The notes below the pieces were generated by a model. The model was not told the origin of the DNA and ran no database searches. It was given only the letters and a program-made list of their open reading frames with translations. Below, piece after piece: positions 1-64,000 of a stretch of DNA of 64,000 nucleotides (position 1 is the first letter of the stretch; each line of letters starts with the position of its first letter). This DNA comes from Panopea generosa. Its lineage: Eukaryota > Mollusca > Bivalvia > Adapedonta > Hiatellidae. The position numbers and the translations under genes were made by a program. Where the stretch lies: positions 94,780,046 through 94,844,045 of the forward strand of contig CM055897.1 in assembly GCA_029582155.1 (NCBI GenBank), in the 5' to 3' direction.

Positions 1-601
1 GTGTGTAAAATCACCTAATACAATGAAAACAAACTACCATTAAGTTGAACACGATTCATATCATGTGACTTTATAATCTCCGTACAAAAGTCCTGTTGTT
101 ACAAGGCTGTAGGAGGATATGATATTCTTGTACACCAGTAACAATGATTGAAAACAAAAATAACCTAATGAAAATAAAATTATAATGTAAATGCATTAAT
201 TTATATAATAATAAAGTCACAATCACCTGTTTGCTGAAGCATGGAAACCCCCATCAACTATGACATTTACTAGTTTAAGGGCAGCTGCTCATAATTACTG
301 CCTTACCATCATTGTCAGCATACAAAAATCATCTATTTAAGTTGAACTTTAATACTGGCAATACCTTTTATGGTCTATATTGTACAGTCTTTCTGTCAAA
401 AACGAGGTCATTTACTCCCTGTTAGAAAAGATTCAACACGCACATGACTACCTCATTTTCATCACATTCTGATACACATTTTAAAAATCATTTTGTTATG
501 TAACATATTGAAATAAAGCACTATTTTTTACAAATAAATACACAATCGCAAATCACATGATATAGATGACACTCTGAACAATTCCCTTTAAATATTCTGT
601 G
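1..601. other. 3' flank of the DEX1-like gene
   Basis: Downstream of the stop codon on the minus strand; AT-rich, no other gene visible. It probably contains the 3' UTR, but I see no perfect AATAAA on the minus strand. Confidence 0.4.
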
Positions 602-3600
602 TTATCTTGTTTTTGACTGGAAAGTGTATGGAAGTAAGTCTTTGGCAGGAAAACCATGATTTACAAGTAGAATTATTACCATGGCAACAAAAGGTGCCAT
701 TAACAACCACTGTAGATCTTCTAAAATGATTTGATTGAATCTGAAAAGACAAGATCATTGGGTGAATTGTATTGAAATGTTTAAAAAATATTAACAATCT
801 TGCAATAAAAAATATCAATAACCATTTATGAAACTACTGATTGAATATTAAGCCTCACTTTTATACCATCGAGGGCTTACAGGTGAGCTAACCACTATAT
901 CCTGGGATACTTGAATATGAACCAGTACTCGAACACTCCCATCTCAACAAGTAACTGATAACTTTCCCACTTTTAAATCAGTGATGAGAGACAAATGGCA
1001 ATGAGATAAAATGTCCTGCATCAATCATCATGGAGACTGTAGCCAGGCAGAGATTTTAATTCAAGACTCAAGTACATGTAATCTACATATATTTGGAATA
1101 ACTATTGTTTAAACTGATGAAACCAAATGTACATGTTTAATTTTACTATAACATTGTTCATTTGTTTATTTATTCATGTTCAAGTTTTCAAAATATCACA
1201 TAAACAAAAAATGGAAAAATAGTGGAAACCTTTATAAATACAATAATAGCTGTTCATGTTCAAGTTAAAATAAGAAGAATGGTAAAATCGGTAAAAATAA
1301 GAAACTTTACTATCTTAAGCTGAAACTTGTTTTTATTTCTACGTGTATAACATGTAGGTAACTATTAGACTGAAGTCATAATCCACCTGCTGTTAAAATA
1401 AATGTTTTATATGATTGTAAATGCCAGAATCTACTTCTGTAGGGGGTCATATACTGATCATTTGTACCAGATTATTTTGAAATTTGACCACCGGATTTTA
1501 AAGAGAATGTGTGTTTTTTTCTGCTATGTCTCCATAGCAACCAGAAGTCCCAATAGAACAAGTTCCTTTAAGCTACTTTGAAAGAGGATCATCCAGATGC
1601 CTGCGGCATTTGATTTAAATTGGATGAGCCAATGCAGATGAGATATAGTTTGAAGCATGGATGATGAACGAAGAGTGATCATCACAGCTCACATTCAGAG
1701 CTAATAGAGTAAAAGAAAATACATCAAAATAATAATTAATTTATTATTATGCCCCTTGTCATAAACATTTACTACCCTGGCAGTAAAAGTTTAAGCTCCC
1801 CAGTGGCGTCCCAGATGGTGACCCCTGTTATTAATTATTATCTATATACTGCACTTATCATGACTGCTCGTTGTATTAATTGTGTTACTTTGGTGGTTGT
1901 GAACTTTGAATGGTGTGTCTCCAGTTGGTTTCTTATTCCTTTAAATGGACAGAAATTGAAAGGACTAAGAATGTAGAAATGACCCATTTTTTAAAACTGG
2001 TGATCAAGTTATACTTAGTTAACAAAAAAATTGTTTACTTTAGAAATATGGTAACGGGTAAATGAGAACTAAATGAAGAAAACAAATTCACATCACAGAT
2101 ACTGGCAAACACACATTGCCTAATTATTTGAGAGGCTTACCTGACAGGAAACATATCTTTTGATATTTGACCATTCTGATTGGTTAATATAACTGTCACA
2201 TGACCATGGCTAGGACGGGGATATGACTCCACAAATATTGAATATGAACCAGGGCTGGAGAAACTTTCTGTGTGTAGAAGATTCTTGCCAAAATATACCT
2301 GCAAGATAACAATAAATCCTACACATTCTTTTAATTCCAATTACAGTTGTTTTCTTCAAGATACATGTCAATATTGTAATGCTAATGACTTGGATGATGA
2401 ATTTCATTTTATTTTAATATGTCCTTGTTCGATAACAATACATACCCAGTACGGATTTTTTTTCACCAAAACCCAAGCATGTTTAGGTTAATAGAATATT
2501 AACAATTTTTTTTTGGTAATTTAGCCTTTTTTATCAAAAATGGTTTATCTGTAAAACTTCTTACACAACACATTACTGATGTTTATTTCATCCACTTTAA
2601 TAGCCTAGATTTTACTTTAAAATTACAATATCTATGTCACATAATTAAATCTATTTTAAATATTTGTTTGTTATATGACTATATACTATGTGTATTCGTC
2701 AAATAAACTTTATGTTCTGTTCTATAGTTATTGTCTCAGTCTGCTGTTTAAATATTAGCTATAAAAGTAAGTTCAAATGATCAACTGTATATTACCCATA
2801 TGTCACAAAATACAAGCATTCTAAAACACCTGTATCATTTCAAAGCTTACGAGATTGCCGTGATGGTTATTTGTCATGACCAGTGTTTTTTTCTATAACC
2901 TGTTATTTTTTGCAAATAGGTGTATCACATCTAATATTCATTTATTGTTAAGAAATGTTAGTTATGTTTCACTATGAATGTTAACAATATTTTACAAACA
3001 CATGTTGAACAAAAGGTATTATGTAATATTTGAAAGTTAAGCCATCTAGATTTGTAGAGGATCTTAAATGAGTGTTCATGTACCACTGAATGTATTAAAA
3101 GAGTTTGCAAAAATATATTATGCAATGCTCTTGCTGAGCATGTCTTTCTTGTAGAGTTAAATAATTTTAATAATAAATGAGCACAAAAGTAAGGTTATGT
3201 TTATCATATTACTCTTTAAGATACTGGAGTATTGCAAGTAATACGTAAAATCCCAAACTGGTTATCAGTTAACCAATTCTGTTGCCATAGCAACCACAGA
3301 TTTTTTCTGACTGAAAAAGTAATAAACATGATTGCATGGTCTTCTTATTACCCTCTACCCACAAACTAAGTTTCACAAATGTTGCTAAGATACTTTTTGT
3401 GTTAACACAGGATCCAGGTATTATCTGTAGTTTTACTTATTTTGTTGCCATAGAAACTACAACTTTGCCTGACTGAAAAAATGAAAAGACCTGCTTCATC
3501 TACTAATTATTCTTTATCCACATACAAAATTTCATAAACCTAAATTGATGCCGAAAAGAAAATTTTACCAATTTTGTTGCCATAGCAACCAGAATAATTG

Positions 3601-6600
3601 TCTGATTGAAAAAAAATAAAATGACCTGCATTATCTCATTATTTGCCTCACAAACCTGGCTTGGACACTTTTTGAGTAATTTTACTGGATTGATGAAAAA
3701 AACCCAGAGTGTTAAGCCTAAACATATACCATTTATTTTTCAAATCCTATTTAGGGCTTTTCCAGAATTAAATGTATGGGGGGGTCGGACGGCAGTATAA
3801 TTAAAATTTTATGCCTGGTGGGTGTTTTCATAAAAAAAAATGATGCCTTGTGGGGTAAAAGCTTATTAAAATTTTATGCCTTGCCGGTATTTCCGTCTCT
3901 GAACCGAATTTTTTCTTCAACACCGTTTTTCTTCTCGAAATTTTATACATTTTCTGCCCAGATATTTCCTCCCGTCGTAAACAAAAAACATAAAATTGGC
4001 CTTCTCCATGTACCGCACCAAGTCAACATCCCGCAGCGTCTAGATTTCGGCGAGCGTCTTATCATTATCGCAGCAGTTTTTTAAATTTACCTTGATTTGA
4101 CCTTTATGTTTGCCACTGACACGCGTGTTGTAACGATTGTAATACACAACCTCCAGACATCATGACCAAGTGAACGTTTTACGCGACTACGCAGTTGGAC
4201 ACTCGATAAACTGGTGATATTAATATTAGGAATTGTCTTCAATTAACTTTTTCATCTCAAACTGATTGATCTTTTTTGTTAAGACCGCCATAATATAATT
4301 ACATCACCCGACAACAACATATGATTTAATTTGTTTGTTTGAAACAATTATCTACCTTCGGACTTCCCGAAAAGGAACAAGAAACATACTCTTAGTATGA
4401 ATAAATTATTAACACGGAAATGTACGAGCTAATCAGATGGCGGAATACACTCGTAGCAGGCCGTAACCCCGTCTACTTTATTAATTTGATGCCGAGATGC
4501 CGTATCACAAAATTATCTCAAGTAAATTTTACGCATTATATATCAATATATGACGTAACGGATATGTTTACAAATACTCCAATACGGAAATGAATATACA
4601 GACGTGTATATTATTAAATTCTGCAAAAACTACGATTCAACTCTACGGCGGCATTGCTATAATTATATGCATATCCGCGCTGTTTGTCAGATAGTGTAAA
4701 ACACTAATTTATTCCGCACAAAAAGAAACACCAAGAAATGCAAAGTCTATTGTGACAAACAATTCTCATTCTTACCCCAGTGTCTGAAAAAATCATGGCG
4801 AAAAGCAGATATTTCTTAACGGTCGTACAAAAACATAAATTGGACTGTGAAATTGTCTTTGAGCATCCATAACCGGATTGTTTGCCATCGGGTGCGCGAA
4901 ATGAGGTCAAATTAGATCAAACCTTTATCGATAGTAGGGAGTAAATAACATGTGTCATAATAATGTTTGTTTCACTGTCAGAGTGACGTCATCGTACATT
5001 GGCACAAGGCGTTAATGAAAGGGACAGCGTGTTCATTCTGTGCATAAATTTAGGCATGTGTAGCATAACTCTCTTTACGGATCGTATCAATTTAATAGTT
5101 ATTCTTTTTTAAGAAATAAGTATACTGAAAATAAACATTTAAGAAGACAACTAGTTACAAACAAACACTAACCTTTAATTATTATTATGTTGTTTTTGTT
5201 CGCGTTTGTTATCTGTAGTGCCCCTTTATTTAATTCTCGACCTGAGGTAATTTGTGACGTAATCACTTGCATATCGGCATTAGATCAAAAGTGCAACGTC
5301 GGCGTACTTCAAAGAAAGTAGGCAACCGTCCAGACTAGTAATTTTGGAAGCATTACAATAAAAAACATTAGAAAGGGGATTTAAGCCTCTTTTTTATTTT
5401 TATTTTGTGCATGGTGGTATTTTATCTAATTAAAATTTTATGCATGGTGGTATATATCACAATTAAATTTTATGCTCTGTGGGTAAAAAAAATAAGTGCC
5501 GTCCGACCCCCCCATACATTTAATTCTGGAAAAGCCCTTATAAGAAATGAGAGGAAATAACTTTTCCAACATTCTGTAAGTGGCACTTTGTATATATTAG
5601 TTTCTGTCAAACAATGTCATTTTACCACGACAAATTGACATCATTTAGAAAATAACATCATTTTGACAATTGGAGGGTAAAAATTATTATTACTGGTACC
5701 TAAGGCACAACAAGTTAGTAGGGCCTCCCTACCCACAAGGGTATTTTGTGGGTAGTGGTGTTGGTGGGTAGGGGATGATCATTACATACCATGACTGTAT
5801 AAGTTGACTTTATCCGTGATGACTCTACATATGTAGGGTCAGTGATATCAAACTGTATAGATAACTCACTGCCTGTTATTTCTTCATACCTTCTAGTACT
5901 TTCATGTAAATAGATGCCCATCTGTCAGAAGATAAAATATCAGAAATCTAGAACCATGAAAAATACAAATAAAATGATACTCAACATACCCTTAGGGTGT
6001 ATCTAGAATTTTGCTTCGTAGCTGGAGAATATGCGGTATCAAAGATGTCAAACTCAATGTGAAACATGCCGCTAGCGATTTCTCCTCGACTTCGGGTACT
6101 ACCATATAAATATACACCCATCTGTATAAAATGCACACAGTAACATGATAACAAAATTGTAAGATTTTGCATAAAAAACTGCATCAATTCACATAAATGA
6201 ATAATTATGTTTCATATATTTCAATATTGTCGCTAGCTGCATCACTCTTAATATTAAAGCACAATACATGTTGTATTGTACTTAAATATTGAAAAACTCA
6301 CATTCAAATGTTGAAAACTATAAGTATTTGTATTTGTCGGATAAATACATGTAGCAATAAATGTCTGTTTGACATTAAGATTTTAATAGCAGATTCTGCT
6401 GAAAAGTATTTTCTTTAAACTGTCTAAAATTTTGTATAGGGTATCTCTAATATACAATGAGAGAACTTATTCATAAACTTTTATTCATATTGAACACTTG
6501 CAAGCAGTTTCTGAATAAGTACATTAGTGTTAAAAAACTTTATCCATCTATATACATGTATGAAATAATTCAAACGGACATACTTTTCCTGAAAGTTCAT

Positions 6601-9600
6601 TCAGTTTAGTGTAAAACTTATTATAAAAAATATTATTTTACATGGATTTATTTTACTTTTTCCTGGGCAGGACAAATACACATGGCCCATAGTAGAGCAT
6701 CAGATACAAGATAATTGGGTCATTGGTTCGAGCCTTCACCACAGCTATGGGTGGTGTCCTTCAGCAAGACTCTTTATCCACATATCAAGCTGAGTACTGT
6801 ATTGATTCTACCCTGGAACACTCCAAGCATGATTTATCTAAATTGTTTCACACTCAATGTAAAATAAATAAGACTAAAACTGGTACTAAGGAAGTGTTCC
6901 AGTTTTTGTAAAATACAAATAGTTGATTTTATTTAATTTACACACAAAACTTAAATATTTAATTCATACCTTTTTACTTGCAAACAAAAAATCATTTGGA
7001 GAATTTGTTTCTGTGGTTAAGGCAAGCATCAAAATGTCTCTGTACAGATTATCATCAAACACATTTGTTGTTATTTCCTCTCCAGATCCCATACAGATTA
7101 GTGTGCCATCATTGGTAGCTATTAATAACTCCATGCCTTCTGATTGGGTGACTAAATCATGTGACAGTATCTGGACCAATGAAGTTTCCCCAACAGGAAA
7201 ATGTGTCCTACATGACTGATCAGCAGACACGACATGTAATGCACCATCACTTGAAAAGAATACCTGTAAACATAATGGGAATTTCAGATTGTTTTATACC
7301 AGGTCCTGTTTTAACTTCTTATAGAAAGAATTGTGTCTTCCTTTTCCAACCACTAAAGTGAGTCACCCTCTTCCCACCCCCAGTAACTATCTTCACAACT
7401 CTTCAGACAGAGTAGATTCAGCTTAATTATTCATTAAATGCAAGCCAGGAACCAAGGTTATAAAACCCAAGTGTTAGGGGTATGTTCATACTCCAACTCA
7501 TAATCTGAGTTCAATTCAAATAAAATTCAAAATCAAACTGATCAAAACACATTTTACATTATAAAACAGGCTTCCACTGATTGATTATAGACTAACTTGT
7601 TTGAGTATGAAATAAAGAGTTTTATAGTCCTCTGGCCTGGCTTACATTTAAAAGGTAAATGACAATGTGTCCTTAAACAAAACCATAATTATTTCTAACA
7701 TTAATGTAAACAGGAAGGCAACATTTAATACAATTCAAAACCAATATATTGTTCATACACTTACCAGGTCAAGGTCTTTCCTCGTCCTTGATACATGTGT
7801 TGCCAGGATGTTTGATGATATTGAATGACCAGTTTTAATCGGCCAATTGTCTAAAACCTTTCCAGTTACTCCACTGATGGCATACACATCCCTGAAAAGA
7901 AATACGATGATACATACAGTGCCAGTACTAATAGACTATACCGGTAGTCATATATTTCTATAAAACTCATTATTGACATAATTATAAAAATATTTCTTTT
8001 GACCAAATTTTACAAGTGTCACTTTCAAATATAATTAGACCTGTCACTGAAAGTAATACACATAAATATGTCACTTTGACAGTGAATGATTTTGCAAGTG
8101 AAGACGGGTGACTGTTTGCGGGTGTGTAAACATTTGTGTCACACTTATCTACATTTGATGTTGATAAGGTATACAAAGACAATCGCCTAAAAACAGTGGA
8201 AGCAGTTTGCTCCACAATAATGCAAAATAATAAATGGTAAATACACCAATTCTACTAATTGCAAGGGCATGGAATAAACTCAGCATTAAACAGTTTATGT
8301 CACACATCTGAACTTAATGTTGATCATGTAAGCATAGTTTCAAGTCATTCGCCTGAAAACTGTGAAAATTGTTTGCTCCACAAGATTTGAAAAAAGATAA
8401 ATACAGAAATTTTACTAATAACTCTGCCTGGAATTGTGTCATGAATATCTTCACTTAATGTTGATTACGTTTCATTGCCTGAAAACTGTGGAAGTAGTTT
8501 ACTCCATAACAATTGCAATATGTCAAACACAACAATCTTAATTAGGTGCAAGGTCAATAACTCTGCATGGAATTAAGTAAACATCACAAAAAAACCATTT
8601 GGGTCACACAAATACAAACTTGATGTTGATCATGTATGCAAAGTTTCAAATCAACTGCCTCAAAACTGAGGAAGTAGTTCACTCTACAAGAAAATTAAGT
8701 GTAAGGGTAATTACTCTGCATGGAATTGAGTCAGCGTCACAAAAAATCTACACTTGATGTTGACCAGGTATGCCAAGTTTAAGTCAACTGTCTGAACTGC
8801 CCTCTATCACCATGTCAAGTTTCCTAACTCTACCTTAAGTACTATCTAAGTAATCGTAGGACCAAGATTTTGAGATGGACATCAGACAGACAGAAGGACA
8901 CATTCACTGGCAGAAGGTTAAACCGGATGGAAACAAATAACTTCACTTGATTCTGTCAACCCATCATATAGTTTCAAATCAGTGATACTTATAGCAACCT
9001 TAGATGAAAATAATATAATTATGTCACCTACAATAGTCTGCAAAATACGAATTGTTAATTGTACATACTTATATAAATATACTTACCCTGTATTTGTTGG
9101 AATAATGACCTCCACGTACCCATCTCCGTCCAAGTCTACAAGTCTACTCCCTGGTGAAGATGTGCCTGATATCTCTACCTCCCAGGCCACAGTGCCATCT
9201 TCGTTTAGACATACAACATTACCACTTGTGTCTATCACAATCAACTCGAGTGTTTTGTCTTTATTCACATCTGCTACTGTCACCTATAAAGATTATCGAA
9301 TCCTAATGTATAATTACTGATTTTTTGTGGAATACCGATACTGTAGTGCTACATGTTGCACACCTCCAGTGAGTCGTTTGACATTTAATCATTAAATTTT
9401 ACATCCTCTGAGATATGTTATGGACACTCCAACAGAAAGTTAAATATCCAATACTGATAAAAAACATTTTTTACTCAAAATGGGCTAACATTGCACACTT
9501 GATTTCCCGTCATTTCTTTTCAAATTTTAAATGGACTAAACACATGTTGTAAATATGAATTATCTTCTTACAGGGCACCAATGGACCCTAACCCATTTAC

Positions 9601-12600
9601 TGAACAAACTCATGTGGATCATTTATACCAAATATGAACAACTCTTGCTTAATATCAGTTCTTGAGAAGATTTAAAAAAAAACATTCGTAAAGTTTGTGA
9701 ACTCATTACAATTTTGCCAAATGTAAACATGTGTTTGTGCATATATATATTTCACCTAAATGATTTAGTTTGACTTGATGGTAACTACCGATTGTTATGC
9801 ACAACATCCCTTTCAATTGATATACACCAATAACAACTGTCTGTCTTGTTTATCACAATTGATATACACCAATAACAATGGTCTGTCTTGTTTATCACAC
9901 ATTAATTGTCACAATTTTCGTGAAGTCAATGTGATAATGTTCTCACTGTAAACCGGATATATAGACTTTTCACTAGGTGGCTTGAAAAGAATTATATGAC
10001 AATCACGTAAAGCAAAGCGCGTAAGGATGGCCGACAAAGCATGCTTTTGTTTCAAATTATCAGTATATATGATAGAAAAATATAAAAACAGATACGATAT
10101 GTTACACTATTTATTAAAAAAAAAAAATGACTGAAAGGCATTTGCATAAAGTTCAATAAATGATGTCTCATTCCCAATACATGTGTGACTTTCCATAGCA
10201 TTGGACAGTTTGAGGCTTGTTTGTTTTTATTACGACAAAAAATATTAAGTAGGTTGGATCGGACTTTTTGATCAGGTTAAATTGGAAAATTGAGATTGGA
10301 CTGTTTGCCTTTTGTTTTTATATTTTTTTATATTTTTTATTATGATTAAAAATTATCATTACGTTTGATTATTTGATCGGTATTTTGGTTAGATTAAATT
10401 AGAAACTAAAGACAAGACAAGTTGTCATTGTTTTCATGGACGGTTTGAAAGTTTGTCACGACAAAAATGAGAAAACGTTAGACAATGAATATCAAGGTTT
10501 AGTGTACAATAGTTTGTACATGTACATGCATTATATAAGACACAAAAAAAGACCAAAAAAACCCCCAAAAAAACACTTTACCCCAATAAGAGACCACTTG
10601 CCATAAGAGATCACTTTTCAGATTTCCCTTTAGTGGTATCTTAAGACAGGTTTGACTGTACATGTATATGCATTATGACCATACGATGGAAATCAACTTA
10701 CTTGTCCATGAATCATGCCCATGCTGTATGGAAATCCCGGTCTGTCCTTGACCCCATTTTCTATCTCTATAACATGTACATTCCCTGCGGATGTTCCCAC
10801 TACAATCTCCAGGGATCCACCATTCCTGTCCATGTCTATCACAGTGGGTGTGAAAAGAACGTAGGCTGGAAATCCAGAACTCTTCTGTGGTATAGGCAAT
10901 AAATTACATCTACAGGCACTTAAATAAGTATGTTAAAAGGCAGCTTATTCACTACGATAAAAAAAAATATGGGGCAGAAATGCAAACCAATTCTTTTGAG
11001 ATGCCTTGCTATCTATATGCTGAAATGAACAAGGCAATGTTTGGCAAACAAATCACCTGTCAGACTTTTGAGCAAAAATAATCAATTTTGTAGTGGTAAT
11101 CTATCAATTCAAGATTTACTTATAAAAACATTTATACTTGTACATTTATTTTATAAGTCTTACTTCTTCAATGCCACAAGATGAAAAATGTTTAGTTGTA
11201 TGTTTCTATCAAATATATTTTTCTTTTCTATAATTTTTTTTTAACATTCAGTAGCACAAGTGAAGTACAGTAGAATTGTGTTGGCTTGAACACAGATGGC
11301 TTGAACACCATATATAACTCGACATATACAACCCTTTACTGGAACTAGTTTGTCCAGTGTCGTCAGGTTCGAGCCATCGAAGTTCTACTGTACATGTATG
11401 ATGGATTGAGCTTAACTTTTTCCACTTTTACATTTACTTTAGATGCCATTTTTACTTTACTGTTTAAGCATCTTTATTTATTTAAATAATCAAACAATAA
11501 TAGGAAAATCAAAGGTTACCATGGTAAGATCCAGGAATATGGTATTGACTATAGTCATGGTGCTGAGATTGATGATGGTGATTCCTGACACAACATACTT
11601 TCCCAAGTCTGTCACGTTTATGTTGTTGATGTGATCAAAGTTTTCAGCCAATCTGCAATGTTATTATTATAAAAAGCAAAAGTAAAGTGTTTTTTATATA
11701 ACTGTCACCACTATTGAAAGGACCAGCCACAATGGACTTATGAAACAACTCTATGTTATACACAGTTACTTGCCAAAAGCTATTCTTTACCAGGCATTAG
11801 GCTGTTATACATTTGGTACCGCTTAATTTAGCTAGCTGCTGGGTGGGCATCTGGCCAAATCAGAAAAAAACCTAGTGCTTCCATTGGGATTTGAACATTC
11901 AACCTCCGGCTTCCAAGGTGGATACCTTCATCACTAGGCCACGGAAGATAGTATTATATGATGCTTTATACACTTGTAGGTAGTAGCAAATAGATACTGT
12001 AATACATGCTAATGTTTTCACTATTCACCTTAAAACAAGTTGAGCAAATAGTTCTAATTACATATGACACAAACAAAATAAAAAGAATATTATATGTTAA
12101 ACTTTTCAAGATGAAAACACCATCTATAATAACATTAACAATTTTAATGTATAATAGTATTTACATTTTACCTATAGCAATGCATAATAACGTTCAATTG
12201 AGACACTCAGTGTGGAAAAATAAAACAGGAAAAAAACTTTTTTTTTAAATAAGCATGCAATGTACGTTAAGTCTTTATGAAACAAACTAAAGCTCTAAAT
12301 CTCAACAATCTCTACCCTGGTAATGATATTTTATATAGGAGAGATTATCATATCACAGCTACATTAACTACATGTCAATCATGCTCGAGTGAAAAAATAT
12401 AACATACATGTAGTTTGCCTGTAATATTATTTTTAACACAATTTTTTATGGAACTGGAGTGTAATAAACAGATGACATATTTGTTATATTAACTTAGTGT
12501 GATATCACTTTCAAATCATGGCTGGGTATTTTCCATATCACTCAACTTTTGTATGCAAAATGCCAAACTACTTTCCAACTTGCCCAAAGATGTAAATGAC

Positions 12601-15600
12601 CATGAGTTCTCATTGTAAATTAATTTATTTTCATACATAACATCATACTAAAATACCCTATTTTATCTCATTCGCTATCTGTCAAATAAATGGTAAATGT
12701 ACAATTTTCTTAAGTTAGTTTATAAAAAGAATCTCACAATCATGCATATTTATTATTAAAGCATGTTAGCAAAAATAACAGATTTTGAAATTGCCTAAGT
12801 CTAATTTTGATTGATTTCTTTAATAAATTCTCTATCTGTCAAATAAATGGTAAATGTACAATTTTCTTAAGTGAGTTTATAAAAAGAATCTCACAGTCAT
12901 GCAATTTGCATATTTATTATTAAAGCATGTTAGCAAAAGTAACAGGTTTTAAAATTACATAAGTCTAATTTTGATTGATTTCTTTAATAAATTCTGTTTG
13001 CTGCTGACTCAAATTCAGTTTCAAGCAATGATGTTTCTGATTTACCTGACTAGTTACGTACCCATAGGGGTTTGAATGTCTGTATGTAATTTTACATGTA
13101 TTTTTGTTACTAAACTTATTTTATTCAGCATGATAAGTAGAGATTAACCTGTAATCCTCCTCGTCAAAGAAGTATGACATAGGAACTACAAGCTCCTCCA
13201 GTTTGTTGTCATTGTTCACATCTGCTATCACAGGTGTTGCCATCACATGGGCATCCACAGGCAGGTAACTCTTGTCCTTTAATATAATACACAGAAAGTA
13301 CTAAACTGTCTTTTTTGGTTATAGTTGCAAATTTAGATCAAGCAAAATTATGCAATTGAATATTAGCTCAGTCAGTAGCGCGTCTTGACTATTAATCCAG
13401 GGATTATGAGCTTAAATCCCCATCCGGCCAGTCTTCATGATGATTGATATGGGACATTGCATCTCAATGACATTCAACTCTCGCCGTTGATTCAAGTCAG
13501 AAAGTTATCAGTTACTTGCAGAGATGGGTGTGCTCGAGTACTGGTTAACCATTCAGGATACCAGCAAAGGGTGGTTGGGTTAACTGCTCGTCTTTTAGTC
13601 CTCAATGGCATAAAAAATGCTAAATATTAAAAAAAATAGTATAAAAACACATTAAGGTTAAAACAATTCAGAAATGAAATTTTAAACAACTGTGAAAAGT
13701 TGGTCACAATTCAAAGAAAGTATATTTAGTATCATGTCTGTAAAAGAATGGAAAGGTTAAACTAATGGAAAGGTTTAACTTCTCTCTTACTAGTGTTAAA
13801 ACTAATCTCATCATGTAAAATAGTTGTCACAGATCTTATTCAATAAATATGTACAATTAAACAGGAACTTAAATAAGTCATCATTAACATACATGTAAAA
13901 TTATGTTGACAAACGAGAAAAATGTACATGTACTAAAGGTACCTTCTTTATTTCATCATCACTGGCTGTAACAAATGTTCTGGTTTCTTGTCCTGATGCA
14001 GATATCACTTCATTAAACCAGTTCTGTTTTACATATGCTGGTGGGATCTGACAATGATAAATAAAACATAATTACCATAATGTAAGAAAACAAATCTAAC
14101 ATATCGATATAAAAAAGAAATGTTAAATGCATTTAACAGGCAATAAATTTGGCATGCATAGTCAAACCAATCAAACTGATTCTCATACACATATAGTATA
14201 AATGACTGACTACAAAATGTTGTACATGTATCTTCATTTTAATTCAATTATCCACCTTCAGGAACAATATATTCATAATACCATAACATTTACTTTGATA
14301 ACTGCTAATAAATATTGTGAAGTGATGTTTTTATACCGTTTCTTTTAAAGACATTTATTACAAGAATCTTTCAACAAGGCTTACTTCAAAGAATTTGTCT
14401 CTAATAATAGTTCCATTAGGTGTGTAGAACAACAGATCTCCTGTGGCTGTCATAAACAAAATATCCAGCATACCATCCCCATTGATGTCATACTGAAATT
14501 GAATAGAAAGAATATTTAGATTTAACATGATTGTGTTTATTAAGTATCTGTAATATAAAGAAGTCCTGTTTTAGGTATATTGAATACATCTTATTGCAGC
14601 TAAATAATCTGAGTGTAAAAATAGAAATAAAAAACATTGTGTAAAGCAAGGTGTGATATTTTAAGTGTTTTGTAATTAGATTGATTGATTGATTTATTGA
14701 ATATCTAGCGTAATTTTTATGCCATCGAGGGCTAACAGATGATCAGTTAACCTAACACTGTTTCCTTGGATCTAGAAAGGCTAACCAGTACTCAAGCACA
14801 ACCCATCTCCGCAATTGACTGATAACTTTCTCACTTGAATCAGTGATGAGAGACGAATGATAATGAGACACAATGTTGTACATTAATCATCACAGAGACT
14901 GTTGCTGGCCGGGGATTCAAACTCATTACCCCTGAATTGATAGTTACATACGCTACTGACTGAACTAATCTGGCCCAGTTATTAGATAAGCCTGCACCCT
15001 AATACATTGCTTATAAATAGTTTATCTTTATATTATTTTTATTTTTTGGAATTTTCAATGCATTTCAGGTTATATACAAGACATATGGAATAAGACCTCA
15101 GAATGAATCTGAGTAGAACCATCAGTAAAAGGCAAACTTTCTAACATAACAGTTTTATAATTAGCGGGACGGGAACCTTCAACTACAGCGTTGAGAGGCA
15201 AGTGATTTTGAAACGATGCCTTAGACCACTTGACGTTGGAGGACCCCAGCTTATCTTTATAAAAACAAGTCCTAGAAAGTTGAACATTTAGAAGTTAACT
15301 GTCAGATGATGTTGAAAGAATGAGCTATATGAGAATAATGAGCAATACATCTTACAGGTCCTGAAGAGTGCTTCTTTATTATTTAATTTATTTATTAAAC
15401 TACTTGGCAAAAAAATATGTTCGCAAGGCTTTGCTGAGCATCATTTAATTTTTCAATAATAAATTATTTCAAATGTAAATCATGTTTTTATCACACAGTT
15501 CAGGAAAATGGTACATTTACCTTTAATTTTTCAGATCACCTTCATAAAGAATGAGAAAAAACTTGCATATCAGTTTCTGTCAGTCATTATATGATGCAAC

Positions 15601-18600
15601 GTTTGAAAACATTTTGACACTTTACAAATGAGAGCTGAGTTATACAGAAATGGCATGCGATAATATTACACCAGGTTACCATAAAAAATGTGCCATGGGT
15701 TTATTACACTCCTGCACTGTAAATTATGTGATAAAGAAACCATAGTGCGTGAAGGTATATGAAAAAAATTGTGTGCTACTTAATATTTATGGAAATATAC
15801 TGTTAATATTGAAGAAAGTGAAAAAATCATAACATTGACTAAATGATATATATATCATAAAACCCCTATATGGAATGTCATAGGGATCATATATACAAAA
15901 TTTGAACACAAAATCAAACATATATATTTAGCTTATCAGTTCTTGTGAAGAAATTCCACAATTTGATCCCTTTTAGGTCCATGCTGGTTCCTTATGAAAT
16001 TAAATTCCCTTTGAAGGACTTAGTCTCATTTGTTATGACTGAACAATGTTTCAGACCTAAAGATGATTAAAATAATTCTTAAAATGGATTGGACCATGAG
16101 AATTTCCTGTTTTCCCATGTAAAAATTAAAGTCCCCTTAGTGGCTTGAACAAATTTGAGAGAAACCATTTATATGTGGTACTACATGCAAACTAGTAAAG
16201 CTCCAGGGGCCCATTTCACTAACCTTCATAAGTCTTAAGAATTTCATACGAACAAATTGTGACATCTAGGAACATTTCATTTGCACAGTATTTTTTGCAA
16301 ATTTCAGAAAGAATACTTTTTGTAATGCTTGAAAAAAATTGTAAAATAAGTAAACGACACACGAAATGAATTTCCCCCTAACATATTTTCTTACCTTCAA
16401 ATTTTACACTAAGAAGTTCTTAAACTTACAAACTTTAATGAAACAGGCCTCAGGTCTTGTAGCTTTGTAGAAGAAGAAAATATTGATAGATAAAATGATA
16501 AGCTCCTAAGGTGGAGCCATTTTTAATAAATGTTTCATGTAAAAATGCTTGGCACCAAATTTGTTGAAAATTTGTCCACTTGTCTAAGTGAAGAAGTAGT
16601 TTAGTTTGAAGCAAAAGTCCATGACCAGATGACAGACACAAAGTGATCAGAAAAGCTCAAGTTGAGTTTTTGACAAGTGAGCTAAAAATAAATAATAAAA
16701 ACATTACCTGTAATGGTGAAGATAAAATTGAGCTGTCCAGTTTTTGTGCTGGCCATTTTGAGTTGATCAATGTCTTGCCTGTTTCAGCCATTACCACGGT
16801 CTGCGCCTCACTAAGTGGTGCAGCAATGATGTCCAACTGACCATCAGCATCCACATCTGTGATAAATGGAGCAGCGGCAAATGGGGAATGGGCTACTTCT
16901 GCTGTCCATAGTTTTATCAAGTTATATCCACATCTAAAATGTAAAATAAAGTTAACAATGATACACAGCCTATAGCTATTAATAAAAGTTATATATAGTT
17001 GTATTATAAGTATGGTAAAGTTAATATGTCCAAGAGCATTGTTTATTTTCTTCTTAGAAGAAAAACATTTTTTTTTCAAAATTGTTACAAATCAATTGAT
17101 ACTGGCGGTTGGAAAAATTAGTAAATAAAACAAGGTCACCCCTATTCCCATCTGCATATTTCATTTTGAGGCCGTAGAAGATTGGAATGTTATGACCTGA
17201 ACAAACAATACTTGCTATAAATAAATATATAAAAAAAATATAAGGATTTAGGTAGTGGGATGAACTGCTGTTAATGGATGTACAGACATTTTCAAATTAA
17301 GTACATTTAAATGCAACTTCCATAATCTTAGTGAATGAAGAAGATGCGGCGAAAACAGACATTTATGAAATGGTAAGGGTGAATATAACCAATATGGTGT
17401 GATGAATGCCACACTCAGTAGTTAATAAGGCCTCTATGGCTATGTCCCATGGTCCCAGTCTCCCAGAACTCTATGGATGATCCGAAAATACGTCGCAATT
17501 CAATTGGGTGTCGGACGTTTCGGTAAATAGCCAGTTCGGTAAATTGGATTTATATAGTAAACCGATTGGACGTTTCGGTAAAAAAGCAATTATATAGTAA
17601 TTATATGGTAATTGTATGGTAAAGTATATCACAACTCTCACGAATACAATAAATGATAAAAATTACTTTGTTTTTATCATTCGCTCCACTGTGTGTTATA
17701 TTGGGTATGGTCTAAACTGGTAGGGGATGGGGATAAATCACGAGTAAAATTGACGTACGTCGAACAAACGAACTTCGGGTCAACCAAAACAAATCAAGGA
17801 CATTAAGACATAATATGTTTAATATCTATTTTGTATCTATTACAAAGTAAAAAGTACATAGCACAATACAAACGTTAAATCATACATCATACACACATAT
17901 AAAGAATAAAATAGCACATTCAAAATTCAGCACAAATAACACGAAAAATAGCACATAATAATCATAAAAAATGAAATATATTGTACATTACGGCCTGTGC
18001 TATGTACTTTTTACTTTGATCCGCCGAAGAATCATTGCCAAAAATTAGGCCATACTGTACAATATGTTTTATTTTTTATGATTATTATGTGCTATTTTTC
18101 GTGTATGATTTAACGTTTGTAGTGTGCTATGTACTTTTTACTTTGTAATAGATACTATAAGAACTAAAAATGTGTTTGTTTTTTTACTCGTAATTTATTA
18201 AACATATCATGTCTTAATGTCTTTGATTTGTTTTGGTTGACCTGATGTTCGTTTGTTCGACGTACGTCAATTTTACTCGTAATTTATCCCCATCCCTTAC
18301 CAGTTTAGACCATACCCAATATAATACACAGTGGAGCGAGTGATAAAAAACAAACAGAGCAATTTTTATCATTTATTGTACTCGTGAGAGGTGTGATATA
18401 CTTTACCATACAATTACCAAATAATTACTATATAATTGCTTTTTTACCGAAACGTCCAATCGGTTTACTATATAAATCCAATTTACCGAACTGGCTATTT
18501 ACCGAAACGTCTGTAAATCATTTAATTTCTTTCTGCAAAATTTTAAATGAAATAGTTTTATTATAATAAACCTGTTTCTTTCCAGCTGGTCTGCCTTTGT

Positions 18601-18690
18601 TTTAGAAGCCAGATGATCTTCATTTGAACAAATAACAGAAAAATACGTGTAAAATAAACAAAAAATGAAAATAATTTTGCGGCTTATCAT
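602..18690 (-). CDS. DEX1-like FG-GAP/calcium-loop membrane protein, 14 exons
   Basis: Exons in coding order: 18572-18690, 16708-16933, 14385-14492, 13943-14047, 13149-13276, 11520-11652, 10702-10884, 9087-9283, 7765-7891, 6970-7263, 5990-6121, 5790-5921, 2141-2298, 602-740. All junctions are GT/AG and all phases agree, giving 726 residues with every exon, or 682 if only one of the two 132-nt exons is used. The start is the first ATG of an exon that encodes a hydrophobic signal peptide (MISRKIIFIFCLFY...). The body carries repeated Asp-rich loops of FG-GAP/EF type: DVDADGQLD, DINGDGMLD, DVNNDNKLE, DVNKDKTLE, DLDGDGYVE. The last exon encodes one transmembrane helix (WLLMAPFVAMVIILLV) and a short tail ending in a stop. 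Loop spacing, the late beta-rich region and the final helix resemble plant DEX1, a calcium-binding membrane protein. The animal function is unknown. Family assignment is from memory of the DEX1 layout. Confidence 0.8.
832..1065 (-). mobile_element. tRNA-derived SINE, family B
   Basis: Minus strand; shares AGTGATGAGAGACAAATG, CCAGTACTCGAACAC and CCATCGAGGGCTTACAG with the copies at 13364 and 14683; the tail is near 835 (TTAATATTCAATCAG). It lies beside, but not across, the last exon-encoded stop of the DEX1-like gene, in the intron between 741 and 2140. Confidence 0.6.
2305..2725 (+). mobile_element. 3' fragment of a non-LTR retrotransposon
   Basis: An open stretch encodes CQYCNANDLDDEFHFILICP, the Cys/His-bearing C-terminal motif seen after the reverse transcriptase in several LINE clades. 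Frame is lost soon after (an ...FRLIEYLTIFFW-like stretch appears in the next frame), and the 3' part ends AAATAAACTTTATGTTCTGT. It starts within about 10 bp of the splice acceptor of DEX1-like exon 2141-2298. Confidence 0.62.
3281..3660. repeat. Three tandem units each carrying an RFX X-box-like palindrome
   Basis: Units of about 130-160 bp begin with GTTGCCATAGCAAC (3281-3294), GTTGCCATAGAAAC (3444-3457) and GTTGCCATAGCAAC (3576-3589), each followed by TCTGATTGAAAAA-like sequence and a CACAAA...TTTCA block. They lie just left of the Harbinger-like element. Confidence 0.6.
3754..5537. mobile_element. PIF/Harbinger-like non-autonomous DNA transposon
   Basis: The ends are inverted repeats of about 40 bp starting GGGCTTTTCCAGAATTAAAT, including a C/G run and GGTCGGACGGCA; the subterminal regions both contain repeated AATTTTATGC motifs. 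It is flanked by TTA on both sides (3751-3753 and 5538-5540), matching the TWA duplications of PIF/Harbinger. The 1.78-kb interior encodes no recognisable transposase. GC content and CpG are higher than in the surrounding intron, and GGTAAGAAT near 4770 (minus strand) looks like a splice donor, so part of the interior may be captured host sequence. It lies in the DEX1-like intron between 2298 and 5790. Confidence 0.75.
5790..6121 (-). other. Tandem homologous 132-nt exon pair in the DEX1-like gene
   Basis: Exons 5990-6121 and 5790-5921 are each exactly 132 nt, both start and end in phase 0, and both begin with an ATG codon directly after the acceptor AG. Their 44-residue products align without gaps with 18 identities (both start MG-V/I-Y-L and share STR, EI, FDI and a C-terminal YT). 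The intron between them (5922-5989) is only 68 nt. The DEX1 family has, as I recall, a single such segment before the GSY...VTV block encoded by 2141-2298, so either the pair is alternatively used or the domain has been doubled. Confidence 0.8.
6683..6872 (+). mobile_element. tRNA-derived SINE, family A
   Basis: Starts in a worn A-box (AGTAGAGCATCAGATACAAG), has B-box-like GGTTCGAGCC, then TGGTGTCCTTCAGCAAGACT and AGCATGATTTATCTAAATTG, and ends ATGTAAAATAAATA. In the DEX1-like intron beside the 6970-7263 exon. Confidence 0.62.
8010..8915. repeat. Diverged tandem array, pearl-like
   Basis: About five diverged units of 130-150 bp, each with a TTGATGTTGATCA-like word (about 8155, 8320, 8458, 8612, 8752) and GCCTGAAAACTG further on, ending in GACAGACAGAAGGACA (about 8884). 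The layout matches pearl-like tandem-core elements. In the DEX1-like intron between 7892 and 9086. Confidence 0.55.
9814..9897. repeat. 42-bp tandem duplication
   Basis: CAATTGATATACACCAATAA begins copies at 9814 and 9856, followed in both by TGTCTGTCTTGTTTATCA-like sequence. Intronic. Confidence 0.75.
11268..11390. mobile_element. Pogo/Tigger-like MITE
   Basis: A 123-bp element with inverted ends CAGTAGAATTGTGTTGGCTT and its counterpart GAGCCATCGAAGTTCTACTG, flanked by TA on both sides (11266-11267 and 11391-11392). The CAGTAGAACYTCG terminus and TA duplication are typical of pogo/Tigger derivatives. Confidence 0.7.
11850..11947 (-). mobile_element. tRNA-like SINE head fragment
   Basis: GTGGCCTAGTGATGAAGGT followed by GGTTGAATGTTCAAATCCC on the minus strand gives worn A and B boxes. 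No recognisable body beyond about 60 bp. Confidence 0.45.
12675..12990. repeat. Recent 157-bp tandem duplication
   Basis: CTATCTGTCAAATAAATGG starts copies at 12675 and 12832; they differ by only a few substitutions and a short insertion (ATTTGC near 12905). In the DEX1-like intron between 11653 and 13148. Confidence 0.8.
13364..13627 (+). mobile_element. tRNA-derived SINE, family B
   Basis: A box TTAGCTCAGTCAGTAGCGCG, degenerate B box, body with GACATTCAACTCTCGCCGTT, AAAGTTATCAGTTACTTGCA and GGTTGGGTTAACTGCTCGTC, tail GGCATAAAAAATGCTAAATA. Confidence 0.68.
14683..14977 (-). mobile_element. tRNA-derived SINE, family B, nearly full length
   Basis: Minus strand: A box near 14965 (CAGTCAGTAGCGTATG), B box GAGTTTGAATCCC, full body, and an (ATCA)n tail at about 14683-14700. 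Confidence 0.68.
15173..15243 (-). mobile_element. tRNA-like fragment
   Basis: A minus-strand tRNA-like head (GTCAAGTGGTCTAAGGCATC, then GTTGAAGGTTCCCGTCCC) that is close to the fragment at 26757-26832. Too decayed to be a functional tRNA gene. Confidence 0.4.
17514..18511. mobile_element. Inverted-repeat element with GACGTTTCGGTAAATAGCC ends
   Basis: About 1.0 kb in the first intron of the DEX1-like gene. The left 320 bp is repeated in reverse complement at the right end with few differences, including a second internal GACGTTTCGGTAAA at 17573. The inner part also forms a weaker palindrome (about 17860-18170) with AGTACATAGCACA and its complement. No coding capacity and no convincing target duplication were found, so the superfamily is left open. 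Confidence 0.8.
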
Positions 18691-19522
18691 TTTTCATCGG
18701 GCGCTGACATCTTGGTTTTCATAATACTCGTATCCGGTTATATACAATATTGTTGTCATCATATAAACATTTCGCAGACACCGAACTTCTTTACGCAGTT
18801 CCCAAAGGTATAGATATTTACGAGGAATTACATATAGTAACTGTATACACATGCTTGATAATTTGTTATATAAAGTAAAGAGGATATGCCATACGGTATA
18901 TCGTCAGCAGGCGCGGATCCAGGAATTCAGTTTAGAGGGGGTGTCTTGCGGGGTACAAAACAAAACCTGAAAACGGACATACATATTTCAACTTTGTCAG
19001 AAGAAATAATAAAAAAGCTGTCCATACGCTCCTTATTCAATCTGGCTACTAATTACCCAATATATCTAATATTACGGAAATTCTTAAAAAGAGTTGTGAT
19101 TTTTTTGTATCTTTTATCAGTGATTTATTTACCCTTTTTATCTCTGCTTTTATACAAGGACATTTCTAGATATAATTCTTTGAAATATAATCTAAAATAT
19201 TAATGCAACTAAAAAATAATGATGGTAAAAATAAAAGTTTTTTTTCACAAATCCACTGAAAGAGAAAAGTAAAATTCTAATAATTTGTATAGTGTTCCGG
19301 ACTAGCCTGATTTATTAAGACGTGAATGGTCAGCTTTTTATTATTTGGATATCTGATATGCTGTCCAAAACAGCTCGGGAGACGCAAAATAAAAATCTTT
19401 AAAAGGCTCCTTAGAGACGTGTGATATGTCGGGCTAGTATCAGACATGCGCAGTATAGTGCGAACGTTGTCGTGTACGAAGTAGCCAATATTAGAAGTAT
19501 TCCGAATACCCGAAACAGAAAC
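18691..19522. promoter_or_regulatory. Shared intergenic region between two head-to-head genes
   Basis: The 832 bp between the start codons of the DEX1-like gene (minus) and the small charged protein (plus) must contain both promoters. No clear TATA box was found near either start. A GC-rich patch around 19440-19520 contains ATGCGCAGT, which resembles an NRF1-type half-site. A fragment at 18910-18950 (GCGCGGATCCAGGAATT) looks like one end of a DNA-transposon repeat, so part of the region is repeat-derived. Confidence 0.4.
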
Positions 19523-22500
19523 ATGGCCGCCAACAGGGAATCTCTCGAACAGCGATTTGCTGGAAGACTATTTGTTCACAGTCAAACGAGGTATATATGA
19601 ATAATGACAACAGTTTAATGATAATTTAATAACTTTTCACCAACTTAAAAATGGCCGTAAAGTACAAATATATATGTGATAAGTATCTTTTCGGTATAAA
19701 CAATCACCACATTTGTTGTTGCTAGGGGAAACAATGTACTTTTATTTTAAACATCTCTAAATCTATTTGTAATTTAAATGATAAATAATACAGTTTAAAA
19801 AAAGCACTTACCTATAAGAAGGAAACTATATACTGTTGAGTAATAATCACAATGTTTTTTTTTATATTTTTATTGCTATTCAGATATTTATTTTAGGCAG
19901 GTCATAAAAAATGGAGTTCCTTATTTTTGAAAAGATGAATCAAAATCAGATAAAATACTTTTTTCACAACTATTTCTCTGCAGTACTAAATCCTGCAGTG
20001 ATGGTAACATACTTGCTCCAAGACCAGACGTCCCTGGTTAAGAGTCCCCATTGTTTCAAATCAGTTTCTTCAAAAGAAATCACAAAGTGCCTTGTTTAAT
20101 CAATATGCATTAAAATTATGCTAGTTTTTGGAGGAAATGTAAAGTTTAACAGTTGGAGAGTCATACTCTTAATGCAATGTCAATTATATTAATCAGTAAC
20201 TCAAAATGCCAGTATATCTTGCTCAGGAATGAAGATGCCTATGTAACTATGGCCTCTGGAATTAGTGTAAAAATGATTGGAGGGCAAATCTGATTGGTTT
20301 ACTAATGACAATAACTTGTTACAATAAAAACAAATAATCAAACGGATATCTTTTACCATAAAATTTGAGGAAATATTTCTGCTTTGGCGGCAAACATTTT
20401 TGCCTTCATAAGTCTACAAAGGCAAACATTTGCCGCTATGACTGCAATCAGTTTGTTGCCATATATGTGTTTAAGTATGAGGAGCTTAATCAAAAGTCTC
20501 CATTGTAACTGATGAGTGTAAAGCATTTATGAAATAAGTCTTAACATGATAAAAAAATTAAAATATGAAATAAATAATGAGTTTGATACTATTGATCCTT
20601 ACTGTTTTTTATATTTTGTCTAGGAAAAAAATAGATAAACTTATTTATACCATGGGCAGAGGGCGAAATCTGTAAGATGTCTTTCTGTATTAAATGCACA
20701 TATATATTGTATCTGTTTTGCTAGATTATCAATTTATCAAAATAGAAATGTTTGCTATATATTTAATTCATAGTAACAGAATAAGTTTAAGTTTTAGCTT
20801 AGTAGAAATGATATATTATAGTTACAGTAACAATGCACACAATCAAATATTTATTTTCAGTACAGATCTATGTAAATAGCAATACTAGATAGATTAGGTC
20901 TTTTCTAAAGTAATATGTTTGGCTGAAAAGGTTCATGCATTTCAGATAAGGCTTGGATTAAGATGTATGTTTTTTGCCTTAAAATGATTTTTAGGACCTT
21001 GACTGCTACAAAAAAAAGGTGAAATAATTTTACTCATCTTTAGTCTGTGAATACATATGAGGTAAAAAAAAATAAAAACAGACAATGGGCATTGAAAAAC
21101 AAGAGTTGTCAGAAGACAACAAATCTCGTCTATGGGACAAAACTCACAACCCATGCAAAGATTGAGATTGGAGGCAAACACCAAAACTTAAACGCAACTA
21201 AATGCAAAAGTTTAACCTGGGTGTCTACAGATGACGCCAGGGTCATGGCACTAGCTCTCCTGGACATTCGTCCAGGTGAGCTAAAAAGTACTCTGTGCCA
21301 GTAAGGCCATAATAAATTATTTGCTAGATTATCATCCCCACCTGCCCCCTAATTTTGATGCCACCTGAACCTTTTTATTTTCATAAATAAAAAAAACATC
21401 AAAAATTTTAAAAATGAAAATAAAAAATAAAATCCTCCCACGCTCCCTGTTTTAAAGAAAAATTTGGATGATAATCTAGCAATTAATTTATAATGGCTTA
21501 GGTATGTTAGTTAGACATAAAGTTTGCCACATATGAGGATAATGTAGTGATGAACTAAAAAATGGGATATAAAATAATAGATCTTGTTACTTTATAAGGA
21601 AAAGATCTGTTTAACAATTTTCAAGAAATTTTCAAGGGCAATTACTCTGGACTTCTGTATGAGATTGGATTTGATCTTTATTGAGACAATATGCATTCTA
21701 AGCAAGTTTGATTAAGATTGAACTCAAATGTTTACTGAAATCAGAGCAAACATTGTCAAGTTTGTAAATTTGGAATGGTCAAATGGTTGTTACTAGTTGA
21801 AGATGTTCAGGCTCACAGGTTATCTAACTATTGAAACATTTTGCCAACAAAACTTTGTCAGCAAATTTGGTGAAGATTGGATATAAATGTGTACTCAAGT
21901 TAGAGAGTGACCATTTTTAGAATGATCATCCACCACAGTGGTTGTCTGGTGGCAAATCATCCACCTCGCATGTGGAAGGTCATGGGTTCGATCCCCAGCT
22001 GGGTCATACCAAAGACTAGGAAAGTGGTACTAGAAGCTTCCTCACATGGCCCTCAGCATTTTGAGGATAGTTCTAGATCTGCTAGGCACAGTGTCAGTAT
22101 AATGTGAATGGGTTGGGTATCAAATTACCACATGTCTGCAGCATGAAACTCCAGTGGGGCAGGGCTTAAAATACTGTCTCAAATGGACACCATCGTGATT
22201 TGATTGAAAAATGTTGAAGGGACTCTAAGCACCACACAACAATATTCGTATGATCAAAGGTCCAAAACTCTATAGTTACAGAGATGATTATGCTGGTTAT
22301 CAAACTTAATGTAGACATTTTGTCATTAAAATATCAACAAGTCTCGTGAATATTGGGTTATAATAGCTCAAGTTTAAGAGAGAGCTTAGTCAGTTTGGAA
22401 ATTTTAAAATAATCAAAGGGAATAACTTGATCGCTAATTATCAATCAAACAGCAACTAAGTGTTGAAGATTTGGTTATTAATTAATTTACAGTTAGAGAG

Positions 22501-24050
22501 AATTAAATTAGAGTGGGAACATTGCCAATTTGGCATATTGTAACTATCAGTTATATACTAACCACTTGTCATATATATCGTGACATTTTATCAATAACTG
22601 TTATGACCAAGTCTCACTCTGGTGAAAACTAGATTTTAATTGTTCAAGTTTTAAGGAAATATATTACTGTTACGACATATAATATATATCATACTGGTGA
22701 ATATTGGATATTATTATTCGAGTTAGAAAGAAGGACACGGATATTTCAAATGGACTAACATTTGGAGTGAAAAGTAATTATCCCTCGTCATCTGTTCAAA
22801 ATCAGGGCCATAAAAATTAAAAAAAATAAAAACTGCCAACTTCTACTTGAACAATATATACCATTATGTATATTATGCAATTGTGAATATTCTTTTGGTA
22901 TTCCATCCTTTATTTTTGTTAGGGCTTATACCACTATTATCCTGTTTAAGCATAGTTTATATAACAAAAGAATATGCACAAAGACTATAATAACCGTATT
23001 TGATATTTATTGTTTTAACAACATAATTTCAATTAAAATTACACAGTCATTTCTTTTAATCACTGTAAGAATAAACAGGAAAATAAATATAAAAAAAGAA
23101 AATAGTTATGCATGATACATTTTTATAATATTTTGCATATATATACAATGTAAATGATTTCACCCCATCAATATGACATGGGTTTATTAATCTACTTCAC
23201 CATTCCAGGGTACCCGAGTATTCAAGGACCCATGGTCAAGTTCCGAGACATTATGTTCAAGAATGGAAAACAGATATGAAGAATAGAGAACTTATTATAA
23301 AGGTATATAGAATAAATTTGATTACAACCTTCTATACTAAAAATTATGACAAACTAGTTCACTAAATTTGTATGACAAATCCTGGTTCGACCCCACAACC
23401 TTCTGCATGCAAGGTGGACACTACCACTAGACCACCACTGTGGTTTTATGTAGTTGCTTGTCAGTACACATATAAAAAATCTTAGTTGTCAGTCACAAAC
23501 ACCATGTAAACTTTCATAACTGTTATGATGCAAATTTGTTCTCATGTAGACCAAGACGATGATTCTTTCTGGAACTATACTAAAACTGTGCAAATTATAT
23601 ATATATTGTGGAGTGCATTGGCCAGTGGTAGAGCATCAGACCCAGGATTAGAGGGTCATGAGTTCAATCCCACACCATGGCTATACATGTATGATATCAA
23701 TGAGCAAGACAATTTACCAGCATGTACTTAGTACTGGTTATACCCAGGAAGAATTCAAGCATGATTTGTCTCAATTTGTTAGAAATTGTTTCAAAATCGA
23801 AGTAAAATAAATAAGCCTTAATAAGACTCTGCTTATTTTCCAGAATGCAGAGCTGGGTGGCGTCCCACATTATGAGCATGATGAAAGTTTGTTTCTTGAC
23901 AAGCGTGAACAAATGATGTACAACGTTGAAAACAGAAACAGAGTAGAGAGCAAATGCAGGATGCCAGACAGAGCCGTACTTCTACGCCCTCCATTTCATC
24001 ACGAAACATCACGATACCAGAGTGAGCTCATGTTTAGAAGAGATGCTTAA
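19523..24050 (+). CDS. Small charged protein of 122 residues, three exons
   Basis: Exons 19523-19590, 23209-23302 and 23844-24050 join in frame (68+94+207 nt) with GT/AG junctions, starting MAANRESLEQRFAGRLF and ending SELMFRRDA then TAA. The protein is soluble, rich in Arg, Glu and His, without signal peptide or transmembrane segment. The middle exon encodes a basic stretch around HGQVPRHYVQEWK; the last has VPHYEHDESLFLDKREQMM and a closing PPFHHETSRYQSELM. Length and composition recall small axonemal inner proteins, but I cannot name a family and make no functional claim. An AATAAA lies at 24307-24312 and another at 25817-25822. The 3.6-kb first intron holds a SINE and a pearl-like element. 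Head-to-head with the DEX1-like gene. Confidence 0.7.
21100..21288. mobile_element. Core-less copy of the GTTGTC-hairpin element
   Basis: Same 5' hairpin (21105-21120) and 3' end as the element at 30571-31456, here with a perfect CCTGGAC-ATTC-GTCCAGG stem (21059+200 to 21276) followed by TGAGCTAAAAAG, but only 190 bp long and without tandem core units. It is therefore a minimal form carrying just the two ends. In intron 1 of the small charged protein gene. Confidence 0.65.
21933..22215 (+). mobile_element. tRNA-derived SINE, family C
   Basis: A-box region AGTGGTTGTCTGGTGGCAAA, B box GGGTTCGATCCC, body AAGTGGTACTAGAAGCTTCC and GGTTGGGTATCAAATTACCA, ending AAATGTTGAAGGGAC. Confidence 0.68.
23386..23450 (-). 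mobile_element. Head fragment of SINE family C
   Basis: Only the tRNA-like head remains: TCTAGTGGTAGTGTCCACC, then GGTTGTGGGGTCGAACC. Confidence 0.5.
23609..23818 (+). mobile_element. tRNA-derived SINE, family A
   Basis: Well-kept A box (GGCCAGTGGTAGAGCATC) and B box (GAGTTCAATCC), body with TACTTAGTACTGGTT and CAAGCATGATTTGTCTCAA, tail CGAAGTAAAATAAATAAG. It ends only 25 bp before exon 3 of the small charged protein gene. Confidence 0.68.
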
Positions 24051-27000
24051 ATCTACAACAGCAAAAGACATTATGTTTCTCTTAAATTAATTGAAATCGG
24101 GTCACTTGTTTGAGTGTTGTTAACTTTATCAGTATACATAATAGTCACCAGTTATGTTTTTTTGACAGTTTTATTTCATATAATGCATTTTTTATACATG
24201 ACAAGTTACTTTAAGCTACATGTTCTTGTTTGTATTTTTTCTTAAGTTTTATTTCTCACAAATTTGGTAGAAAGGAAATATATCTGGTGTACCATCAGTA
24301 ATTTTTAATAAAAGATGCATGATGAAGTTTCTAATGTGTTTGCTCAATATTGTTTTAATTGAGAATATTTCTCTTATTTCTGATATATATGTTTGTTTAC
24401 TTTATAGAAATATAACACTGTTAAAGAAGACATTTATTATTTGTTTTTATACATGTATATATTGCAAGAAATGCAATTTATTTAACAAGAATTTTATAAA
24501 CATCACAAACTGAAACTTAATTCACAATACATATCAATCAGTTTTGTGAAGTAATCATAAATGACTAATGCAGTATAAAGTAAACTAGACATGCATCATT
24601 AAATTTTGTACAATAAGGACACTGTAAACAATACTATATGTATATTTCAATCAAGGAAAACGACATTCTCGGTACTTCAGAGCCAGTGTGAACAAGTTAA
24701 CTAATCTCAAAAGATTTATTCTTTATTTTAAAAATATGCCTTTTCAACAAGTTACAACACTACAACATTTGTATGCTGGTTGCCATCGTTACACAGTATT
24801 ATTTCACGATCACCAGTATTATATTTTACATTATTTATGTTCTGACAAGAAATTTTAAGATTATGTACCAGTGTACAATGTTTCACAAGGAGCATGTGAA
24901 TTCTACATTTTTATAAACTTATATTCTATTTAATAATTGTTTAAGTTTGTTTTAAAGTTTATTGTATATCTACAGCATGTTATATTAAGTATAAGGTTTT
25001 ACTAGTATTTAACAGAAAGAATGCTCAAAATGTTTCAGATTCATTGATCAAGAAAACTTATTAATTGTTGATTTTTTTTATATTTATTACCTAGAATATT
25101 TCTTGAAGTAGTTTTTTACTCCAGAATATAGCAATGTTTTTATACAACTCTTTATATTTCTATTAACTTAAATATATCTTTGTTCTTGCTCAAATCTATA
25201 GAATGGTTTGTAATGCATTGCATTCTGATTAGCATGACCAAAAAGTGCTATATTACATGTATTAGGCAAGTTTTAAAAACCAGTAATGAGCAACAGACTA
25301 CAACTATCGATTTAAAATTGTTTATGCATTATACAAGTCATATGGACTATGGTTTACAAATGTTAAAATCATCTCTTAAAAGTGAAATATTTACTAGCAC
25401 TAAACGTCACTTGAAGATTTTGACTTTTGTTAGAAATCATTTATCAGGTTACATATATTAACAAGACGAGTCTCTTTGAAACTCAAGTAGTTTAATATGC
25501 TTCACAAATAATGAAGATTAATTAAATATCTACCGACTTTGCCATTTTTTTTTTAAATTTGACTCCTATAGTAAAGAGAGATTCCTTTACAAGAATTTCA
25601 CATTGATAACTGTGAACAGAACTATTGAACGACTTCTGAACAATTTTAATGTATTGTGTACATGCCATTTACCATGTGATATACATTGTAATATTCATTC
25701 ATGACTGTTGTCATGGTTTTATGTAGCTATATATAAAACTTTCATGTTTTACAATCACTTGCCTCTCTTTGCAATCACATTTTAATCAGTCTCTGTGTTG
25801 TTTGCTGCTGAAAATCAATAAAAGTTTTGTCATCAAATTAATGCCTTGTGTTTAGTTATTAAGCTCATAAAGAAAACCCATTGCAATTTCTCCCTTCAGT
25901 TTTCACCAATTTTATCTGAATAGAGACATATAAACACATCTGGGCTTCAGATAAAGTAAAGCCAAGAAACCTATATTGGCATACTTCTGCAGGGGTATTT
26001 GGGTTGTCATAGAATACCATGCATACTGTATGCTCATAATCAGATATGGCCACTTAATAAAATGGACTAAAATTGCGTACATTTTAAAGAATGTGGTTTC
26101 AGAGGCGTCAAGTTCAATTTTCTTTATTGAAAAAAATTATGCATCTAGTGTACATCAACATTGGATTGTGGGTGGCAATCTATACACAAATTTGAAAGAG
26201 CTCCTCCTATAATGAACATTGTCATTGGATTTTGAGTAGCCTCGAACGGAACAATTTATTAATAAGTTTAATAAGGTTTTACGGCGTACCAACACATTAT
26301 AGATTATTCGACGCCAACAGGAAGGAAGATTCCAGGTTCAATCTACATGTACAAAAACAAATTAACATACAGATTAAAAAAAAAATACACCAACAAATGA
26401 ATATGCAGAATGAACCTAGAACCTTGATACCTGCAGAACTAGAGTTTCAGCAAATTCTATCGTATTACTCAAATTGTCGCTTCTTACGACATGCATGAGC
26501 CACAGTGGTCCTATTCTTGCCATCAATCGTATGATTCCCTGAAACCACACAGGGGTTGATAATTTAACCACAATAGTTAACATGAAACCCATTCAGAGGA
26601 TTGCTACCCCTCTGCAGAGATCGGCAGTGATTCTATTCTTAGCCGGAACCACGCGGGCTCTAAGTTTCATGAAAATTGGTTCTAGACAATATCCATATCA
26701 AAGAAATGGCGGCTAACAAGACAACACACATACATGTAAAGATGTTGGAATAAGCAAGACTTGAACCTACGACCTTAAAGATTAGAGGCAAGTGATCTTG
26801 AAACAGGGCCTTGGACCACTCGGCCACAGAGAACCTGACAGCATCAATGCAATAAGACTACAATCACAGCAGGGCCATTTGTGTCAAAAGGCATATTTCT
26901 AGTTTTCTACAATATATTTCTGTTTTGACATTATATTAAAGTTATGTAACATCTATGCCTGTACTTGTGCCTGTACTATACGAGGATGTGGGTTTTAACA

Positions 27001-27307
27001 TCATATGGTGACATTAATATTGACCCTCCTTACCCTGTAAAACAGCAAATTTAGATCCTTGGCCAGTATGCAAGCTGTTTTGATATTTGAGAGTATTGTA
27101 AAATCCTAATAAGCTTTAGAGACTGTGTTGTACAGGTATAATGTATCTTAACTCAAGCATAAGGCACGCCAGAAGTATCTATCCCTGATCTGTAAAACAG
27201 CCAATATTCTCGGCCAGAGTGTCAATATGATCTTCCATTGGATACATGTACAGTGGAACATAATTTAAGAACAAAATGACAGATAATAATATTTTTTTAA
27301 ATAATTT
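24051..27307. other. Tail-to-tail intergenic region
   Basis: Between the stop codons of the small charged protein gene and the methyltransferase gene. Contains AATAAA at 24307 and 25817 for the plus-strand gene and a tRNA-like fragment at 26757. Open frames at 25180-25461 and 26232-26498 have no recognisable features. Otherwise I see nothing. Confidence 0.5.
26757..26832 (-). mobile_element. tRNA-like fragment
   Basis: Minus strand GTGGCCGAGTGGTCCAAGGC has the A-box form of a Ser/Leu-type tRNA, followed by GTAGGTTCAAGTCTTGC as B box. The arms do not pair well and the same unit recurs at 15173, which points to a SINE head. Confidence 0.42.
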
Positions 27308-30300
27308 TCATAGAACTTGGTACATATAAATATCATCAAGATCATGATCCTCTGTATCGTTGTACAATTTCATTACAGCAGTCTTCTTCAAAGCACAAAC
27401 ATCCACTGGTTGCACCCATTTTGCAATGTCAAGTGGTGCCTATAACATTAGAAGAAAAATAATGTATGACTATATTTTTGGATAGCTGTAACTTTAACAT
27501 GTATATATATATTACAGTAACAACAATCAGAATTAAGTATTTACAATGTATTAATTTAAGCTATGTGACTTCTTCAGTCATGCCAAAGTGTTATCTTAAT
27601 ACATACTATCAAAATAACAAAAGATTTCACCAATGACTTCTGTTCAAATTTTAAATAAGGATAGTTTTCTCTCTCCTTTATCTGAACAAACTTAAACCCC
27701 TAATATTTTTGAAATTCTAAATATTTTCATATTTTTGGGAATCTGCTTGCCCCTTATGGTTATTAAGTCCCCTTAAAAGAACACAAGCTTTATAACCAAA
27801 CAATGCTTCATATCTTAAGATGATTGAAATAATATCTAAAATTGAGAACTTTCCTGTTTTCCAACAGTATTCCTATACAAAAATCTAAAGTCACTTACTG
27901 CTCCCAAATGGACCTATCGCCTTCATTTGAACAAACATGAAACCCCTATTCACAGAAAATGAACAAATCTGGCTGGTCGTGGGGTTTTTAAATCACAATT
28001 TTGTTCCTTCCTGGGTCCTTACTGATTCCTTTATGGATGTTAAATCCCTTTGAAGAACTCAGTCTCAACATTTATCTTTTAAACAATGCTCCAGATCTCA
28101 ACAGATAATTAAAATAATTCTACAAGAAGACATTATTGTCAATATCAACCCTCATTGGGCCCTGCCATCGGGTATTTTACACTACTAACTAGACTACGTT
28201 TTGGAGTTGTGCTCATGAAAAGGAGATTTATATATTATTTGGCTAACTGTTTCCATGGTAACAAATACTGAAAATGAAAACTCTCATAGCAAAAGTCACT
28301 ATTAGATCACTAGGTTGATATGTGTACAAAATTTCATAAAATTATCTTGAACAGTTTGAAGTTATCAGAATTTCGTAAATTTGGCTGTGTTTCCATGGTA
28401 ACAGAAAAATATTGAAAATCAAAACTCCGCCCTAGCAAAAAAGCAAAACGAGGCAATTAGGTTGACATGTGTACAAAGTTTAGTGATGTTACCTCAACAG
28501 TTTTGCAAATTTTGTGATTTCAGTTATTTGTTTCCATACTAACAGAAAAATATATTGAAAATGAAAACTCCCATATAGGCCGAACTACGGTAGATCACTA
28601 GGATGACATGTGTACACAGTTTCATGAAATAACGATAAACGGTTTTGAAATTGTGCTCCAGAAAAGCAAATTTTGTCATTCTGTCATTTATTCCATGGCA
28701 ACAGAAAAAATATTGAAAATAAGAACTCCCTATAAGCAAAATGAAATACTTGTTCACTAGAATGACATATGTATAAAGTTTTGTGAATTTACCACAAATG
28801 TCTTTGGAGTTGTGCCCTGGAAACAGCGAAATTAATCATTTTGGTTATTTGTTTTCATGGTAATAGAAAAAATATTGAAAATGAAAACTCCCCACAGAAA
28901 AACTCTTGGACCCTTCATTTGAACAAATTTGTCTGGTTGGTTCTTTAAGATTTTGTTTTTAAAAAAATAGAATTGTATCCCTTTTCTCGCCGCTGCTGAC
29001 CCCTTGTTATGACTAAACAATGCTCCTGACCTAAAGATGATTAAAATAGTACATGTACCTAGAATAGAAAATTTCCTGTTTCTCAGTGTTTCTATGTAAA
29101 AATTCAAGCCCTAATAAAGTTACTGGGGCCATCAGACATTAGCTCTTACAGTCATTTGAACAAACTAAAAACCCTTATTAAAAGGGATAATTTGAACCAA
29201 ATATGAACAAATTTGACTGGCTTGTTCTTGAGAATTAAGATTTTTGAAATTACACAATTGTATCCCTTTTGGGGTCCCAGCTGTCTCCTTATGGATATTG
29301 AATCCCCTGTCTCAACTGCTATGACTAAACAATGTTAGTTAAGTTGACAAGAGTCATCTGTGGAATATCAGAATGTCACCCATGAAATTTATTGACATAA
29401 TATTGTAAAGATGTATCCTTGTCCAGTAAACAAAAACATCTTTTATTTCCTAAAATGCATATAATGGTCAAGATATGAACTGACCTGTATACGTGACAGT
29501 GATTCTTGTATACTTGGCACTGTGATAATGATGCTGCCCGTCTTCCTCAAAGTTTCATACAAGTACTTCCATATCCTGTGGGTAAGAAATTAACATGTTT
29601 ATAGATTTGGCTTTTTATTGTCTTTTCTCATACTTGCACAACTTTTGTCGAGTATTATGTTCTTTTATTTCATACACTTCGAGATCCCCTGTGGAAACAG
29701 TGTTTAAGGTGCTGTCGCAAGTTTGTGAGACATCAACACTGACTGGATCCCCGCCCAGCCACAGTCAACCTGATAATTGATACAAGCACTACGTCTCACT
29801 GTTATTTCTCTCTCACAGCTAATTTAAGTGGGAAAGTTATCAGTTACTTGGGGAGATGGCTGTGCTTGGTAAACCTTCAAGGATCCCAGGGAAGAGAAGG
29901 TTGGTCTGTTATCCCCAGATGGCGCAAAATGAAACTAATTAAGTCTGTCATTGAACAGTCAAAGTATCCTATGAGATCACCAATTGTTGATGTCATTATA
30001 AAAAATTGAATATCATATAGGCCGGAGAAATTAGATTTTAATATAAGCATTCATTAATAATATTTTAATAATCACAATCATTGCAATTTTATAATCATTA
30101 TATGTTTTTGTCTGTTTAAGTACTGGACTAAAAGAAAATTACAAATCTTATGTTAACAAAACTAATTTTGCATTTAAAATTTAGATTATTTATTTATTTA
30201 GTGTCAGTTTGTGTCATCTGGGGATAACAGACTTTGTAACTATAGTATGATTATAGGATACTAACCTCAACTGCTGCTCAACTGGCATGAAAAATTCAAA

Positions 30301-33300
30301 CACATTATTGAGAATAATAACATCACCTGCAAGAAAAAAATATTTTCAATAAATACCACAAAATATTCATTTTCATAAACTATTATTTAAACATACACAT
30401 AGCAAAATTTGGGGAAAAGATCCATAGTAATTGTAACTGAAAAGAATTAGTTTACATCATTATTCAATCAAAAGATTCACAATTACAATGTTAATGGTGT
30501 GGCATCTAAAACATCTTTAAATTTCAGTATCTCATTTACTGAATATGACAGAAAATAGCATTAAAGAAAACAAGAGTTGTCAGAAGACAACAAAGCTTGC
30601 CGATGGGATAAAACTCACCACCAATGCAAAGATTGAGATTAGAGGCAAACACCAAACTTAAACGCATCTAAACGCAAAAGTTTAACCTGGGTGTGTACAG
30701 ACGAAAAATTAAGTCTTAAAGGGTCATAACTCTGCCAAAATGCAATCCAAAGTTATGGTTCTTGTCTCTGTTTGTTTCAATGATGATGATGAACACACAT
30801 GCGGAGTTTCATTCATATCCAATGAGTGGCTGCATAGATATCTTATGTGATAAAAAAACTTTAACCTTAAAAATTAAGTAAAAAAAGGGCCATAACTGTG
30901 CCAAAATGCAACCCAGAGTTATGGTTTTTGTCTTTGTGTGTTTCAATGATGATGATGAACACACATGCAAAGTTCTATTCATATCCAATGAGTGGTTGTA
31001 TAGATATCTTACCTGATAAAAAACTTTAACCTGAAAAATTAAGTCGAAAAAGGGCCATAACTGTGCCAAAAAAGTAACCCAGAGTTATGGTTCTTATCTA
31101 TGTGTGTTCCATTGATGATGGTGAACACACATGTGAAGGTTCATTCACATCCAATGAGTGGTTGCATAGATATCTTAAACTTAAACGCAACTAAACGCAA
31201 AGTTTAACCTGGGTGTCTTAAGTCCAAAAAGGGCCATAACTGTGCCAAAATGCAATCCAGACTGTGAGTTATGGTTATTATCTCTGTGTGTTCCATTGAT
31301 GATGGTAAACACACATGCAAAGTTTCATTGACATCCAATGAGTGGTTGCATAGATAACTGAAACTTAAACACAATAGTTTAACCTGGGTGTCTACAGACA
31401 CCTACGCCGGGGTCATGACAATAGCTCTCCTTGGACTTCGTCCTGGCGAGCTAAAAAGAAATGTGATTTAATCATTTCATTCAAAATACCTAAATACATG
31501 TACATGTCACACTTTGATTATTAAATGGTGAAATTCAAACTTTCATCAAAAATATCTTGAAGGTAAAATTATTTAGTAATGTTGTTGTATGGTGTTAAGT
31601 GTTGCCTTCAACAATTTTTCAGTCATATCGCAACATCGTCCACTTGAGAAAGTATTTTAAGTAATGGCACACCGGAGGATCGTGCTGTAGATATATGGTA
31701 TGATACCCCACCCAGTCACATTATACTGACACCTGGCCGACCAAACCATGATCTATCCTCTAATCACAGAGTGCCAAGCAAGGAATTTTCTAGTACCATA
31801 TTTTTCAAGTCTTTAGTACGACCCGGACAGGGATGAAACCCACGACCTTCCACATGCAAGGCAAATGCTCAACCACTAGACCACTGCTGCAGTTTCTTAG
31901 CATAAAGTACAACAATTGATGTTTACGTTTTATCTTTCCCAGTGTTTACTTTAATTACTCTTGCTGAACCAATTCATTTCTTTGCTTATTGTTTTTTTTT
32001 TCATACTGATTTGTGAATGGTGGTATCAATTTATTTTCAGTATGGTACAGTTTGGTGAAGTAATTATTGTGGTTGCTGCTATGGTAATATTACTATTATT
32101 CAAATCAATAACCATTGTGCATCAAACAAACAAATGTAAAACACTTTAACTTACTAGCTTGAAGAAGGTCTGCTTGCTGAATTATATCACTGTGAACTAT
32201 CTGCAAACAAATAATAAATCAATCAATCAAAACAAAAACAGTATGATCTAAAAATAAAGGGTAACTATGTACGTGTATTTAAAAGAAAATGAATATTCTG
32301 ACTTTGGTAAACAGGGTTTTGTTTTCTGTTTTACTGGTGAATAAGGATTCAGTTTTACTTGCTGTGTTTTGTTTCTGACGAAATAGGCTTTTGATTTTAT
32401 GGACTGATAAATCAGGATCTTGTTTTCTGACTATCAAAACACTGTCTGAAGCAGTTTTGCTTTCTGCTCGTCTTTGTCAGAGTTGACATTCTTGACTGTC
32501 TTGGTGGGGTTTTGATTTTTCTAATTATCTAGAATGACTTTCTTTTTTTAACTGTTTTTCTAACCATCTTACTGACTGCTGAAACAGTGTTTTGTTTTCT
32601 GACTGTTCCCAATAAAGTAAATAGAACGGTGTTTAAACTTATAAATGCATGTGACCAGTGGACATCCTTAGATGGAATATCAAATCTGAGTATATGTATA
32701 TAACCTAAAAGCAAGCATGCACAATGTGATTCTAACTAAACTGTGACTGGTGGGCTCAAGGGAAATAATTATGTCACTATTAAATATAGAGATACAGAAC
32801 CTTGGCAAAGAACCTCACTAAATGATGTTGAAGTTATGAAAGAACTGCATATTTACTTAAAAATTATTACAACTTACAGAGAAACAGACCAGACATAAAA
32901 TTTTGAACACCTCAGTAACATCAAGGAGAACAATTCTTACAAAACTGAAGGTATGGACCTTGTTGAATGATCGTCTGGAAAGTTCTAAAAGATTTGCATC
33001 ATTATGTAAACTAGTCACAAATTTACAGATTAGGCGAATTGTAAAAAGACATATTTTTTGGTTGAGGAAAATGGTTGCAGATTCCTGCAAAAGGTCAAAA
33101 TACCATGGTAATTATTAAAATGTGAAGAAAAAAATGCAATCATAAGTTTTAACATGTTACGGGTCAACATCCATGTTTTTCAATGTTTTAAACTATAAAA
33201 CTGGTGTTAAACCCCGTTGAAAATATACAAAATATATTTTAATTTTCTGGTGAATTCTTTATAACATTAGGTGTAACCAAAGAAATGTTTGTTTTTAATC

Positions 33301-36300
33301 TCTTTTGACCAACTTTCTTTGTATTCCTTCTTTGTCTTTTTGCTCATTTATCAATGCCATAAAGACAATTAATATAATTATGATATATAATAATTATTAA
33401 AAGCTCACTCACACGGAAACCACTTGCCACTGTGTTGGCATCAATAATTGATGCAAGGAGTAAATAATCACTGAAAGGGCACACCATTGCAATATGGTTC
33501 TATATACATATAAACAAATAAGTTAGAATGTTACATAGAACCATCAAGATACTCTAGGTTGTAAAATACAGGGAAATATTCACAGGGTCATAAAAAAAGA
33601 AGAACTGACATGTATTAATCTCTATCAGATTCTGACATTGGACATTTCTAAATTTCGAATGTAGCATGAGTATACTGTTCAGAAATGACAGTGTGTTTTT
33701 ACATACAAAACATGTTAAAAATATACAATAAACAGTGACACAACATAATATCATGGTTTCAAAATATATCTCGATCAACCTGCCCTGTTTTATTTGGCCA
33801 TGAAATTGACGAGGGGAATGGGACAAACTTTGCGGGAAAAAACCTGGTGAAGAGTGTCATATGTCAGTTTGAGGGATATTTTACATGTATCAGTGATAAC
33901 AACAATATTACCTGTATTCTGTCTCCCATGTTGTACTTTTCTACCACTTTTTTCTGCAATTCACAAAACGTGACATCAAGTTCTACACCAACTATATGTT
34001 CAGCCTCACTAAAAAGATAAGCCTGAAATTAAAGGAGTAAAAGGTTGTATTTTATTTTAGAAATTCCTTTACTGGCCCTCATGGAAGTTTCTACATGCAA
34101 ACACTTTGTTTCATTTAAATGTTTTAACCCTTTGCTCCATAAGCATTTTCTTGGACTCTTCTAAATTGAAAGTATTAATACCCCACTTATCAGCAATGGG
34201 TGAATTATGGTTACATTTACTGACTGAGTAGAAAACAGTGAAGGAAGTGTTCAGATTGCTCGTTACGAGCAATCTGAACTCTTTTGCACTGTTTTCAAAG
34301 GCCTTCTGATATGGGTGTGGGAAAACGCGTATCTATGGAGTTAAGTGTTAATAGTCAAAACAACTTATAAATAAAACAAAAGGCTCAGATGGACCTAGAG
34401 CGATCACTTTGGAAACAATTTCATAATTGTTAAAACAAATTAGTTGAGTTTAAGAGAAGATGTTGCTTAATATATGAAATTCTTAAAATGGGCAGAGCCC
34501 GGACATCCATCTTGCAAGACATTGATATGGCAACACCCAATTTCTGAAACTAACTGCTTGCAAAATGTTTGACTTTTTTCTTGTGTAAGTAGTAGAAATG
34601 ATATCTGGAAAGTATATAAACCAATCAATCTATATACAGAAGGATTTGGCGACTCACGGACGGGCAATTTCCACCAAAAATTCATGACATACATAAAAAG
34701 GCCATACAAGCCCAGATACACTCATCTGCGAAAAGCAAGCTATTTAAGTGACAATAATTTATATCTATTTTAAACCTGGCATATAAATTATTGATCTGAA
34801 ACGATTATTTTAACGACAATTAAGTCGAAAAAGCCCACAACTTCTATTAATTTTTACAGTTGTCAAATAATAACGAAATTGATCTGTATTTTATAATTAT
34901 ACAAATAAACACCTAAAGAATTCATTAAGTACATAGACTCTTTCAGAAGTTATTGATCGGAAACCAATTTTTACCACAGATGCACGCAAGAACAAACAAA
35001 CAGAAAGGGTAACACTTAACGCCCCTTCGGTGTGGGCTTAAAAAAGACACATTACCACTGTCCATATGCCATTTTCAAGAACATTCACAGACTCTTCAGG
35101 CAGCTGACCGAAAGATCATGCAAAGGACCTATTGAAAATTCAGCTTATTTTGGTCATGGTGGTTCTATTAGATCAATATATTTTTAATTTTTAAGTATCT
35201 CACTCAGGGAGAACCCCACAGAGTACTGATCATTATTTTGATGACCTTTTTTTAAAATTGTTTACAACGATCACTTACACCATATAATACAGCTCCGGTT
35301 CTTGAACCAACATCCAACACGGTTTTATGTTGGAGATCTTGAAGTAAACTCTGATATATGTACTTTATTTGGGGGACAGCCAGTGAATGGGTTATAAAAG
35401 CTGAAAAAATTATGAAGTGATTTACATGTATATTTGTATGCATAGTAATCTTTTATTTATTACTAGTCTAAGACAGAGACAGACTGTCAGAGTGTCACAG
35501 TGTGTACGTAACCTACTAGGAGAGAAAATATGCAGCCAGTCCGGGACTTGAACCCGGGACCGTTGGCTTACAGGGCGAATGCTCTACAGTCTGACCTAAC
35601 CGAACCACTTACATAAATTCCTCTCCTAGTAGGTTATGTACACACTGTGACAAATTCCCTCACAAATTCGAAATTCGTCTCGAATTTTCATAGAGACCAG
35701 AGAATCATGTAATGTTTCTCGGAATATATATCAGTCACAGTCCCTCGTTGGGCGCCAATGTTACAGGACGAGAAAATATGCAGCCAGTCCGGGACTCGTA
35801 CCCGGGACCCTTCGCTTACAGGGCAAATGCTCTACCGTCTGAGCTAACCGAACCGCTTACATAAATTCCTCTCCTAGTAGGTTACCTACACACTGTGACA
35901 AGAGTATAATGTTGTAAGTTTTAGCTAGTTTTTTAGTTATAGGCTCTATTAGAATTCCACAAGATTGTTATCCTCAGATTTCTGTGCACAGTCTTTTCCT
36001 TTCACCCTCAATACCGAGCCTCATGTCAAAAACAATATGCATATACATGTACATGTGTAACACAAACAGCATTTGACCTATGTTGACATCACTCAGCAAG
36101 ATGTTTGATTCTGATTTGTAAAGGGCTGCAACTCAGTAGACATTCATCAAACCAGAACACAAAAAAGGATTGCACAACTTAGACCTCACACACATCCTTC
36201 CAAGCAAATTTCAGATAAATCCTACCACAGATATCGGATAAGATTTTGTGACAGACAGACAGTTTGAAAGCAAAAAAAGTGATCCATCTCCTAGAGAGGG

Positions 36301-39300
36301 GGAGATAACATTCATACTAGTGCAAAAATGATTCTAATGGCAATTGAAAAGCAGGGCAGTAGTGTATTGGATAGAGTGTTGGCCATTCAGACCAAAGGTT
36401 GCAGGTGCACTCCACAGATAAACCTAACGCCTTCCAAAAACACACTCAATGTTAGAATACCCCAGTATGTGCACTGACCTTAATTTTTTTGGAAATGGAG
36501 CCTGCTGACATAAATTTTGTAAACTTAATGGTTAAATGGCATATTTCCCAAATATTTGGTCAAAATAATGTATAACTTAAAATGTACTGGGTAATAAACA
36601 GTTTATATTTAAATTCATGAGTTTTTATCTGTATGGTAGGAAGATGTAAGGAAATATTTTTTAAGAATTTTTACTTTTTACATTTTCTTTTAAAAATTTA
36701 ATAATTCATGAATGTTACATTTAAAATAGTAGTGCTTGGAGATTGTAATATTTTGATATGTCAATACATTCATAGATGTAAAGACTGATTTGATGCGTCA
36801 ATTCAAACATGAGTAAACACGATTTTAACATTGCCGTACTATGTTTCCATAGTACTCTGCCAATGAGGATTTGTAAATATATGATATTGGTTAAACTCCC
36901 TGGATTAAATAAGTTATCGTAACCACTATCATTTACTTTAACGACTCAGAACATTCTTCCCAGGCAGCAAGTAATTATAGCCATTGGTAATTGTATAACA
37001 GTTTTTTTGTAACAGTAAGTTAGGACTCAGTGTGCTAAAATACACCATTAATCAGCTGCAACACAGATCCACATGTATTAGTTTACTATTTAGAGCATGT
37101 AGAGTGTATGTAATTACAAGCTACATGTATGAACTCAACAACTGCTCCATAGAATTTTTCAAATTTTTGGCAGTAGGGATTATTTTCTTCAAACTGCATG
37201 ATCTGTATATATATATATAACAAACACTTTCTGGAAATTATTTTTTTTGGAATTAAATATTTTAACAATACCACAATCTAGTAGTATGCAAAATTATAAC
37301 AAAACCAACCAGTGCAGTGGAGACTCTATAATTATAACAAAACCAACTAGTGCAGTGGAGACTCTATAATTTTGAAAAATGGTTCTCTGATTTGAATCAT
37401 GAATAGAATTATACAATACCTGCCCTAGAGCCATCTTGCAGTTTTTATATGGCAGTTGGGGCTTTCAAAACACATAGACTAAATCTTGAATACAATGTTT
37501 ATATGAAACATATAAAGCAAAACTAGACCTATCACTGTAGTGATGAATACCCCCGAACGCCGCCATGACAGAAAATGGTTAACCATTGTATGAAGTTTTA
37601 TTAAATTATATCCAATAGTTTTAAAGTAATGCTCCAGACAAAAGAAATTCTTAATAAAAGAGAATGTTATGGATTGAGTTGTTTGTATTGTTAATTTTTT
37701 TATGGTTTTGTTAAAATTAAAAACGGTCTTTTTAATTATTGTGCAGTGTACAAGCTTTCATGGCAATCAATAAATGTTATACTTTTTCGAGTTATGTTGA
37801 AGGACAACAATTTTATGGATAAGAAACAAACAAGAGCACTAGGAATACAACATCGAATCTGCTTTGCTCGAACTCCATGTATTCACCAACTTGGTTCTTT
37901 CATGAACTTTATTAAACTGTTATCACTGATGGCTTTAAAAGTACTTTAAAAGTACTGCACCAGACAAGGGAAATATATCAAAGGGCAATAACTCTGTAAT
38001 TAGCAAGAATAGAGTTATGTTTCTTGTACACTGCACTTCCTGTCATTATATTCTACCATTGTATGAAGTTTGATGAAATTCCATCCAGTACTTTAAAAGT
38101 AATGCTCCGGACAAAGGAAATATATCAAAGGGCAATAACTCTGTAATTAGCAAGAATAGAGTTATGTTTCTTGTACACTGCACTTTCTGTCATTATATTG
38201 TACCATTGTATGAAGTTTGATGAAATTCCATCCAGTACTTTAAAAGTAATGCTCCAGACAAGGGAAATATATCAAAGGGCAATAACTCTGTAATTAGCAA
38301 GAATAGAGTTATGTTTCTTGTACACTGCACTTCCTTTCATTATATTCTACCATTGTATGAAGCTTGATGAAATTCCATCAGGTACTTTTCAAGTTATGCT
38401 CCGGACAAGAAAAAATATCAAAGGGCAATAACTCTGTAATTAGCAATAATACAGTTATGTTTCTTGTACACTGCACTTCCTCTCATTATATTCTACCATT
38501 GTATGAAGTTTGATGAAATTCCATCCAGTACTTTAAAAGTAATGCTCCGGACAAGGGAAATATATCAAAGGGCAATAACTCTGTAATTAGCAAGAATAGA
38601 GTTATGTTTCTTGTACACTGCACTTCCTGTCATTATATTCTACCATTGTATGAAGCTTGATGAAATTCCATCCAGTACTTTTCAAGTTATGCTCCGGACA
38701 AGGAAAATTGCAGACAGACCGACCGACAGACCGACCTCAGGGTGACTCCAGTATACCCTCTCAAAACTTTGTTTGTCAGGGGTATAATGATGTAGCAATT
38801 TGATATACATAATTTATATACTTAGAGGTTTGACAGACTTTGAGTGACAGTTGACACAGTAGTTTCTGGAAAGAGTTCCCTCTTCACACATGTCGTCTAT
38901 TGCATCATCATCATACAGAAACCCGTCAACATGAACAGTAGTTGCAAGATCACAGTCTGCATTCTGAAACAAAATGGCAGGAATTCCCCATACACAAGTG
39001 GTTTCCATATATACCTTGCTTTTTCACTATTACAAATATATTTAAATAAAAAACAATTGTTATTGTACTGTGTTTTAATAGTGTCGCTTTCAAAAATATT
39101 TCAGTCATACTGCGACAGTGTCTATTTGAGACAGTATTCTGAATGCTGTCACACTGGAGTATCATGCTGCAGACACATGGTATGATACCCTACCCAGTCA
39201 CATTATACTTACACCGGGCCGACCAGACCTAGAACTCTCCTCTTAATGCTGAGCGTCAAGCGAGGAAGCTTCTAGTACCATTTTTAAAGTCTATTGTATG

Positions 39301-42300
39301 ACCCAACTGGGGATCAAACCCACGACCTACAGCATGCGAGACGACCGCTCTATCACTAGATCACGCTGCGCTCTTAATAAAAAACAACCTCAGAACATTA
39401 TTTAAATACTTTTACAACATAACCCCACTGGTCATCTAAACATTTAAAATATACAATTTCTATAGATACCATATAATAATTCTACTATGATTATTACATA
39501 TATTTTCAGTGGATTTTTTTAAAATGTCTTTTTTTTATGGCATTTGTATGGTCATATTGTAACAATAAAATAATAATGGCATTCCATTGTGTTTTTATAA
39601 GTATTTATTACAGTGTATTGGTATAAAATGATTTAAGGATTAAAAATATACTCGGTAAATGTTTATGAAAAATATTATGAAAGGCTTATGGTATATTTTC
39701 ACAGTGCTCATATTAGTTTACTTATCACATGCTTTTATCTGAATTTAGCTATTTAAACTCATTTGTATATCAGATTAAAAGTTATGTAATCTTGGAGCAA
39801 GATCTTGCAGACTGGATTTATATAATTTGTTTTTACTCGAAACATATAAAATATGTTGTAAGTACTGATAACGTGTTTATTATAAATTATAATAAATTTA
39901 TTGATCCAAATGTAAATGTCATATAAATGACTTACAGGGCCAACAGCAGGCAGGATGATATTCTCCGTCTCTGAGGTACATTCAAGTGGCAAACTCTCAC
40001 GTATGTCCTCCCTGATACTATCTAGAATAGTTGTTGGGTTGTCCTGTGATGTCAGGTTTTCAAACAGATCTGAAAACAGCATCTATGATACATTAAATTA
40101 ATTAAATGAGATAAAATAATATATACAAGGTAGCAAGGAATATTTCATATAAGGTTTGGGACTCTGACTAGATATTTACCCAGTAGTTATGCATTATATA
40201 TTTATCTCTTTCAATTCTGATTGCAAGTGTGTTATTGTCCTACTCTGGTGGTTTGTCCTGTGGTGAACCATGTACAAAACTACAGACATGCAGCTTAATA
40301 TTTACAGGATAAATTCAGGACAAAACCATTGCTATATCGTGTTTAATTTTCAGAATGACAAACTTTCATTTAAAAACGGCGAGATTTGGAAATGGCAAAG
40401 ATAATCTGAGTGGTGTTACATACTGATATTCATAATTGTTTTAAGCAAAAATGTTGTCAATTTGACTTGTCTGTATGTTAAACATACCAGTAACACTTAT
40501 CTTTGTTTGACCTAATGTCCATAACCTGTATCCTATGTTTGTCCAGCATGTCCTGACTTATTCAATTCCAGTCCAATGTTCATCCAACATTCTTCATTGC
40601 TTGTCTGAAGTTTACACTGGATATCTAGGTGGTTTCCAATGCTTAAAATGTTGTCTTTTGTTACATCTGACATTCTTATTGGATGTCTTGCATTGGATGT
40701 CTTGATGTTTGTCAGACATTTGAATATTTAGTTTCCTGTTATCACCAACAACCATAAAAATTGTCTCAAATAAACAAGACACTTATTATTTTACATTTAC
40801 ATTTATACAAGTATGTTCCTGGGTATCCCCATACTTACCTCTGACAAGTTTGTAATTGAAGCAAGGAATTGTTCTTTATAAATCAATAACCTGTGTTGAA
40901 TAAATTACCCAAACACATACTGAAATATAACTGACCTTAGTTTTGGAAGTAACAAAAGGTCACTTGTAACTTATAAAATATTTGAGATGGACAGCATTTT
41001 CCATGTCTGCAAATTTTCATCTGTATGAATAAGCACCCATAGGCTTTGTGACACACCACTGTCATAAAGATGTAAAGCTACCATTTAATTATTGCTATAA
41101 TGCACAGTTTTTACCAATTGGTCATGACTACAAGAGTGTAGAGTCCAATCAAGGGTGTATGATGTACTGCATTGATAATCTTGTGAACAAACCGCACAGC
41201 TTCAGTTCTTGAACTGTATAATTTTTAAGAGTGGTCAGAAAGAATTAATAACTGCATTATAAACAGTCAGTATCTATTTCACTCTTTACTACATAGATAC
41301 GCGTTTTCTCGCACCAATCACAGAAGGATCATAGCGAGCAATCTGAACACTTCCTGCACTGTTTTCCACTCTGTCAGTAAATATAAACATTATTTACCCA
41401 ATAATTCAAAAGCCTTCTATATTAGGTGTCCAAAGGTGTCTATATGAAGTAAAGGGTTAAGGAATAAAAAAACAAAGGGTAAGTCAGCTCACTACTGTCT
41501 GGGAAAGGCGGCTTCTGATTTTATCGGGGGACTAGGTAGAAATAATATTACTACCTTTAATTCGATACCCTCTTGTCAATAGAAATGAAATGGGAAGGTG
41601 CGTTTCTGTATTGAAACTAGGTTGAAACTAGGGAATGAGGGATCTCACAAAAGGATCTGAAATAAAATATCCTAATTATATATGAATGTTAATACTTTTC
41701 ATAATATTTTTTACAAACAAGTCAAGTATCCTGGAATTCCACACACCAATCAAGTACGACTATACGTCAGGAGGTGCCTGTACTTTGGAGGAAGAAATAC
41801 AGAATATTTGCAAATCATAAATAAATCGCGAAAACCGGTCTCACTATTTAGCGTCAAGAAGCGACAAGAAGCGTCAAGAACTTTATTATTAATAAAAGTT
41901 ACCGTTAGGAAATAACCATGTGTATATTATACCTATATAAACATATATCAGTTGATTTTTTTAAATTCTATTCATTAATAAAGTCATAATTGGACTGTTT
42001 CTCCGTTGCAATACCTACAAGAAGATCCGCCATTTTGTTTATGCAAAGGATAGTAACCCGTTAGCGTCAAGAAGCTGAATTGGCGTATGTGACACTAATG
42101 ATAAACATTGTCTGCACTAACACTTGTTTTTCAATAAACTAATTACATTCAAATAGTTTTTTATAAGTGTTGTGATTGCTAAAAATCGTGTCGGTACATG
42201 TTAACCTATTACAAAATATCAGCGTCAAGAAATCTGATAACTAGCGTCAGGAAGCATAGTCTTGTAAAAATCGTTTCAAAATATCAGCGTCAAGAAATCT

Positions 42301-44376
42301 GATAACTAGCGTCAAGAACCATCACGTTGAAGAAATAATAAATTGATACACAAAAAACAACATGAAGCATAACCTTCTAAAAATTGTTTCAAAGTATTAG
42401 CGTCAAGAAATTTGATTACTAACGTCAAGAAGTATCACGTTGAAGAAATAATAAATTGATACGTAAAAAATCAACATGAAGCATAACCTTGTAACAATTG
42501 TTTTCAATTATCAGCGTCAAGAAATCTGATAACTAGCGTCAAGAAGCATAACCTTGTAAAAAGTGTTTCAAAATATCAGCGTCAAGAAATCTGATTACTA
42601 GCTTCAAGAAGCATCACGTTGAAAAAATAATAAATTGATACGTAAAAATCAACATAAAGAAGCATGTAACTTTTTCCTATAACTATATAAAGTAACCATA
42701 TCTTACCTTCTAACCCATAATCCATATTAAAAGTTAATCAAGCTTTGCACTTGACATAACGATAAACTATATCCATATGATTTTTTTTAACAGAGTGAAA
42801 TTTTTCATGAATAATAAATTCTGTTGGATTACAGGTATTGCGAGTTGTTTGTATGTTTGATTATATAATTACCTGTTTGGTTACTCAATAAATTGATTGC
42901 CATCATCCAAGCAGCTACACGCTCGTAAGCGGGCTTGTGTTTGTTTGTAAAGAAAGCTAATTAAAATAAGGCACACGCCGTTTTCGTTGTTTGCACCTCT
43001 GAGCTGCTTGGATGACGACATTCAATTTATTGAGTAACCAAACATCTAATTGTATAATCAAACATACAAACAACTCGCAATACCTGTAATCCAACCGAAT
43101 TTATTATCCATGAAAAATTTCACTCTGTTAAAATATCATATGAATATAGATTATCATTATGTCAAGTGCAAAGCTGGATTAAATTATTATATGGATTATG
43201 GGTTGGAAGGTAAGTAATGGATACTTTTTATAGTTAGAGGACAAAATTGTACGTTGATTTTTACGTATAAATTTATGATTTCTTCAACGTGATGCTTCTT
43301 GGCGCTAGTGATCAGATTTCTTGACGCTGATATTTTGAAACACTTTTTACAAGGTTATTCTTTCTTGACGCTTGTAAACAGATTTCTTGACGCTGATATT
43401 TTGAAACAATTTTCACAAGGTTATGCTTCATGTTGATTTTTTGCGTACCAATTTATTATTTCTTCAACGTGATGCTTCTTGACGCTAGTTATCAGATTTC
43501 TTGACGCTGATATTTTCAAACACTTTTTACAAGGTTATACTTCTTGACGCTAGGTTATACTTCTTGACGCTAGTAATCAGATTTCTTGACGCTGATATTT
43601 TGAAACACTTTTCACAAGATTATACTTCTTGACGCTAGTAATCAGATTTCCTGACGCTGATATTTTGAAATTTTGAAACAATTTTTACAAGGTTATGATT
43701 CATGTTGAATTTTACGTATCAATTTATTATTTCTTCAACGTGATGGTTCTTGACGCTAGTAATCAGATTTCTTGACACTGATATTTTGAAACGATTTTTA
43801 CAAGGTTATGCCTCCTGACGCAAGTTATCAGGTTTCTTGACGCTGATATTTTGTAATAGGTTAACATGTGCCGACACCCTTTTTAGCAATCATAACACTT
43901 ATAAAAAAATATTGGAATGTAATTAATTTATTGAAAACAAGTGTTAGTGTAGACAATGTTTATCATTGGTGTCACATACACCAATACAGCTTCTTGACGC
44001 TAGCGGGTTACTATCCTTTGCATAAACAAAATGGCGGATCTTCTTGTCGGTATTGCAACGGAGAAACAAAAGTTCAATTATGACTTTATTAATGAATGGA
44101 ATTTAAAAAAAATCAACTGATATATGTTTATATAGGTATAATATACACATGGTTATTTCCTAACGGTAACTTTTATTAATAATAAAGCTCTTGACGCTTC
44201 TTGACGTTTCTTGACGCTAAATAGTGAGACCCGCGAAAACACATAACAATGACAATAACAAAATGATGACTACCATTAATGGTTTCTTTAGCCCATAACA
44301 AAAACTGCTCCGCATCAGATTGCTTCACTGCAGATATAAGCGTATTGAATTCATTCACAGCACGTTGAAATTCCAT
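27308..44376 (-). CDS. Class I SAM-dependent methyltransferase, 9 constitutive exons
   Basis: Exons in coding order: 44274-44376, 39936-40069, 38822-38963, 35279-35400, 33912-34022, 32155-32200, 30266-30326, 29485-29575, 27308-27439. All phases agree, giving 942 nt and 313 residues. The start is the first in-frame ATG (MEFQRAVNEFNTLISAV). A Cys-pair segment (RNYCVNCHSK) precedes the catalytic fold. Motif I, the SAM-binding glycine loop, is VLDVGSRTGAVLYG; beta 2 is HIVGVELD with its acidic end; beta 3 is IQIVHSDII; beta 4 is SDVIILNNVFEFF; a later strand is SIIITVPS. The ELD...FCELQ stretch recalls DOT1-type Rossmann methyltransferases, but this is not DOT1 itself and the substrate is unknown. 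No signal or membrane segment is seen, so it is probably cytosolic or nuclear. Introns hold a foldback element, a TRIM, piggyBac-like MITEs and pearl-like arrays. Confidence 0.82.
27600..29340. repeat. Interspersed repeat block around the 28-kb array
   Basis: The flanks of the 28-kb array (27650-28110 and 28885-29330) are two diverged copies of one sequence, with words such as TGAACAAATTTGACTGG, ATCCCTTTTGGGGTC and CTAAAGATGATTAAAAT. A third copy is at 15890-16160. They contain no open frame and look like parts of one large non-coding repeat family. Confidence 0.5.
28150..28900. repeat. Tandem array of 140-160-bp units with TTTCCATGGTAAC
   Basis: Five units aligned on TTCCATGGTAACA-like words at 28251, 28391, 28532, 28691 and 28852, each followed by AATATTGAAAATGAAAACTC and GACATGTGTACAAAGTTT. 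The spacing is 140-161 bp. In an intron of the methyltransferase gene. Confidence 0.65.
29735..29940 (+). mobile_element. SINE family B, truncated head
   Basis: Retains GGATCCCCGCCCAGCCACAG, GTGGGAAAGTTATCAGTTAC and GAAGGTTGGTCTGTTATCCC. The A-box end is missing or worn. Confidence 0.55.
30571..31456. mobile_element. Pearl/HINE-like element with about 165-bp tandem core
   Basis: Starts CAAGAGTTGTC with hairpin GTTGTC-AGAA-GACAAC, contains four core units marked by GGGYCATAACTSTGCC at 30721, 30887, 31052 and 31231, and ends in an imperfect hairpin GGACTTCGTCC followed by GAGCTAAAAAG. It has the same ends as the element at 21100-21288. The CTAA after the hairpin resembles the CTRR terminus of Helitron-type elements. 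Confidence 0.68.
31605..31896 (-). mobile_element. tRNA-derived SINE, family C
   Basis: Minus strand: A-box TCTAGTGGTTGAGCATTTG, B box GGGTTTCATCCC, body AATATGGTACTAGAAAATTC and CATACCATATATCTACAGCA, end TTGTTGAAGGCAACAC. Confidence 0.66.
33413..33499 (-). other. Candidate 87-nt in-frame cassette exon of the methyltransferase gene
   Basis: Between the exons at 33912-34022 and 32155-32200 lies an open 29-codon segment, both ends phase 0, with a strong donor (CGT|gtgagt) and an AG acceptor after a T-rich tract. It encodes NHIAMVCPFSDYLLLASI and following residues. Inclusion would separate DRIQ from IVHSDII and so split the canonical beta 3 strand; skipping restores the usual fold. It may be a regulated cassette, a recent exon or a chance open segment. 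Confidence 0.4.
34124..34351. mobile_element. piggyBac-like MITE
   Basis: 228 bp bounded by TTAA at both ends, with inverted termini TTAACCCTTTGCTCCATA and TATGGAGTTAAGTGTTAA and an internal palindrome AGATTGCTCGTTACGAGCAA. TTAA plus a CCC start is the piggyBac signature. In a methyltransferase intron. Confidence 0.68.
35533..35606 (-). other. tRNA-like unit inside the second LTR copy
   Basis: Second copy of the tRNA-like unit, with B box GGTTCAAGTCC (closer to consensus than its partner) but a damaged D arm (GGTC instead of GCTC). It lies at the same relative position inside its LTR. Confidence 0.55.
35781..35854 (-). other. tRNA-like unit inside the TRIM 5' LTR
   Basis: About 73 nt with an A-box-like TTAGCTCAGACGGTAGAGC, a D stem GCTC/GAGC, an anticodon-arm-like CCTGTAA loop closed by TTTGC/GCGAA, and a good T arm (CCGGG/CCCGG) with B-box-like GGTACGAGTCC. 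The acceptor stem pairs only weakly and U33 is not in place under the best-paired anticodon arm, so this is a tRNA-like unit rather than a confident tRNA gene. Confidence 0.6.
37293..37373. repeat. 38-bp tandem duplication
   Basis: ATTATAACAAAACCAAC and GTGCAGTGGAGACTCTATA occur twice at a 38-bp step with one difference. Intronic in the methyltransferase gene. Confidence 0.75.
37520..38788. mobile_element. Pearl/Helentron-like element with 147-bp tandem core
   Basis: Begins with a perfect hairpin ATCACTGTAGTGAT (37531-37544), followed by degenerate core units and then about five high-identity units of 147 bp: the word AAGGGCAATA occurs at 37981, 38128, 38275, 38421 and 38568. A (GACM)n microsatellite follows at 38711-38736, then a closing inverted repeat TATACCC/GGGTATA. 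Hairpin, tandem core, ACYG microsatellite and end hairpin is the layout of bivalve pearl-type elements related to Helentrons. Non-coding, in an intron of the methyltransferase gene. Confidence 0.72.
39082..39372 (-). mobile_element. tRNA-derived SINE, family C
   Basis: Minus strand: A-box TAGTGATAGAGCGGTCGTC, B box GGGTTTGATCCC, body AATGGTACTAGAAGCTTCC, end TTTTGAAAGCGACAC. It lies just upstream (in transcription) of the 38822-38963 methyltransferase exon. Confidence 0.66.
41272..41460. mobile_element. Second copy of the piggyBac-like MITE, decayed left end
   Basis: Shares ACGCGTTTTC, AGCGAGCAATCTGAAC and CACTGTTTTC with the copy at 34124-34351 in the opposite orientation, and ends GAAGTAAAGGGTTAA. 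The left TTAA is degraded. It lies 376 bp outside the foldback element. Confidence 0.6.
41837..44231. mobile_element. Foldback (FB-like) transposon with long inverted arms of subrepeats
   Basis: A 2.4-kb element whose left arm (about 41837-42910) is repeated in reverse complement as the right arm (about 43000-44231) around a short unpaired centre near 42960. The ends are GGTCTCAC and GTGAGACC. Direct repeats of CGCGAAAAC flank it (41827-41835 and 44232-44240). The arms contain many copies of the 10-mer GCGTCAAGAA (about 12 on the left, more in inverse on the right) inside longer subrepeats of roughly 60-130 bp. Long tandemly structured inverted arms with 9-bp duplications match the known architecture of Drosophila FB elements. 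No transposase is encoded. It sits in intron 1 of the methyltransferase gene, close to the exon 1 donor. Confidence 0.88.
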
Positions 44377-44755
44377 GATTTCTGTATCATTAAATTAATA
44401 CAAACTTTAACCATGTGAACCGGAAACTAGACTGAAGCCAGACTGATCCTCGGTCTCGTATAAAAGCAGCTAGTCTGTAGTACGGACACAGCTCTCCCGA
44501 TAGAATCCGTTAAATAGCAATGTTGGGAAAGCCATATTTGAGCACGTTGATTGGTCAGTTGCTTCAACTCACAGTTTGAATAACGTCACAGTTTAGTAGG
44601 CGTTCAGTTGTTAATCAATTGTCCGCTCCCTATAACACTAGTGCATATCAAAGCACGTTTTCGGACGATTTTTATATATTTGTTATTTGCTCGTCCTCTA
44701 GTCTCACCCCTATTACAGCGATTAAATGAGACTTCCCTAACACATTTATCTGATT

Positions 44756-44945
44756 TAAACATATTTATTTTACTTCGATTGCGAAACAAGTTCTTACAGC
44801 TTAGACAAATCACGCTCGAAGTCTTCCTGGTTAGAACCAGTACTAAGCATATGCGGAAAAGTGTCTTGCTCAAGGACACAACACATAGCCGTGGCGAGGA
44901 TCGAACCCACGACCCTCCGATCTTGAATGAGTGTAACGACCGATA
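44756..44945 (-). mobile_element. tRNA-derived SINE, family A
   Basis: On the minus strand: B box GGTTCGATCC, body GAGCAAGACACTTTTCCGCA and TACTGGTTCTAACCAGGAA, tail TCGAAGTAAAATAAATATG. Upstream of the methyltransferase start codon. Confidence 0.65.
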
Positions 44946-45033
44946 ACTTTGCGAAGGAGATTGCTAAATTGTGGGACAGGCATAGACTCCCTGGTTTTTC
45001 ATTGGTGGTCAATAGACCTGATTCGGGAGATAT

Positions 45034-45296
45034 CTGGGCTGCGTTCAGCACGGTTAAACATGTTTACTCTGTTTATAAACGCAAACGGTGGCCTAACGAA
45101 CGAAAAGTCAATGGAAATCGGTCTACTCGGCGTTGGACCTCCACTTCCCATTATGTCACGTGATTAAACGCAAGCAAACAGCTCGCAGAGGTGTTTAATC
45201 TGTTTGCAAACGTTTAAAGCGAACATGTTCAGTTCACTTCTGTTATTAAACGTTTGCAAACAAATCAAACGTTTAAGCGAACTGAACGCAGCCCAG
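45034..45296. mobile_element. MITE with CTGGGCTGCGTTCAG ends
   Basis: Perfect 15-bp inverted termini at 45034-45048 and 45282-45296. The interior has repeated GTTTGCAAAC and TTTAAACG-like words. No clear target duplication, so the superfamily is uncertain. Confidence 0.65.
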
Positions 45297-46069
45297 GCAC
45301 TGGGATGGACTAAAAATCAGCACAGGCGGGCCCGTGGCGTCGATCGCGATACACATCATTTGAAATATGTATAGCAATAAAAAAGGGAAAAAACTTGAAA
45401 TATGCAATAAAAGTTGATGCTTAAGGGGAATTTAGGCCTTACTTAAAACATATCAACTTTTTCTTTAGATCTTGACGATTATGTACGAACGCCCAGGCTC
45501 TTTATGTATAACACTATTCCGCATTATAGACAGACCCCGAAACGGTCTATCGAGACCGAACATCCGGATGTTATGGGAGAATGTTCAAATTCTATCAATC
45601 CACTGTATATCGATGAATTTGACGACAAATCAGTAGATCGAGTATTTGACAATGAACACATTGGCTTGTTAAAATCAAAGTGGGAGAGTGTGTACACTTT
45701 CAAATTTCCAAATAGGTACTATCTTAAGATTTAAATCCGTATGAAAGGTTTACTGCAGGGCACACTGTCTTAATCTCGCGACCGTTCATGCGTCTAAAGA
45801 ACAATATGCACTAAACATGATGGACAGTGTCCAAGAAAACGCCTTCAACCACTCTGCGAAACAGCTGCTACTATTTCAGAACAATCTTTATGCAGACCCT
45901 GTATGTCGTGACGAAATAGACAAACGCACGAAATTGCAGTCACTTTATGCCGGAGATAAGATGAGAAATTGGAGCGGATGCCCTCATTTCTGTCCGCTTT
46001 CATGGCAGTGGCGTCTGCCTTGGATGATTTATCCCATCACGGATGCGGCAAACCACAGAGCTTGTAATT

Positions 46070-46560
46070 TGAACTTCGATTTCAGCGTGACTTTAGTTGC
46101 TGTTCAACACACGTTAGCGTCTTGTGCACCACTATTTCTGTTGTTGCAACGTAAAACCTGCGGTTGCGGCCGTAACAGAAGCCCATGTTCTAACTTATCA
46201 ATTTATTGTTGAAAGGAACAATCCATAAGTGGATGTACAACATCACAAAGCCGCCTCCCTGGCAGCTCGTGTTGGGGTCAAACCATCACGTCCCCGTGTA
46301 TTCGCTGGACGCGCACAATGTCGTATGTACGAGCTGAAACGTCATCTGAGTATTGGTGAATCAACATGTATCTACCATTCCTGGACCATCACAGAACAGA
46401 ACTTGAACACAATTGCTGCAAGACGGCGAAGGTTCAATGCGCAGTTCCTCATTCCAAAAACGTTCTCCACAAATTACGTTACATGTATGGACGCTCAATG
46501 TTTACAGCCCATATAAGCCTGAACATTATTTGAGAATATTTAATAAAACACTAATGGTAA
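46070..46560 (+). pseudogene. Decayed hAT-superfamily transposase C-terminal part
   Basis: Fragments in shifting frames: FDFSVTLVAVQHTLASCAPL, then AVTEAHVLTYQFIVERNN, then AASLAARVGVKPSRPRVFAG, then INMYLPFLDHHRTELEHN. The order matches the late region of hAT-type transposases related to ZMYM/52-kDa-repressor-like proteins (a region before a PR...GRQ...R motif, then PFLDHL...EL). At least two frameshifts and one stop. Open segments at 45504-45734 and 45817-46070 precede it but are not recognisable. Confidence 0.58.
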
Positions 46561-46921
46561 AAGTTCGAATGATATTAGTCTATTTAGCACTGGTATGTTC
46601 ATTGTAAAGTATATCCGGTGTTATTAAGAGTTCACCAATTATCGTAAAAGTTCCAATGTCAATTTAGCAGTAGTGTGTGTTTGTTTTATTACCGTGGTTA
46701 GTAACAAAGAGTAAAATAAGCTGCTCCATTCTTAATAGCAGTAGTTACAAATTTAAATGCAAAGTACTGCTTGAGTCAGTACCCGTATATTAATAAATAC
46801 ATATTTTTTTTTATAAATTTAAAATGTTAAAAACATCACGCAGACGAAAGAACGGAGAGTTTTGCGAGTCGGTGACATTGGCAAACGTAGACCTCTATCC
46901 CAATGTGAGGGCATGTCATAA

Positions 46922-46943
46922 GGGGGGGGGGGGGGGGGGGGGG
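46922..46943. repeat. Run of 22 G
   Basis: An uninterrupted homopolymer of 22 G in otherwise AT-rich intergenic DNA. The length is likely to be uncertain in any assembly. Confidence 0.85.
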
Positions 46944-47527
46944 TCGTTTAGTATCATGCAAAAATGTCGTTTAGTATCGTGAGGAGAGTGAAAAGTACCT
47001 AAAAAGTACAGTGACAACAAAGGGAGTGTAGAGTCTGGGATTGTTAAACATTTATCTGGAGAAGGAACTTAAGGCAGAAACAATAGTTGATACATCTGCA
47101 CGAAAAAGGACACACATTTGGTACTGACCTTTAGAGATTAAGATGCCACAAATCCATAAATCAGATTACTAACGGCTGTAACAAAATTTTCTTGAATATA
47201 TATTTATAATAGAATAGAATATTTATTTTCAAAAGTAAACACAAAAATATTTAACAGTTTTAATTAATAGTTTTAATTATTAAAAATATATAAACATAAA
47301 TTATGACTAAGTGCATCGGTTATATACATGTAGAAGTAATTTTATTATTTTGTGAATTATTTCCTTGATATTTTGATGAAACTTGTGATGAACAAATATA
47401 TATACATGTATATATATTTATAATTATTATATGCTTTTACTGCTATTGGAATTAAAGATGCTATAAAATTTCATCAATTGCAGTCCATTTTATCAAAATT
47501 TCTGAAGAACCCAAAACATCCTTTCAT

Positions 47528-47562
47528 AGAGGAGAGTGGGGGTGGGGGTGGGGGGGGGAGGA
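47528..47562. repeat. G-rich tract
   Basis: GTGGGGGTGGGGGTGGGGGG followed by GAGGAAGG provides four or more G runs, enough for a G-quadruplex. Intergenic. Confidence 0.65.
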
Positions 47563-48005
47563 AGGACACTTTACCTCCTCCTCCGTGTGTATATTAAAAA
47601 AGACAGAACGACGGCCTTGGCATTATATTAACAATGGATAACATATATTTCAATCTTTTAAAAATGAACTGAAAACTATATTTCTATTATATATATTTGG
47701 TTATCCAAAAAATATCATGTTATGCCCCACCCACTTTTTTATATGTTCTTTTTAACCAAAACTCTTAAAACATATAAGTTGGGATAATTAGATTTTTTTT
47801 ATATTTTAGTTTCCTTTGGGTCACAATTTTTTAAGAAAAATCATAGGCTGTCGTGCATTTTAAAGTATTGCATGTTTTTATGTTATTAGAAAAATGTTTA
47901 TATTCAGTCTATCATACACATCAAGGACTATATAATTCCTTGTACACATGTACAACTTTTTGAAATAACGAAATACGTTTTTTCTATAATGAAAATATAT
48001 ATATT

Positions 48006-48102
48006 CCACCTTTACTTATGTACCCCTACCCCCTATGGTTTTTTTTGGAAAGAAAAAGATGCAAAAAAAAAAACCATAGGGGGGAAATATACATAAGTGT
48101 GG
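48006..48102. repeat. Short near-perfect palindrome
   Basis: CCACCTTTACTTATGTA at the left is mirrored by TACATAAGTGTGG at the right, with an inner CCCCTATGGTTTTTTTT/AAAAAAAACCATAGGGG stem of 17 bp. About 97 bp, loop about 20 bp; probably a tiny MITE. Confidence 0.6.
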
Positions 48103-48521
48103 CTTAAATAGTTCTATGTATCCTATGATGGCTACGGAAACTTATAATGGTCACCACTTGTTGAGATGATTTAATGGGGAAACCAGATAAAAATCTCGAT
48201 TTTGTGATTATTTTTCTTGATATGTTGTTTTAAAATGTCTTCTCAGCGGCAACTGCCATCGCATATTTACGTATATTAACTGGCTATCTAGGTAAGACTT
48301 GTGTTACCACTTATCTAACTGAATAAATAGATAATGTTGTAACCATGCCATATTTGCTTAATATATTTCCATGGTTACCCTTAAGAATTTAGAATTGTTT
48401 TATATTACATCTCTTTAATTTTCAATCATAAAAAGTAACTTATTTAACAGTGTGTCTATATTTAAAATAACGGCCATTTTTATTATATCATTTCTTAAGA
48501 ACGGACGCAATTGGGATAATT

Positions 48522-48863
48522 ATGGGTGAGGTGACGGCCATGTTCGGGTGCTGTCACAAAAAGATTGAGCAACTTGAGGCACGCTACCGACATACCTGGA
48601 CTGTTTACGGTTTGCAGCGACCTGATGGTAACCCCCTAAAGACGAATACTGGAACCGATCATTACATCACGTTGACGCACTTATGTCAGCGTCGGTTGCC
48701 AGCTCTCTTCACTGCTGGGGGTATGGTGTATCAGCCGACTCTTCGTTATCGTTTGCGTCGTAAATCCCAACCAATCGGAGCACGGCGCCCATACACTGGT
48801 CAAATAATGACCCGACGTCATCGCGCTGCCACGTTTTTATGGGCGCGACGTCATCTGAACTGA
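48522..48863 (+). pseudogene. Tc1/IS630-like transposase N-terminal fragment
   Basis: Encodes a helix-turn-helix region around FGCCHKKIEQLEARYRHTW, then DHYITLTHLCQRR, LRYRLRRKSQPIGARRPYTG and MTRRHRAATFLWARRHLN before a stop. The spacing and the ARRPY-G...RHR...WARRHL block are typical of Tc1-like DNA-binding domains. The DDE catalytic part is missing, so it is a fragment. Confidence 0.68.
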
Positions 48864-49933
48864 AAAATGGCAGGTTCACCAGGCAATACTTGGCACAGAT
48901 CAATGTTTTCACATGGCCGGTAGTTTCCCCTGTTCCTTACCAAAATTAAGAATAACTGTGCCATAAAGCGAGAGAAAACCACCAAAACTCGGGCGTTTCA
49001 GCAAGAATCGAGGACTTTGCCAAGTGCTTTGTTTTTGCGTTACGTTACGTCGAGGCGCCGTAAAATTAATGAATTCATACCTGTAAACTAGCCTTTAACG
49101 AAAATTAATGCAAGTGACAAATTCTGGCCCAAATTCGATGACCTGAACGTAAAATAACGAGTGTTTGATATTTTCAGATTTTTTATTTTGACCCCCACCG
49201 ACTTTTCCATTGTATCACTATGAAAATGCTCGTGCCAGACAGATTTAATAAATGATATCAATCCCCAAATAAACAAATTTAATATTTGAATATGATTTAT
49301 AACTATAGCCTGTTTGGCTTTCTTGAAAATGTTACTCAAATAAGAACGTTTCGTTTTTTGCTCAGTATACATACTCTCACATATCACTCAATGTTAATAA
49401 GTGTCTAAGTAGTGTCCAGTAGTCTGGAATATTTAAGGAAGACAAAAACCACAGACTAAGAAAACGACTCCTGAAACTCCAGCATATAATTGATAAGAGA
49501 CTTCAGAATTACAGAAACAGTGTTCATAAATAATACATGATTGGTGGCGAAAAAACACAGTCTGTAATGAATAGCATGTCTGGCCAGAAACATGTGTATT
49601 TTTTTTTTAAAAAAAAGTCGTCATTTAAAGAAATTGCAGACGACGACAAGCGACAATGGATGGCACTAGGTAAAGTACAGACTATGAGCTACATAGAGGG
49701 GGCGGGTCTTAATGTAGATATTGCCTTATGATATAAATAACTCTAACTCTCTTACTTGTTTCAGACTCATTATTACAGCAGTTACTGCCCTTTATCTATA
49801 TTCGTTGTTATTGATTCTTAATAGAAAATATTGTCTCGGTATGGATAATTTACTCTCCTAATGCCAAAAGAATATTGATGACCTTATTTTGAATTAAGCT
49901 AATTTTTGGAACTAGGTAAAGACCACAGATGTA

Positions 49934-50192
49934 TACAGGTGGTGGAGTTTTCCTGGATCCAGGATCGGACGGTCAAAGTTTCGATCCTCCGCCACTGAAC
50001 TATAAGTGGTGTCTTTGAATAAAACTCTCCATTCGCATATGCTTAGTACGTGTAGTGGAAGGGCCGAATCTTAGCTGTAAGAATTTGTGGCCCAACCCCA
50101 TTTCAAAATGTTTTAAATAAAATGTTCTAACCAGAACGACTTTGTCCATCATTTGTAGTAACTTTTCTCAATCGAAGTAATATAAATAAGAT
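49934..50192 (+). mobile_element. tRNA-derived SINE, family A, with insertion
   Basis: B box GTTTCGATCC, body TGGTGTCTTTGAATAAAACT and CATATGCTTAGTACG, tail CAATCGAAGTAATATAAATA. It is longer than other copies because of about 60 bp of extra sequence in the body. Confidence 0.58.
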
Positions 50193-50651
50193 AAGTTTAA
50201 CCTTAACTTAAGCACGGTTGAAATTTTTGACTCATGTTGACGTATCCAATCAATCTCTTTTTAATGGGGTTAAACGCCATTTTCATATATATCCAGTCTT
50301 ATTGGTGGAGGAAGACATCAGAATAAATCAACATACACAGTTTGTGTCACAATATTGAGACGTGTCACGTTCAAATTGAAAACAAATGGACGTAGGCTTA
50401 TTTCTCTCTTGGGGTAGACATACAACTTGATCTCATTAACAAAGATTAATAAACAACTTTGCTCAATCCCATAGTACTAGTGTACAGCGAGTTTATTAAA
50501 GTGGACGTTGGAATATTCTAAACATTTGTTGGCGGAACCAAGTCTGATTAATAAAGAGGCCCAAGAGGACCTTAAACGCTCTACTTGAAGCAAGTGAACA
50601 GATGAACATTAATTTTTAGAAGCAATGTTTTTATAAGTTCCCCAATAAAGT

Positions 50652-50729
50652 TAGGCTGGTCCCCGGTCTCATATAATATAAGAAAGCGAAGGCAACGCCG
50701 AGAGCATTTTGGGTCCGAGAACCAGGCTA
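50652..50729. repeat. Small inverted-repeat element
   Basis: TAGGCTGGTCCCCGG at the left and CCGAGAACCAGGCTA at the right form imperfect inverted termini around a 50-bp interior. A related word (CCAGACTGATCCTCGGTCTC) occurs at about 44436. Confidence 0.4.
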
Positions 50730-50869
50730 CCATAAAGTGTGCTTATAAGCCCCAGGCGGTGACACATGTGACGGCTCTAGATTTTACTCCTGGGACCCGG
50801 CTTCTCCAAAATGTTAAGAAGACCACAAGGCAAACAAAATCACAAATAAATTACCTTGGGTATATAGTC

Positions 50870-51500
50870 CTTGAACTTTTAGAGAACGTATTTGTTTTAA
50901 GTTTCTCTTAAAATGGGCTTATGGAAAATTTCCTTACTATTGTGGTTATATAACTGCTGTGCCAGTTGGTTAAGATTCATTGTGAAAAACGTGGAGATTC
51001 TATCACGTCTACACGAAAATGTTGATTTCGCCTATATAACTGTGTAAAATAGTGACCCCGCCCCCACTCCTGTGGTGGTATCAAGTTTGAAAACAGAAAC
51101 CTGACTTTAACAAACCGAAAAGGGGACCATCATGCAATGGTAAATGTGAAATATTGATGGCCTTGGCCTTAAACTTTTAGAGATTTTTTTTAAAGTTCGC
51201 TAGAAAAGTGCTCAAAAACCCTGTGGTAGGGGCATTCATTTTGTGGTCCACTCAAACGGGTTCAACAATTTATCCGAGATATTGTTGTTATATAATTGCG
51301 GTTAAGATTCACAGAAAAATGAGAATGCTACCGTGGTAACAATATTTTCCTTATATTAACTCAATGTAAGATAGTGACCCCAAATTTGAACACATGAATT
51401 GGATTTGAACAAATCCTTTAGGGGGCATTCGTGCAAGATACCATGTAATATGTCTAAACCATTTTTTTGTAGTTTTCTTTCAAATTTAATAATACGACTT
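50870..51500. repeat. Two diverged copies of a roughly 300-bp repeat
   Basis: Words such as GATTCTATCACG/AGAATGCTACCG, ATAGTGACCCC, AACAAATCC/AACAAACCG and GGCATTCRTGCAA occur in the same order around 50990-51190 and 51290-51500. No coding capacity seen. Confidence 0.45.
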
Positions 51501-52224
51501 GTGGCGGGGGCATTTGTGGTCGAACCACACTGGTTCAGGAACTTAGAAATTAGGGTATGAATACATAACTTTCGCTTTGTCAACAAAATGTTAGTTTCAC
51601 ATCTTTCATGTGGGTCTCTAACAGAATAAAGAACAAAAATCAATGATCAATATAAAAAAATAAGGATGCTTTCGCGTCTATAAGAAAATGGTTAACAGAC
51701 GAATGATAAGTTGGACATAAGGCATTTATAAGCATGCCATCAGCGCTGACTGGACTTTGGCCAGTATAGTTAAAATTAGGAGCAGTGCAATTATCACAAT
51801 ATGTTTAAACGTTAACACTGTTAACACAAAGGTCACAGGCCTGCAACGAGCAAACACGATTAAGAATGGTTCCCTATCCCTCCTCATCGCAACTACGACA
51901 GGGTACCAAACTAGCGGATATTTTAATTTTAGAAAAGTCGTGTTCAAAGCTCCAAGTTCGGCCTTTATGGTAAGTTTATTTACATGTCTATCTCTACCTT
52001 AATGATGAAGATATCTTATTGCAACCATATATATACCATACTTTTACGTTTTATCTGTAAAAAAACTAATCAAATGATGCAGGGCCTAGATTTTGAAGTT
52101 GGCCCATAAATGCCTAGTCAAAGTGAAAATGAGTGAGTGGAGTACGTGTTGTGTGGCAAGTTAGGAGCTTATATGGTTTTTGATTAATGTGTATGATAAT
52201 TATGACGCGTAGAGGCATATAAAC

Positions 52225-52490
52225 CAGGGGCGTTCCTAGGAGTTTTTTTAGTATATGCCCAGGGGAGGGGGTTGTCCCTCTTGTACTTGCGCCCCGAGTT
52301 TTATTTGGTTATAAGATCTGCTATTGAGTTAATTTTTAACAACTTTAACATGTACTGAAGTCATTCAAATTGCCCAAAATTATACGGGTTTACTAGTTCC
52401 CAGAGCACAAATCCCTTACCCAATAGCATACATTTTTAGTTTCCACATTCAAGTGTATTTGAAGTTTGAGTATGCCGGGGAACGCCCCTG
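52225..52490. mobile_element. hAT-like MITE
   Basis: 266 bp with 12-bp inverted termini CAGGGGCGTTCC and GGAACGCCCCTG, flanked by TAAAC on both sides (52220-52224 and 52491-52495). The CAGGGG start suggests hAT, although only 5 bp of an expected 8-bp duplication match. Confidence 0.65.
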
Positions 52491-53147
52491 TAAACACTAA
52501 TTAAGTCACTGGTTTGCCTTATGTTTGGTACGGCGGTCCTGTTGTGTTAAATAAAGAGGACATCAGTTGTATTTTACTTGCATATAATTTACATCAATTA
52601 TCTTTGTAGGTGCAACGAATCATTAATTTTGACATTTTCTTTGTTTTCTTAGAAAAAATTGGAAGAATGATTTTTAGGCACCTTTATATTTTGGGGTTTA
52701 TCATTGTTTGTAATAGTAAAATGCCATACATAAAGATATATTCACATACATAAAGTTCATAACTCCACCTCCAAACACACATAAATATTTGGATAGATTT
52801 GTTTGAAAAATGTCGTAAGTACAAAGAATTATGATGGCATATAGTAATCACAGTGTCCGTCCGTCCGTCCTCTCACACAAATGTGTTTTTTAAGTGTCTA
52901 TAGGGTTTCGGGTTAGTAGTTTTTTTTAACGGTTGATGAACAGTTATGTAGATGTAAGACACTTAACAACAGATTAGCCACACAATTAATAAACTAGGCA
53001 CTTAAATATCTATTCTTGAGAACATCCGTCTGTCCTTCTGTCCGTTATTTCGTGTCCGGCCTGTAACTTTGTCCTGCATTAATGGATTTTATAAATACTT
53101 GCTACAAATGATCAACATAATATGAACAGAACAGAACAGAACATCCA

Positions 53148-56100
53148 GATTGATAATAGTCTCAGTTTGTGTAATATTCTGTTATTGATGCTGTAGTCTC
53201 AGTATGTGTAATATTCTGTAGCTGGTGTTGTAGTCTCAGCATGTGTAATATTCTGTTTCTGTTGTTGTAGTCTCATTATGCATAATAATCTGTAGCTGGT
53301 AATATAGTCTCAGTATGTGTACTATTCTGTAGCTGTTGTTGTAGTCACAGGATGTGTACTATTCTGAAGCTGTTGTTATAGTCTCAGTTTTCATAATATT
53401 CTGTAGCTGTTGTTATAGTCTCAGTTTCCATAATATTCTGTAGCTGTTGTTATAGTCCCAGTTTGTGTAATATTCTGTAGCTGAAGTTATAGTCTCAGTA
53501 TGTGTAATACTCTGTAACTGTAGTTATAGTCTCGGTAAGCAAAATATTGTTTAGCTGATGTTATAATCGCAGTATGCCTTATATTCTTACGCTGTTTTCA
53601 TAGTCTCAGTGTGAGTAATATTCTGTAGCTGTTATTATAGTCACGGTACGTGTAATAATCTGTAGCTGTTGTTATAGTCTCTGTATGCATAATAATCTGT
53701 AGCTGTTGTTATAGTCTCAGTATGTGTAATAATCTGTAGCTGTTATTATAGTCTCAGTATGTGTAATAATCTGTAGCTGTTGTTATATTCTCAGTATGTG
53801 TACTATTTTGTAGCTGTTGTTATAGTCTCAGTGTGAGTGATATTTTGTAGCTGTTGTTATAGTCTCAGTATTTGCAATAATCTGTAGCTGTTGTTATAGT
53901 CTCAGTGTGAGTAATAATCTGTAGCTGTTGTTATAGTCTCAGTATGAGTACTATTCTGTAGCTGCAGTTATAGTCTCAGTATGCATACTAATCTGTAGCT
54001 GTTTTTATAGTCTCAGTATGTGTAATAATCTGTAGCTGTTGTTATAGTCTCAGTATGTGTAATAATCTGTAGCTATTGTTATAGTCTCAGTATTTGCAAT
54101 AATCTGTAGCTGTTGTTATAGTCTCAGTGTGAGTAATAATCTGTAGCTGTTGTTATAGTCTCAGTATGAGTACTATTCTGTAGCTGTAGTTATAGTCTCA
54201 GTATGCATACTAATCTGTAGCTGTTTTTATAGTCTCAGTATGTGTACTAATCTGTAGCTGTTGTTATAGTCTCAGTATGTGTAATGATCTGTAGCTGTTG
54301 TTATAGTCTCAATATGTGTAATAATCTATAGCTGTTGTTATAGTCTCAGTATGTGTACTATTTTGTAGCTGTTGTTATAGTCTCAGTGTGAGTAATAATC
54401 TGTAGCTGTTGTTATAGTCTCAGTATGAGTACTATTCTGTAGCTGTAGTTATAGTCTCAGTATGCATACTAATCTGTAGCTGTTGTTATAGTCTCAGTTT
54501 GCATACTAATCTTTAGCTGTTTTTATAGTCTCAGTATGTGTAATAATCTGTAGCTGTTGTTATAGTCTCAGTATGTGTAATATTCTGTAGCTGTAGTTAT
54601 AGTCTCAGTTTGTGTAATATTTTGTAGCTGTAGTTATAGTCTCAGTAAGCAAAATATTGTTTAGCTGATGTTATAGTCGCAGTATGCTTAATATTCTTAC
54701 GCTGTTTTCATAGTCTCAGTGTGAGTAATATTCTGTAGCTGTAGTTATAGTCTCAGTATGTGTCATATTCTGTAGCTGTTGTCATAGTCTCAGTGTGAGT
54801 AATAATCTGTAGCTGTTGTTATAGTCTCAGTTTGTGTAATAATCTGTAGCTGTTGTTATAGCCTCAGTATGTGTACTATTCTGTAGCTTTAGTTATAGTC
54901 TCAGTATGTGGTCTATTCTGTAGCTGTAGTTATAGTCTCAGTTTGTGTAATATTCTGTAGCTGTAGTTATAGTCTCAGTATGTGTAATATTCTGTAGCTG
55001 TAGTTATAGTCTCAGTGAGAGTAATATTCTGTAGCTGTTGTCTTAGTCTCAGTGTGAGTAATATTATGTAGCTGTTATTATAGTCTCTGTATGTGTAAAT
55101 TATTCTGTAGTTGTTGTTTTAGTCTTAGTACTCGTAATATTCTGTAGATGTTGTTTTAGTCTCTGTATGCCTTAAACTCTGTAGCTGTTGATATAGTCAA
55201 CGTATGTATAATATTCTGAAGCTGTCAGTATGCATAATATTCTGATTTTTTCTCCTCCTATTTCTGTTGTTGCAGTCTCAATATAGATTATATTCTAAAG
55301 CTGATGTTATATTCTCAGTATTTGTTATAATATATAGCTGTTGTTATAGTCAAAGTATGTGTAATATTCGGTAGCTGTGTATGTAGTCTCCGTATGCATA
55401 AAATACTGAAACTGTTATTATAGTCTCAGTTTGCATTATATTCTGTAGCTGTTGTTGTAGTGTATGTCTTAGTATGTGTAATATTCTGCAGTTGTTGTTA
55501 TGGTCTCAGTACGTGTGATATTTTGTAGCATTTTTTATATTCGTAGCACATGTACTTTTCTATTGCTGGTGAAAAAGTATCTTTATGTATAATATTTGTA
55601 GCATTTGGTAGAGTTTCAGTACGTTATGGTGTGTCTATGCATAACATTCTGTAGCTGTTGTTATCGTCTCAGTATGTGTAATATTATGTAGCTGTCTCAG
55701 TATGTGTAATATTATGTAGCTGTTGTCATAGTATCAGTATGAGTAGTATTATGTAGCTGTTGTTATTGTCTCAGTATGTGTAATATTATGTAGCTGTTGT
55801 CATAGTATCAGTATGAGTAGTATTATGTAGCTGTTGTTATTGTCTCAGTATGTGTAATATTATGTAGCTGTCTCAGTATGAGTAATATTATGTAGCTGTT
55901 GTCATAATATCAGTATGTGTAATATTATGTAGCTGTTGTCATTGTATCAGTATGAGTAGTATTATGTAGCTGTTGTTATTGTCTCAGTATGTGTAATATT
56001 ATGTAGCTGTCTCAGTATGTGTAATATTATGTAGCTGTTGTCATAGTATCAGTATGAGTAGTATTATGTAGCTGTTGTTATTGTCTCCGTATGTGTAATA

Positions 56101-58456
56101 TTATGTAGCTGTTGTCAAAGTATCAGTATGAGTAGTATTATGTAGCTGTTGTTATTGTCTCAGTATGTGTAATATTATGTAGCTGTCTCAGTATGTGTAA
56201 TATTATGTAGCTGTTGTCATAGTATCAGTATGAGTAATATTATGTAGCTGTTGTCATAGTATTAGTATGTGTAATATTATGTAGCTTTTGTCAAAGTATC
56301 AGTATGAGTAGTATTATGTAGCTGTTGTTATTGTCTCAGTATGTATAACATTACGTAGCTGTTTCAGTATGTATAATATTATGTAGCTGTTGTCATAGTA
56401 TCAGTATGAGTAGTATTATGTAGCTGTTGTTATTGTCTCAGTATGTGTAATATTATGTAGCTGTCTCAGTTTGTGTAATATTATGTAGCTGTTGTCATAG
56501 TATCAGTATGAGTAGTATTATGTAGCTGTTGTTATTGTCTCAGTATGTGTAATATTAAGTAGCTGTTGTCATAGTATCAGTATAAGTAGTATTATGTAGC
56601 TGTTGTTATTGTCTCAGTATGTGTAATATTATGTAGCTGTCTCAGTATGTGTAATATTATGTAGCTGTTGTCATAGTATCAGTATGTGTAATATTATGTA
56701 GCTGTTGCCATAGTATCAGTATGAGTAGTATTATGTAGCTGTTGTCATTGTCTCAGTATGTGTAATATTATGTAGCTGTCTCAGTATGTGTAATATTATG
56801 TAGCTGTTGTCATAGTATCAGTATGAGTAGTATTATGTAGCTGTTGTTATTGTCTCAGTATGTGTAATATTATGTAGCTGTCTCAGTATGTGTAATATTA
56901 TGTAGCTGTTGTCATAGTATCAGTATGAGTAGTATTATGTAGCTGTTGTTATTGTCTCAGTATGTGTAATATTATGTAGCAGTCTCAGTATGTGTAATAT
57001 TATGTAGCTGTTGTCATAGTATCAGTATGAGTAGTATTATGTAGCTGTTGTTATTGTCTCAGTATGTGTAATATTATGTAGCTGTCTCAGTATGTGTAAT
57101 ATTATGTAGCTGTTGTCATAGTATCAGTATGTGTACTATTTTGTAGCTGTTGTTATTGTCTCAGTATGTGTAATATTATGTAGCTGTTGTCATAGTATCA
57201 GTATGAGTAGTATTATGTAGCTGATGTTATTGTCTCAGTATGTGTAATATTATGTAGCTGTCTCAGTATGTGTAATATTATGTAGCTGTTGTCATAGTAT
57301 CAGTATGAGTAGTATTATGTAGCTGTTGTTATTGTCTCAGTATGTGTAATATTATGTAGCTGTCTCAGTATGTTTAATATTTTGTAGCTGTTGTTATTGT
57401 CTCAGTATGTGTAATATTATGTAGCTGTTGTCGTAGTATCAGTATGAGTAGTATTATGTAGCTGTTGTTATTGTCTCAGTTTGTGTAATATTATGTAGCT
57501 GTCTCAGTATGTGTAATATTATGTAGCTGTTGTCATAGTATCAGTATGAGTATTATTATGTAGCTGTTGTTATTGTCTCAGTATGTGTAATATTATGTAG
57601 CTGTCTCAGTATGTGTAATATTATGTAGCTGTTGCTATTGTCTCAGTATGTGTTATATTATGTAGCTGTTGTCATATTATCAGTATGAGTAGTATTCTTT
57701 AACTGTTGTTATTGTCTCAGTATGTGTAATATTATGTAGCTGTTGTCATAGTATCAGTATGAGTAGTATTCTTTAGCTGTTGTTATAGTCTCATTATGTT
57801 AAATTTTTTGTAGCTATTGTTATGGTCTTAGTATGTGTTATATTCTATAGCTGTTGTTTTGGTCTTAATATGTGTACTATTTTGTAGCTGTTGTTATGGT
57901 CTTAGAACGTGTAATATTTTGTAGCTGTTATTATAATCTCAGTAAGTGTAATATTTTATTACTGTTATGTAGTTTCAGAATGTGTAATGTTCTATTGCTG
58001 TTGTTGCAATAAATGTTTTATTATTTAGCTGTTGCTACATTTTCAGTATGCATAATAATTTGTAGCTGTTGTAATAGTCTCTGTATGAGTTATATTCTCT
58101 AGCTGTTGTTATAGTGTCATTATGTGTTATATTATGTAGGTGTTGTTATAGTCATAGTTTGTGTTATACTCTGTATTTGTTATTGAAGTTTCAGTATGCA
58201 TAATATTTTATAGCTGTTGGTTTAGGCTCAGTATGCGTAATATTCTATAGCTGTTGGTTTAGGCTCAGTATGCGTAATATTCTATAGCTGTTGGTTTAGG
58301 CTCAGTATTTGAAATATTCTTTAGCTGTTGTTATCAGTCTTAGTATGTGTACTATTCTGTAGCTGATGTCATAGTCTCATTATATGTAATATTTTGTAGG
58401 CGTTGTTATTATCTCAGTATGTATAATATTCTGTAGCTGATGTTTTTGTCTCTGTA
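53148..58456. repeat. 5.3-kb minisatellite of 37-bp monomers
   Basis: Roughly 140 copies of a 37-bp monomer with core TGTAGCTGTTGTTATAGTCT followed by a CAGTATGTGTAAT-like half. Copies from 53.15 to 55.64 kb differ by scattered substitutions (TAATAATC versus TAATATTC endings). 55.64-57.79 kb is a higher-order block (separate entry) and 57.79-58.46 kb is decayed again. A last unit occurs at 58801-58843. All frames have stops. Confidence 0.9.
55640..57790. repeat. 102-bp higher-order repeat within the minisatellite
   Basis: Three monomer types are arranged as a 28-bp shortened unit (GTAGCTG directly joined to TCTCAG), a 37-bp unit with GTTGTCATAG and a 37-bp unit with GTTGTTATTG. The shortened junction GCTGTCTCAG (or close variants) occurs near 55691, 55867, 56006, 56182, 56358, 56460, 56636, 56775, 56877, 56979, 57081, 57257 and 57359, at steps of 102, 139 or 176 bp, that is 102 plus 0, 1 or 2 extra 37-bp units. 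Confidence 0.87.
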
Positions 58457-58843
58457 GGTTAAATTGTCATATGTGGTATGTCTATAGATTTACTTGATAC
58501 AAATGTTTGATTTTATAAACATTTATATCGCGCTTTCCTAAAGTCGGCATGAACATTATATAAACGTTTCACTTTTCATTTCTGAGAGCCCCACAAAGTG
58601 AATAGAATGTAGAGAAGAATAACCAAGGAAGCCGGTGGGTTGCTTCTCAGTAACGACATCGATATGTTAATCAATAACTTAATAATAATTGAGTAATTCG
58701 TAGATATGTCACATATAAATAAATGCCACATTTATTTTAAATGTCACTTATAAATAAATGTCACATATAACCATATTGCAACATGTTTAATGTTGATGTT
58801 TCAATAGTCTCAATATATGTACTATTCTGTAGCTGTGGTTATA

Positions 58844-59560
58844 GTTACTACTACTACTACTACTAATAATAATAATAGTCTTTTTTTACAGAGGGTTACA
58901 CATTTAGTTACAAACTAATCTTCCATGAGGCCCTCTATTATTTACAATGCATATACATGTATTAAATATACAAACAATTTAATATGTCAAATATCAAATG
59001 TAAAAACTGTCATACGACTAGTCACATATACATAATACAGTATACAGAGATATGAAAGCAATATCTAACCAGACTTACACACATTCATGCACACACTCAC
59101 ACTCATATGCAAGCATTTACAAACACACAGACATAAACACATACATGCGTACACTATAAGTTCATGCTCATTTTTAAGTTGATCAGGATAAAACAAATTA
59201 TTTTAGTATTTAGATGTTGACTAATTCGATTTCATCCATTTAACACAATTATTATGAAAAGAGTTAAGAGAATCTAATTTTTTCAGGTGATTTGGAAGAA
59301 AATTATTCCAAATGATAGGACCTGAATAACTTAGGATCTGTTTAAATATTTCTTTATATGGTCTAGGCGTAGCAAAATCCTTTGGTGAAATGTGTCGTAG
59401 TGCTGGTAAACTTTCATTTTGGCCTCTTGATTTAAACATTTCATTTATGTATACTGGTGTTAAATCATTTGATTTTATACATGAATTTGGCTTTATGTTT
59501 ATATTGAGAATGGCCGTCACGAAGAAGGCAAATGAAACGATAAACAATATTGATGCCAAA
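58844..59560 (-). mobile_element. LINE 3' end with (ATT/AGT)n tail
   Basis: A minus-strand frame (59221-59559) encodes LPALRHISPKDFATPRPYKE and then YSGPIIWNNFLPNHLKKLDS, matching the closing GP-x-x-WN-x-LP motif of LINE reverse-transcriptase proteins. A 3' UTR-like stretch follows, ending in AATAATAATAGTAGTAGTAG-type repeats at 58844-58875. The tail abuts a unit of the 37-bp minisatellite. Confidence 0.65.
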
Positions 59561-59700
59561 TATGCATGAATTACACGCCGTTATAATGTCTACTGATTTA
59601 TACTGTATTTAATTTATGATTTAAAGTCGAATTTTGAATTTTCATTGATTGATGAAAAACATTAGGCCAGTTTTATGTTTGAGAAGCCCAAAATCGTTAA

Positions 59701-60587
59701 ACTAATGCTATATGTATCAAAATTTCATGTGTGGATATTACCATGCAATACTGTTATATACTACATGTATAGCATATTATACAATGCTATGTGTATCAAA
59801 ATTTCATGTGTGGATATAACCATGCAATACTATTATATACTATATGTATAACATATTAAACAATGCTATGTGTATTACAATTTCATGTGTGGATATTACC
59901 ATGCAATACTATTATATACTACATGTATAACGTATTATACAATGCTATGTGTATCACAATTTCATGTGTGGATATTACAATGCAATACTATTATATACTA
60001 CATGTATAACGTATTATACAATGCTATGTGTATCACAATTTCATGTGTGGATATTACCTTGCAATACTATTATATACTACATGTATCACATATTATACAA
60101 TGCTAGGTGTATCACAATTTCATGTGTGGATATAACCATGCAATACTATTATATACTACATGTATAACATATTATACAATGCTATGTGTATTTCAATTTC
60201 ATGTGTGGATATTACCATGCAATACTATTATATACTACATGTATAACATATTATACAATGCTATGTGTATCAAAATTTCATGTGTGGATATTTCCATGCA
60301 ATACTATTATTTACTATATGTATAACATATTATGCAATGCTATGTGTATTACAATTTCATGTGTGGATATTACCATGCAATACTATTATATACTACATGT
60401 ATAATATATTATACAATGCTATGTGTATTACAATTTCATTTGTGGATATTACCATGCAATACTATTATATACTACATGTATAATATATGATACAATGCTA
60501 TGTGTATTACAATTTCATGTGTGGATATTAACATGCAATACTATTATATACTACATATATAACATATTATACAATGCTATGTGTATT
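59701..60587. repeat. 79-bp satellite, about 11 copies
   Basis: Units start with ATGCTATGTGTAT and contain TTTCATGTGTGGATATTACC and ATACTACATGTATAACATAT. The 79-bp step is exact over the array. Because 79 is not a multiple of 3, an open frame rotates through all three phases from unit to unit and yields overlapping, nearly identical short frames on the plus strand; these are not genes. Confidence 0.9.
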
Positions 60588-60599
60588 ACTTGTTTAGGC

Positions 60600-62125
60600 A
60601 TAACATTATTAACAAAAAAAATGCTAATGACGTCAGCTTGAGACATTTTTGTCATTTGATTGACGGAAACTTATATATGTATACTATCTTAAGCATCTTG
60701 GAGAGCATGTATTTAGAGAAACAAATAAAAATGTAAACGTAATAAATGCACACTATTAATTCTATGAGTGATGTGATAGAGTAATAAAATACATTAATTA
60801 CATATCAATGGCCGCTTATGTAGTATCCCCTGTATTATCGCAAAGTTAAATACATTTAGTAAAAATAAAAATAACTGAAAGTGTACATTACTTTGGAGCG
60901 AAGATAGCAGCCTCCCTGGCCAAACACAAGAAGCTTGGCAACAAGCGCACATTATTACCACAGCGATCGTCTTTGATCACATGTTACAAAAGTGATTAAA
61001 AATAAGCACACACTAATACCAAGGAAATCTAAATCAAGAATCGCATTCAACTGGTAGTATGATCATTCGTAAGGCTAGTAAGAAACGATAGAACAAATAT
61101 ATTTAACAAATGAACAGCATTTGTAGAAAGTTCATGAGATATGCACAATGTAAGTGAATCCTGAATGGGTTCACGTTAAGTTAAATGCTCGTAACATATA
61201 AGCTCACATCTTATGAATATTCAACAAATGAAATTAATGTCTTTTATTTATATTTTAATGCCCTGTTTCGCAGTAATGTAACACCGATACACATGCAATG
61301 TATATGTTGCATTTTATAGTTAGTATTGTATGGCTTTGCGTGGTGACCTTGAGCAAAAAACTTTTTCCGTATACGACTAATACTGGTTCTACCCAGGAAA
61401 ACTCTGAGCATGACTTGTATAAGTTTTAATAACTTGTTCAATAATCGAAGTAAAATAAATCAGTTTAAAATAAGTTAAAGCTCATGAACGGAACAGCAAA
61501 TGTAGGCGCCGTGTCCAATATAGATTTCACCACAATACGTACGAGTACAATATATTCCCAAATCGAATAAAACACTGTAAAATGATCTTTTTATGCTATA
61601 CCTCAATCTAAAAAAAAATTATCAAAAGAATAAAGATAAATCAAGTAAATTAACTGTGAGTTCAAAGCGGCACACAAAGAAAGTTGCAATGACAGATATT
61701 CGGATTTCCTCAATGTCATCGCCATGCGAAACATTTTGTCGGTTGTTTGTTTTTATCGTTAAAATTTCTACTAATATTTTTTTCCTTTTTTGAATTTTGA
61801 ATTGTACAATATAAAAGTTATTGGATCCAATAAACTTCTTTATAAAGTACCGCCACGTGGTAACATCTGGAGTAACTGATTGGCTATACACTTGCAGGTA
61901 TAGAATAATATGCGTTAATGGGAAAATGAATGACAAAGTTTTGTATAGGTTCGACGAAGGAGTTGCATTACAAATGTCAATAGAAATACAATTACATTGA
62001 TTGTGTATACACCACTAGTTTAATACTGCAAATTACCACTTCGAGTGATGAGTGAATGATTGATAATTAAATTATTATATGACCCAATGATTGACTGATA
62101 GTTTGAATTCTAGTTGAACTTTCTA
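60600..62125. other. Gene-free DNA between satellite and microsatellite
   Basis: Apart from the truncated SINE at 61328-61465 I see no structured feature. A minus-strand frame at 61622-61936 has no recognisable domain. Confidence 0.45.
61328..61465 (+). mobile_element. 5'-truncated SINE, family A
   Basis: Lacks the tRNA-like head; retains GTGACCTTGAGCAAAAAACT, ACTAATACTGGTTCTACCCA and the tail AATCGAAGTAAAATAAATC. Confidence 0.58.
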
Positions 62126-62200
62126 CAATGAATGAATGAATGAATGAATGAACAAATAAATAAATGAATGATTGATTGAATAAATGAATGAAGGTTGAAA
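62126..62200. repeat. (AATG)n microsatellite
   Basis: GAATGAATGAATGAATGAAT followed by imperfect AAATAAATAAATGAATGA sequence. Confidence 0.85.
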
Positions 62201-62254
62201 GAAATTGATAATTATTAAAATGTATATAATTCAGTGAAATATTGTACTATCTTG

Positions 62255-62630
62255 TCTCGAGTGCGTCGTGCTTGCACGGTATCCTTTGAAATGTAGTGGG
62301 ATATAAGACTTGATTGGTTAGCCATTAGGTTTCTTGTCCTGACTGCGTCATTCTAACATGGCTACCATTGCAGTGTATTGGAATATTCGGTTTGGTTGGA
62401 TTGCCATCAGGTGTCTTTGTTATGATTGTGTCGTGCTTGCATGCACCATTTGCAGCAAAGTTAGATGTATTGTTGGATTGGCCTGTCTTTGGTCTGATTG
62501 CGTCGAGCTTGCACGGCATCCTTTGCAATGAAGTTGATATGCTTGCCATCAGGTGTCTTTGTTCTGATTGTGTCGTGCTTGCACGGCATCCTTTGCAATG
62601 AAGTTGATATGCTTGCCATCAAGTGTCTTT
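62255..62630. repeat. Diverged tandem array of about 70-75-bp units
   Basis: TTGCACGGCATCCTTTGCAA and TTGCCATCAGGTGTCTTTGT recur; the last two units (about 62480-62630) are nearly identical, the earlier ones are diverged. Short open frames across it reflect the repeat, not genes. Confidence 0.7.
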
Positions 62631-63090
62631 ATTCTGCTGTTATCGTGAATATGATGGAACGATCAGAGGATGCCATAATATTAAATATCGTGGCCATGAT
62701 AAGGTCAAACAATTGACGCAAAGATGACACGCTTTTCAGCTACATTTAGATCAGTATCTACTGGTAAAATATAGTGTTGACAAGCTCTCACAGATTTTAG
62801 ACCCAAACTGGCTTTGGGTAAATTTTACAGCATTAAAGACTCGTAGTGACGGAAATATTTTATTTCATGTTGTTAATATAATAACATAATTATTCAAATC
62901 TAATGGAACTTTGGTGATGGTACATAGACCATGTAAAGGACACAGACATGAAAGCCATAATCAGGGGAGTATACGCTAACATGAAGAAGTTTTACTTCTT
63001 ATTTGGGCTTATCCCTCCGTAACGCCAACAATCTAAGCATAACTATTCAACGAAATGATCCACATGACCACGACATTATTTAAATCAGTG

Positions 63091-63320
63091 GCTATGAAAA
63101 CCACAAAAACTCTGTCGTCTCTGAGAACCGATGATCAATTTACTTATTCTGGGGAAAGGTAAAGAAAATAGCTGAACTTGAAGGTGTGGATGACCCAGCA
63201 CATCCTAAAAAACACAAAATGCCAGCTCGTTTGAAACGGAAGAGGCTCAAGCGGAAGGAATACCACTCGTCTTCCGAAAGAAATAATTTGAGGCGATCAA
63301 CCTATGAACCAAAGCATTGA
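63091..63320 (+). pseudogene. hAT-like transposase remnant
   Basis: KTTKTLSSLRTDDQF in one frame continues after a single frameshift as LFWGKVKKIAELEGVDDP, then PKKHKMPARLKRKRL and a closing SSERNNLRRSTYEP before TGA. The LRTD-F-FW-KV...P-x-x-x-R block is characteristic of hAT-type proteins in animals. The flanks hold no further frame I can follow. Confidence 0.55.
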
Positions 63321-63825
63321 ACTATTAACCACTACTGCGTCTCGGTCAATATTTTCATGCTTTTGGTCAATAGTCAATTTTCTGGGATAAACAATTTTAA
63401 ACATTGGCTACTTAAACGGATAGATAGTTGTACATTATTTTCTACTCGCTTGCCGTGAAAACATGCAAAATGGGCGCTGTTCCTTGTGGATCCAAAGTAT
63501 AGAAAACTGCAAATCAAAACTTAATACACTCATGGCTTCTGAATAATCAGGGAGGGGGTGGGGTATTATCCTCTGTGAGGGAATCAACCCATCTAACCAG
63601 ATAGGTGATATAATAAGAGACACAATCTCGGTACGGTGTATTGTCGGCAGCTATACACTAGTACAGTGTCGGTTCTATGCGATTTCCTAATTCTAACACG
63701 TTTCTGTTAAAAATTCTATACCTATCATTTGATATCATACATCTACATGTGTTTGCTCATACTTTTCTCGGTGGAATATACTGACTATCCAAAATGTTCC
63801 AAAAGGGAATGTAAGCCTACTATTA

Positions 63826-64000
63826 ATTTTTAGCTCGACTATTCGGAGAATAAAGAGAGCTTTATTATTCAGACTTCGGCGTCGGCGTCACACCTTGGTA
63901 AAATTTTCGCATGCAAGTCCCTATCTCAATAACCATTGTATGTATTGCCTTGGAACTTTACACAAGCTTTCTAGTCATCAACCCTACTACAATAAATAAG
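63826..64000. mobile_element. Start of a bivalve hairpin-ended repeat, cut by the window end
   Basis: Begins TTTTTAGCTCGACTATTCGG with a TATTC-GGA-GAATA hairpin and continues with CGGCGTCGGCGTCACACC, a start I recognise from dispersed repeats in bivalve genomes. It runs off the window, so its core and 3' end cannot be seen. Confidence 0.45.

Follow-up and report, generated by a model that had tools for sequence, protein, structure and literature searches.

A 408-bp retroelement of Panopea generosa with a tRNA-like unit in each LTR and an inverted repeat at the ends of its 3′ LTR

Main Finding

On the minus strand at 35493-35900 of the window, by which we mean the whole 64-kb stretch of DNA that was analysed, lies a 408-bp element made up of AGAG, a 5′ LTR of 142 bp, an interior of 106 bp, a 3′ LTR of 160 bp, and AGAG again. 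Because it is short and has paired LTRs that each contain a tRNA-like unit, together with a primer binding site (PBS), 4-bp duplications and no long ORF, it very probably belongs to the Helenus kind of TRIM, an assignment made from its anatomy against the published description. This kind is already known, bivalves included (Helenus, 2024), and the element is a further, well-formed copy of a recently named class of LTR elements that apparently use a pol III promoter. The inverted repeat at the ends of the 3′ LTR and the inequality of the two LTRs were overlooked in the initial annotation of this DNA, and in our judgement, which we would put only a little above an even chance, the unequal 3′ LTR arose by a fold-back template switch in the reverse transcription of this single copy.

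Anatomy of the Element

The features are given here in the direction of the element.

35901-35904, read as plus-strand letters: AGAG, target-site duplication adjoining the element's 5′ end
35759-35900, minus strand: 5′ LTR, 142 bp, TGTCACAG...CTGTAACA, from the direct-repeat comparison
35781-35853, minus strand: tRNA-like unit in the 5′ LTR (Rfam tRNA, 43.3 bits; ARAGORN tRNA-Thr, TGT)
35835-35846, minus strand: box A of the 5′ LTR, TAGCTCAGACGG, 12/12 to the consensus
35792-35802, minus strand: box B of the 5′ LTR, GGTACGAGTCC, 10/11 to the strict consensus
35773-35776, minus strand: TTTT, candidate pol III terminator, 4 bases past the tRNA-like unit of the 5′ LTR
35740-35757, minus strand: PBS, TGGCGCCCAACGAGGGAC, 1 base inside the 5′ LTR, 16/18 to what we take to be the metazoan tRNA-Lys-CTT end
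35653-35758, minus strand: internal domain, 106 bp, opening with T and TGGCGCCCAACGAGGGAC
35655-35661, minus strand: weak polypurine tract (PPT), GAGGGAA, followed by TT and then by the 3′ LTR
35493-35652, minus strand: 3′ LTR, 160 bp, with its own start repeated in inverted form at its end
35533-35605, minus strand: tRNA-like unit of the 3′ LTR (Rfam tRNA, 33.2 bits)
35525-35528, minus strand: TTTT past the tRNA-like unit of the 3′ LTR
35618-35652, minus strand: inverted repeat of the 3′ LTR, left arm
35493-35527, minus strand: inverted repeat of the 3′ LTR, right arm, its end abutting the target duplication exactly
35489-35492, read as plus-strand letters: AGAG, target-site duplication adjoining the element's 3′ end

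The two LTR-like copies that the initial annotation had recognized were borne out by self-comparison, in which the direct repeats run in register for 132 nt at 92% identity, both LTRs starting with TGTCACAG on the minus strand. The total of 408 bp, the PBS-like TGGCGCCCAACGAGGGAC one base inside the first copy, and the AGAG on both flanks stood as claimed, the last of these being a match with a chance of 1 in 256 at equal base frequencies. The LTR length of 142 bp given at that time is true of the 5′ LTR and not of the 3′ LTR with its 160 bp, and the purine run noted before the second copy is present but weak. A PBS of the tRNA-Lys type fits the anatomy, although its matches are imperfect, 16/18 to the tRNA-Lys-CTT end and 15/18 to the tRNA-Lys-TTT end, the 3′ ends used for this scoring being what we take to be those of the metazoan tRNAs.

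No stop-to-stop ORF of at least 90 aa overlaps the 408-bp element. Over their first 131 positions the LTRs show 10 differences, 4 transitions and 6 transversions (K2P 0.08), with seven of the ten in the 73-nt tRNA unit and three in the other 58 positions. Since the LTRs differ at 10 of 131 positions and neither tRNA-like unit has both boxes at consensus, the element looks like an old, decayed copy.

tRNA-like Units and Promoter Boxes

A tRNA search on the LTRs had been proposed at the outset, and it was run with Rfam and ARAGORN. The Rfam model RF00005 (tRNA) scored 43.3 bits in the 5′ LTR and 33.2 bits in the 3′ LTR, at a gathering score of 29, and these two units, both on the minus strand, are the only Rfam matches at gathering score in the window. 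The 73-nt unit sits at LTR positions 48-120 in both LTRs, in keeping with the equal position already claimed for it, and ARAGORN predicts one of the two, that of the 5′ LTR, as a tRNA-Thr with the anticodon TGT. Both units have the anticodon loop CCTGTAA, with C at tRNA position 33 according to the Rfam alignment, a position that is normally U. The A and B boxes described earlier are indeed there, but in neither unit are both of them at full consensus: box A is complete in the 5′ LTR and reaches 10/12 at the equivalent position of the 3′ LTR (counted by eye, the script having given a tied 10/12 elsewhere), and box B is 10/11 to the strict consensus in each LTR and, to the general consensus, 8/9 in the 5′ LTR and 9/9 in the 3′ LTR. 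TTTT occurs once in each LTR, four bases past the tRNA unit, and nowhere in the interior.

The notion put forward in the initial annotation, of a TRIM whose LTRs carry a pol III-type promoter derived from a tRNA, fits this anatomy. Judging from their letters, the tRNA-like units look like decaying promoters rather than functional tRNA genes, and we suggest keeping in mind that tRNA annotation may score such LTRs as tRNA genes, given that ARAGORN called a tRNA-Thr here despite C33 and the altered box B.

Unequal LTRs and the Inverted Repeat of the 3′ LTR

In the standard model of reverse transcription both LTRs of a fresh insertion are identical, and therefore unequal ends must have arisen during cDNA synthesis or afterwards. 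In this element, after the shared ...CATATTTTCTC, the 5′ LTR closes with GTCCTGTAACA, terminating in ...TGTAACA, and the 3′ LTR closes with TCCTAGTAGGTTACGTACACACTGTGACA, which is a near reverse complement of the start of the 3′ LTR. The two arms thus defined pair at 33 of 35 positions, the best among 20,000 mononucleotide shuffles reaching 21. The outer arms match at 28 of 29 positions and the next 16 alignment columns at 11 of 16 (Fisher p 0.017, an optimistic value in that the 29-nt boundary was picked after viewing the data), and this change in arm match lies close to the point where the two LTR tails diverge. The inverted copy halts at the terminus of the 3′ LTR, which is the start of the target duplication, with no extension into the flank.

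RNA folding of a 150-nt piece of the 3′ LTR gave z −5.8, with 0/200 shuffles as good, and that of the 5′ LTR gave z −2.05, with 6/200 as good and a stem surrounding the tRNA unit. In the 5′ LTR, the stretches on either side of the tRNA unit showed no significant complementarity, 1692 of 20,000 shuffles being as good, and 494 of about 5000 random stretches of the window were as good as its inner inverted repeat. This inner inverted repeat of the 5′ LTR, hinted at by the folds, was not counted as a family feature in view of these shuffles and random stretches.

Searches for Other Copies, a Partner and an Empty Site

Self-comparison revealed no second copy of the element in the 64-kb window, the best matches outside the element having E 0.074 and E 0.26, the latter matching the tRNA unit over 37 nt at 76%. 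Exact-pattern scans of viral contigs, a collection that is not animal, returned 0 stretches for the element, and the single Nostoc stretch from the scan of genome contigs was dismissed as chance, with no tRNA by ARAGORN and with surroundings unlike the element by eye. In a distant BLAST against phage and plasmid records, the matches were confined to the part of the query with the tRNA unit of the 5′ LTR (14%) and came from two phage records, both of one phage and with a tRNA-Thr feature, and from one plasmid record with no listed feature. These copy searches covered viruses, prokaryotes, phages and plasmids, and therefore they say nothing on the copy number in animals.

There are 35 stop-to-stop ORFs of at least 90 aa in the window, and a Pfam scan for an autonomous partner, which took in 30 of these 35, gave three weak matches, none of them at the curated cut-off. 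As for an empty site, the joined flanks without the element had no off-site match better than E 0.035, and the right flank alone had a 17-nt match at E 0.003.

The window has other repeats and ORFs. A tandem array of about 5.3 kb lies at 53156-58456 (period 37, 146 copies, 78% matches, consensus ATAGTCTCAGTATGTGTAATATTCTGTAGCTGTTGTT), and shorter arrays are found at 59704-60586 (period 79, 11.2 copies, 94% matches), at 37940-38706 (period 147, 5.2 copies, 92% matches), and at 30703-31356 (period 166, 3.8 copies, 83% matches, containing AGGGCCATAACT). The array at 37940-38706 contains GGGCAATAACTC, a motif common in bivalve repeats. For strings like that of the array at 30703-31356, a literature search yielded no paper on bivalves, judged from titles. 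A large inverted repeat of about 2 kb and 80% at 41837-44231 holds repeats of the 10-bp motif AGCGTCAAGA and longer tandem units, and a long palindrome of 1 kb, about 81% to its own reverse complement, occupies 17514-18511. The minus-strand ORFs at 6964-7293 and 16657-17091 resemble, on inspection by eye, exons of a protein with repeats, and they had no Pfam match at E 0.01.

Proposed Life Cycle and Origin of the Unequal 3′ LTR

We suggest a pol III life cycle for the element, the directly shown part of which is the anatomy. In the parent, RNA polymerase III would initiate at the tRNA-like unit in the 5′ LTR, pass the short TTTT of this LTR without terminating, and stop at the equivalent TTTT in the 3′ LTR; given one TTTT per LTR and none in the interior, read-through and then a stop would give an RNA with the tRNA-like unit at both ends, where it could serve as the repeated R region. 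A start in the 5′ LTR and an end in the 3′ LTR are proposed in line with what is stated for Cassandra, whose transcripts are said to run from the 5′ LTR unit to the 3′ LTR unit (PMC10886601). To judge by the PBS, tRNA-Lys would then prime the first strand, the work being done by enzymes of a Ty3/Gypsy-type element, and the same enzymes would integrate the copy with a 4-bp duplication. Against this cycle, many pol III transcripts should already terminate at the TTTT of the 5′ LTR, and the element may instead be transcribed by pol II. The tRNA-like unit was also considered as the element's own primer and discarded, the PBS here being of the tRNA-Lys type and the unit of the tRNA-Thr type; for Helenus, Kojima 2024 (PMC10886601) reports having found no complementarity between tRNA unit and PBS.

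The fold-back would have preceded integration. The growing plus strand would halt after ...TTTTCTC in the 3′ LTR, pair anew with GAGAGGAA of a plus-strand U3, G-T pairs included, and then copy this second strand as far as its free end. The inverted repeat thus made would finish precisely at the LTR terminus, and the integrase would accept such an end. We favour this origin because one event accounts for the length, the sequence and the end point of the 3′ LTR. It is supported by the near-identity of the outer arms next to the poorer match of the inner columns, with the arm boundary near the divergence of the LTR tails, by the lack of significant complementarity across the tRNA unit of the 5′ LTR, and by the inverted copy ending at the LTR terminus and not in the flank. 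If it is true, unequal LTR ends record a reverse-transcription error that is tolerated by the integrase. On the other side, a single copy is known, the modest 5′ LTR fold may be what is left of a hairpin common to the family, and the same outcome may be due to the later loss of 19 nt from the 5′ LTR.

The last two points belong to a reading in which the hairpin LTR is family-wide, the ancestral LTR being 160 bp long with its tRNA-like unit between inverted repeats of 32-35 nt; we hold this to be possible and rather doubtful, and we are equally hesitant about its second part, namely that a deletion between CT repeats later shortened the 5′ LTR by about 19 nt, one further base being inserted and one changed. 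The 33/35 match of the 3′ LTR arms and the fold scores of both LTRs agree with it, CT is common to the end points of the deletion, and the terminal GTRACA is retained. It needs three changes (deletion, insertion and substitution) vs. one for the fold-back, near-identical outer arms next to diverged inner arms would require a special cause, and the inner complementarity of the 5′ LTR is not significant; the Helenus paper (PMC10886601) has no word starting with inverted, palindrom or hairpin in its main text. A lineage of Helenus whose LTR forms, over its full length, a near-perfect hairpin with the tRNA-like fold at its tip and with a functional fold is unlikely, and if it existed, both element ends would be long inverted repeats and the fold would contribute to reverse transcription, to integration or to escape from silencing. 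Improbable, in our opinion, is an origin of the unequal 3′ LTR after integration, by inverted duplication or gene conversion from the 5′ LTR: such events do happen in genomes in general, but the copied part would have had to end at the LTR terminus by chance, with no run into the flank.

Other classes of element explain the structure far less well. The 408 bp could be regarded as a TIR DNA transposon (MITE) with a captured tRNA, lying between 35-nt inverted repeats (35493-35527 vs. 35866-35900, 94%) with a 4-bp duplication. MITEs are bounded by terminal inverted repeats and lack both LTR-type direct repeats and a PBS, and the element has the 35-nt inverted repeat and yet also two long direct repeats and a tRNA-Lys-type PBS exactly 1 base inside one of them, this repeat adjoining the PBS with an ordinary LTR end, so that we consider a MITE very improbable. 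The least probable reading is a pair of tRNA-derived SINEs in tandem or a duplicated tRNA gene, for which the tRNA-like units with A and B boxes would speak. A tRNA-derived SINE has a 3′ tail of A or simple repeat and no LTRs; here there are LTRs and no poly-A or simple-repeat tail, the repeat reaches 47 nt upstream and at least 11 nt downstream of the tRNA unit, the PBS sits at the junction, and a single duplication pair encloses the whole element.

Comparison with Known Systems

By its shortness, its non-coding sequence and its two direct LTRs, albeit of unequal length (142 vs. 160), the element is a TRIM. With biv-TRIM (Satovic et al. 2019, PMC6934838) it shares being a small non-coding LTR element of bivalves; biv-TRIM is reported to have repeats of 202-218 bp, an interior of 77-80 bp, no unambiguous PBS, and the TGATCCCAAAGGAC segment in all species but one, whereas here the repeats are 142/160 bp, the interior is 106 bp, a PBS is present, and TGATCCCAAAGGAC is absent (by eye). 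Cassandra, a plant TRIM with 5S sequence, carries a pol III promoter and terminator within its LTR (PMC7215508). The likeness lies in the pol III-type promoter and terminator inside the LTR, the terminator being here a candidate; the difference lies in 5S rRNA, plants and 565-860 bp there vs. tRNA here, where the Rfam matches at gathering score are tRNA only. The analogy with Cassandra drawn in the initial annotation was apt, and the same comparison is already in print.

The closest system is Helenus (TRIMp3), described by Kojima 2024 (PMC10886601) as TRIMs with tRNA-derived sequence in their LTRs in bivalves and other organisms, with 51 families across five pteriomorph bivalve orders, so that the initial remark, that no description of such a family in bivalves was known to its author, was overtaken by this paper. 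Among the papers from 2024 on that a literature search for Helenus as a TRIM listed, only Kojima 2024 (PMC10886601) has the name, and among the papers matching TRIMp3 it is, judged from titles, the only one with the TRIM sense. According to this source (PMC10886601), Helenus elements range from 311 to 1263 bp, those of animals have 4-bp target duplications, those of bivalves have six primer types, tRNA-Lys among them, and seven bivalve families could encode tRNA-Thr; the PBS region of animal Helenus resembles Gypsy only, Gypsy partners being inferred, and pol III transcription of Helenus is, by its account, without experimental validation. The present element, with 408 bp, is within this length range and has a tRNA-derived unit in both LTRs, a PBS just inside the 5′ LTR, a tRNA-Lys primer type, a tRNA-Thr-type unit and a 4-bp duplication. 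It differs from Helenus as described in that its 3′ LTR ends by repeating its own beginning in inverted form and its PPT is weak.
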